Origin: a virus
IMG/VR virus record: IMGVR_UViG_3300030508_000011
Coordinates: 1 to 36,924 of that record
Reading direction: 5' to 3' (one strand)
DNA: 36,924 nt
In this document: positions 1 to 36,924 of the stretch, piece by piece
Numbering within the stretch: the first letter of the stretch is position 1
Layout: each line of letters opens with the position of its first letter
Program-made: the position numbers and the translations under genes
Notes under the pieces: generated by a model
Told to the model about the DNA's origin: nothing
What the model saw: the letters and a program-made list of their open reading frames with translations, nothing else
Database searches by the model: none

Positions 1-127
1 TCAGCTTTGCCTGAATATCTAATGGCGCGATTCAAGATTCCAATTTCCTCCCTCGTCAGCACGACACAAGTCTCGCGGACATGGCGGCATCCGGCTAGGA
101 ATGCACGGGCACGGATTGCTTCTATTT
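1..127. repeat. Terminal overlap of circular assembly, left copy
   Basis: Bases 1-127 are identical to 36798-36924. The exact length of 127 equals a k-mer size commonly used by de Bruijn assemblers, so this is most likely the overlap left when a circular contig is written linearly. It lies inside a small leftward gene and not in a control region, which also argues against a true packaging repeat. The non-redundant genome is therefore 36,797 bp, either circularly permuted or closed through longer unresolved ends. Confidence 0.93.
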
Positions 128-200
128 GATCGCGAAAAAAGTTACCGCCTTCATTGTCTAATGATTCGGCATATATCTCCGCAGCCTCTTGGTCGGTCAT
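1..200 (-). CDS. Hypothetical protein, 5' part (gene crosses the circle junction)
   Basis: The ATG is at 198-200 and overlaps the TGA of the preceding gene (ATGA). The frame is open to base 1. On the circle it continues from 36797 down to a TGA at 36737-36739, giving an intact 86-aa protein. It begins MTDQEAAEIYAESL, is rich in Ala, Glu and Arg, mostly helical in appearance, and has no signal or membrane segment. I do not recognise the family. It belongs to the tightly coupled string of small leftward genes. Its first codons share a 16-bp exact repeat with 529-544. The window simply cuts the gene; it is not broken. Confidence 0.75.
   Translation of the reverse strand, partial: MTDQEAAEIYAESLDNEGGNFFRDQIEAIRARAFLAGCRHVRETCVVLTREEIGILNRAIRYSGKA
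183..198. repeat. 16-bp direct repeat, copy 1
   Basis: The sequence agcctcttggtcggtc is exactly repeated at 529-544. On the minus strand it contains AAGAGG. Here it codes residues TDQEA of the junction gene. The second copy provides the ribosome binding site of the gene starting at 523. Confidence 0.8.
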
Positions 201-523
201 GGTTTACTCGCAATTCTTTCTCTGATTTTGATGTCATCTTTGTGGCTAAATACTTCCTTCAAGTAAGGCTCCTGATCGTACCAACTATCATTGCAATCGG
301 TTTGCATGTGCACATTTTTGTGCTCTCGATGTGTCCATAAAAACCACAAGCCACGAGCCGCCCAATACCCGCCCTTAAATACTGGGTCATTAAAACCTGT
401 TTCCGCACATTCAACACCGACAGGGGGTCTGCGGCATCCAATCACATGCGAAAACTCGTATGCTTTGTGTAGATCGATATATTCTTTACATTCGCCGCAA
501 ACTAAATAGTGCTCAACGCCCAT
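197..523 (-). CDS. Conserved phage hypothetical protein with CxxC motif
   Basis: This 108-aa protein begins MGVEHYLVCGECKEYIDLHK. The start at 523 is preferred over longer in-frame starts because AAGAGG sits just upstream of the ATG, and the longer forms would run into the preceding gene. The CGEC pair at residues 9-12 and later cysteines (about residues 30, 39 and 77) could hold zinc or form a small cysteine-rich fold. A Trp-rich centre (GGYWAARGLWFLW) is typical of small soluble proteins I have seen in environmental phages, but no function is known to me. The gene ends in an ATGA overlap with the next leftward gene. Confidence 0.75.
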   Translation of the reverse strand: MGVEHYLVCGECKEYIDLHKAYEFSHVIGCRRPPVGVECAETGFNDPVFKGGYWAARGLWFLWTHREHKNVHMQTDCNDSWYDQEPYLKEVFSHKDDIKIRERIASKP

Positions 524-561
524 TATGAAGCCTCTTGGTCGGTCGGGGTTGGGGTGTTCAT
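523..561 (-). CDS. Minicistron, 12 codons, coupled at both ends
   Basis: The ATG at 559-561 overlaps the TGA of the upstream gene (ATGA), and the TAA at 523-525 overlaps the ATG of the downstream gene by one base (TAATG). The peptide is MNTPTPTDQEAS. Its TDQEA is encoded by a 16-bp sequence also found at the start of the junction gene (183-198). The frame fills the whole gap between two real genes, so it may carry ribosomes from one gene to the next and contains the AAGAGG site for gene 523. It may also be the remnant of a duplicated gene. I do not claim a functional peptide. Confidence 0.4.
   Translation of the reverse strand: MNTPTPTDQEAS
529..544. repeat. 16-bp direct repeat, copy 2
   Basis: This is the exact match of 183-198. 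It lies in the minicistron and carries the AAGAGG ribosome binding site for the leftward gene starting at 523. Confidence 0.8.
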
Positions 562-743
562 AATTCACCCATGCGTTGAAAATCCTTGTCATTGTTATGT
601 CGGAAAGGAATCGGTTCTTTACCAGCGTCAACCCACCAATGCTGAAATGTCTTGGACCAAGTGCAGACAACCAATCGAGCAGATGGCTTATGCAGAAATA
701 CAATTAAAGCAGGAATTTTAAATTTTGTTCGTGGTCTTTTCAC
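558..743 (-). CDS. Small basic hypothetical protein
   Basis: This 61-aa frame starts with GTG at 741-743, with AGAGGGG a few bases upstream on the minus strand. The protein is basic and contains the string HKPSARLVVCTWSKTFQHWW. It has one short hydrophobic stretch but no clear membrane span. It is coupled upstream by GTGA to a 12-codon frame and downstream by ATGA to another. I do not recognise it. The coupling and the good ribosome binding site argue that it is a real gene and not a shadow. Confidence 0.6.
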   Translation of the reverse strand: MKRPRTKFKIPALIVFLHKPSARLVVCTWSKTFQHWWVDAGKEPIPFRHNNDKDFQRMGEL

Positions 744-778
744 TTCGTCCCCTCTCGTATCTGGCTTGATGTTTTCAT
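740..778 (-). CDS. Minicistron, 12 codons, coupled at both ends
   Basis: The ATG at 776-778 overlaps the TGA of the DUF3850 gene (ATGA), and its TGA at 740-742 overlaps the GTG of the next gene (GTGA). The peptide MKTSSQIREGTK repeats the C-terminal SQIREG of the protein encoded at 1068-1418, through a 20-bp exact DNA repeat. The simplest reading is a leftover gene end kept because it supplies a ribosome binding site (GAGAGGGG) and translational coupling. Confidence 0.4.
   Translation of the reverse strand: MKTSSQIREGTK
749..768. repeat. 20-bp direct repeat, copy 1 (RBS module)
   Basis: cccctctcgtatctggcttg is repeated exactly at 1074-1093. On the minus strand both copies place GAGAGGGG immediately before a start codon: the GTG at 743 here, and the ATG at 1068 for the other copy. 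Confidence 0.85.
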
Positions 779-1068
779 GGTTTTACCGGCAGGAGGCTGA
801 ACACAACCTCGTCATGGGCGAGCGGTAAAACATATCCAATTCGAAACTCTAATTTGCGGCCCGTATAACCTTTCTCGGTTTCTCCAGAGGATGCGCCTTC
901 CGGCAGTTCTTCATCCGTCATAGGTCTCATTTCTGGACTCCATTCATGTAGAACAACTGAGTCGTCGAATTGAAATCCACGATCAGAATTATCTCTGCGT
1001 TCAAAAGTCTTTGAGCCATCTCGAACGCGCTCAAAATAACATGGCCAACATTTTAATTCGTGTCTCAT
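775..1068 (-). CDS. DUF3850 (ASCH-like fold) domain protein
   Basis: The 97-aa protein opens MRHELKCWPCYFERVRDGSK, followed by a KTFERR string, a FQFDDSVVLHEW motif and GYTGRKLEFRIGYVLP. This is the order typical of DUF3850 proteins, small phage and plasmid proteins related to the ASCH/PUA-like RNA-binding folds. A nucleic-acid or modified-base binding role is suspected for that group but not shown. ATG 1066-1068 is preferred over the adjacent GTG 1069-1071 because GAGAGGGG is then 5 bases away. The gene sits in the leftward small-gene series, overlapping the stop of the preceding gene and coupled to a minicistron after it. Confidence 0.85.
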   Translation of the reverse strand: MRHELKCWPCYFERVRDGSKTFERRDNSDRGFQFDDSVVLHEWSPEMRPMTDEELPEGASSGETEKGYTGRKLEFRIGYVLPLAHDEVVFSLLPVKP

Positions 1069-1418
1069 CACAACCCCTCTCGTATCTGGCTTGCTTGTTT
1101 GAGTGCTTCTCTGAGCCCTTTAAAGCCGTCACTCATTTTAACAAACGGATTTTCCTGCTGAATATCACAAGGTGCCAATATAATAGCAATAGCATCCTCC
1201 AGCAACTTTGCGACTTGGCGTTCGCGAGATAATTCGTCGGCTGCCGTTTGCCAGTGGTTAAACGCATTCTGATGTGAAAATTTCTCCTGATCTAATTTGA
1301 TTCGTTCCTCGTCCAGGAGTTTGAACAAAAATTCAATGGGGCTGTTGTGAATGAATGGCTTATTCTTGATCCAATCCTCACGAATCTCGCGCTCTTTGTC
1401 AGATGTGGCGTCGGTCAT
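1068..1418 (-). CDS. Hypothetical protein, helical and charged
   Basis: The protein has 116 aa with many Glu, Lys, Gln and Arg residues in its first 75. It probably forms helices, perhaps a short coiled coil around residues 33-75 (LLDEERIKLDQEKF). There is no signal or membrane segment, and I do not recognise the family. The start ATG overlaps the stop of a 21-codon frame upstream (ATGA). Its last seven codons (SQIREGL) form one copy of the 20-bp repeat and contain the ribosome binding site of the DUF3850 gene, so its translation should be coupled to that gene. Confidence 0.7.
   Translation of the reverse strand: MTDATSDKEREIREDWIKNKPFIHNSPIEFLFKLLDEERIKLDQEKFSHQNAFNHWQTAADELSRERQVAKLLEDAIAIILAPCDIQQENPFVKMSDGFKGLREALKQASQIREGL
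1074..1093. repeat. 20-bp direct repeat, copy 2 (RBS module)
   Basis: This is the exact match of 749-768. It is both the end of the coding region 1068-1418 and the ribosome binding site for the gene that starts at 1068. Confidence 0.85.
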
Positions 1419-1480
1419 GGGTCCACTTTTTCGTAAGTCATATTAAAAAGGTAACTATCCCTTGACGACAAGTGTTTCAT
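1415..1480 (-). CDS. Minicistron, 21 codons, coupled at both ends
   Basis: The apparent 58-bp gap between two genes is exactly one open frame. Its ATG at 1478-1480 overlaps the TGA of the upstream gene, and its TGA at 1415-1417 overlaps the ATG of the downstream gene. The peptide begins MKHLSSRDSYLF and ends MTYEKVDP. There is no convincing ribosome binding site, so initiation would depend on coupling. It is the longest of four such frames in this block. Confidence 0.45.
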   Translation of the reverse strand: MKHLSSRDSYLFNMTYEKVDP

Positions 1481-1788
1481 AAATCCTCGGTTGCCGCGTA
1501 CTTGACGTAACTTCTTCGTAAGTTCTGCAATCCACTGTTTAAATGTCCCATCGGGTTTTCTGTGTTCTTCTCAAGCAGCAATGCGACTGCCGTAACTAAA
1601 TCATTCGCCCGCTCTCGCTCGATGCCGCGCTCTACGCCGAGTTTTATAAAGCTGCGAACATGAAGTTGATTACCGCCAATGCGCAGGTGCTCTTGATAAT
1701 CGTCCCATTCCTTCTGCGCATAGGCCTCGGCGGCTTCGCGGTCAGCGTCTGTGAGATCTACTCCTGTAATCTGACAATTGATGATCAT
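1477..1788 (-). CDS. Hypothetical protein
   Basis: This 103-aa protein begins MIINCQITGVDLTDADREAA and is acidic and Ala/Glu-rich in its first half (AEAYAQKEWDDYQEHL). A hydrophobic helix follows around residues 62-73 (NDLVTAVALLLE), but it is too short for a membrane span. I do not recognise the family. The start ATG overlaps the TGA of the 56-aa gene upstream (ATGA), and the stop overlaps the following minicistron. It is a soluble small early protein by position. Confidence 0.7.
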   Translation of the reverse strand: MIINCQITGVDLTDADREAAEAYAQKEWDDYQEHLRIGGNQLHVRSFIKLGVERGIERERANDLVTAVALLLEKNTENPMGHLNSGLQNLRRSYVKYAATEDL

Positions 1789-1955
1789 GGTTTTTCCCGT
1801 ATTTTCGTTTCCGTCTTAACAGCCCATTTTTTAAGCTGATTAAACTTCGGCGGAAGATCTTTGATATCTGGCTTCTTTGGTTCTCCGCCATTTGCCCGCC
1901 ACTTCGCATACATTTCAAGGAGCTCTTGCCGTGCTGTTTTCTTAGATGGGATCAC
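1785..1955 (-). CDS. Small basic hypothetical protein (56 aa)
   Basis: This short frame fills the space between the alanine-repeat gene and the next small gene. GTG at 1953-1955 overlaps the upstream TGA (GTGA), AAAGG lies 7 bases upstream, and its TGA overlaps the next ATG. The protein begins MIPSKKTARQELLEMYAKWR and is very basic (about 12 Lys and 4 Arg) with a GGEPKKPDIKDLPPKFNQL stretch. It could be a small nucleic-acid binder, but that is only a guess from composition. Coupling at both ends and the binding site make it a credible gene. Confidence 0.65.
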   Translation of the reverse strand: MIPSKKTARQELLEMYAKWRANGGEPKKPDIKDLPPKFNQLKKWAVKTETKIREKP

Positions 1956-2845
1956 TTAGCAGCCTTTAAAAGTTCGATAAGTTTCTTGCTCTGAGCGATC
2001 CGCCATTCAGTTCTTTTAGCATTAGCAGCATTAGCAGCATTAGCAGCATAAGCAGCAGCATCAGCAGCATAAGCAGCAGCATTAGCAGCAACAGCAGCAG
2101 CAGCAGCAGCATTAGCAGCAACAGCAGCATTAGCAGCAACAGCAGCAGCAACAGCAGCAGCATAAGCATTAGCAGCAACAGCAGCAGCATCAGCAGCATA
2201 AGCATTAGCAGCAACAGCAGCAGCATCAGCAGCATAAGCAGCAGCATCAGCAGCATAAGCAGCAGCATTAGCAGCATTAGCAGCAGCATTAGCAGCAGCA
2301 TTAGCAGCATTAGCAGCAGCATTAGCAGCAGCATTAGCAGCATTAGCAGCATTAGCAGCAGCATTAGCAGCAGCATTAGCAGCAGCATCAGCAGCCCGCC
2401 AATCCTCTTCCGCTACAGTCGCTCCAGATAATTGAAGCGTGTAAAGATCGGCGACCGATTGAATCGCGGATATTTGAGTATTAGTTCGGGCGAATTGAAT
2501 AACTCCATAAACCGCATCGGTCAGAATCCAAACCGCGAATGCGGGCCAAACATTTGAAAGATCGGCTCCTGGTTTTATTGCCTCTAAAAATCTGCGTGGC
2601 CAGGTCTTCGCTAATTCATTTGGAATATTCTCAAAAATTCCATCCTCGAGACGAGCGAGGATTCGAGGAATCCCCAGCTCGGTTTCGAATTTCGAGTGTT
2701 CGTTTCCATGGATAGTACAACCCACGGCGCATCCTTTGCCGTTTTGCCAGTAATGGCCTTTGACAATTTCGTCGGCCTTTTCGTGCATGGTTACGCGGTC
2801 AAGGTACTGCTTCTTAATTTTCGGATCATTGTGGAATGCGATCAT
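1952..2845 (-). CDS. Alanine-repeat phage protein with conserved N-terminal domain
   Basis: The 297-aa protein has three parts. Residues 1-148 are a folded-looking domain with WQNGKGCAVGCTIHGNEH, ETELGIPRILARLED and TWPRRFLEAI; I recognise this combination from phage and environmental proteins of unknown function. Residues 151-276 are almost pure alanine, broken every 3-4 positions by Asn, Asp, Tyr or Val. Residues 277-297 are a basic tail (KRTEWRIAQSKKLIELLKAAK minus its end). In an alpha helix the non-alanine residues would form one stripe, as in alanine-rich ice-binding helices, but such a function is not shown. AGGAAA precedes the ATG. The repeat is encoded by uniform triplets, so its length probably varies between strains. 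Confidence 0.85.
   Translation of the reverse strand: MIAFHNDPKIKKQYLDRVTMHEKADEIVKGHYWQNGKGCAVGCTIHGNEHSKFETELGIPRILARLEDGIFENIPNELAKTWPRRFLEAIKPGADLSNVWPAFAVWILTDAVYGVIQFARTNTQISAIQSVADLYTLQLSGATVAEEDWRAADAAANAAANAAANAANAANAAANAAANAANAAANAAANAANAAAYAADAAAYAADAAAVAANAYAADAAAVAANAYAAAVAAAVAANAAVAANAAAAAAVAANAAAYAADAAAYAANAANAANAKRTEWRIAQSKKLIELLKAAK
2018..2395. repeat. Trinucleotide repeat tract coding the alanine array
   Basis: This is 378 bp of almost uninterrupted triplets. On the coding (minus) strand every alanine is GCT, and the interruptions are only AAT, GAT, TAT or GTT, each close to GCT. Blocks of 9, 12 and 21 bases recur many times. All length steps are multiples of three, so the frame is kept. 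The uniform codon use indicates recent growth by slippage or unequal exchange. Confidence 0.95.
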
Positions 2846-2865
2846 TTTATATTTCCTATTTTTGG

Positions 2866-3333
2866 TTATGAATAAACTTCATTTTTTGGCAAAACGTCTC
2901 TTAATGCTTTTAAGTCATCATTATATGATTGGACTTCGTTATCCGTGAGGTCGCGTTCACCGACTCGGTGCTCTTCCAATACATTTTCAATATTGATAAT
3001 ATCTTTGGATAGTTCTTGGTATGTTTTCCTATTCGTCTTCCATAAGGTAGAGAGACCGTTGAAAGCTTGAGCAAGAGCCTCTTCTAATTCATCAGAAACA
3101 TGGCGGATCTCCTGAAAATTACCGGCAGCATCTGTCAAAACTAAAATAGCTTTCTCAACATCCTTTTCATGAATCTTATAGTCAGATAGATCAATAGCGT
3201 TGTTCATTAAAATTCTAATTACCGGAGTAACGTCTCTTCCCTGGACTCGGATTGTTCTTTTCCCGCTACATAGTTCTCGGTGGAAATTAACGAAGGCAGC
3301 TCTCAGCATTTTATAAGCTTCAAAAGGCGTCAT
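2866..3333 (-). CDS. Hypothetical protein, helical
   Basis: The protein is 155 aa, beginning MTPFEAYKMLRAAFVNFHRE. It looks all-helical, with acidic and amphipathic stretches such as DVEKAILVLTDAAG, SDELEEALAQAFNGL and IINIENVLEEHRVGERDLTDNE. No catalytic motif, signal or membrane span can be seen. It lies between the alanine-repeat gene and a small gene whose stop overlaps its start (ATGA). Position suggests an early gene; the function is unknown. Confidence 0.7.
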   Translation of the reverse strand: MTPFEAYKMLRAAFVNFHRELCSGKRTIRVQGRDVTPVIRILMNNAIDLSDYKIHEKDVEKAILVLTDAAGNFQEIRHVSDELEEALAQAFNGLSTLWKTNRKTYQELSKDIINIENVLEEHRVGERDLTDNEVQSYNDDLKALRDVLPKNEVYS

Positions 3334-3626
3334 TCAAAACTCCCATTGTTTGAAGGATAGACAGTTTCATCGTAAGTGTATTTGGCCCCTGGTGTTCCTT
3401 TTGGCGGAATCTCTTCGAGACGATCCGGTGACTCTTGACCATTCTCATCCGTAGACCATTTCACTACGGTTTTAATTAGATTTAAAAAGGTACCCTCATC
3501 GGCTGGTTTTCCGTTTGTGTATTTATGTCCATCGAGAGTGATGTAGTACTGATCGGTGCTGTAGTTCCACTCTTGGATGAGATGATCATTTATGTAGATC
3601 GAGCTGTGGGGATTCATTGTGTCCAT
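3330..3626 (-). CDS. Hypothetical protein
   Basis: The 98-aa form beginning MDTMNPHSSIYINDHLIQEW is chosen because GGAG lies 5 bases before this ATG, and it then starts 11 bp after the upstream gene ends. A longer in-frame start at 3668 would overlap that gene. The sequence suggests a small beta-rich fold (INDHLIQEWNYSTDQYYITL) followed by a Pro/Glu-rich C-terminus. I do not recognise the family. It is coupled to the next gene through ATGA. Confidence 0.65.
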   Translation of the reverse strand: MDTMNPHSSIYINDHLIQEWNYSTDQYYITLDGHKYTNGKPADEGTFLNLIKTVVKWSTDENGQESPDRLEEIPPKGTPGAKYTYDETVYPSNNGSFE

Positions 3627-3637
3627 AAGATCTCCTA

Positions 3638-4399
3638 TCAAAAAGGTAATTCGGATTCCGTTGGCCATGGCGGAGTTTCAAACGATTCGTGGCTATTGAA
3701 TTTCGTGTCTAATATTTCATCGATTGGATCTATGTTAGGCTTTTTTTTAGCGTTGAAGTAGAGTTCAGCTTTTTGAGTGAGGGTGAGTGCTGGTCCTTGC
3801 ACTTTTTGATTTTTTTCGTCAGCCATTTTTTTAATATCGTTAATGTACTTTCTAAGATCCGTGTCGCCGAAATCTTTAAGAGCCGTGCCTTTGTGTTTCC
3901 CAAAATCGATCACATAATCAGCAGCATAAGAGCTAGGGCGTTCAGGATGGGCGAACTTCTCTGGGACTTTGAATGGTGTTTTCGATTGAGGCGCGACTGA
4001 TTCAATAATTTTAGTAGCAGTATTTGATTGAACTGGAGCATCAGCCAACCTCTCGCCTTCCTCAAGTTCGTGAGTGAAGGCTGTACCATAACCGCAAAGA
4101 GCCAATGCGCGACCTACGGCTCCAGTGGAAGCTTTCTCATCAGCGTCTTTGAAATGGGCATAATCTTCTCGCTTAACGGCATCGGCTAGGATGGAATATA
4201 ACCCATCCGGATTTCGAAGCTCGATTGTCGCTCTGTAAATCACAAAATCTTTTTCTCTGTGAACGCACTCTGTGGTGATCTTTCCCAATGGATGTTCTTC
4301 ACGAAACCACACCACTCGGTGGGTTACTTGAAGATAGTCTTTTCCTTGAAGACTCATTAATGGAAGTTCAGTGCCTTTTGGTGTTCGGAATGTCTTCAT
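3638..4399 (-). CDS. Rad52-like single-strand annealing protein with ExoX-C-like domain and SSB-like tail
   Basis: The 253-aa protein has an N-terminal domain (about 1-110) with the string EKASTGAVGRALALCGYG at 88-105. This signature is typical of the Rad52/Erf-type annealing proteins of phages, which pair single strands during recombination and replication. A central segment (about 162-195: VIDFGKHKGTALKDF) resembles the small domain found at the end of ExoX-type exonucleases. The last residues, PPWPTESELPF, resemble the acidic tail with terminal Pro-Phe by which bacterial SSB recruits partners. The gene lies next to the replication genes and overlaps the Xre regulator gene (ATGA). A plain single-strand binding protein is an alternative. 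Confidence 0.65.
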   Translation of the reverse strand: MKTFRTPKGTELPLMSLQGKDYLQVTHRVVWFREEHPLGKITTECVHREKDFVIYRATIELRNPDGLYSILADAVKREDYAHFKDADEKASTGAVGRALALCGYGTAFTHELEEGERLADAPVQSNTATKIIESVAPQSKTPFKVPEKFAHPERPSSYAADYVIDFGKHKGTALKDFGDTDLRKYINDIKKMADEKNQKVQGPALTLTQKAELYFNAKKKPNIDPIDEILDTKFNSHESFETPPWPTESELPF

Positions 4400-4605
4400 T
4401 TTTCCTCCGGGAATAGTTTGTTCTCAGTGACACCGAGAGATTTACAAAGCTTAAGGCGAGTTTCTTCTCGAGAAGGAGCGAATCCTTGACGAGCATTATA
4501 GATAGTCGTGACCGATACCCCACTTAGCTTTGACAGCTGTAAATGGCCATTCGGTCTATGACGTTGAATCCAGTTCTCAATGATTTCGTAGTTTGATGTT
4601 CTCAT
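4396..4605 (-). CDS. Small Xre/Cro-type helix-turn-helix regulator
   Basis: In this 69-aa protein residues 21-42 (LQLSKLSGVSVTTIYNARQG) fit a helix-turn-helix of the Xre/Cro class. Further helices follow (ETRLKLCKSLGVTENKLF), as in the five-helix lambda repressor fold. It has no added domain, so it would be a simple DNA binder, probably a dimer. It is the only clear transcription regulator in the window and is therefore the first candidate to bind the palindromes in the divergent control region at 6633-6733. It is transcribed in the same leftward unit it may control. Confidence 0.75.
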   Translation of the reverse strand: MRTSNYEIIENWIQRHRPNGHLQLSKLSGVSVTTIYNARQGFAPSREETRLKLCKSLGVTENKLFPEEK

Positions 4606-4652
4606 GCCTTAAGTCTAGCTCAAGATGAGATAAAAATAAATGTTTTTTTTAT

Positions 4653-4976
4653 TTAATTATCGTAAGATTCAGGCCTGCCGTATGCTCCGAATTCAATAAA
4701 AATGTTATCTATCTTATGGATAGCTGAAAGTGATGTATCAGGTTTATATGTCCAGAATTCATAAAATGAGCCTTTCACGATCTTATTACAGATCCGCAAA
4801 AGCTCCCGACCCTCTTCCCAATGTAGCCATTCCGGGTTATCTATGAGCATCTGGATCACAATTGCCGACCAAAGCTCAGAATCTATTACACCATTCCGGT
4901 TGAAGACCACGATCAAGCTCTGCAAACCCTTCTTTTCTCGTAAGATTGCTTCTTCCGACTTTGTATCTTTCATCAT
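4653..4976 (-). CDS. Hypothetical protein overlapping the helicase gene by 101 bp
   Basis: The 107-aa protein begins MMKDTKSEEAILREKKGLQS and continues with hydrophobic helical and Trp-rich stretches (ELWSAIVIQMLID, EWLHWEEGRELLRI, SFYEFWTYKPD). Its first 33 codons overlap the 3' end of the helicase gene in another frame. A start further in, near residue 43, would reduce the overlap but would cut into the smooth N-terminal helix. The binding site before 4976 is weak (AAGAAAGA). Re-initiation or a frameshift from the helicase are both possible. The family is not recognised. Confidence 0.6.
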   Translation of the reverse strand: MMKDTKSEEAILREKKGLQSLIVVFNRNGVIDSELWSAIVIQMLIDNPEWLHWEEGRELLRICNKIVKGSFYEFWTYKPDTSLSAIHKIDNIFIEFGAYGRPESYDN

Positions 4977-5835
4977 ATGAGTTCTTTCTTGGATTAAAAC
5001 TAAGTCTACCTAGGAACCTTGTGACGGTCCCATTGGTTCTATTTTTTGGAATACGGATATAAGTTTCATAGCAGCCGTCGTCAAGCCTGCTCCCTGACGA
5101 TATCGTGATAACTTTCGTTGCAATCTTAGTTAAATCGCTTGAGCCATGGAATTCATCCATACCTGGAACAAGATCCTCATTTGCTTTATCTCTCTTCCTT
5201 AGATGGGCAACGAGTATGATGGGCTTTCTCTCCTCTAGAGCGAGCGTCCTAACTGTCTTGGCTAGCGTTTTCATTGCTCTATTTTCATTATCATCATCAA
5301 AATCGAAGTAATGGGCGTGATCTATAATGAAAAGATCTGTTTCAGGCGCATGACGGACAATATTCTCGATTAGGTCATTAATAGAGAAGCCTGAGGTTTT
5401 ATAGAAGATGAAAAAGTCCTTATAGGCGTTGACCATAAACTCTGTTGCGCGATCTTCGTACTCTTGAAGGGGTTCAATAAAGTCGCCGAGCAGCCATCGA
5501 TCGAAGCTAAAATTTGAAATATTTGGGCGATTAGGATCGGCATAAAACATCGCAGCAATAACTTGATATTTTAGGCGCCGTTCAATTTCATATTCTTCGG
5601 CCTCCAAAGCGAGGAAATGAACCCTCTTTCCGGCCGAAATGTTCGCAAATGCGATATTACAGCATAACTGTGTTTTTCCTACCCCGCTAGACGCTCCCAG
5701 AAGCACCAGGTCGCACGCACCAATGCCAAGAAGGGCATCGTCAAGGTAGCTGATCCCGAAGCTCCTGAGGCCTTTACGGGCGTTTTTTCGACTGCTTAAT
5801 TCTTCGGCAATATTCTCAGAAACGGATTTAAACAT
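4876..5835 (-). CDS. DnaB/RecA-fold replicative helicase-type ATPase
   Basis: The 319-aa protein carries Walker A GASSGVGKT at 47-55 and a LALEAE stretch at 75-80 that fits the catalytic glutamate region. Walker B is DLFIIDHAHYF at 167-177, and a later HGSSDLTKIATKVI segment matches the DnaB C-terminal core. It lacks the DnaB N-terminal domain, so it resembles the short phage helicases and RecA-like ATPases. It should unwind DNA at the phage fork, loaded by the protein encoded 3 bp upstream. The last about 33 codons overlap the next gene out of frame. KaiC/RadA-like ATPase is the alternative; the replication context favours helicase. Confidence 0.82.
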   Translation of the reverse strand: MFKSVSENIAEELSSRKNARKGLRSFGISYLDDALLGIGACDLVLLGASSGVGKTQLCCNIAFANISAGKRVHFLALEAEEYEIERRLKYQVIAAMFYADPNRPNISNFSFDRWLLGDFIEPLQEYEDRATEFMVNAYKDFFIFYKTSGFSINDLIENIVRHAPETDLFIIDHAHYFDFDDDNENRAMKTLAKTVRTLALEERKPIILVAHLRKRDKANEDLVPGMDEFHGSSDLTKIATKVITISSGSRLDDGCYETYIRIPKNRTNGTVTRFLGRLSFNPRKNSYDERYKVGRSNLTRKEGFAELDRGLQPEWCNRF

Positions 5836-5838
5836 AAC

Positions 5839-6528
5839 TCACCACGTCACAACGTCGGCTGAAAGGTCGCGTGGCGGCAGCAAATTTATATAATCTTGCC
5901 ACGGTCCGTCAAGTTTGGCGCCGAGAAAAGTTGAGAAGTGTTTTATGAACCTGGATTCGGTTTTCAAATCCTGAACTTCGCGGAAATAGTTTTTTACCGC
6001 AAGATCGAGCTTCGCATAAATTTCTGGGTTCATCGGGTTGCGATGAAGAAATTTCATTCCGGCCGCTTTCCCGCGTTTGAGTGGATAATTTTCGTACAGC
6101 GCGTCAAAATCAAAATCCCCCACACCCCCTAAAGAATCCTTTTCCTCTTCCTTCTCCTTAGCCCCATTAGATGGGGCGTGTACGGACCGTGCAAGGCCCT
6201 TCTTTTTTGTAAAGTGATTTACTTTTGAAAGGATAGATTTATGAACTGGGTTCTCAGGATTGAGGTCGCCATATTGAAAATCAATGAAGCTTTTGATGAA
6301 GATTTGACGATCAGAAAACCATGTTAATTCATCGCCAAAAGTAGCCACTAATTCTTCTTTTGTGACCTCTTCCTGGATATGAAAAGATAACAATTTTAGA
6401 TTTGCATCCCATATCCCCGCATAGTCGCAATTATCGCAAATATAGAGCCATACAAGCTTCATTTTTATCGAAAGCTCGCTGAAATTATTCTTTTTCCACT
6501 TGTCTGTATCAGTAAATCGTTTTGCCAA
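5839..6528 (-). CDS. Phage replication initiator / helicase loader-like protein
   Basis: A TTG start at 6526-6528 is chosen. AAGGAG lies 8 bases upstream, and the resulting N-terminus (MAKRFTDTDKWKKNNFSEL) matches the usual beginning of this phage family. A longer frame to 6615 has no binding site. The 229-aa protein has an N-terminal winged-helix-like segment (LVWLYICDNCDYAGIWDANL) typical of replisome-organiser/O-like proteins. An acidic linker follows, then a C-terminal part (FDALYENYPLKRGKAAGMKF and FIKHFSTFLG) also common in these proteins. It would bind the origin and help load the helicase encoded just downstream. It is the first gene of the leftward unit. Confidence 0.75.
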   Translation of the reverse strand: MAKRFTDTDKWKKNNFSELSIKMKLVWLYICDNCDYAGIWDANLKLLSFHIQEEVTKEELVATFGDELTWFSDRQIFIKSFIDFQYGDLNPENPVHKSILSKVNHFTKKKGLARSVHAPSNGAKEKEEEKDSLGGVGDFDFDALYENYPLKRGKAAGMKFLHRNPMNPEIYAKLDLAVKNYFREVQDLKTESRFIKHFSTFLGAKLDGPWQDYINLLPPRDLSADVVTW

Positions 6529-6620
6529 ATGTCGTACTCCTTGTTGATATATAGGAGTCGAATTGTTGACAGGTGGCATATAAGGATATAGCCTTCGAGA
6601 CAATTCGATCCGCAAATTGA

Positions 6621-6648
6621 ATTAACCCTGGGCTTGGCCCCAAGTCAA
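6621..6648 (-). promoter_or_regulatory. Putative leftward early promoter
   Basis: On the minus strand TTGACT (6648-6643) is separated by 16 bp from GTTAAT (6626-6621); that is 5/6 and 4/6 matches to the sigma-70 consensus. It lies about 95 bp before the TTG start of the replication gene. The match is moderate and promoter prediction by eye is weak, but there is no other unit to read from here and the direction fits. Confidence 0.4.
6633..6644. promoter_or_regulatory. Candidate operator, 12-bp palindrome in leftward promoter spacer
   Basis: CTTGG-CC-CCAAG is a perfect 5-bp inverted repeat. It lies between the putative -35 and -10 of the leftward promoter, within a short GC-rich island in otherwise AT-rich DNA. 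A protein bound here should block leftward transcription. The small Xre regulator is the obvious partner, but binding is inferred only. Confidence 0.45.
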
Positions 6649-6681
6649 ATACCCGGGGTCTGTTTTTTCTTTCATCCCGAC

Positions 6682-6710
6682 TTGACATAGTCTTTTCTGA
6701 GTTGTTGAAT
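6682..6710 (+). promoter_or_regulatory. Putative rightward late promoter
   Basis: TTGACA (6682-6687) is a perfect -35. After 17 bp comes TTGAAT (6705-6710), a 4/6 match for the -10. The next rightward gene starts 38 bp downstream. It would drive the whole rightward block up to at least the terminator after the capsid gene. The weak -10 fits a controlled promoter. Confidence 0.5.
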
Positions 6711-6733
6711 TCTTGTAACAGTTACAAATTCAA
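6705..6733. promoter_or_regulatory. Candidate operator, nested palindrome over the rightward -10
   Basis: The core TTGTAAC-A-GTTACAA (6713-6727) is a perfect 7-1-7 inverted repeat. It is flanked by TTGAAT (6705-6710) and ATTCAA (6728-6733), which are also exact complements of each other. The dyad covers the -10 and the probable transcription start, the classic place for a repressor site. The half-site TTGTAAC differs from the CTTGG half-site of the leftward palindrome, so two proteins may be involved. Confidence 0.6.
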
Positions 6734-6747
6734 AACTTGGAGATAAG

Positions 6748-6954
6748 ATGGCAATGACAGTAGCGGAAGTATTGGCTTACCTCGCACCCCTCGCGCCGGT
6801 TCTTGAACCAGAAATTCTTTCCCTCGAAGGCGCTGGTATCGCTGAGCTCCAAACAGTAATCGCTGGCGTCGCCTCTCCCGACTTGAAGCTCTTACTCCAA
6901 GCTTTGGCTGGCGCAGTAGATTCTTTTGCTAAAGCGGAAGTAGCTAAGCTGTGA
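6748..6954 (+). CDS. Small hydrophobic/amphipathic protein, first gene of the rightward unit
   Basis: The protein is 68 aa with GGAG 5 bases before the ATG. It is rich in Ala, Leu, Val and Glu (VLAYLAPLAPVLEPEIL, AELQTVIAGVASPDLKLL) and looks like two or three amphipathic helices, not a clean membrane span. It lies directly ahead of a similar small protein, a lipoprotein and the endolysin. A role in lysis, such as holin or antiholin, is possible by position only. It overlaps the next start (GTGA). I do not recognise the family. Confidence 0.65.
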   Translation: MAMTVAEVLAYLAPLAPVLEPEILSLEGAGIAELQTVIAGVASPDLKLLLQALAGAVDSFAKAEVAKL

Positions 6955-7343
6955 GTGGAATGGATCTTCCGGGGGAGGTTGCTCTTCCGGTAAATCCTAT
7001 TTCTCAAGCTATCGATAATATCTTAAATATTTTAATACAGTCAGGTGAGGCGGCCGCAAAGACATATATCACAGCCCAAGTACCTATACTTGAGGCCCCC
7101 GTGGTCGATGTATTTACGAATTCAATCCTGGATGCATTAACGCAAGCCATTGAGAATCAAACAGCAAAGATTGTGGCAACGGTTGTAAATGATCTTCAGA
7201 CTCAAATGCAGAACTCTACAGTTTTATCATCTGCAAACGCCCTCAGTGCCGCGCAGGCTCAAGGAGATAAAGGTGCCATTCAGGCAGCAACTACAAATCT
7301 TGTTAATGCTTACCGCAATCTCGGGGCTTTTAACGGGGTGTAG
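6951..7343 (+). CDS. Helical hypothetical protein of the lysis region
   Basis: The 130-aa protein starts at GTG 6951-6953, overlapping the previous TGA; an ATG at 6960 is the alternative. It is Ala/Gln/Asn-rich and helical (ISQAIDNILNILIQSGEAAAK, ILDALTQAIENQTAKIVATV) with no charged-flanked membrane span. The 3' end overlaps the lipoprotein gene by 71 bp in another frame, and its codons contain that gene's AAGGAG site. It may form part of the lysis group, but nothing identifies a function. Confidence 0.6.
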   Translation: MSGMDLPGEVALPVNPISQAIDNILNILIQSGEAAAKTYITAQVPILEAPVVDVFTNSILDALTQAIENQTAKIVATVVNDLQTQMQNSTVLSSANALSAAQAQGDKGAIQAATTNLVNAYRNLGAFNGV

Positions 7344-7620
7344 TGTTGAGATAAAGGATAAGACCTTTTATGGATCCCTCGGGACTTCTGGCGCGGCTGT
7401 GTTCCATGCTTTATCTAACAGTACTTCTGTTATCGATAATACTCAGTGGAATGCTGATTGGAACAATCTTTCTAACCCAATGATCTGTATGTCATCGAGT
7501 GACTTTACTGAGATGAAAAAAGAAGAAGAAAATCTTTGTTCATATTCGGGTAACTGCACACAAGCCCAAGTCTCTCAAATTAAATCTTTTATTAAACGAA
7601 TAGAGGGCATGAGGAAATGA
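7273..7620 (+). CDS. Phage lipoprotein, possible outer-membrane spanin
   Basis: A GTG start at 7273 is chosen because AAGGAG lies 6 bases upstream. It yields a textbook lipoprotein signal: MPFRQQ, a hydrophobic core LQILLMLTAISG, then the lipobox LLTG before Cys23. The mature part of about 93 aa has three further cysteines (near residues 71, 89 and 95) that could form a disulfide. It is followed by the muramidase gene (ATGA overlap), so a role in the last step of lysis, disrupting the outer membrane, is likely by context. Sequence alone does not prove an outer spanin; an exclusion lipoprotein is the alternative. A longer frame from 7189 lacks a binding site. Confidence 0.7.
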   Translation: MPFRQQLQILLMLTAISGLLTGCSVEIKDKTFYGSLGTSGAAVFHALSNSTSVIDNTQWNADWNNLSNPMICMSSSDFTEMKKEEENLCSYSGNCTQAQVSQIKSFIKRIEGMRK

Positions 7621-8204
7621 TTGAAGGCGTAGATATCTCACATTGGGAAAACGTTTCTAATTGGCAATTGGTAAAACAGAACCAGCATTTCGTCGGAGTG
7701 AAAGTAACTCAAGCCTTAGATTACATTGATCCAAAATTCAAAGATGAATGGGCGAATTGCAAGGCGAATGGATTAAAGCGCATCGCTTATCATGTTTTGG
7801 ATATGAACCAAGATCCGATCATTCAGGCGGCTTACTTCACTAATGCCATTGGACAGTTTGATCCAACTGATGCATTTGCTCTCGATTGGGAACAGTCGGT
7901 GAATAAATCGATTGATGGTGGAGCAGACGCATGCATGAAATTCTTCGCCGCTGTTGAGAAAGTCACAAACAAACCATGTCTGCTCTATGGAAGTTTCGCT
8001 GAAACGCAGGATATGAACTTCCCGCCTGAAGCAGCTCAAAGACCATTGTGGCTCGCCCGATATGGAGTAACAGCCACAGTTTCACCTGCTCCTTGGAAGA
8101 ACTGGACCTTATGGCAATACACTGAAAATGGACAGGCCGCAGGAATTGGAAGCTGTGATCTGAATTATTTTAATGGCACCCTAGACGATCTCAATAACCT
8201 GTAA
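7617..8204 (+). CDS. Endolysin, GH25 family muramidase
   Basis: The 195-aa protein begins IEGVDISHWENVSNW, the first beta strand of glycoside hydrolase family 25, with Asp6 in place. FALDWE at 87-92 supplies the Asp and Glu of the active-site DxE. LWLARYG and WTLWQYTENGQAAGIG, followed by DLNYFNG, are the usual C-terminal strands. The enzyme cuts the MurNAc-GlcNAc bond in peptidoglycan. It is a single catalytic domain of usual size with no wall-binding repeat and no signal peptide, so a holin should release it. It is transcribed near the front of the rightward unit. Confidence 0.95.
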   Translation: MIEGVDISHWENVSNWQLVKQNQHFVGVKVTQALDYIDPKFKDEWANCKANGLKRIAYHVLDMNQDPIIQAAYFTNAIGQFDPTDAFALDWEQSVNKSIDGGADACMKFFAAVEKVTNKPCLLYGSFAETQDMNFPPEAAQRPLWLARYGVTATVSPAPWKNWTLWQYTENGQAAGIGSCDLNYFNGTLDDLNNL

Positions 8205-8212
8205 GGAATCAA

Positions 8213-8461
8213 ATGGGCTCAATGAAAATTAAGCAGTTCAAAGATGTAGTTGCGGAAGCAAAAGCCAAGATCCCCCGTGATCAAAAAGCTATTGAGCAAG
8301 ATTATTCGAACGCGGCCGCAGCGGTTGGCGATCAGCATTTCAAAATTGAAATTGAACGAGCAAAACTCAATCAATTGACAATGAAGCTCTCTGAATTCAA
8401 AGATGAGTTTGATCATTGTGTTAAATGGAATAAAGACAAAGCCGAAAAGGAAAAATCTTAA
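8213..8461 (+). CDS. Hypothetical coiled-coil protein
   Basis: The protein is 82 aa with AAGGA 5 bases before the ATG. It is highly charged and helical (KDVVAEAKAKIPRDQKAIEQDY, FKIEIERAKLNQLTMKLSEFKDEF), probably a short coiled coil. It has no signal or membrane segment, and no family is recognised. The stop overlaps the next ATG (TAATG), so the two small genes between endolysin and terminase are coupled. Confidence 0.7.
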   Translation: MGSMKIKQFKDVVAEAKAKIPRDQKAIEQDYSNAAAAVGDQHFKIEIERAKLNQLTMKLSEFKDEFDHCVKWNKDKAEKEKS

Positions 8462-8778
8462 TGCTTACGACTCTTCCGATTACGAGAGAAGAATTTGAAA
8501 AAATGGTTAACGTGGCTTGTGATGGAGCTGGTGTACCGATGGGCGAGGATAGTATTATTGCTGCAATCAACTATTTTCATTCGCTGGACCGTGATGAATG
8601 TAAGTTCGATCCAGATATTCTCTCAAATTATCTTCGTCGGGCTTATAGCAATCAAATGACATTTGATTACACCACTGAGATCAGACACAAACGCGAAGCA
8701 GAACGTGCAGAAAAGATGGCAGAAGGTCAACCCGCAACACCGACCTTGGTACCAGTTGCAAACTCAGCGGAGCATTGA
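8461..8778 (+). CDS. Hypothetical protein
   Basis: This 105-aa protein begins MLTTLPITREEFEKMVNVAC and ends in a Pro/Ala-rich tail. A segment EDSIIAAINYFHSLDRDECKFDPDILSNYLRRA suggests three helices. AAAAGGAAAAA precedes the ATG. It overlaps the upstream stop by one base. I do not recognise it; its place before the terminase genes is typical for small phage genes of unknown role. Confidence 0.65.
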   Translation: MLTTLPITREEFEKMVNVACDGAGVPMGEDSIIAAINYFHSLDRDECKFDPDILSNYLRRAYSNQMTFDYTTEIRHKREAERAEKMAEGQPATPTLVPVANSAEH

Positions 8779-8791
8779 TTTAATTTCTCAT

Positions 8792-9175
8792 GTGAAATGC
8801 AATCATTCGATATTTAATGAAAGCTGTTCTCATTGCAGAGATCTTCGGTCGAAATGGTATAAGAAATTGAGTAAATCATTTTCAGACATTGAAGATCACC
8901 GCTATGCAGAACCGCCTCTAAAATCATGGCATGGGCATATATTCAAGCATTTGACTGATCATGAATTCGAGGACAAGTACGAATATAATCACAAGGCCGA
9001 GAAGCTCCTGAGAACATTTAACTTTGAGAATGACACCCATAGGCGGATCTGGGAACTTCATATAGAAGGATTAACAAGCCCAGAGATAGAAAAGCAAATC
9101 AGACGTATGAAAAATGCGAAAAAGCAACTTACCATTAGAAACATCATCAAAGATTTAGAGCGTGAAGTCGTATGA
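8792..9175 (+). CDS. Cys-cluster phage protein with C-terminal helix-turn-helix-like segment
   Basis: The N-terminus has KCNHSIFNESCSHCRDLRSKWY: Cys/His residues spaced like a small zinc site, followed by WYKKL and FSDIEDH. I recall this combination from many phage genes near the terminase. The C-terminal 45 residues (RIWELHIEGLTSPEIEKQIR) resemble a sigma-region-4-like helix-turn-helix, so DNA binding is plausible. The frame is open back to 8663, but that would overlap the previous gene. The GTG at 8792 gives a protein starting just before the Cys cluster, though without a good binding site; an ATT at 8783 is also possible. The start is uncertain. Confidence 0.65.
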   Translation: MKCNHSIFNESCSHCRDLRSKWYKKLSKSFSDIEDHRYAEPPLKSWHGHIFKHLTDHEFEDKYEYNHKAEKLLRTFNFENDTHRRIWELHIEGLTSPEIEKQIRRMKNAKKQLTIRNIIKDLEREVV

Positions 9176-9798
9176 TCGTAAAGCTCCGTCCATTCAATAA
9201 AGACACAGACTCAGGCTTCATCATCGATTCGATGGCTAAGGCCCTATATAAAGAACAATTTCCAGATGCTAAGAGATATAAGAAATCTTGGTTTGAATCT
9301 ATGCATAAAGAGATATTGTATAGAATAGAAAATAGCCAAGTACGCATAGCATGCAGCCATGAGGACGACGAGTTCTTATTGGGTTATGCCATTGATGATG
9401 CTTTTGTATTTGTAAAAGAAAACTATCGCAAACAAGGTATTGCTACACTGCTTTGTGAAAATATTAAAATGAGCGATGAATCTGGATATATGACCAAATT
9501 AGGAAAGAAAATCATTCAAGCCAAGGAGGCACACTTGACGAACCAAGAACAGCCAGAAGATAATAAAGCAATTGCTACCAAGAACATCGAGAAGCTTATC
9601 AAGTCTGGTTTCCCAATTAAGGTAGCTAAATTCGATCCAGCACTCACCTCTGGTTATGCCAATGCTGAATATGAATTCAATATGGCCTCGACCAATAAAC
9701 TTAGAGTCCCTGACGAGATGTACTTAACTCCAATGGGGGTTATTGTTGTCCAGAACGGGAAAGTATTCGGCGGCACAGCCTACTCTTGGTCTGTATGA
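9172..9798 (+). CDS. GNAT-like acetyltransferase-fold phage protein
   Basis: The protein is 208 aa. AFVFVKENYRKQGIATLLCENI at about 77-98 fits GNAT motif A, where (R/Q)xxGx(G/A) binds the acetyl-CoA pyrophosphate (here RKQGIA, 86-91). The first line, MIVKLRPFNKDTDSGFIIDS, is the usual first strand and helix. The C-terminal half (about 110-208) has no recognised domain. Similar proteins are often found just upstream of phage terminase genes, but their substrate is not known. The start overlaps the upstream stop (ATGA). Confidence 0.7.
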   Translation: MIVKLRPFNKDTDSGFIIDSMAKALYKEQFPDAKRYKKSWFESMHKEILYRIENSQVRIACSHEDDEFLLGYAIDDAFVFVKENYRKQGIATLLCENIKMSDESGYMTKLGKKIIQAKEAHLTNQEQPEDNKAIATKNIEKLIKSGFPIKVAKFDPALTSGYANAEYEFNMASTNKLRVPDEMYLTPMGVIVVQNGKVFGGTAYSWSV

Positions 9799-9830
9799 CG
9801 CTGGACCGTCAAAGAAACAATTGAATAACT

Positions 9831-10286
9831 ATGTTCAAGCCTGGGAATAAACTATCCACAGGTCGCGCTAAGGGTGCCGTTAATAAGCGCACAATTGAGT
9901 TTAGAGCGACTTTAGAGCGAGAAGGCTTCGATCCTGCCATGGCCATGCTAGAGATCTATAAAGAGGCAAAGAAGACATATGACAACTATGCCGTTATATA
10001 CGACCAATTGATTGCCAATAAGATCAAAGCTGGCGATCCATTTCCGGTTGAAGATAAGGCCGATAAATATCTGAAGATTGCGGCCGATATGGTTAAGGAT
10101 ATCTCGAGCTATTGTTATCCAAAGCTTAAATCAGTTGAGCAGACTAAACAGAATCCTCTGGATGACATGACTGCAGAGCAGAAGCTTGAAACGATGAGAG
10201 AAGCAGTAAAGATGATGGAGCGTGAAGTTGGAGATTCATCTAAACGAATTGGTCCAGGAAGCGATAAGGATAACGGCGAGTCCTAA
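9831..10286 (+). CDS. Putative small terminase subunit
   Basis: The 151-aa protein begins FKPGNKLSTGRAKGAVNKRT. This Gly/Lys/Arg-rich start recurs in the small terminase candidates of many podo- and siphoviruses. A helical body follows (ATLEREGFDPAMAMLEIYKEAKKTY; ADKYLKIAADMVKDISSYCY) with a charged tail. It would recognise the packaging site and regulate the large subunit, whose gene overlaps its 3' end by 65 bp. The family is very divergent, so the call rests on position and general make-up. Confidence 0.7.
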   Translation: MFKPGNKLSTGRAKGAVNKRTIEFRATLEREGFDPAMAMLEIYKEAKKTYDNYAVIYDQLIANKIKAGDPFPVEDKADKYLKIAADMVKDISSYCYPKLKSVEQTKQNPLDDMTAEQKLETMREAVKMMEREVGDSSKRIGPGSDKDNGES

Positions 10287-11688
10287 CTTCATCCTCGATA
10301 ATTTCCTATTCAAGGAGCAAATAGACTTTGTTAGAGATCCTGCTCGTTTTGCTACTGCCGTCTGTAGTGTGCGTGCTGGCAAGACTACCGCATGCGCGGC
10401 CGACCTTATTGATACTGCTCTTTCGATGCCTGGCACTACTGGCTTGTACATTACTCTGGCTAGGTCTAGCGCTAAGCGCATCGTTTGGCCTGAGCTTCAT
10501 AAGATTGTAAGAGAATTTAAGATTGAGTGTTCGTTCAATGAAGTAGAGCTAGCGATTAAGTTTCCAAATGGATCTGTAATCTATTGCTCAGGTGCGAATA
10601 CTGAGGCAGAAACAGAGAAACTCAGAGGGTTATCAAATGTTGCATTGGTTTACATTGATGAGAGCCAGGCTTTTAGATCGCATCTCAAAGAACTCGTTGA
10701 AGATGTTCTCGTCAAACGACTCTACGATACAAATGGACGGTGCCGGCTTATTGGAACTCCTGGACCAATTCCCTCCGGATACTTTCATGATTGTAGCAAA
10801 AGCTCCCAATGGGCACATCATGCTTGGACCCTCCACAACAATCCTTGGATTGAGCGAAAGTCTGGGCTCACAGTTTCCCAACTTATCCAGCAGGACATGG
10901 ATCGAAAAGGCGTTACAGTCGATGACCCAAGCATACAAAGAGAGTGCTTTGGTCGATGGGTCCTCGACTCCCAATCCTTAATCCTTCAATACGATGCGGG
11001 TAAAAATCATTATGAGACGCTGCCTAAAGGATCTTGGAAGTATATTCTTGGTATGGATTTCGGCTATAACGATGCTGATTCTTTTAGTGTTCTGGGGTGG
11101 ACTGATGTTTCACCAGATACTTATTTGGTTGAAGAAGTAATCAAAGAGAAACAAACCTATGAACAAATGGTCAAAAACTTCGAAGAGCTCCACGCCAAAT
11201 ACCACTTCCATAAAGTCAAAGCCGATCCCGGTGGCGGTGGGAAAAAGCTCATCGAGTCGCTCAGGGCAAGATACCCACTCCCATTCGAGTCGGCAGAAAA
11301 GACAGAAAAAGTTGCCAACCTCAAAATCTTAAACAATGCTTTAAGGACTGGACGATTTAAGGCTCGTAAGGATTCAAGGTTTGCTCAGGATTGTAATCTC
11401 TTGGAGCGAGATCTTGATAAGTCCACGCCAGACAAAATAGTAATCAAAGGACACTCTGATGCTGTTGATTCGGTTTTATATCCTTTCAAAGAATCTCCAG
11501 CTTACTATTACAAGCCACCAGTGGAAACCCCGAGACCGGGCACGCCTGGTTATTCGGATTGGCAAGCGAAAGAGTTTGAACGTGGAACTATGGATCGCTT
11601 AAATAGGGAACAGAAGGATAAGAAGTCTAAGGATCTATTGGATTGGAATGTTGGTTCAGATATGACGCCTGACTGGAACCGCTGGTGA
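10222..11688 (+). CDS. Large terminase subunit (ATPase and nuclease)
   Basis: The protein is 488 aa. Walker A is CSVRAGKTT at 48-56, Walker B is ALVYIDE at 141-147, and the coupling motif GTPGP is at 178-182. The RNase H-like nuclease has acidic residues in LGMDFGYND (Asp279), in KADPGGGG (Asp335) and in HSDAVDSVLY (Asp413 or Asp416). It pumps DNA into the procapsid through the portal and cuts the concatemer. The start is uncertain: GTG 10222 is the longest frame but its GGAG is too close; a TTG at 10249 is an alternative. It is followed at once by a 56-aa gene (GTGA overlap). Confidence 0.95.
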   Translation: MKLEIHLNELVQEAIRITASPNFILDNFLFKEQIDFVRDPARFATAVCSVRAGKTTACAADLIDTALSMPGTTGLYITLARSSAKRIVWPELHKIVREFKIECSFNEVELAIKFPNGSVIYCSGANTEAETEKLRGLSNVALVYIDESQAFRSHLKELVEDVLVKRLYDTNGRCRLIGTPGPIPSGYFHDCSKSSQWAHHAWTLHNNPWIERKSGLTVSQLIQQDMDRKGVTVDDPSIQRECFGRWVLDSQSLILQYDAGKNHYETLPKGSWKYILGMDFGYNDADSFSVLGWTDVSPDTYLVEEVIKEKQTYEQMVKNFEELHAKYHFHKVKADPGGGGKKLIESLRARYPLPFESAEKTEKVANLKILNNALRTGRFKARKDSRFAQDCNLLERDLDKSTPDKIVIKGHSDAVDSVLYPFKESPAYYYKPPVETPRPGTPGYSDWQAKEFERGTMDRLNREQKDKKSKDLLDWNVGSDMTPDWNRW

Positions 11689-11855
11689 ATGAAGATGAGG
11701 TTCTCTTTAAAGTTAGAATGAGCAAGGATAGCAAAACAGCTTATCTCGAACTTGAGTCCAAAGAAGTAATCACATATGGGATATTGATCGATGCGTTGAT
11801 AGATCTTGCTGATCAATTGAGTAAAGATGAGAATAGTACGGACGACAGACATTGA
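11685..11855 (+). CDS. Small acidic hypothetical protein (56 aa)
   Basis: GTG at 11685-11687 overlaps the terminase stop (GTGA), and the TGA at 11853-11855 is directly followed by the next ATG. The protein begins MNEDEVLFKVRMSKDSKTAY and has an amphipathic helix (YGILIDALIDLADQL) and an acidic end. It is short and not recognised, but the coupling on both sides and the absence of any other frame make it a credible gene. Confidence 0.6.
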   Translation: MNEDEVLFKVRMSKDSKTAYLELESKEVITYGILIDALIDLADQLSKDENSTDDRH

Positions 11856-12065
11856 ATGAGTCATAGATGTCCATTTTGTGGTTATGGCTGTCGGAGTTTT
11901 AGTGAACAACACAATCATAAATGCGAACCAGAAGCTAAGATGACGGGATTGCTTGCATGGCTTCCAAAATCTCCTGAGGAGATCAACGTTCGCGATGTAA
12001 CATTCTTGGATGAGATCTACTTCTGGCCAAGACCAATCAAATGGAATAAAGAAAAGAAGAAATAA
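11856..12065 (+). CDS. Small zinc-ribbon-like hypothetical protein
   Basis: The protein has 69 aa. MSHRCPFCGYGCRSFSEQHN holds Cys5, Cys8 and Cys12, followed by His19, His21 and Cys23. This spacing could bind one zinc ion in a C2H2- or ribbon-like finger. The remainder (PEEINVRDVTFLDEIYFWPR) is not recognised. It starts immediately after the previous stop and precedes the tRNA gene. DNA or protein binding is likely for such a finger, but nothing indicates the target. Confidence 0.65.
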   Translation: MSHRCPFCGYGCRSFSEQHNHKCEPEAKMTGLLAWLPKSPEEINVRDVTFLDEIYFWPRPIKWNKEKKK

Positions 12066-12069
12066 TTGT

Positions 12070-12142
12070 TGCCGGATAGTTGAGTTGGTACAACGTCGCC
12101 CTGTTACGGCGAATATCGGTGGTTCGAGTCCATCTCCGGCAG
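12070..12142 (+). tRNA. tRNA-Asn (anticodon GUU)
   Basis: It is a complete cloverleaf of 73 nt. The acceptor TGCCGGA pairs with TCCGGCA at 12135-12141, and the D stem GTTG pairs with CAAC. The anticodon stem TCGCC/GGCGA closes the loop CTGTTAC with GTT at 12103-12105. The T arm is GGTGG-TTCGAGT-CCATC, and the discriminator is G. The 3' CCA is not encoded. It reads AAC and AAT codons, which are abundant in the Asn-rich fibre and tail genes downstream. It is inserted in the late unit between terminase and portal genes. Confidence 0.95.
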
Positions 12143-12198
12143 ATTCCCAGTCATCACTAATACTTACAAACCTAGACTAACGCGCCATTCATCTATGA

Positions 12199-12414
12199 AT
12201 GATGCTTCCATTTCTTAAGAAACGAAAAACTCCACGAACTCAAGAGCCGATGCCTGATCGAATGGTCGGTCTATCTGGTGACGAAGAGCTTGAGCATAAG
12301 ACTATCGAAGAGCTTATGAAGGCCGCAAAAGACGGTGACCATGGGCTATTCCGTTCATCTTTGGAAGCATTCCTATCACATCAATTTGATTGGGAGGGCG
12401 AAGATGCCGAATGA
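12199..12414 (+). CDS. Small acidic hypothetical protein, paralogue of the next gene
   Basis: The 71-aa protein begins MMLPFLKKRKTPRTQEP and has an acidic second half. Residues 39-65 (EELMKAAKDGDHGLFRSSLE and following) align with the protein encoded next (REAMAAINANDHEGFRDSMH), sharing a D(H)xxxFRxS core. The pair therefore looks like an old tandem duplication. No clear binding site precedes the ATG. Such genes often precede the portal gene in podoviruses; their role is unknown. Confidence 0.6.
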   Translation: MMLPFLKKRKTPRTQEPMPDRMVGLSGDEELEHKTIEELMKAAKDGDHGLFRSSLEAFLSHQFDWEGEDAE

Positions 12415-12586
12415 GCCAGGCGAAGTTCAAGACAAGCCAGATCAAGACGAACATGAAGGCATGATGGATCAATGTGCCCGTGAAGCAATGGCCGCAATCA
12501 ATGCCAATGACCACGAAGGCTTCAGAGATTCAATGCATGTGTTGATGGCTGATTTTCTGACAAAAATGTCCCCTAAGGAGGATTAA
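12404..12586 (+). CDS. Small acidic hypothetical protein, paralogue of the previous gene
   Basis: The start MPNEPGEVQDKPDQDE is chosen because GGAGG lies 6 bases before this ATG; the longer frame to 12335 lies inside the previous gene. The 60-aa protein is acidic and ends in MADFLTKMSPKED. Its centre matches the preceding gene's product (ANDHEGFRDSM against DGDHGLFRSSL). It overlaps that gene by 11 bp and is followed by AAGGAGG for the next gene. Confidence 0.65.
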   Translation: MPNEPGEVQDKPDQDEHEGMMDQCAREAMAAINANDHEGFRDSMHVLMADFLTKMSPKED

Positions 12587-12588
12587 CC

Positions 12589-12885
12589 GTGATTCTCGAT
12601 GCCAAGAAACTCTCTGCTTCTATTCGAATGAAGAAAAAGAAGATGCAGGAAGCTGATCCAGAGTTGGTCGATACCGATGCGCTCGTCGATTTTAATCCTA
12701 ATGACCATATGCAAATGGATATGGAAGCCCGCATGGAGAACGCACTTGATTCTCCTCATCGTATTAATGCTGAAGACACTGCAGACGCGGAGTCAGAGCA
12801 CGACGCCGAGACAATGGGCGAAACAACAGATGAGATGAAGCGCATGAGTCGTCTTAAGCGCATGCTCGACGCAATGGATCTGTAA
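12589..12885 (+). CDS. Pre-portal hypothetical protein
   Basis: GTG at 12589 has GGAGG 7 bases upstream. The 98-aa protein begins MILDAKKLSASIRMKKKKMQ and then becomes very acidic and Met-rich (NPNDHMQMDMEARMENAL, DETMGETTDEMKRMSRLKRM in part). I have seen the N-terminal pattern in genes just before the portal of other podoviruses. The function is not known; a small head-associated or assembly protein is possible. The stop overlaps the next ATG. Confidence 0.7.
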   Translation: MILDAKKLSASIRMKKKKMQEADPELVDTDALVDFNPNDHMQMDMEARMENALDSPHRINAEDTADAESEHDAETMGETTDEMKRMSRLKRMLDAMDL

Positions 12886-13151
12886 TGAATCCGAAGGATG
12901 TTGTTGAACTCATTGCTGCTCTTCGCGAGCAGGGAGTTACACATTTTAAGCATGGTGATTTGGAACTTACACTAGGTCCAGCACCTAGACCACAAGGGCC
13001 TAAGCTTGTTCCATCGACTCTTGAGAAGCCACCGATTGATTCAGACAAAGAGATTCCTGGTGTCGTTCATGAAATGCGGACTGTCTTTGCGATGAAAGAC
13101 GAAGATCTCGTAGAGAGATTGTTCCCAATTCCTAAAGAGGATGAGGCTTAA
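12885..13151 (+). CDS. Hypothetical protein before the portal gene
   Basis: The 88-aa protein begins MNPKDVVELIAALREQGVTH, with FKHGDLELTLGPAPRP forming a probable small alpha/beta unit and a Pro-rich linker. The end (FAMKDEDLVERLFPIPKEDE) is acidic. It overlaps the preceding stop (TAATG), and its last codons carry the GAGG site used by the portal gene. No family is recognised. Confidence 0.65.
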   Translation: MNPKDVVELIAALREQGVTHFKHGDLELTLGPAPRPQGPKLVPSTLEKPPIDSDKEIPGVVHEMRTVFAMKDEDLVERLFPIPKEDEA

Positions 13152-13153
13152 CT

Positions 13154-15142
13154 TTGGCTTATAGCAAAGAAGATATTGAAATGACCATGCGGCCTACTGA
13201 AAAGGTCGTGGAGGCATATACCAAGAAGAAGTTGCCTGAAACGTCTTACACTTGGTGGAATGCTCAAACTGAGAAAGATCTTCTCCAGCAAGTTCTTTCT
13301 ACATGTGAATTCTTAAAGCGAACAAACGCAGTTCGTATTCGCCAAGCATCGATCTACACGCGCCTTGATTGCGGCAAGCCTCTTTATAACTTCATGTCGT
13401 CTAATGCGACTCTCGATTCATCCAATCAAATGCCTATCGGTCGCCCAACGGCCAACATTGTTCATGCGAACTGTGAAACTTTTGTATCTCTAATCACTCA
13501 GAACAAACCAAAGCCTACCTTCCTCACTGACAACGGTGATTACAAACAACGCATCCTTGCTAAAGAGGCTAACGCCTTCATTCAAGGGGAGATTTTCAGA
13601 ACTAAAGCATATGAAAAAGCCGCCATCATGGTTAAAGATGGAACGGTTATCGGTGACGGGTTCTTAAAGATATGCCCTCGCCATGACAAAGTTCATATTG
13701 AACGAACTCTTGCGACAGAGCTTCTAGTCGATTTCCTAGATGGGTATTACGGATTCAATCGTCAGCTAATGCAGCTTAAGATGATGCCTAGGTCTGTGGC
13801 ATTCGAAGAATTCCCAAAGAATCAAGATGCTGTCGCCAATGCTCAGTCTGGATCTGTAGATAGTACGCCAAAGAGTACAGAAACTATCTCCGATAACATC
13901 ATCACTTGTGAAGCATGGCATTTGCCGTCTGCTCCAGATGCTAAAGACGGGCGTCACGTCATTGTATGTGATGATGGAGTGCTTCTTGATGAGCCTTGGA
14001 CTAGAGCAAAGTTCCCATTCGTTAAATGGGGCTACAATCCGAACATGGTAACGACCTGGTCTCAAGGTCTAGCTGAGATCTTGATGCCGATTCAGATGGA
14101 GATCTATCGTTCTTTGATCGTTGCATCTCAAAGCTTAGAGCTCATGGCTGTGCCTCGCATCTATATCGATGAGATGGCTGAGATCATGGAAACGTCGTTC
14201 AATAACCGCATTGGTACGATCATTAAAGGTCGTGGACCTACGCCTCCGCAGATCCTTAACTGGCAAGCCAACACTCCTGAGTTCTATGAATGGATTCAAT
14301 GGCTGATTAAGCTTGGCGCGGATATGTCGGGCGTTGCAGAAATGGCTTCACAAGCCAAGAAGAGTCCAGGTCTCAATAGCGGAGAGGCGATTCGTGAGGC
14401 TAATGATTTACAGTCTGCAAGGTTTGCTACACAGGAGCAGCGTTATCAGGATGTCTTCACTGAGATTGGTTATCACATTGTTGATACGGCTTCTGATATT
14501 GTTGAAAAAACAGGCAAGTATACGACAGTCTACCCGTCTAAAGACGGGACGAGAGAAGTAGACTTTAAGCAGATCAAGAAACTTAAAAATACTTACATTA
14601 TACAATGCTACGAAGAGTCTGCTCTGTCTAAAGATCCAGCAGATCGACAACAGCAGCTGTCTGAAAAACTAGCAGCTGGAGAGATTTCACTTCTCGAATT
14701 CAGACGCTTATCTAACTTCCCAGACCTCGAACAATCGGACCGTTTAGCTCTAGCTTTAGAGGAACGCATCTTCTATTGCTTGGATGATATTATTGAGAAT
14801 GGCGACAAGAATTGGGAAAAGATAGTTCCTGACAGATTCATGCTGGATCCAACCGACATGATGACTACTTATTGCACAAACTATATCAATCTCTATGCCC
14901 CGACGAACCTTGAGCCAGAGAAAATGCAGCTCTTAAGAGACTGGATTGTTCAAGTACAGAACATCAAAGATCAAGTGCAGCAAGAAGCACAAGATCAACA
15001 GATGCAAATGCAGGCAGCCGCTCAGGCCGCACAACAACCGCAGGGTCAACCCGCACAAGCCCAACAATCTCCTCAAAGCGCTGGTCTCCAGGTTGTTCCG
15101 CCAAATCCATCATTAGCACCGACATCACAAGTACAAGTTTAA
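13154..15142 (+). CDS. Portal protein (podovirus type)
   Basis: The 662-aa protein starts at TTG 13154, with GAGG 7 bases upstream. The size, the place between terminase and scaffold, and segments such as LFNFMSS-type loops (GKPLYNFMSSNATLDSSNQM), CEAWHLPS, PFVKWGYNPN and AEMASQAKKSPGLNSGEAIR fit the P22/T7-like portal class. Twelve copies form the ring through which DNA is pumped and ejected, and the ring carries the tail. Residues about 600-662 are a Gln/Ala/Pro tail of low complexity, a common feature for the barrel end. Confidence 0.85.
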   Translation: MAYSKEDIEMTMRPTEKVVEAYTKKKLPETSYTWWNAQTEKDLLQQVLSTCEFLKRTNAVRIRQASIYTRLDCGKPLYNFMSSNATLDSSNQMPIGRPTANIVHANCETFVSLITQNKPKPTFLTDNGDYKQRILAKEANAFIQGEIFRTKAYEKAAIMVKDGTVIGDGFLKICPRHDKVHIERTLATELLVDFLDGYYGFNRQLMQLKMMPRSVAFEEFPKNQDAVANAQSGSVDSTPKSTETISDNIITCEAWHLPSAPDAKDGRHVIVCDDGVLLDEPWTRAKFPFVKWGYNPNMVTTWSQGLAEILMPIQMEIYRSLIVASQSLELMAVPRIYIDEMAEIMETSFNNRIGTIIKGRGPTPPQILNWQANTPEFYEWIQWLIKLGADMSGVAEMASQAKKSPGLNSGEAIREANDLQSARFATQEQRYQDVFTEIGYHIVDTASDIVEKTGKYTTVYPSKDGTREVDFKQIKKLKNTYIIQCYEESALSKDPADRQQQLSEKLAAGEISLLEFRRLSNFPDLEQSDRLALALEERIFYCLDDIIENGDKNWEKIVPDRFMLDPTDMMTTYCTNYINLYAPTNLEPEKMQLLRDWIVQVQNIKDQVQQEAQDQQMQMQAAAQAAQQPQGQPAQAQQSPQSAGLQVVPPNPSLAPTSQVQV

Positions 15143-15161
15143 TCATAACAAGGAGTTACAT

Positions 15162-16112
15162 ATGGCTTATGAATTAGCCACGCTTGCAGAACCTAATGCT
15201 CAACCATCGAATCTATCACCCGGCATTAACCGAGAAGAGATGCAGTTAAATTCATTCTCTTCGGCAGACACTAGACTCGCTAATGCTATTGCTAAACTTC
15301 AGGGCAAACCCGTTCAAGAACTGCCAAAAAATAACGCTACAAACATTAATGAAGTGGTTACGGACGAACCTGTAACAAGCGGCGCATCGCTACCATTATC
15401 ACCGCAGCTTGCAGCTCTTGCTCGTAAAGAACAAAAGCTAAGGCAAGACCAAAAGGCTCTGAAAGCTAGTGAATTAGCTATCGCAAAAGAGCGCCAAGAG
15501 TATGCCGAATTAAAGGCACTCAAGGAGAAAATCGCGGCCGGGGATTATTCCGAAGCTGAGAAGCTGATCGATTACGAGAAGTTTACTCAAGCGAAACTCG
15601 GAAGAGACCCGAAAACAGAGGAACTGGATAAAGTTCGATCAGAGATTGCAGAACTAAAAGCCGCTCAACACAAGGATGTAGAAGATCGGTTTAAGTCAGC
15701 AGTCCAGCAGCGGCGCACAGCGGTCATGGATTTAATTGCTAAGGACGACACGTTCAAAGCAATCAAAACCAAGAAAGCCGAAGAGGCAGTTGTTCAACTT
15801 ATTCTCGATACTTGGGAAGAAGAAGAGATCGAGCTTTCTCCAGAGGCAGCAGCCAAGGCTGTGGAAGATGAACTCAAGGCACGCGCAAAGGAATGGGCGT
15901 CTTTGATTCAAGAAGAAGTGAAACAGGACCCAGTCGTTGAGAAGAAGGAACTTCCTCCTCTCAAACCTGGAATGAAGACGTTGACTAATAACATGGCTTC
16001 GACGGGCGAGATTAAACGCCCTCTTAAGCCGCTTCATACGATGACCGACACCGAGCGATACGCTGAGGCCCGTCGTCGTTATGAAGAAAAACTATCACAA
16101 GGAATGAGATAA
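15162..16112 (+). CDS. Capsid scaffold-like protein
   Basis: The protein is 316 aa with AGGAG 6 bases before the ATG. It is strongly helical and charged, with a long coiled coil from about residue 85 to 185 (LARKEQKLRQDQKALKAS; TEELDKVRSEIAELKAAQ) and a basic C-terminal end (TERYAEARRRYEEKL), as in scaffold proteins that bind the capsid shell through a C-terminal basic helix. It lies directly between portal and major capsid genes, the standard place. It should guide procapsid assembly and then leave. Confidence 0.8.
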   Translation: MAYELATLAEPNAQPSNLSPGINREEMQLNSFSSADTRLANAIAKLQGKPVQELPKNNATNINEVVTDEPVTSGASLPLSPQLAALARKEQKLRQDQKALKASELAIAKERQEYAELKALKEKIAAGDYSEAEKLIDYEKFTQAKLGRDPKTEELDKVRSEIAELKAAQHKDVEDRFKSAVQQRRTAVMDLIAKDDTFKAIKTKKAEEAVVQLILDTWEEEEIELSPEAAAKAVEDELKARAKEWASLIQEEVKQDPVVEKKELPPLKPGMKTLTNNMASTGEIKRPLKPLHTMTDTERYAEARRRYEEKLSQGMR

Positions 16113-16115
16113 AAT

Positions 16116-17453
16116 ATGTCAGTACCAGCAGCCAGTCAGTTTTCAAGTACACAAACAAACTTCGGTACGCTGAAGGAATTGTATTCAGACGATGCGTGGG
16201 TCATGAAAACCCTGATTCTGAATAATAACCCCGCACTTGCCATTATTGAGAAGGACGAGACTCCACTCGGTATCGGCGGTAAATACTTTACTGTACCTGT
16301 TCTCGCAGCAGGTGGTGGCGGTCGTTCTGCCAATTTCGGATTGGCACAAACGTCGCAATCGGCTCCGCTTACTCCTGAATTCCAAGTTACTAAGGTCAAC
16401 AACTACTCGCTCTTCACTATCACTGGTGAATTCTTGCGCGCATCTGCTGAGTCTATTGGCGCGTTCATGCCCGGTATGGATACCAACGTTAAAGCTGCAT
16501 TTGCAGTACTTGGTAACGATTTGGCACATGATCTTTTCGGCGATGGATCGGGAACTCGTGGTACTTATGGATTGGGAGCTGGCGCTATTAATGCCGGTGT
16601 GATCACGCTTGATAACGCTGGTACTGCAATGTTCTTCCAGCCTGGAATGATCTTAGCTTCGTGGTCTGTGAGTGGTTTGACGCCAACGCAATCAACTGCA
16701 GCTGCTCTTGGTTATGTAATCGCTGTTGATACAGGTGCAGGTACGGTTACTGTTTCTGCTACTGCAGGTGGAGCGGCTGGAACTCCGACTAACTGGTCTA
16801 CTTCGTTCCCATATCTCGGTGTATACGGTGATACGAACTTCATTTCGAATGGTTTGTCATCGGCAAATATGCTCAAGATGGCAGGCTTCGGCGCATGGAT
16901 TCCGCAAACAGCTCCGGGCGGATCGGATAGCTTCTTTAATGTGAATCGTTCGGTTCTCCCCTCGACTCTTGCTGGATACCGCTTCGTAGGTTCGGGCGAA
17001 TCGATTCAAGATGCATTGATCGACTCGGTTAACCAATTGAATGCGCAAGCAACTCCTGCTGGTACGCCGGATTTCATCTTCATGAATCCGACATCTTATC
17101 AGTCGCTCGTGAAACAGCTGACTTCGCAAGGTGTGTATCAAATGGTTAAGGCTAAGATTAACGAGGAAGTCTCGATTAGCTTTAAGTCGCTTGTTCTCCC
17201 AACTGGTACTGGCGAGATCAACATCATTCAGGATCGTAACTGCCCGCCGCAGACTGCGTTCATCATCACAAGCAAAACGTGGAAACTTCGTTCGCTTGGT
17301 AAGTTGACTCAGTTCCTGACATGGCCGGGAGCTTATGACCAAATCGGTATTCCAGTACCGGGTCAAGATGCTGTGCAATGTCAGTTGGTTTCGTACAACA
17401 ACCTGACTTGTAACGCGCCGGCAGCCAATGCGATTGTATCGCTTCCCCAGTAA
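16116..17453 (+). CDS. Major capsid protein (HK97 fold)
   Basis: The 445-aa protein follows the scaffold gene by 3 bp and is followed by a strong terminator, as is usual for the most abundant virion protein. FTVPVLAAGGGGRSANFGLAQ (in part) followed by NNYSLFTITGEFLRAS is typical of the E-loop and long-helix region of HK97-type capsid proteins. DFIFMNPTSYQSLVKQL and a final WKLRSLGKLTQFL stretch fit the P and A domains. A Gly/Thr-rich insert at about 180-235 (GAGTVTVSATAGGAAG) looks like a small beta domain that may decorate the surface. Confidence 0.88.
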   Translation: MSVPAASQFSSTQTNFGTLKELYSDDAWVMKTLILNNNPALAIIEKDETPLGIGGKYFTVPVLAAGGGGRSANFGLAQTSQSAPLTPEFQVTKVNNYSLFTITGEFLRASAESIGAFMPGMDTNVKAAFAVLGNDLAHDLFGDGSGTRGTYGLGAGAINAGVITLDNAGTAMFFQPGMILASWSVSGLTPTQSTAAALGYVIAVDTGAGTVTVSATAGGAAGTPTNWSTSFPYLGVYGDTNFISNGLSSANMLKMAGFGAWIPQTAPGGSDSFFNVNRSVLPSTLAGYRFVGSGESIQDALIDSVNQLNAQATPAGTPDFIFMNPTSYQSLVKQLTSQGVYQMVKAKINEEVSISFKSLVLPTGTGEINIIQDRNCPPQTAFIITSKTWKLRSLGKLTQFLTWPGAYDQIGIPVPGQDAVQCQLVSYNNLTCNAPAANAIVSLPQ

Positions 17454-17463
17454 TAAAATCTAA

Positions 17464-17492
17464 GGCTCGGGCTTAAAACGCCCGGGCTTTTT
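17464..17492 (+). terminator. Rho-independent terminator after the capsid gene
   Basis: The stem GCTCGGGC (17465-17472) pairs with GCCCGGGC (17480-17487) around a 7-base loop and is followed by five T. It is the clearest terminator in the window. It should separate the head genes from the tail genes, so tail genes need read-through or their own promoter. Confidence 0.9.
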
Positions 17493-17510
17493 AACGTTTA
17501 AAACATATAT

Positions 17511-17548
17511 GAGGACCCATCCTCGTCTGACCAGACTAGAAGCGCTTC
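17511..17548 (+). other. Structured leader between capsid terminator and next gene
   Basis: Three short dyads follow one another: GAGGA-CCCA-TCCTC (17511-17524), GTCTG-AC-CAGAC (17525-17536) and the palindrome GAAGCGCTTC (17539-17548). GAAGCGC occurs again at 17569-17575. This is dense for a 96-bp spacer and suggests an RNA leader, a processing site or a protein-binding site before the tail genes. I see no convincing promoter here. Confidence 0.45.
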
Positions 17549-17588
17549 ACAATCTGGCAGCATAACTTGAAGCGCATTAAGGGTTCTC

Positions 17589-18902
17589 ATGGCTAATCGT
17601 CTTGGTAATAACGGCGGTCGTTTCTACGACTTTAACGTCCAACCTGTTCTCATCGATTGCAATTTCACTGTTGATGCTACAAATGGGAACGGTCTTGGCA
17701 TTCGGAGTCTAAAGGGCTCTGGAGTTAAGAACGTATTCATGAATACATCTGCAGCATTCACTGCAACATATAATAACAGCGTGAACCTGACGGGTATCGC
17801 CTCTGGAACTGCAACTCTCGTTGTTGGAATGCCGGTTCAAGGATCTGGAATTCCTGTTGGTGCAAAGATTGCGTCAATCGTAAGCTCAAGTGCAATTACA
17901 ATCTCAGCTGCCACAACTGGTGGAGCAACAACTGGGTCAGTTACTTATCAAGGATTAGGAGCGGGCGGATATCCGAACCCAAATCCTGCTGCTGGTTATG
18001 CTCTTATTCAGCTTAAAGAAGGGTATGTTAAATATACTGGTGGATTCTCTGGCTTTGCATCTCCTGTAACAGGATCAAACGTTGCAATCAATGGTACAGC
18101 TCTTACCGTAGGTCAGCCATACGTTATTGTTTCTACAGGTGTAGGATCAAATGGAACAGTGACGATTGCTCCAGTAGCCGATGTGTCTGGTTCTTTGGCT
18201 AGCACATGGTTTAGAATGTATGACGCTTATGGGAACACATATATTATTTGGTTCTCTGTTTCTGGCGTAGGTGCAGCTCCTGTTGGAGTTTCTGGGACAC
18301 TTGTTCAACAATCAATTTCAACAAACGCTTCTGCTGCAACAATCGGCGCAGCGCTCGTTGTAACTCTCGGCGCTTTGCTTGCTGCACAGCCAGGAAATGC
18401 TTCTGCTCCTGCAGGAGTAAACAGCTATACAGCAACTGGTACTACAACTGTAACGGTAGTCAGCACTGCGGCTGCACCATTACCTGGTGGACCTGCTGAT
18501 GGAACAATTGCAACTGGATTTACTTTTGCAGTTACGAAAGACCAAACAAACTCACAGAACTGGTTATCTGTTGGATTGCAACCTGGTGTTGTTCCTAACG
18601 TAGGGGCGGCATTTGTTGCAACTACGACTGGATATAGCTCTCGTGGTGGGTCAACTGGTTTGGTGAAAGTTCCTTCTGTATCAGGAATACTTTCATGCGA
18701 AGTTGTTGGTGATCCTAACCAAACACTTAGCCCTATTCCGGTGGGTGGATCGCCTAATGTTGGTGGATGGATTTTGGTCCAGTTCATCAGCGCAACATCT
18801 TCTAGTGTAACAACTCCGATTGCTACAGCTCCTGCTCAAAATGCGGTGGCCGGTATGTCGTTCAAAGTTGAATCTAAGAATGTAATTATCGCAGGAGAGT
18901 AA
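17589..18902 (+). CDS. Virion structural protein with Ig-like beta repeats
   Basis: The 437-aa protein is rich in Gly, Ala, Thr, Ser and Val with very few charged residues, as in phage surface and decoration proteins. AAGGG lies 6 bases before the ATG. Residues 68-118 (GMPVQGSGIPVGAKIASIVS, then SSAITISAAT) match a small beta motif that also occurs in the tail protein encoded at 21653. The gene directly follows the capsid terminator. A head decoration, head fibre or neck protein is likely; the exact role is not evident. Confidence 0.7.
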   Translation: MANRLGNNGGRFYDFNVQPVLIDCNFTVDATNGNGLGIRSLKGSGVKNVFMNTSAAFTATYNNSVNLTGIASGTATLVVGMPVQGSGIPVGAKIASIVSSSAITISAATTGGATTGSVTYQGLGAGGYPNPNPAAGYALIQLKEGYVKYTGGFSGFASPVTGSNVAINGTALTVGQPYVIVSTGVGSNGTVTIAPVADVSGSLASTWFRMYDAYGNTYIIWFSVSGVGAAPVGVSGTLVQQSISTNASAATIGAALVVTLGALLAAQPGNASAPAGVNSYTATGTTTVTVVSTAAAPLPGGPADGTIATGFTFAVTKDQTNSQNWLSVGLQPGVVPNVGAAFVATTTGYSSRGGSTGLVKVPSVSGILSCEVVGDPNQTLSPIPVGGSPNVGGWILVQFISATSSSVTTPIATAPAQNAVAGMSFKVESKNVIIAGE

Positions 18903-18908
18903 AATATA

Positions 18909-20246
18909 ATGTCCATTCCTAGTGTCCCGTTAAATGCGGTGATCAATACAGGTAATGGGCAAATTGCACTTACCTGGCAACAAGTTGTTGGGGCAACGTC
19001 ATATAACGTCCAGAGATCAACAACAGGAATTGTGGGGAGTTTCGCAACAGTCGGAACTCCTTCTGTTAACAATTTTCTTGATACGACCGCTCTTCAGGGA
19101 ATTCAATATTGGTATCAGGTTGCATCTGTAAATTCCGGTACAACTGGAGGATTCTTATTCACAGTTTCTTCAGCTAATGCTAGCGGGTCTGCGCAATACA
19201 CAAACAACGGCCAAACATTTCAAGTAAACGCGACTATTTCAACCGGTACATCTTTATCTACAACATCGACCGGTGCCCCTACGGCGTCTGGTACATTAAC
19301 GAGAATCTCTGGATCAGGTGATTTCACTATTTCGTTCTCCGCTGCCGTATCGACAGGTGGACAATCTTCATTTCAAACAATGGGGACCAATGGCCAGCTG
19401 CTAACCGCTGTTCCATGTTTGCCAGGGCAGATCAATCTTGGTTATTTACGATATATGGTTCGCGTTCGCACTGAGAAATTGCTTTCTCAGTTCGTAACCG
19501 ATGATCAATTGAATTTCTATATCAACCAATCAGCATTCAGACTTTATGACATGCTTGTTGGAAAGTATGGAGATGATTATTTTCTATCTCCTGGTCTCGT
19601 AATTCCGATGACAGGATTGACATCTTATCCACTCCCGAATGGATCAAACTATCTTGGATCATTGAATGCCGATGGACAGTTCTATGTTGGACAGGGATCA
19701 ACACCGGCACCAGCTTGCTATAAGCTGAATGGTATTGATTTGAATGTTGGTGGGACTTTGGTTGGTCCTGCGGCTGGATGGATACCCTGTGCGAGACAGA
19801 ACTGGTCTGATCGTGACAAATATACTTACGTCGGTCAGCAAGCAACTCTTTATAACGTATTTCAAATGTCATATCGTGAAATGGGAAATCAGGTTTATGT
19901 TTTCCCTGTGAATTCCAATACGACCATGCGCTGGTATTACGTTCCGATCATGACTCAGCTTCTACAAGACACAGACATGATGCCATTCTCTATTTCTGGT
20001 TGGTCTGAGCTTGTAATTGTCGATGTCTGTGTGAAAGTCTTGATTCAAGAAGAATCATTTGATGAAGCGGCTGCATTCGCGAACGAACGCCAGGCCTTAA
20101 TTGATAGGATTAATGCTATTGCTCCGAATCGCGATGTTTCCTCTCCGAATACTGTCAGTAACACTAGACAGACTCAAGGAGACCCCAGCTTCAATGGCTG
20201 TGGTGGAAGCGGCAGCGGCTCGGGATTTAGTGGCGGATGGGGTTAA
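18909..20246 (+). CDS. Head-tail adaptor fused to an N-terminal FN3 domain
   Basis: The protein has 445 aa. Residues about 5-88 are a fibronectin type III domain (ALTWQQVVGATSYNVQRSTT, then FLDTTALQGIQYWYQVASVN). Residues 94-150 form a second Ig-like unit (AQYTNNGQTFQVNATISTGT, GAPTASGTLT) of a kind common in phage virion proteins. From about 172 on, LRYMVRVRTEKLLSQFVTDD, QLNFYINQSAFRLYDMLVGK and VYVFPVNSNTTMRWYYVPIM fit the helical adaptor proteins that sit under the podovirus portal. The C-terminus is a Gly/Ser tail. Domain fusion to the adaptor would project Ig-like domains from the neck. Confidence 0.75.
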   Translation: MSIPSVPLNAVINTGNGQIALTWQQVVGATSYNVQRSTTGIVGSFATVGTPSVNNFLDTTALQGIQYWYQVASVNSGTTGGFLFTVSSANASGSAQYTNNGQTFQVNATISTGTSLSTTSTGAPTASGTLTRISGSGDFTISFSAAVSTGGQSSFQTMGTNGQLLTAVPCLPGQINLGYLRYMVRVRTEKLLSQFVTDDQLNFYINQSAFRLYDMLVGKYGDDYFLSPGLVIPMTGLTSYPLPNGSNYLGSLNADGQFYVGQGSTPAPACYKLNGIDLNVGGTLVGPAAGWIPCARQNWSDRDKYTYVGQQATLYNVFQMSYREMGNQVYVFPVNSNTTMRWYYVPIMTQLLQDTDMMPFSISGWSELVIVDVCVKVLIQEESFDEAAAFANERQALIDRINAIAPNRDVSSPNTVSNTRQTQGDPSFNGCGGSGSGSGFSGGWG

Positions 20247-20537
20247 ATGTCAGCACCACTATCTCCAAAGCTAGATTGGGCACTTGCGAACGCTTTATGG
20301 GCGGCTACGCTTAATCCAATCATTGCATCGCCACAATCTAGTTCTCAGATTCTCAAAAACATATCTCTCGTTGCTGGAACAAATATCATTCAGCATAAGC
20401 TAGGCAGACAAATGCAGGGCTGGTATTTCACGGATATCAATGCAGCGATTACTTATTACAGATCTGCTCCTATGAATTCCACAACACTTACTCTCACATG
20501 CAGCGGTCCAGCTGTTGTTAATATAGGGGTATTTTGA
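20247..20537 (+). CDS. Small virion-associated protein
   Basis: The 96-aa protein begins MSAPLSPKLDWALANALWAA. It has a characteristic line LVAGTNIIQHKLGRQMQGWY that I recall from small proteins next to fibre genes in phages. The remainder is beta-rich (STTLTLTCSGPAVVNIGVF). It follows the adaptor stop directly (TAAATG) and abuts the fibre gene. It is likely a small fibre-associated or tail-surface protein; no biochemical role is known to me. Confidence 0.65.
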   Translation: MSAPLSPKLDWALANALWAATLNPIIASPQSSSQILKNISLVAGTNIIQHKLGRQMQGWYFTDINAAITYYRSAPMNSTTLTLTCSGPAVVNIGVF

Positions 20538-21653
20538 ATGAAGAAAATAACATGGTTTATTCTAGTAAATCTCATTGCAAGTATTGCTTGCGCTGCAGTC
20601 AATACTCCGAACATGAGTTTAGTTCAGCCAACAATCGGTGTTGATTCAGGATTATTCTGGGAGCAATCGACGAATAGTAACTCGACTATTATCGATGGGC
20701 ATAATCATACGCCTGGTTACGGTGTTCAGATTCCTCCAGCAGGATTAAATTTAAATTCAAACGTTACATTTCAGAATAATTCAGCAACGAATCTCAAGGC
20801 ATCGATATTCACTCCTCAGGCATCGTTTGCGACTCTGTATTCAATCTATACGATTGGAAATGATCTTTATTATAATGATGGCGCTGGGAATGTAATTCAG
20901 CTCACCTCTGGCGGCGTGGTTAATGCTACTGCGTCAGGTATTTCAGATGGCAGCGGGAATTCTGCGGCTTTTGTTGGTGGTGTATTAGTCGTTAAAAATA
21001 CATCTACGGCTCCAGACAATATCCAAGCTGCATCATTGTTGATGGGAAATGTCGGAACTGCATCGAGTAAATATCTGACATTGAATCCACCGGCAGCAAT
21101 GGGATCAAACATTGCCGAAACGCTCCCCACTATTCCAGGATCAACTCTTCCAATGACGATGGATTCATCCGGGAATATGGGTACGGCTCAAATTGTTGCC
21201 GGACAGATTACAAGCGGAACAATAACCACAACTCAAATAAACGGATCTGCTGGGATCACGACTGGACAGATTGCGGCGGTTGGACAGCAAGTAAGCTCAA
21301 GCTGCGGATCATATTTAACTACAAGCACATCATATGCAAATGTCACGAATCTAAGCGTAACGATAACTACAACCGGCAAGCCAGTTGAGCTATCATTAAT
21401 CCCAGATGGGACGAGCTCTGGATCAAGTCTTGGTTCAAACGTGACTATGACGCTTGAATTTTTCAATAGCACTTCGAGTGCGATTGTCGGCGTATATACA
21501 CTTCCTACAAACCAATCAATCATAGTCCCGCCTCCTCCGGTGAAAGACGTACCGGCGGCCGGGACATATACTTACGTCGTTAGGGTTATTTTGGGATCTT
21601 CGGGTGTTGGCGGCGTTACCAATCTTAAACTATTTGCCTATGAGATTAAATAG
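20538..21653 (+). CDS. Tail fibre-like protein with Sec-type signal peptide
   Basis: The 371-aa protein begins MKKITWFILVNLIASIACA, a standard signal peptide: two Lys, a hydrophobic core, and ACA before residue 20. The mature part starts with NTPNMSLVQPTIGVDSGLFW, then VTFQNNSATNLKASIF and NDLYYNDGAGN, patterns of trimeric tail fibre shafts. It ends in a beta-rich domain with VPPPPVKDVPAAGTYTYVVR. Signal peptides are not expected on virion proteins assembled in the cytoplasm. A second fibre gene (31425) has one too. A lipoprotein reading is less likely because the residue three before Cys18 is not Leu. Confidence 0.75.
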   Translation: MKKITWFILVNLIASIACAAVNTPNMSLVQPTIGVDSGLFWEQSTNSNSTIIDGHNHTPGYGVQIPPAGLNLNSNVTFQNNSATNLKASIFTPQASFATLYSIYTIGNDLYYNDGAGNVIQLTSGGVVNATASGISDGSGNSAAFVGGVLVVKNTSTAPDNIQAASLLMGNVGTASSKYLTLNPPAAMGSNIAETLPTIPGSTLPMTMDSSGNMGTAQIVAGQITSGTITTTQINGSAGITTGQIAAVGQQVSSSCGSYLTTSTSYANVTNLSVTITTTGKPVELSLIPDGTSSGSSLGSNVTMTLEFFNSTSSAIVGVYTLPTNQSIIVPPPPVKDVPAAGTYTYVVRVILGSSGVGGVTNLKLFAYEIK

Positions 21654-24600
21654 TGGCGAAAAGCAATGTTCCAATAAATTTTAGCCAAGGATTGAATACT
21701 AAGGTAGATCCGTGGCAAACGCCTATAGGTCAGTTCGAACTTTTGCAAAATAGTATTTTCTCCAAGGGAGGGATGTTACAGAAGCGTAATGGATATGGTC
21801 TAATTACGATCAACACTCCGCCAAGCACATATCTTACGACGTTAAATGGAAATCTCACGTCTATTGGATCAACAGTAAATGCATATTCGTCGAGTCTTAA
21901 TTCATGGATCACTAAGGGAACACTTCAACCATGTTCTTTAAGTGTGTTACCGTTGATAAGAAACAATTTGAATCAAACGCAGACAGACTCCGCAGTAGCA
22001 AGCGGAATGGTCTGCACGACATTCACTGAAACGAATACGACGACGGCGGCGGTCGTAACCCAATATCTTTTCGCTGTTGCTGATGTCGTGACGGGCCAAA
22101 ATATTGTTGAGCCTACGGCAATTCCAGTAATTACGAATGGAGTTATTACTGGATCGTCTAGAGTTTTCGTGGTTGGTAATTATTTTGTAATTGTAAGTCA
22201 GGTCCAGGTTTCTGGATCAAGCTCTTATCTTCAATATGCATCTATCCCAATCGCCAATCCTGTAAACACAACGACGAACGCAGCAAATGTATCAGCAGCT
22301 CAAAATGTCACAGCGGAAGTATATGTTCCGGAATCTTCAAATCCTGGATGGGATGGGATTGTAGCGAACAACACTCTTGTTGTAGCCTATAATTCAACTA
22401 CTACAGCGGTTGGCGTACATGTCGCGTCTCTTACGAATGCTCAGATCGCAAGTAATCTTGCAAGTACCGTCATCCATCAATTTAACAATGCGGCATACAT
22501 TGGTGCGATTGTATCTGTTTGCGTTGATACGACTAATTCCACTAATCCTGTTTTTTATATAAGCTTTTGGAACAACTCGACAACAAATGGATATACCGCA
22601 GCGGTTACGATTGCATTCGGAACTATTACGCAGCAGTTCGCTCCTCAACAGATCATCACAAGTGTGGCTGTCGCGAATCTGGCGTCGGCCGCTCAAAACG
22701 GAATATCTACAATATTCTGGGAGACGACAAACTCCACTGGTAACTTCATCTCTAATATTACCGTAACTTCCGCAGGAGTCGTTGGAACTGCGTCGGTATC
22801 AGTTCGAAGTGTTGGTCTTGCATCGAAAGCATTTATTGTTAATGGAGTGATTTATTATCTATCGGCATTCTCGACATTATTCCAGCCGACATATTTCTTA
22901 ATCAATGGATCAACCAGTACAAGTGCGAATCCTATTGTTGTTGCCAAACTCGCATATCAGAATGGCGGCGGATACCTGGCTCTTGGATTGCCAAACGTAT
23001 CTATTACCGATGGAATCGCTCAAATCTCATACCTCTATAAGGATGACGTTGAGGCCTTAAATACATTGAGCAATCCTCAACTCACGACAGCTGGAGGAAT
23101 TTATAGTCAAACGGGAATCAATCTCGTTTCATTTGACGTTGAGACCACAGCTATAAGCACGGCGGAAATTGCAAACAATCTTCATATCTCTGGCGGGTTT
23201 TTATCCATGTATGATGGATATCTTCCTGTCGAGCATAATTTCTTTGTCTTTCCGGAAACGATTAGTGCAATTTACACAGAAGACTCAACCGTTACTCCGA
23301 CCGGTACGACAACGAATGGTTCGTTTGTTATTACCGCTGTTTCAAGCGTGTCTGGTGTCGCACCTGGTATGACAATTTCAGGAGCGGGAATACCGGCAAA
23401 TGCAATTGTCGTATTAGTTGGAACAAGCGCGATCACAATGAATGTTGCTGCGACCGCGAATCATTCATCTGAAACGATAACAATACTTGGTAATATTCAA
23501 GCGGCCCCAACGGACGAAACTGCTGGTCTTGGCGCATATTATTATATCGCTACCTATGAATGGACTGACAATCAAGGCTTAGCTTATCGATCCGCTCCTA
23601 GTATTCCTATAACTTATACTTCTGCAGGATCTGCTGCTAAGGGATCTGTTGCGATCACAGTTCCAACATTGAGATTGACCGCGAAGATTGCAAACAAGGT
23701 TAAAATCGTAATTTATCGATGGAGTAGTTTCACTGAAGTTTATAATCAGGTAACGACAATTGCCGCTCCTGTGTTGAATGATACAACCATTGATACGGTT
23801 ACTTTTGTCGATGTCTATCCAGATACTTCGATTGAGGGAAACAATATCCTCTATACGACCGGTGGCGTGGTTCCGGATTACAATTCTCCGGCTACATCGG
23901 TCATGACTCTATTCGATACAAGATTATGGTCAATCATCGCAGAAGATCCAAATACTCTTGGCGTAAGCAAACAAGTCATTGAGGCAACACCAGTTGAGAT
24001 GTCTGCTATGTTTACTATCTACGTTGCACCGAACATTGGGACTACTGGATCAACTGGACCAATGCGGGCGCTTGCTCCGATGGATGATAAACTTATCATC
24101 TTTAAGAAAAATGCTATTTACTACATCAATGGGGTTGGCCCCAATAACCTGGGGACTACTTCTGTTGGATGTAGCTTAGGAAATTACTCTCAACCTATTT
24201 TCATTACCTCAGTCGTTGGCTGTGATAATCAAAACAGCATTGTCCTTACAGATAAGGGGCTCATGTTCCAATCTGATAAGGGTATTTGGCTTCTTGATCG
24301 ACAGCTTCAGACTTCATATATCGGTGCTCCAGTAGAAGATTTCAATTCATCTGTGGTTACTAGTTCAAACGTAATACCGGAAACCAATTATGTTGTTTTC
24401 ACTTTGGATAGTGGTCAGTCTCTTATGTATGATTATTATTATGGGCAATGGGGGACGTTCGTAGGGTTCTCATCCGTGTCGAGCTGTATTTACAATGGCT
24501 TGCACACTATTCTTGATAAATATGGACGTATTTTGCAAGAAACGCCTGGCCAATATTTGGATGGAAGTAATCCAGTATTGATGGCGTTTAATACGGCATG

Positions 24601-24997
24601 GATTAATCTCGCAGGCGTTCAAGGATTCGAGAGATTCTATTGGTTCTATCTTTTGGGAAGATATCTCTCGCCTCATTTCATTGAATGTGGAATTGCGTAC
24701 AATTACAATGATAGTTTAGTGCAAAGTTCTCAAATTGATCCGATCAATTTCGCATCATCTGTTTCTTCTCCATATGGGGACCAGTCGGCACCTTATGGAT
24801 CGCCTATTGATTTAGAGCAATGGCTCGTTCATGCTCAATATCAGAAATGCCAATCGTTTCAGATTCAAATTAGAGAGGTATTTAATCCAGCATTTGGCAC
24901 CGTTGCTGGTCCTGGATTTACTTTGTCAGGACTCAATCTCGTTGCACTTATGAAGCGTGGAAGTCGTCCGATTTCTCAGGCTACTACTACAGGATAA
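21653..24997 (+). CDS. Tail tube/tip protein (podovirus gp10/gp12-like)
   Basis: The protein is 1,114 aa. GTG at 21653 overlaps the TAG of the previous gene. It starts AKSNVPINFSQGLNTKVDPW, then SIFSKGGMLQKRNGYG, the usual opening of the large podovirus tail tubular/stabilisation proteins (compare T7 gp12 and P22 gp10), which form a beta-propeller tube below the adaptor. Later segments (VVPDYNSPATSVMTLFDTRL; MDDKLIIFKKNAIYYINGVG) fit that propeller fold. An Ig-like insert at about 545-612 (GMTISGAGIPANAIVVLVGT) resembles that in the protein encoded at 17589. Confidence 0.78.
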   Translation: MAKSNVPINFSQGLNTKVDPWQTPIGQFELLQNSIFSKGGMLQKRNGYGLITINTPPSTYLTTLNGNLTSIGSTVNAYSSSLNSWITKGTLQPCSLSVLPLIRNNLNQTQTDSAVASGMVCTTFTETNTTTAAVVTQYLFAVADVVTGQNIVEPTAIPVITNGVITGSSRVFVVGNYFVIVSQVQVSGSSSYLQYASIPIANPVNTTTNAANVSAAQNVTAEVYVPESSNPGWDGIVANNTLVVAYNSTTTAVGVHVASLTNAQIASNLASTVIHQFNNAAYIGAIVSVCVDTTNSTNPVFYISFWNNSTTNGYTAAVTIAFGTITQQFAPQQIITSVAVANLASAAQNGISTIFWETTNSTGNFISNITVTSAGVVGTASVSVRSVGLASKAFIVNGVIYYLSAFSTLFQPTYFLINGSTSTSANPIVVAKLAYQNGGGYLALGLPNVSITDGIAQISYLYKDDVEALNTLSNPQLTTAGGIYSQTGINLVSFDVETTAISTAEIANNLHISGGFLSMYDGYLPVEHNFFVFPETISAIYTEDSTVTPTGTTTNGSFVITAVSSVSGVAPGMTISGAGIPANAIVVLVGTSAITMNVAATANHSSETITILGNIQAAPTDETAGLGAYYYIATYEWTDNQGLAYRSAPSIPITYTSAGSAAKGSVAITVPTLRLTAKIANKVKIVIYRWSSFTEVYNQVTTIAAPVLNDTTIDTVTFVDVYPDTSIEGNNILYTTGGVVPDYNSPATSVMTLFDTRLWSIIAEDPNTLGVSKQVIEATPVEMSAMFTIYVAPNIGTTGSTGPMRALAPMDDKLIIFKKNAIYYINGVGPNNLGTTSVGCSLGNYSQPIFITSVVGCDNQNSIVLTDKGLMFQSDKGIWLLDRQLQTSYIGAPVEDFNSSVVTSSNVIPETNYVVFTLDSGQSLMYDYYYGQWGTFVGFSSVSSCIYNGLHTILDKYGRILQETPGQYLDGSNPVLMAFNTAWINLAGVQGFERFYWFYLLGRYLSPHFIECGIAYNYNDSLVQSSQIDPINFASSVSSPYGDQSAPYGSPIDLEQWLVHAQYQKCQSFQIQIREVFNPAFGTVAGPGFTLSGLNLVALMKRGSRPISQATTTG

Positions 24998-25007
24998 GGA
25001 TAAAAAT

Positions 25008-26465
25008 ATGAGCTGGACCGTTGATAAGAAATTAGCGTTCGTTCACAAAATGACAAAAGAGGCTTTGTCCAGCATCCCACATTATGATGCTGGTGGACCA
25101 GTCAGTGGTCCGACAACTCTTAACACAAATGGTGTAAATACAAATCAGTCCGGGCCGTCGTCTATTACTTCTCCGGTCACCAATACATATGAGAATTTGG
25201 GATATGGAGCAATCCCGGGCGTTACGAGTGCACTTAATGGAATTAGTAATGCATTCACTAATAACTTTCAAGGACAGGCCGCTCCGATTCAGCAAGGAAC
25301 GAATGCTGGACAGTTAAATGCAGCTTATTCAGGAGCTCAGACTGGATTAAATAATCAAGCTGGTCTTGTTTCTCAAACACAACCAGGTGTTGCGCAAGGA
25401 CTTGGTGCTCAAGGGGTATTATCAGGTCAGCTCGCAGCGCAGGCCTCAGGCCAAGGACCGAATCCTGCACAAGCAGCGTTGAATCAATCAACGGGACAGA
25501 ATATAGCGCAACAAGCGGCATTAGCAGCGGGGCAGAGGGGCGCTGGAGCTAATGCTGGCTTGATCGCATCACAGAACGCACAACAGGGTGCCGCAACTCA
25601 ACAGCAAGCCGTAGGACAATCAGCTACGCTTCAAGCACAACAGCAGTTGGCGGCTCAACAAGAACAAGCAGCTCTTGCCGCCCAGCAGGTTGGCCAGGGC
25701 GCGACGGCAGTTCAGAATCAGAATCAACAGCAACAAAATGAACAGAATATCCTTCAAGGCGCTAATACTTCTGCAAACAATGCGGCTGTGTCTCAGCAGT
25801 CTAATATTAATAACGTGAATTCACAGACTGCGGCTTCAAATCAAAATGAAGCAAACACAGTATTTGGTGGGATAACAGCCGGCATCTCATCTCTTTTCGC
25901 AGATGGCGGATATGTTTCTGATACACCGGCGTTTCAGCCTACAGCAAGCGATGTATCTAGTGGTCCATCAGTTCCGGCAACGTCTACTCTTCCAGTTTCG
26001 TCATCTGGTTCTTCTGGCGGATCTGGTGGTGGTGGCGCTGGAGCAGGTGCCTTGTTGGCTGCTCTTGCCAATGGTGGACAAGTTGGCCCACAGAGTGCTG
26101 TTGGACAATACTTAAATCAAGGCAGATCACAACAGATGCCCATGGCTGCACAGCCAATGCAAATGAATCCAGTACCCGCAATGGCAAATGGTGGAAAAGC
26201 GATGAGAATGCTTCCGCCAATGCATGGGAAAAATGAAATGCTCAAGGCTAAAGGCGGGAAAGTAAAGGCTGACGGCAAAGGACAAGACGCCAAAGTAAAT
26301 CATGATAGCTACGCTAATGATAAGGTCCCTGCGCTTCTTTCTCAGGGCGAAGTCGTTATGGATAAAGATACGTTGAATGATCCGGGTCAAATTGGTCAAA
26401 TGGCTAGAGCTGTTGCTCAACACATTCAGCAGAGAAACCAATCAAAAGGAAAACGTCGTGTTTAA
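25008..26465 (+). CDS. Ejection-type internal virion protein, Gln/Ala/Gly-rich
   Basis: The 485-aa form begins MSWTVDKKLAFVHKMTKEAL, 10 bp after the tail gene stop, with AAGGA nearby; a longer frame from 24957 lies inside that gene. The central part is a Gln/Ala/Asn low-complexity helix (about 90-290). Repeated ADGGYV, ANGGQV, ANGGKA and KGGKV elements precede a C-terminal signature YANDKVPALLSQGEVVMDKD common to phage virion proteins. It is the first of three such genes in the place of podovirus ejection proteins that form the channel through the cell envelope. Confidence 0.72.
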   Translation: MSWTVDKKLAFVHKMTKEALSSIPHYDAGGPVSGPTTLNTNGVNTNQSGPSSITSPVTNTYENLGYGAIPGVTSALNGISNAFTNNFQGQAAPIQQGTNAGQLNAAYSGAQTGLNNQAGLVSQTQPGVAQGLGAQGVLSGQLAAQASGQGPNPAQAALNQSTGQNIAQQAALAAGQRGAGANAGLIASQNAQQGAATQQQAVGQSATLQAQQQLAAQQEQAALAAQQVGQGATAVQNQNQQQQNEQNILQGANTSANNAAVSQQSNINNVNSQTAASNQNEANTVFGGITAGISSLFADGGYVSDTPAFQPTASDVSSGPSVPATSTLPVSSSGSSGGSGGGGAGAGALLAALANGGQVGPQSAVGQYLNQGRSQQMPMAAQPMQMNPVPAMANGGKAMRMLPPMHGKNEMLKAKGGKVKADGKGQDAKVNHDSYANDKVPALLSQGEVVMDKDTLNDPGQIGQMARAVAQHIQQRNQSKGKRRV

Positions 26466-28089
26466 GAATTTGGACGGATTCAAAAAAATTCACGAAGATA
26501 AAGATAAGACCGTCATGCAGCATAATAAGGGCCATAGAATCACGATAGCAAATCGTGCTTTACCGGCACTTCAAAGAAAACAGCTTCAATCGCTTCCATT
26601 GCATGAATGCAGTGGTGGTGCGATCAAAATGGCAGGCGGCGGTAAGATTGGGCATTACTATGACGGAGGGAAAACAGTTCCGCTGGTCGATTATGGCCAA
26701 AACTCTACGCCGGCAGATGTTCAAGACTATACTCCGGTCGCTCAAGGAACAGGAGTTGGTGATCAATTCAATCGTATTGCTGCCAATAACCTTCCGACAA
26801 CCCCGGTACCGGCTGCGGGGCCAGCAAATGAATCTGAAGCAATTTCTGATGAGTTAGGTGTTGGAAAGAAATCTCAAGAAAAACAACCCCCGGCGCCCGT
26901 GGCCGATGAAGACGATGACACACAAGACGATACAGACAAACCACCAGTACCAGCGCCCGTGGCTGCGCCGCCCGCAGGACAACCAGGGCAACAGTCTTTC
27001 AATCCTAATGACATTATTGGTTTAGAATCTGCCGGAATTAAAGGACAAGCGAATGCTGAGTCTCAACTTGCACAAGCACAATTAGCTACTGAACAAAACT
27101 ATCAAAAGCAGATGGCAGATGAGAATGTTAAATGGCAAGCCCAGCAACAGCAGATGTTCGGTCAGATTGGATCGTCTCTTCAAGACGTAAAGAATGGTCA
27201 TATAAATCCAAATCAATATATGGAGAACATGAGCTCTGGCCAGAAGGTATCTACTGCCATTGGTCTGTTTCTTGGTGGATTATCTAGCGCATTTACACAT
27301 CAAGGAAATCCAGCGATGGATATGCTGAATAAACAGATAGACAGAGATATCGATGCTCAAAAAACCGGTCTAAATAACAAGATGAATATCTATCATGCTT
27401 ATCTTGATCAATATCACAATGCTGCCGCTGCAGAAAACATGACTCGCGCAACTCAGCTAGGTATTTATGGATCACAGTTAAGGGAAGCCGCCGCAAAGAG
27501 TGGAGATCCATTAGCACAAGCTAGAGCAAAAATTGGATTGGCTCAAATTCAACAGCAAATGTATCCACTGATTCAAAATGCTCAGCTCAATGCAAATGCC
27601 GCTAAATTTAATGGGACTTCCCCGCAAAATGGATCAGAGCCTGAATTCCAATCATTGCTTAGCAACTCTCAGAGAGCTGGCTCTCCTCTATATAAAGATC
27701 TACAAGAAAAATACATTCCTGGAGTTGGAGTAACCAAAATTCCAGTTCAAAAAGAAGATATATCGGAGTTGTCTACATATAAGAATCTCAATGACCTCGC
27801 AAAGCAAGCTCAAGACTTTGCTCAAACTACTGGGCGAACTCTTCCGGGAACAAATGCAAATCAAAAGGCAAATGATATTGCCAATCAATTACGTCTTCAG
27901 ATTGGACAACTGGTAAACCTCAAGCGTATCAATGAATATGAAGCTAAGAAATACGATGATCTCGTTAGATCTCCAGGAGCATGGAATCAAGGATCAGCAA
28001 TTCAGTCGTTCAAAGATTTGAGATCGGATATTGCTGGAAAAACTCAAAGTCTTGGTCAGAAACTTGGCATCACGCCGTTCAGGAGATAA
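26458..28089 (+). CDS. Ejection-type internal virion protein
   Basis: GTG at 26458-26460 follows AAGGAAAA and overlaps the previous stop by 8 bp; the frame further upstream lies inside the previous gene. The 543-aa protein opens FKNLDGFKKIHEDKDKTVMQ, then HNKGHRITIANRALPALQRK, a pattern I recall from environmental podovirus genes. AGGGKIGHYYDGGKT links it to its neighbour. A Pro/Asp linker (about 130-195) leads to long Gln/Ala-rich helices (QLAQAQLATEQNYQKQMADE) and a hydrophobic Gly segment (STAIGLFLGGLSSAF) that may insert in membrane during ejection. Confidence 0.7.
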   Translation: MFKNLDGFKKIHEDKDKTVMQHNKGHRITIANRALPALQRKQLQSLPLHECSGGAIKMAGGGKIGHYYDGGKTVPLVDYGQNSTPADVQDYTPVAQGTGVGDQFNRIAANNLPTTPVPAAGPANESEAISDELGVGKKSQEKQPPAPVADEDDDTQDDTDKPPVPAPVAAPPAGQPGQQSFNPNDIIGLESAGIKGQANAESQLAQAQLATEQNYQKQMADENVKWQAQQQQMFGQIGSSLQDVKNGHINPNQYMENMSSGQKVSTAIGLFLGGLSSAFTHQGNPAMDMLNKQIDRDIDAQKTGLNNKMNIYHAYLDQYHNAAAAENMTRATQLGIYGSQLREAAAKSGDPLAQARAKIGLAQIQQQMYPLIQNAQLNANAAKFNGTSPQNGSEPEFQSLLSNSQRAGSPLYKDLQEKYIPGVGVTKIPVQKEDISELSTYKNLNDLAKQAQDFAQTTGRTLPGTNANQKANDIANQLRLQIGQLVNLKRINEYEAKKYDDLVRSPGAWNQGSAIQSFKDLRSDIAGKTQSLGQKLGITPFRR

Positions 28090-30642
28090 ATGGCAGATTT
28101 TGATGCTAATGAATTTCTAAATAATGAACCGGCGAGCGGAGCAACTCCTTCTCAGCCCGCAGCAAAACCAGCCGCGCAGCCCTCGTCCGCATTTAATGCG
28201 AATGATTTTCTAGGAAATGAGCCTGGAGTTGGAGATGCCGGAGTTGATCAGCGCCTTGCTCAATATGATAACTTACAGGCTAAATACGGAACTCCTGGGC
28301 AACAAGCAATTGCTGGTCTCGAAGGCTTAGCTCAAGGTGTTGTTGGATCTATTGCTCCGGCCGCCGAAGTTGCTACTGGTCTTACGACTCCAGAAGCCAT
28401 TCGCGGAAGAGAAGAAGCCAATTCTTTAACTCACGGAATAACTAAAGCTACTGGCTTTGGTGGATCATTGCTTGCTGGCGCTGGTGTTGGACGCGCTGTT
28501 GGTGCTGTTGGTGAGGGCGCAGCGGCCCTGGCTGGCTTGGGCGATGTCGCAAAGGCTACCGAAGCGGCTTCTCAAGCTGAAAAATTAGGCGCTCCGGCTA
28601 TCGCGGCGGCATTTAGACCAACTATACAGGCGCGTCTTGCTGCCACTGGAATCAAGACAGGCGCCGAGATGGCAGCACTTCAGGCAGATGATGAAGTGTC
28701 GAAAATGATTACTCAATCAGATCCAAATCAATCATTAGGGTCTGCTGCAATTAACATTGGTCTCTCTGGAATTATGGGCATTGGCGGTGGCGCTGCGCTC
28801 GGAGTGGTGAGCCCTCTATGGTCCACGGCTAAGAATATGATTGGCGCCGAGAAGGTAGCTAATGACTTCATGGGTGAGACAAAATTCTTACGAGAAAATC
28901 CAAATCTAGCCGAAGGCGCGGCAAGCGAAGTAACGACCAGAATGGCAGAGGCAGATCAAATATTAAATGGCGGGCTTAAGGGTAAAGCGATTGCAGCAAC
29001 ACTTCCTGATGCTACACCAGAGAATCTCGGTAAGATTGACGCCCATTTGAGCGATATTGCTCAACAGGGACAAAAGAGGATTCAGGAGGCATCTGAGAAT
29101 GCATATTTAAAAGGGGCTGTTCCTAAGCTCCAACAAGATCTGAATGATTATCTTGAAGTAGTAACGAATCCACAGGCGTCTATTGCTGACAAGTGGGATG
29201 CGCTTGATGATTACAAACGCGCAAGCCAGGGTCATGCGAATTACAATATATTGACTGGCGGAGCTGAAGATAAGGCTCTCTCAAAATGGATTAAACCATT
29301 CAATGCATCTCTTAGAGAAGCCGCTGAAAATACCGATGTCTGGGGTCAGGCTGGTGATGTTCAAAAAACTGTGAACAAAGCCACTTCCGCTTTGTATGAT
29401 GCCCAAAGCGATTTCATTGCAAAAGCTACCGATAAAGAGCTTGGCGAGAGAGTCGCTAGTCCGACAAAACTTCAAACTCTTATCAATACTTCCGAATCAG
29501 GCAAGGTTGGAGTTAGACAGAATGCCGTTAAGAATTATTTAAAGGCGACACAAGATGCTGCCGATGCTATTAATGCCGTTCATATCAATAACGGCTTAGA
29601 AGCTCCGTTAGAATCAAAGTTAAATTCAACACCTGTTCTTAGCCATGTTTTAGATACGCCGATAACTGCTGGCAGAAGCCTTGCTCAATGGGCGCAGCGC
29701 AAAGGAACGCAGGCTCTCGCTCATTCTGTCGGAGAGGCGGCGGCTGGTGTTACTGGCGGTGGTTTTGGTTCAATTATTGGTCATCCTCTTCTTGGCGCGT
29801 GGGCTGGAGAGAAACTTTTAACTCCAGTTTTCTCAGCACTTGCTAAGCCGTTTGCGGAGAACGCCATCAATAGTCAGGCTATGAAATCCAGTATTGATTT
29901 CGCTGCGAATTCGGCTAAGGGAGCAACTATTTTAAATAAGGCAGCTGGGGCATTTTTCAAATCTGGTGAGATTGTTCCACAAAATCTTTTGCCAGATGAA
30001 AAATCAAGACAGAGGGTAAAATCACAAATTGCCGCGATCAGTGGAGATTCTCAGTTTGCTAAGAATGTTGGTGGAAATATTGGTCACTATTTACCAGATC
30101 ACGCGGTTGGCGCAGGAATGATTGCAGCGAATGCGGTCAACTATTTGAATACATTAAAGCCAAAGCAAACAATGAATAATCCATTAGACAGAGAACCTGC
30201 AATCAGTCGCGTTCAAGATCAGAAATACAATAGAGCGATTGATGTAGCTGAGCAGCCGCTGCTGGTTTTGCATCATGCTCAAAAAGGATCTCTCCAGGCT
30301 CAAGATGTTCAAACGCTAAACACATTATATCCATCTTTAAGAAAAGAGATGGTTTCTAGAATAACCGAAAGTATGACGAATCATGTAAGCGCTGGTAATG
30401 CGGTCCCATATCACCAAAGACAATCACTCAGCATGCTTTTAGGATCTCCACTTGATTCAACTCTAGCACTGCCAATAACTCAGGCAGTGATGAAGGCAAA
30501 TGGTTCTCAGCAGACATCTCAAGCGCAAGCACAGCCACAAGGGCAACATAAAGCATCTGGAAAAGAACTAGACCAGATCAATAAAGTGAATCAAATTTAC
30601 AACACTCCGATTGAACAAAGGCTTCAGAATAAAAAAGCTTAA
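28090..30642 (+). CDS. Large ejection-type internal virion protein
   Basis: The 850-aa protein has AGGAG 4 bases before the ATG. Its N-terminus has two copies of a short motif, FDANEFLNNEP at 4-14 and FNANDFLGNEP at 35-45. Several Gly/Ala hydrophobic stretches (GFGGSLLAGAGVGRAVGAVG, GIMGIGGGAALGVVSPLW, GGGFGSIIGHPLLGAWAG) alternate with long charged helices, as in podovirus proteins that leave the capsid first and cross the membranes. No lytic transglycosylase motif is seen. It is the last of three neighbouring ejection-type genes. The short repeated motif is a likely docking element for a partner. Confidence 0.7.
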   Translation: MADFDANEFLNNEPASGATPSQPAAKPAAQPSSAFNANDFLGNEPGVGDAGVDQRLAQYDNLQAKYGTPGQQAIAGLEGLAQGVVGSIAPAAEVATGLTTPEAIRGREEANSLTHGITKATGFGGSLLAGAGVGRAVGAVGEGAAALAGLGDVAKATEAASQAEKLGAPAIAAAFRPTIQARLAATGIKTGAEMAALQADDEVSKMITQSDPNQSLGSAAINIGLSGIMGIGGGAALGVVSPLWSTAKNMIGAEKVANDFMGETKFLRENPNLAEGAASEVTTRMAEADQILNGGLKGKAIAATLPDATPENLGKIDAHLSDIAQQGQKRIQEASENAYLKGAVPKLQQDLNDYLEVVTNPQASIADKWDALDDYKRASQGHANYNILTGGAEDKALSKWIKPFNASLREAAENTDVWGQAGDVQKTVNKATSALYDAQSDFIAKATDKELGERVASPTKLQTLINTSESGKVGVRQNAVKNYLKATQDAADAINAVHINNGLEAPLESKLNSTPVLSHVLDTPITAGRSLAQWAQRKGTQALAHSVGEAAAGVTGGGFGSIIGHPLLGAWAGEKLLTPVFSALAKPFAENAINSQAMKSSIDFAANSAKGATILNKAAGAFFKSGEIVPQNLLPDEKSRQRVKSQIAAISGDSQFAKNVGGNIGHYLPDHAVGAGMIAANAVNYLNTLKPKQTMNNPLDREPAISRVQDQKYNRAIDVAEQPLLVLHHAQKGSLQAQDVQTLNTLYPSLRKEMVSRITESMTNHVSAGNAVPYHQRQSLSMLLGSPLDSTLALPITQAVMKANGSQQTSQAQAQPQGQHKASGKELDQINKVNQIYNTPIEQRLQNKKA

Positions 30643-30673
30643 CGCTGTAAACATTAATGTAAGAACCTGCGGA

Positions 30674-30695
30674 TTAGCACCGCTAACTCTTTTTT
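30674..30695 (+). terminator. Possible weak terminator/hairpin
   Basis: TTAGC-ACC-GCTAA (30674-30686) is a perfect 5-bp stem, followed by CTC and six T. An alternative pairing, GCGG (30669-30672) with CCGC (30680-30683), competes. It is weak in GC and close to the next gene's binding site (AGAGGGG), so partial termination or a leader hairpin are both possible. Confidence 0.4.
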
Positions 30696-30707
30696 AGAGG
30701 GGATGAT

Positions 30708-31133
30708 ATGTCCGGGAAAAACCAATATCCTTTAACGCTTAATTGGCAGTCGACAGACCCACGGACGGGATTCCTACCTACAAATCCAAATACTGTGAAT
30801 GGAAGCAAGCCGTCTGGTATGGTTGGTGGCGTGATGACATCGACAAATGTCATCTATTCTCAGATCTTTGAATTATCTAGAATGGATAATATCGGCTTAG
30901 AGATTGCTTGGAGTGGAACGCCAACAGGCACCTTGTTGGTCTATGTTTCAAATTCTGGAATAAATTGGCCAAGTCTAGTTTTTAACCCTGCGTATGCTCA
31001 ACCATCTGGTAGTGCTGGAGTTGAGGGATTAAATATCAATCAATACCCATTCAAATGGATGATGCTTCAATATACTAATGCATCTGGATCTGGTGTTTTG
31101 ACTGCTTATGGACAAAACAAGGACCTCAATTAA
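30708..31133 (+). CDS. Small virion/fibre-associated protein
   Basis: The protein is 141 aa with AGGGG before the ATG. It is beta-rich and neutral (IFELSRMDNIGLEIAWSGTP, TLLVYVSNSGINWPSLV, KWMMLQYTNASGSGVLTAYG). This make-up resembles small jelly-roll proteins that decorate tails and appear next to fibre genes. No catalytic residues are seen. The ATG of the next gene overlaps its stop (TAATG). The function is inferred from neighbours only. Confidence 0.65.
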   Translation: MSGKNQYPLTLNWQSTDPRTGFLPTNPNTVNGSKPSGMVGGVMTSTNVIYSQIFELSRMDNIGLEIAWSGTPTGTLLVYVSNSGINWPSLVFNPAYAQPSGSAGVEGLNINQYPFKWMMLQYTNASGSGVLTAYGQNKDLN

Positions 31134-31432
31134 TGGCAACCGACTATCATGTATTTACATGGCCAGGATCAGGTGGGGGCGGCGGAAGCTCTGGGTCTCA
31201 ATCTGCTGCAATAGCTGGAAGTTCATCTTCTGCGTCTGTTGTATTCACAATTCCATTTGGAAGCACTAACTATGTTCCCCTATGGTCCATCACAAATACT
31301 GTTGATGCGGCTCCAATATTTTTAGACGGATATATTTCTGCGAAATCATCTGCTGGATTTACGGTTACTTTTAATGCTCCGACTGATTCGTCTAACTACA
31401 TCTTCAACTACGCGGTGTTCGCCTATGTTTAA
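31133..31432 (+). CDS. Small beta-rich tail-surface protein
   Basis: The 99-aa protein begins MATDYHVFTWPGSGGGGGSS, a Gly/Ser linker, then a beta sandwich-like body (SASVVFTIPFGSTNYVPLWS, SAGFTVTFNAPTDSSNYIFN) ending YAVFAYV. This strand order is similar to small H-type lectin-like or receptor-binding domains at the ends of phage fibres. It sits directly before the long fibre gene and overlaps it by 8 bp. Sugar binding is a hypothesis only. Confidence 0.65.
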   Translation: MATDYHVFTWPGSGGGGGSSGSQSAAIAGSSSSASVVFTIPFGSTNYVPLWSITNTVDAAPIFLDGYISAKSSAGFTVTFNAPTDSSNYIFNYAVFAYV

Positions 31433-34304
31433 ATATATTATTCCATTGCTTTTATTATGCTCAATTTCTGAAGCTCAGACGTTCACAAAGGGGAATAACC
31501 TTTATGAAGTACCTGTATCGATAGCTACGGCGGCGAGCACAACTACGCTTACCTGTCTATCTGATAAGAACGAGCAATTCACTGGGTCCACAACTCAGTC
31601 GGTTGTTTTGCCTGCGGCAACAGCTTCTGGATGTTTGGTTGGCAGAACATTTTATATTTCAAATCGTTCAACTGGGACTATCACGATAAAATATAATGAT
31701 TCGTCGACAGCTCTAACATTGCTCGGCGGAAATCAGGCTTATTTCATTCTAGAGGCTAATGGCACGAGTAATGGAACATGGGATATTGGAGGCACACAGG
31801 CTCCTCTCGCAATGGGGACAGTTGGTTCATCTCCGAATGCAAATGCGGGAGTTATTTCTGCTGGTGTTCTGACTCTAGAGCCAGCAGATGCGACTCATCC
31901 TGGAGTTTTCACCGCCATTGCTCAGGCTCTCGGTGGGAATAAGACCCTTACTGGGAATCTCAACATCACTCCTACCGGAACGACGGATGTTATTCTGACT
32001 CTGAATCAAATGACGAGTGGTACGGGAAATGCTTTTGAATATTATGATCAATTCGGCGCTCGTCAGGCTTATCTGACGGCGGCTGGATCGTTTTACACCA
32101 ATGCGTATGTACAGCCCGGTGGCCTTCGCATGAATGGATTGACTTATCCAAATACTATCTATAATAGCGGTAATCCTATTTCGATTACTACGACAGCTGG
32201 AAATGGTATTGCGATTGATACATCAGGTAATACTGTAACAACCGGCACCGCTACTGTCGGCACTTCAATTATTCTTGCTGGCTCATCTTCTGGAACGGTT
32301 GGTTTTTCAGCTCCAGCCGCCGCAGGCTCAACTCTCTACACGCTGCCTGCCGCAGATGGCAGTGCCAATCAATGTCTCGCTACGAATGCTTCTCATGTCC
32401 TTTCATGGATCACACCTGCTGGTACTGGAATCACCGCATTGACTGGTGGAGTAACTGCTTCAGGATCTGGGAGCGTAACGGCTACAGTTGTGACCAATGC
32501 CAATCTTACCGGACCAATTACTTCGGTTGGCAACGCGACTTCTATCGCATCTCAAACTGGAACTGGTACAACTTTTGTCATGAATACCGCTCCGACGATG
32601 ACCAACCCTGTCGTCGGCACGCAATTATCAAGCGACAACAGCACAAAGGCCGCATCGACAGCTTATGTGCAAACAGCTCTCGCACAATTAAATCCTGCCG
32701 CTGCCGTCGTTGCTGCATCGACGGCTAACGTCGCGGGAACCTATACGAATGCCGTGAGTGGTGTTTGTATAGGGGATACGTTCACAACTACGGCCACTAC
32801 TGCATTTGCTCTTGATGGGCAAAGTCCCGCAGTTGGAGCTCGCGTATTATTGAAGAATCAAACCTCTACTTTTCAAGATGGCATTTGGGTTTTAACAACC
32901 CAGGCTGTTGGAAGTGTATCCGGTGCAATTCTAACGAGAGCCTTAGATTTCGACTCCTCGGCAGATATTAATGCTGGGTCTATTGTTCCGGTTGTAAGTG
33001 GAACCGTGAATGCCGGATCATCATGGTATCAAACGGCAACAGTTACAACATGCAATACCGACGCGCAGACATGGATTCAGTTTCAGGCAGCGTCATCTTC
33101 GTATTTACTCGCGGCAAATAACCTGTCTGATGTCGCGACAAAAGCAACTGCCTTCAACAATATTTCACCAATGACGACTGGTGGAGATATTATCTATGGC
33201 GGAGCAAGTGGCGCAGGAGCTCGTTTGGCGAACGGATCTTCTGGGCAGGTTCTGACGTCGGCTGGCGGAACAAGCGCTCCGACATGGTCGTCTGCTCCCG
33301 CTCCTGTTGGTGTTGTAGCAAGAAATTATCTCATCAATGGTGGATTCGATCTTTGGCAGCGTGGGACATCGTTCACTGCCAGCGGCGCAACATCGGTCCA
33401 GGGGCAAACAGCAGATCGATGGGTGTCTTCTGGTGTTGGCGCCACATCTGTCGTTACTACGACTCAAACAGCAGGTGTTGTTGCTGGATCTCGTTTTGGA
33501 GCCCAAGTTAAAATTACAACAGCTCCAGGATCTTTTGGAAGCTTCGGTCCATTCTTCGCGCAATTTGCCGAGAATATTGTCTCAATCCAAAGTCTGTATA
33601 ACACGCCAATTTCAGGTTCTGCATATGTAAAGGCGTTAGGAAATACTAATCAGGTTTCAATTTCAGCGGCGTATAATACGAGTTTATCAAGCAGTCTCGC
33701 AAACGCATCTGCGATTTCACTTATAACCTGCGCAGTCAATACTTCAACGTTCACTCTCTGTAGCTTCACTAACCAAACGACAAGCACGAGCCCTACTACT
33801 TCTGGAGTAGTAGGTCTAGAAATTGTCGGATCGGGAGCTAGCTCCGGTCACGTTACAGACCTAAACAATGGGTTCATCGTCGAACAAGCAATGCTTAATA
33901 CGGGGACGACTGCTGCGACTTTTGTGAGAGCCGGTGCGAACTTCGAAGACGAGGTTCATATGGCGCAACGATTCTACGAGAAGACTTTTGATCTAACTGT
34001 AAATCCAGGGACATCAACAGATAACGGAGCAATTACATTCACTGTAAACGGCCTAACAAGTACCTCTGGTCGGACCGAAGAGAATACATGGGATTACAAG
34101 GTAACAAAACTTCAAAACGGAACAGTTACGACATATGACGGAGCCGGCGCTTCTGGAAAAGTAACAACAGAAGCCGGCAACGGAATTACTTCTGGTACAG
34201 AGCATCAAGGAACTAATTCTGTATCTATTTATACGAATCCAAATACAGGTACAGCAGCTTCAATGGCTCTTAAGTTTCATGCAACGTGTGATGCGGAGTT
34301 TTAA
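31425..34304 (+). CDS. Long tail fibre with signal peptide and C-terminal binding domain
   Basis: The start at ATG 31425 gives MFKYIIPLLLLCSISEA followed by QTFTKGNN, a clear Sec-type signal; the frame upstream lies inside the previous gene. The 959-aa protein has a Thr/Ser/Gly/Ala-rich shaft (SSGTVGFSAPAAAGSTLYTL) and a fibre motif NSTKAASTAYVQTALAQL. A beta domain follows (VLLKNQTSTFQDGIWVLTTQ). From about residue 633, NYLINGGFDLWQRGTSF starts a carbohydrate-binding-like module often found at phage fibre tips. It should bind the host receptor. The signal peptide is unexpected for a virion fibre. Confidence 0.8.
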   Translation: MFKYIIPLLLLCSISEAQTFTKGNNLYEVPVSIATAASTTTLTCLSDKNEQFTGSTTQSVVLPAATASGCLVGRTFYISNRSTGTITIKYNDSSTALTLLGGNQAYFILEANGTSNGTWDIGGTQAPLAMGTVGSSPNANAGVISAGVLTLEPADATHPGVFTAIAQALGGNKTLTGNLNITPTGTTDVILTLNQMTSGTGNAFEYYDQFGARQAYLTAAGSFYTNAYVQPGGLRMNGLTYPNTIYNSGNPISITTTAGNGIAIDTSGNTVTTGTATVGTSIILAGSSSGTVGFSAPAAAGSTLYTLPAADGSANQCLATNASHVLSWITPAGTGITALTGGVTASGSGSVTATVVTNANLTGPITSVGNATSIASQTGTGTTFVMNTAPTMTNPVVGTQLSSDNSTKAASTAYVQTALAQLNPAAAVVAASTANVAGTYTNAVSGVCIGDTFTTTATTAFALDGQSPAVGARVLLKNQTSTFQDGIWVLTTQAVGSVSGAILTRALDFDSSADINAGSIVPVVSGTVNAGSSWYQTATVTTCNTDAQTWIQFQAASSSYLLAANNLSDVATKATAFNNISPMTTGGDIIYGGASGAGARLANGSSGQVLTSAGGTSAPTWSSAPAPVGVVARNYLINGGFDLWQRGTSFTASGATSVQGQTADRWVSSGVGATSVVTTTQTAGVVAGSRFGAQVKITTAPGSFGSFGPFFAQFAENIVSIQSLYNTPISGSAYVKALGNTNQVSISAAYNTSLSSSLANASAISLITCAVNTSTFTLCSFTNQTTSTSPTTSGVVGLEIVGSGASSGHVTDLNNGFIVEQAMLNTGTTAATFVRAGANFEDEVHMAQRFYEKTFDLTVNPGTSTDNGAITFTVNGLTSTSGRTEENTWDYKVTKLQNGTVTTYDGAGASGKVTTEAGNGITSGTEHQGTNSVSIYTNPNTGTAASMALKFHATCDAEF

Positions 34305-34511
34305 ATGAGCGAAAAAGATGAGCTAGAGGCATATTTCAGAGCTCAGACGAATATCAGGCTAGCTTCTATTGAAGAGAAGATGGAATCACATTTTGAAAAA
34401 ATAAACGCTAAGCTAGATCGGTCTATAGGATTTGAGAAGATGATAATCGGCGGATCAGTCGCAGTTAGTACAATTGTATCAATCGCAATAGCAATTTTAT
34501 TTGGAAGATGA
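34305..34511 (+). CDS. Holin-like protein (XhlA-type layout)
   Basis: The 68-aa protein has a charged coiled-coil N-terminus (ELEAYFRAQTNIRLASIEEK, ESHFEKINAKLDRSI) followed by one C-terminal membrane helix (MIIGGSVAVSTIVSIAIAIL) and a final Arg. This layout is that of XhlA-type holin-associated proteins. GGAG lies 6 bases upstream. It is 26 kb from the endolysin gene but in the same late unit, so it could control release of the muramidase. The sequence supports membrane anchoring; a holin role is inferred. Confidence 0.65.
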   Translation: MSEKDELEAYFRAQTNIRLASIEEKMESHFEKINAKLDRSIGFEKMIIGGSVAVSTIVSIAIAILFGR

Positions 34512-34519
34512 GGAACTAA

Positions 34520-35032
34520 ATGTCATTACCTGCAATTCTCCCAGCGACGTCTCGGCAAATCCCTGATCATTCCATCTTTGATTACTACAACAAACAGACA
34601 TACCTAGGTAATCAATATTCAGCATCTCTGACGACTACGGTAGGAACGTCGGAATTACCTATACTTCTTTTAAGAAGTGTAAGCACGAGTCTCGCGCTGT
34701 TTCAAAATCTTTTGAACGTGGTTTCTTTGACTGCATCAAACAATGTTGTTATCAAAGTTTACGTTAATCCAACGGTAACTGGTAACGGCACACCTTTGAG
34801 TCCTGTTAATAATCGTGTGGCTTACGGAAACAACTCTAAAGGACTTCTAACAAGTGCGCCTTCTGTAAGTGCTAATGGAACATTAGTTAATATTATATCT
34901 AGTCAGTCTCTTATAAACGCTCAATCAAATATTTTGACCGTTCTAGATAATGCGCAATCTCTTTTGGTAACCGCTACTGCATCATCAGCATCTACTTCTG
35001 TCGAGACATTACTTGGCTGGTACGAGCTATGA
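34520..35032 (+). CDS. Virion protein, beta-rich, last gene of the rightward unit
   Basis: The protein has 170 aa. Segments such as VVIKVYVNPTVTGNGTPLSP and NNRVAYGNNSKGLLTSAPSV fit a small family of phage structural proteins encoded next to fibres. It is neutral and beta-rich, with ELPILLLRSVSTSLALFQNL as a hydrophobic strand region. GAGGAA precedes the ATG. The gene ends 3 bp from the end of the convergent nuclease gene, with no room for a terminator between them. Confidence 0.68.
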   Translation: MSLPAILPATSRQIPDHSIFDYYNKQTYLGNQYSASLTTTVGTSELPILLLRSVSTSLALFQNLLNVVSLTASNNVVIKVYVNPTVTGNGTPLSPVNNRVAYGNNSKGLLTSAPSVSANGTLVNIISSQSLINAQSNILTVLDNAQSLLVTATASSASTSVETLLGWYEL

Positions 35033-35035
35033 GAT

Positions 35036-35374
35036 TCATTCCTTATTACCAACGGTATCGACAGTCCATTGTCCTGCCTTAAGGCGTGCAATCTTAAAAA
35101 TGAATGGAAACATTTCTGCGGCGACTTTCATGCGAACGTTGCTAGCGTCTCGCATGAATCCCTTTACTTCATGAATTTCCAAGGTTCGATCTTTCTTCAT
35201 GACAGCAAAGTCAGGTGTCCAGTTTGTATTATCAGCTAGGCGAAAGCGAATTCCCTCAAATTTGAACCATACAACTTCTGGATCAAACGCTAATTTGTCA
35301 GCATATTTCGCCTCTGTTCGGTTCATTTGACCATATTTAAGGCGACCCAATGCTGTATCTTTAAATCTCATCAT
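35036..35374 (-). CDS. DUF1064-like nuclease (PD-D/ExK type)
   Basis: The protein has 112 aa. Glu22 precedes the motif TPDFAVMKKDRTLEIHEVKG, where Asp55, Glu69 and Lys71 form a PD-(D/E)xK active site. The surrounding FEGIRFRLADNTNWTPDF is typical of the DUF1064 group, small phage nucleases suspected to resolve branched DNA or help packaging. A six-G run precedes two adjacent ATG codons (35374 and 35371); the second has better spacing. It is the last gene of the leftward unit on the circle, although nucleases of this sort usually lie near replication genes. Confidence 0.82.
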   Translation of the reverse strand: MMRFKDTALGRLKYGQMNRTEAKYADKLAFDPEVVWFKFEGIRFRLADNTNWTPDFAVMKKDRTLEIHEVKGFMRDASNVRMKVAAEMFPFIFKIARLKAGQWTVDTVGNKE

Positions 35375-35405
35375 CCCCCCATCGAAGCATATCGAACGAT
35401 GTCAC
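35361..35405 (-). CDS. Minicistron, 14 codons, coupled to the upstream gene
   Basis: The GTG at 35403-35405 overlaps the TGA of the membrane protein gene (GTGA), and the TAA lies 14 bp inside the nuclease gene. The peptide would be MTSFDMLRWGDDEI. Its codons include the G-rich ribosome binding site of the nuclease gene. It resembles the three other tiny coupled frames at 523, 740 and 1415. Confidence 0.35.
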   Translation of the reverse strand: MTSFDMLRWGDDEI

Positions 35406-35602
35406 GTCCACCATCCGAGTAAGGCGGCCGCATACGCAAATGCAGCCAAACAGAACACAAATATTTCGGGTGTCGGATCCCAATGTTGATGGTTCTCTTT
35501 GCCAAGAGCGCCAGTGCCTAAAAACATGAATAATCCAGGCGGAACGAACCATCGCATGAATGACCAAATATCGCAAAAGACTGCGGACCAATGTTCATTC
35601 AT
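35402..35602 (-). CDS. Small two-span membrane protein
   Basis: The 66-aa protein has two hydrophobic stretches, MRWFVPPGLFMFLGTGALG (about 16-34) and EIFVFCLAAFAYAAALLGWW (about 46-65). They are joined by a short polar loop (KENHQHWDPTP). This is a small hairpin membrane protein, the layout of class II holins and of some host-modifying early proteins. It is in the leftward block away from the endolysin, so an early membrane role or a second holin are both open. A purine-rich GGGAGAG lies rather far upstream of the ATG. Confidence 0.62.
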   Translation of the reverse strand: MNEHWSAVFCDIWSFMRWFVPPGLFMFLGTGALGKENHQHWDPTPEIFVFCLAAFAYAAALLGWWT

Positions 35603-35604
35603 GT

Positions 35605-35649
35605 GAGGGCTTTCTCTCCCGTTATCTGTCTGAATGAGACAGCGTTTGG
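35605..35649. repeat. Intergenic element, copy 1 of 3, with hairpin
   Basis: Directly after the stop of the 90-aa gene, the minus strand reads TAACCAAACGCTGTCTC and continues into the exact hairpin CTGTCT-CATTC-AGACAG (plus 35626-35642). Closely similar sequence follows the stops of the next two genes upstream. No T run follows, so it is not a standard terminator. Confidence 0.55.
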
Positions 35650-35922
35650 TTATCGTTTATGGCCGTACAAAGCCTTGTACAGTTCACAATCTGGATCTAG
35701 CGGCACTGGTTTTAGTTCTCCGCTGTCGATCTTGCGTCTCAGTTCTCGTTCATATTCCCGCTCTTCTTCAGATAGAAATCCGTTCGCCTCAAGAAAGTCC
35801 AAATGACTCTCGTAGCCGCCCCTAGAAACCATAATGTTCGGGCTGTAATCACGGTCGTGCTTACGAATGCGCATATTGGCTATCAGAATCAAAACGACTG
35901 CTGCGATTATGGCGAAAAACAT
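35650..35922 (-). CDS. Membrane-anchored hypothetical protein
   Basis: The protein is 90 aa with GAGGAG just before the ATG. MFFAIIAAVVLILIANM is one N-terminal membrane helix. The remainder is charged and helical (LSEEEREYERELRRKIDSGE), placed in the cytoplasm or periplasm depending on orientation; the RIRKHDR that follows favours a cytoplasmic C-terminus. It resembles inner-membrane spanin subunits in outline only. It lies in the early leftward block, so a role in host modification is equally possible. Confidence 0.65.
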   Translation of the reverse strand: MFFAIIAAVVLILIANMRIRKHDRDYSPNIMVSRGGYESHLDFLEANGFLSEEEREYERELRRKIDSGELKPVPLDPDCELYKALYGHKR

Positions 35923-35963
35923 TTTACTCCTCGTTCGTTGTCCATGAGAGACAGAGCGTTTTG
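35923..35963. repeat. Intergenic element, copy 2 of 3
   Basis: After the stop of the 96-aa gene the minus strand reads TAACAAAACGCTCTGTCTCT, matching copy 1 apart from single insertions and changes. It leads into GAGGAG, the ribosome binding site of the membrane protein gene. Confidence 0.5.
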
Positions 35964-36254
35964 TTATTTAGTGCCGATTGCGTTTTGAATAAGGCTTATC
36001 ATCGCTCGAGCAGAGTCGTTGATGGCCGCTCCCGCATTCATACGCGCCAGGTGTTCAAATTCACGCTTTGCTCCACCTAGAGCACTCATCAAAACGTCCA
36101 TTTTCTTTTTGTCTTGTTGCCACTGCCAACGGCTCTGTTCAATCATATATGTAGTGATGAAATCAGCTTCATCATTGCCATTTTCTGGCGGTTTTTCGTG
36201 CCCAAACACCTGCCATGCTCTAATGCGAGCGGCGCTTTCATCAAACTCACTCAT
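35964..36254 (-). CDS. Hypothetical protein, helical
   Basis: The 96-aa protein begins MSEFDESAARIRAWQVFGHE, with AAGGAAT before the ATG. It is helical and charged, with WQWQQDKKKMDVLMSALGGA and KREFEHLARMNAG. It has no signal, membrane span or recognisable motif. It is flanked on both sides by copies of the intergenic element. It probably belongs to the early small-gene set; the function is unknown. Confidence 0.68.
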   Translation of the reverse strand: MSEFDESAARIRAWQVFGHEKPPENGNDEADFITTYMIEQSRWQWQQDKKKMDVLMSALGGAKREFEHLARMNAGAAINDSARAMISLIQNAIGTK

Positions 36255-36296
36255 CTGCCTATTCCTTCCGCACTCTGTCTATAGAAGTCAGCGTTG
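36255..36296. repeat. Intergenic element, copy 3 of 3 (diverged)
   Basis: After the stop of the next gene the minus strand reads TGACAACGCTGACTTC, followed by ATAGACAG. ACGCTG and AGACAG are shared with copy 1. It leads into AAGGAAT before the 96-aa gene. Confidence 0.4.
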
Positions 36297-36737
36297 TCAT
36301 TTGTTACGAATCGCGTCTGCTTTGGCTAAAGTCTCGCGAGCATTACATGGGTTTTGTCCAGCGCACCGACTGCCGCATTCAAACTTCAGCCCATCCCTCA
36401 AAACCTTATTCTCTTCCTCGAGCTTCATGAGATTTGTCGAGTAGTCGTAATGCAAACGCCCTAGAAGAGAGTCGGTCTCGCCAAGACACTTCATTTCCAG
36501 ACCAGCGATATCTGCGACTGCTCCGATATCATGTTCTTTTAAATATTCGATTATCGATTTTCCGCCTAACAGACTGACAGGAACATCCGCACCGAATCCG
36601 ACAAGGAAAAATAAATCGCATCGCAATTTGAATGCTTCATTACTCAACTCATCCTTAGCTTCGGGAGATGGCTTCTTCGCACATGCGTGGTTGTCATCAA
36701 TGCCGAATGCTCCGCAGTTATTACAACACCTATACAT
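36297..36737 (-). CDS. Cys-rich hypothetical protein
   Basis: ATG 36735-36737 is chosen, with AAAGGTGA upstream; an adjacent GTG is possible. The 146-aa protein begins MYRCCNNCGAFGIDDNHACA, a cysteine cluster (CC..C...H.C) that could bind zinc. A helical region follows (LLGRLHYDYSTNLMKLEEEN), and a second Cys group lies near the end (FECGSRCAGQNPC). No known family is recognised. Its start overlaps the stop of the junction gene (TGATG), so the coupling chain continues through the circle junction. Confidence 0.68.
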   Translation of the reverse strand: MYRCCNNCGAFGIDDNHACAKKPSPEAKDELSNEAFKLRCDLFFLVGFGADVPVSLLGGKSIIEYLKEHDIGAVADIAGLEMKCLGETDSLLGRLHYDYSTNLMKLEEENKVLRDGLKFECGSRCAGQNPCNARETLAKADAIRNK

Positions 36738-36924
36738 CACTCACCTTTCATCGCACTGGTTAGGATTTTAAAGGCTTCTTGTTGAATCATATAATCCTCA
36801 GCTTTGCCTGAATATCTAATGGCGCGATTCAAGATTCCAATTTCCTCCCTCGTCAGCACGACACAAGTCTCGCGGACATGGCGGCATCCGGCTAGGAATG
36901 CACGGGCACGGATTGCTTCTATTT
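36737..36924 (-). CDS. Hypothetical protein, 3' part of the junction gene (with duplicated end)
   Basis: This is the continuation of the leftward gene that starts at 200 on the circle. Bases 36798-36924 duplicate 1-127; the unique 3' part is 36737-36797, coding DYMIQQEAFKILTSAMKGE and the stop. The full protein has 86 aa. The frame continues smoothly through the join, which supports the circular assembly. It overlaps the next start by one base. Confidence 0.75.
   Translation of the reverse strand, partial: IEAIRARAFLAGCRHVRETCVVLTREEIGILNRAIRYSGKAEDYMIQQEAFKILTSAMKGE
36798..36924. repeat. Terminal overlap of circular assembly, right copy
   Basis: This copy is identical to 1-127 and should be removed before gene counting or coverage analysis. 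An intact reading frame runs across the join. Confidence 0.93.

Follow-up and report, generated by a model that had tools for sequence, protein, structure and literature searches.

Two doubly coupled minicistrons in the leftward operon of a phage genome are probably leftover neighbour-gene ends beside inserted genes

Introduction

In artificial two-cistron expression designs, a minicistron is placed ahead of a gene so that the stop of the short frame overlaps the next start. Compared with such designs, the minicistrons described here are natural, are coupled at both ends and are apparently a by-product of gene insertion; our literature search for natural phage minicistrons under that exact word found none. 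The termination-reinitiation coupling known from ATGA and GTGA junctions (PMC10666635, PMC6728339) offers a likeness in the 4-nt or 1-nt overlaps found at both ends of these frames and at most junctions of their operon, but the cistrons concerned here have only 12-21 codons, two of them are made up largely of sequence repeated from the ends of adjacent genes, and reinitiation at them would be a prediction. In reporter experiments in E. coli and Haloferax, termination-reinitiation was almost lost once the gap reached about 20 nt, and the final 15 nt of the upstream frame were enough to sustain it (PMC10666635), so that a frame of 12 codons could in principle bridge a gap.

Short repeats next to small phage genes have also been described. 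The start-associated sequences (SAS) of mycobacteriophages (PMC3203893) resemble one of the two repeats analysed below, D2, which is a short repeated Shine-Dalgarno block immediately upstream of starts; SAS, however, form a genome-wide family, whereas D2 has two copies only and shares no consensus with the second repeat, D3, which has one copy at a start and the other in coding sequence, so that a repeated asymmetric block upstream of many starts is not what we find. T4-type PeSL gene shuffling, as far as it is discussed in PMC4503421, likewise involves repeats beside small early genes that come and go, but the repeats at our locus are gene ends, and no cassette of promoter and stem-loop was seen there.

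Results

The DNA analysed here, referred to as the window, comes from an uncultured phage and is the whole 36,924-nt virus record IMGVR_UViG_3300030508_000011 of IMG/VR. Its terminal 127 nt are identical at both ends, indicating a phage genome that is circular or was circularly assembled. A single leftward gene run extends from about 6615 to 1 and over the circular junction to 35036, with one of its genes, 36737..200 (minus strand), spanning the junction, while the rightward part carries SU10-like capsid and portal genes, and among these rightward genes lies the sole Rfam match in the window, a tRNA gene (12070-12142, plus strand). Most junctions of the leftward operon are 4-nt overlaps. An earlier note had reported four small frames in this operon, three of them filling apparent spacers with overlaps at both ends, and all four were recovered on the minus strand at the positions and with the overlaps described (Table 1). 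The gaps 524-557, 744-774 and 1419-1476 are filled exactly by frames of 12, 12 and 21 codons, and at both ends of each the stop and start codons overlap on the same strand by 4 or 1 nt, as termination-reinitiation calls for. A further frame, at 36259-36300, is absent from that note and overlaps a repeated spacer element, AACGCT...GACA. This element follows the upstream stop in three successive gaps (36276-36296, 35939-35961 and 35627-35647, minus strand), was matched 5 times in the window, where 0.5 matches were expected, could form a short hairpin in its copy in gap 35603-35649, and is possibly regulatory. Two of the minicistrons contain the Shine-Dalgarno sequence of the gene that follows, namely GAGAGGGG for gene 558-743 inside minicistron 740-778 and AAGAGG for gene 197-523 inside minicistron 523-561; RNA structure in the three spacers was no better than in shuffles. 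As separate observations on the same operon, genes 1785-1955, 775-1071 and 197-523 (minus strand) have a common terminal 9-mer, AAACCATGA, across the stop/start joint (at 1793, 783 and 205), and gene 1952-2845 (minus strand) contains at 2016-2400 a long tract of GCAGCATTA-type repeats encoding an Ala/Asn/Asp/Tyr-rich segment (AANAANAAYAADAAA...).

Table 1. Coordinates of the short frames, the direct repeats and the genes around them, and of gene-length-spaced repeats in other phage loci
Feature	Position	Strand	Remarks
Minicistron, MNTPTPTDQEAS then stop	523..561	-	ATGA at entry, TAATG at exit; read as probable orphaned head of gene 36737..200
Minicistron, MKTSSQIREGTK then stop	740..778	-	ATGA at entry, GTGA at exit; read as probable orphaned tail, either of gene 1068-1418 or of a paralogue since lost
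Minicistron, MKHLSSRDSYLFNMTYEKVDP then stop	1415..1480	-	ATGA at entry and exit; GAGG before start
Fourth frame, VTSFDMLRWGDDEI then stop	35361..35405	-	GTGA at entry, coupled upstream only; stop 14 nt inside gene 35036-35374
Further frame, MTTLTSIDRVRKE then stop	36259..36300	-	ATGA-coupled upstream; stop 4 nt short of next ATG
Gene 558-743	558..743	-	Between both putative scars; the overlaps of the two minicistrons have their outer ends at its start and stop
D2 copy A	1074..1100	-	In gene 1068-1418, at the 3' end; stops 5 nt ahead of ATG 1068 of gene 775-1071
D2 copy B	749..775	-	Directly after stop of gene 775-1071, within minicistron 740-778
D3 copy A	529..550	-	Within minicistron 523-561; stops 5 nt ahead of the ATG of gene 197-523
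D3 copy B	183..204	-	Covers the stop codon of gene 197-523 and the opening codons of gene 36737..200
Neighbour gene	1068..1418	-	Tail SQIREG copied in minicistron 740-778
5' part of junction-crossing gene 36737..200	1..200	-	Head TDQEA copied in minicistron 523-561
Candidate insert, DUF3850 (PF12961) gene	775..1071	-	Pfam E=6.5e-17; bracketed by D2
Candidate insert, single gene	197..523	-	Bracketed by D3
L003, 17-nt repeat	6419 and 6631		Two successive gene starts; includes ribosome-binding site and start codon
L006, 19-nt repeat	8902 and 9140		One gene length apart
L007, 20-nt repeat	16216 and 16533		Tails of two tandem paralogues
L025, gene-length-spaced repeat			Simple GGC-rich tract

The earlier note had argued that overlap at both ends in three of three consecutive small gaps is unlikely by chance. 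The count is correct for that stretch but selective, since nine gaps in the leftward operon reach at least 20 nt, three of them filled by exact minicistrons, two by frames coupled upstream only, and four ended by TAA with no overlapping frame (4606-4652, 2846-2865, 35923-35963 and 35603-35649); where the gap follows a TGA stop, ATGA or GTGA stands at its start in 5/5 cases. The four TAA-ended gaps break the chain, which contradicts the proposal that ribosomes are handed along the entire leftward message. Under a null model in which gap lengths were kept and gap bases shuffled, so that P is conditional on the gap lengths, 0.37 exact frames were expected with random gene-end contexts (P of at least three, 0.0014) and 1.03 with the real ones (P = 0.0074). 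Three annotated phages bearing DUF3850 had exact frames in 0/36 gaps of 20-130 nt, and the comparison of 3/9 in this operon with 0/36 gives P = 0.006 (hypergeometric, calculated by hand). With automatic gene calling in the window and 12 related or search-derived loci, three exact frames were found in 69 gaps against 1.7 expected, indicating that the excess belongs mostly to this operon and does not reflect a general enrichment. The excess is thus real (P about 0.001-0.007) but modest, for a pattern picked after it had been seen.

Apart from the Ala-rich tract, the longest direct repeats of the genome are D2, which extends over 20 nt exactly or 27 nt at 89%, and D3, which extends over 16 nt exactly or 22 nt at 91%, the remaining pairs in the whole genome measuring 14-15 nt and lying about 1.7-14 kb apart. 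In first-order random operons, an exact repeat of at least 16 nt occurred in 0.7% and one of 20 nt in 0/300. Each pair brackets exactly one gene, D2 the DUF3850 gene and D3 gene 197-523, for which we sought a family match and obtained none. Moreover, in each pair one copy forms, in frame, the end of a genuine neighbouring gene and the other accounts for the greater part of a minicistron, and since both copies are read in the same codon phase, the peptides SQIREG and TDQEA are shared between neighbour and minicistron. When either pair was collapsed in silico, insert and minicistron disappeared together and intact coupled genes remained: collapse of D2 left a 117-aa gene that ends in SQIREGTK before its stop and overlaps gene 558-743 by 4 nt (GTGA), and collapse of D3 left a 91-aa frame, MNTPTPTDQEAAEIYAES..., starting from the ATGA of gene 558-743. 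Two genes are therefore flanked by short direct repeats in the manner of single-gene insertions, one copy lying in a seemingly pre-existing gene that collapse restores. Both copies of D2 are also Shine-Dalgarno blocks at identical spacing, and their similarity runs on into the following start codons (9/2000 shuffles were as good); the D2 sequence was absent from viral_contigs. Minicistron 1415-1480 has no scar repeat of the D2 or D3 type, and a candidate for that role, D5 (13/14 nt, out of frame), was within chance.

A scan of viral_contigs with the five genes that surround the spacers gave no homologue whose spacers could be compared, two of the spacer-flanking genes matching the phage's own contig only and a third giving one distant match of 40%; nor did viral_contigs, genome_contigs and phage tblastn yield usable orthologues of genes 197-523, 558-743, 775-1071, 1068-1418, the gene at 1477 or gene 36737..200. 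Orthologues of the DnaB-like gene 4876-5835 led to four phages, L006-L009, with operons of like style. In two of these, coupled frames of 24-34 codons fill or nearly fill gaps of early operons (L006 at about 12148-12250 and 19788-19860, L008 at about 16500-16590), and by their sequence they resemble single-transmembrane micropeptides. Such longer, membrane-type frames indicate that tiny coupled frames do exist in the group. Gene-length-spaced repeats of at least 16 nt were rare, with four in 15 other phage loci (Table 1), and those in L003, L006 and L007 are suggestive only.

Discussion

The repeats that bracket one gene each, their common codon phase and the clean collapse are most simply explained if minicistrons 740-778 and 523-561 are orphaned gene ends, and we think it likely, though well short of certain, that they are scars left by the insertion or replacement of single genes. 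This explanation was framed only after the repeats had been seen. It would start from an ancestor in which the tail of gene 1068-1418, or of an adjacent paralogue, abutted gene 558-743 through a GTGA overlap, and in which gene 558-743 was in turn followed directly, through an ATGA overlap, by the head of gene 36737..200. Each site would then have received one gene, either by insertion or by replacement of a paralogue's body: the first site the DUF3850 gene, the second gene 197-523. A short stretch of the neighbour remaining on either side of the insert would have become the direct repeats. At one end, the tail and head orphaned in this way would have retained the old overlap, and at the other they would have gained coupling to the new gene, so that they could now be read as complete tiny cistrons that also provide the Shine-Dalgarno sequence of the next gene, and a ribosome reinitiating at ATGA would translate the minicistron as a by-product and might be handed on. 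Since the repeat copies carry the Shine-Dalgarno sequences of genes 558-743 and 197-523, there is sufficient reason for their persistence. For D2, whose copies are Shine-Dalgarno blocks at equal spacing with similarity running on into the start codons, the doubling of a ribosome-binding block is a partial alternative to this history. We infer the direction, insertion, because no relative or population variant lacking the inserts was found, the only other contig that reaches the region, L004, ending at window position 1175; the recombination mechanism is likewise putative. The micropeptides that the earlier note had offered as one possibility find no support in these two frames, most of whose sequence repeats the tail or head of an adjacent gene and also carries the downstream Shine-Dalgarno sequence; the two are probably genome scars, perhaps still passing ribosomes on, rather than new peptides.

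Other routes to the same arrangement were considered. Insertion of a transposon or a homing endonuclease gene did not fit, as positions 1-1960 contained no inverted repeats and no gene for transposition or homing was recognised in either insert, one a DUF3850 gene and the other encoding an unmatched protein; the same absence, like that of a scar repeat at the third minicistron, also weighs against the insertion history. The idea that an entire unit of 325 or 346 nt had been duplicated in tandem was rejected, the similarity ending within about 25 nt of the repeat; similarity between the DUF3850 protein and the product of gene 558-743 was weak (37/1000 shuffles). The likeness by eye of gene 3638-4399 to a single-strand annealing protein received no support from Pfam or from a PDB sequence search, and we therefore make no argument from a recombinase.

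A different emphasis, compatible with an origin as scars, is that the minicistrons are functional relays in which ribosomes reinitiate at ATGA and are handed over to the downstream start across gaps that would otherwise leave the genes uncoupled, the overlaps and the open frame being kept by selection. We regard this as possible but rather doubtful. The double overlap exceeds both chance and the small baseline from annotated phages, 4-nt overlaps prevail at the other junctions, and coupling fails over gaps near 20-38 nt and needs only 15 nt of upstream frame (PMC10666635); in addition, gene 1068-1418 has no clear Shine-Dalgarno sequence and may need coupling. Genes 558-743 and 197-523, however, are each preceded by a minicistron that already holds a Shine-Dalgarno sequence for them, which makes a relay unnecessary there, four other gaps do without such frames, related operons show little excess, and the outer overlaps of 740-778 and 523-561 are expected in the collapsed ancestor anyway. 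If any of the frames is a true relay or a micropeptide, the strongest candidate is minicistron 1415-1480, which falls outside the scar explanation: it has no scar repeat, has GAGG before its start and precedes a gene without a clear Shine-Dalgarno sequence; for this frame alone, a micropeptide may be entertained tentatively.

That dense overlap-type gene ends and short gaps produced the frames by chance, with D2 and D3 as duplicated ribosome-binding blocks, appears unlikely. About one exact frame is indeed expected from the actual gene-end contexts, the D2 copies stand 5 nt ahead of ATG 1068 and GTG 743, and phages do repeat such blocks, as in the mycobacteriophage sequences (PMC3203893). Yet three or more frames have a probability of 0.001-0.007, D3 copy B is coding sequence rather than a ribosome-binding site, and both pairs bracket whole genes in the same codon phase. 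Similarly improbable, and applicable to 523-561 only, is a start of gene 197-523 further upstream, at an in-frame GTG or ATG in the 3' end of gene 558-743, with the minicistron a mere out-of-frame reading and no gap at all. The frame of gene 197-523 is open to 703 (197-703, minus strand), through gene 558-743, which leaves its start uncertain, and the automatic caller picked an upstream GTG, but AAGAGG lies at a good distance from ATG 523 and the alignment with the only relative, L003, begins at residue 8 of the short form, leaving the extension unsupported. Least probable of all is that the minicistrons are real micropeptide genes with functional products of 12-21 residues, for although GAGG precedes the ATG of 1415-1480, and coupled frames of single-helix membrane type are exactly fitted in related early operons (L006 MNLFEYAVMIVGFIIFGAYGLLAGAIWLGLRFRR and VSDAAVIVLAYLGITCFSIWRITR) or close to it (L008 MIEHIILGVSLSINVFGLIAFLIITGMAR), the window peptides are shorter and not hydrophobic, and two of them are mainly repeats of neighbour gene ends.

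Considering minicistrons as leftover neighbour-gene ends beside inserted genes is, we believe, the new element of this analysis. One might go further and see in them selected insertion adapters, insertions being accepted mainly where the scar keeps ribosomes flowing and 1415-1480 being an older adapter whose repeat has decayed; we consider this extension a long shot, but if it were true, minicistrons would be a readable record of gene gain. If the scar explanation is right, short frames in the gaps of phage operons should be compared with the ends of neighbouring genes before they are called micropeptides. Such frames could then locate single-gene insertions in phages without sequenced relatives, and they would offer a simple test of whether coupled operons constrain the sites at which genes can be inserted.
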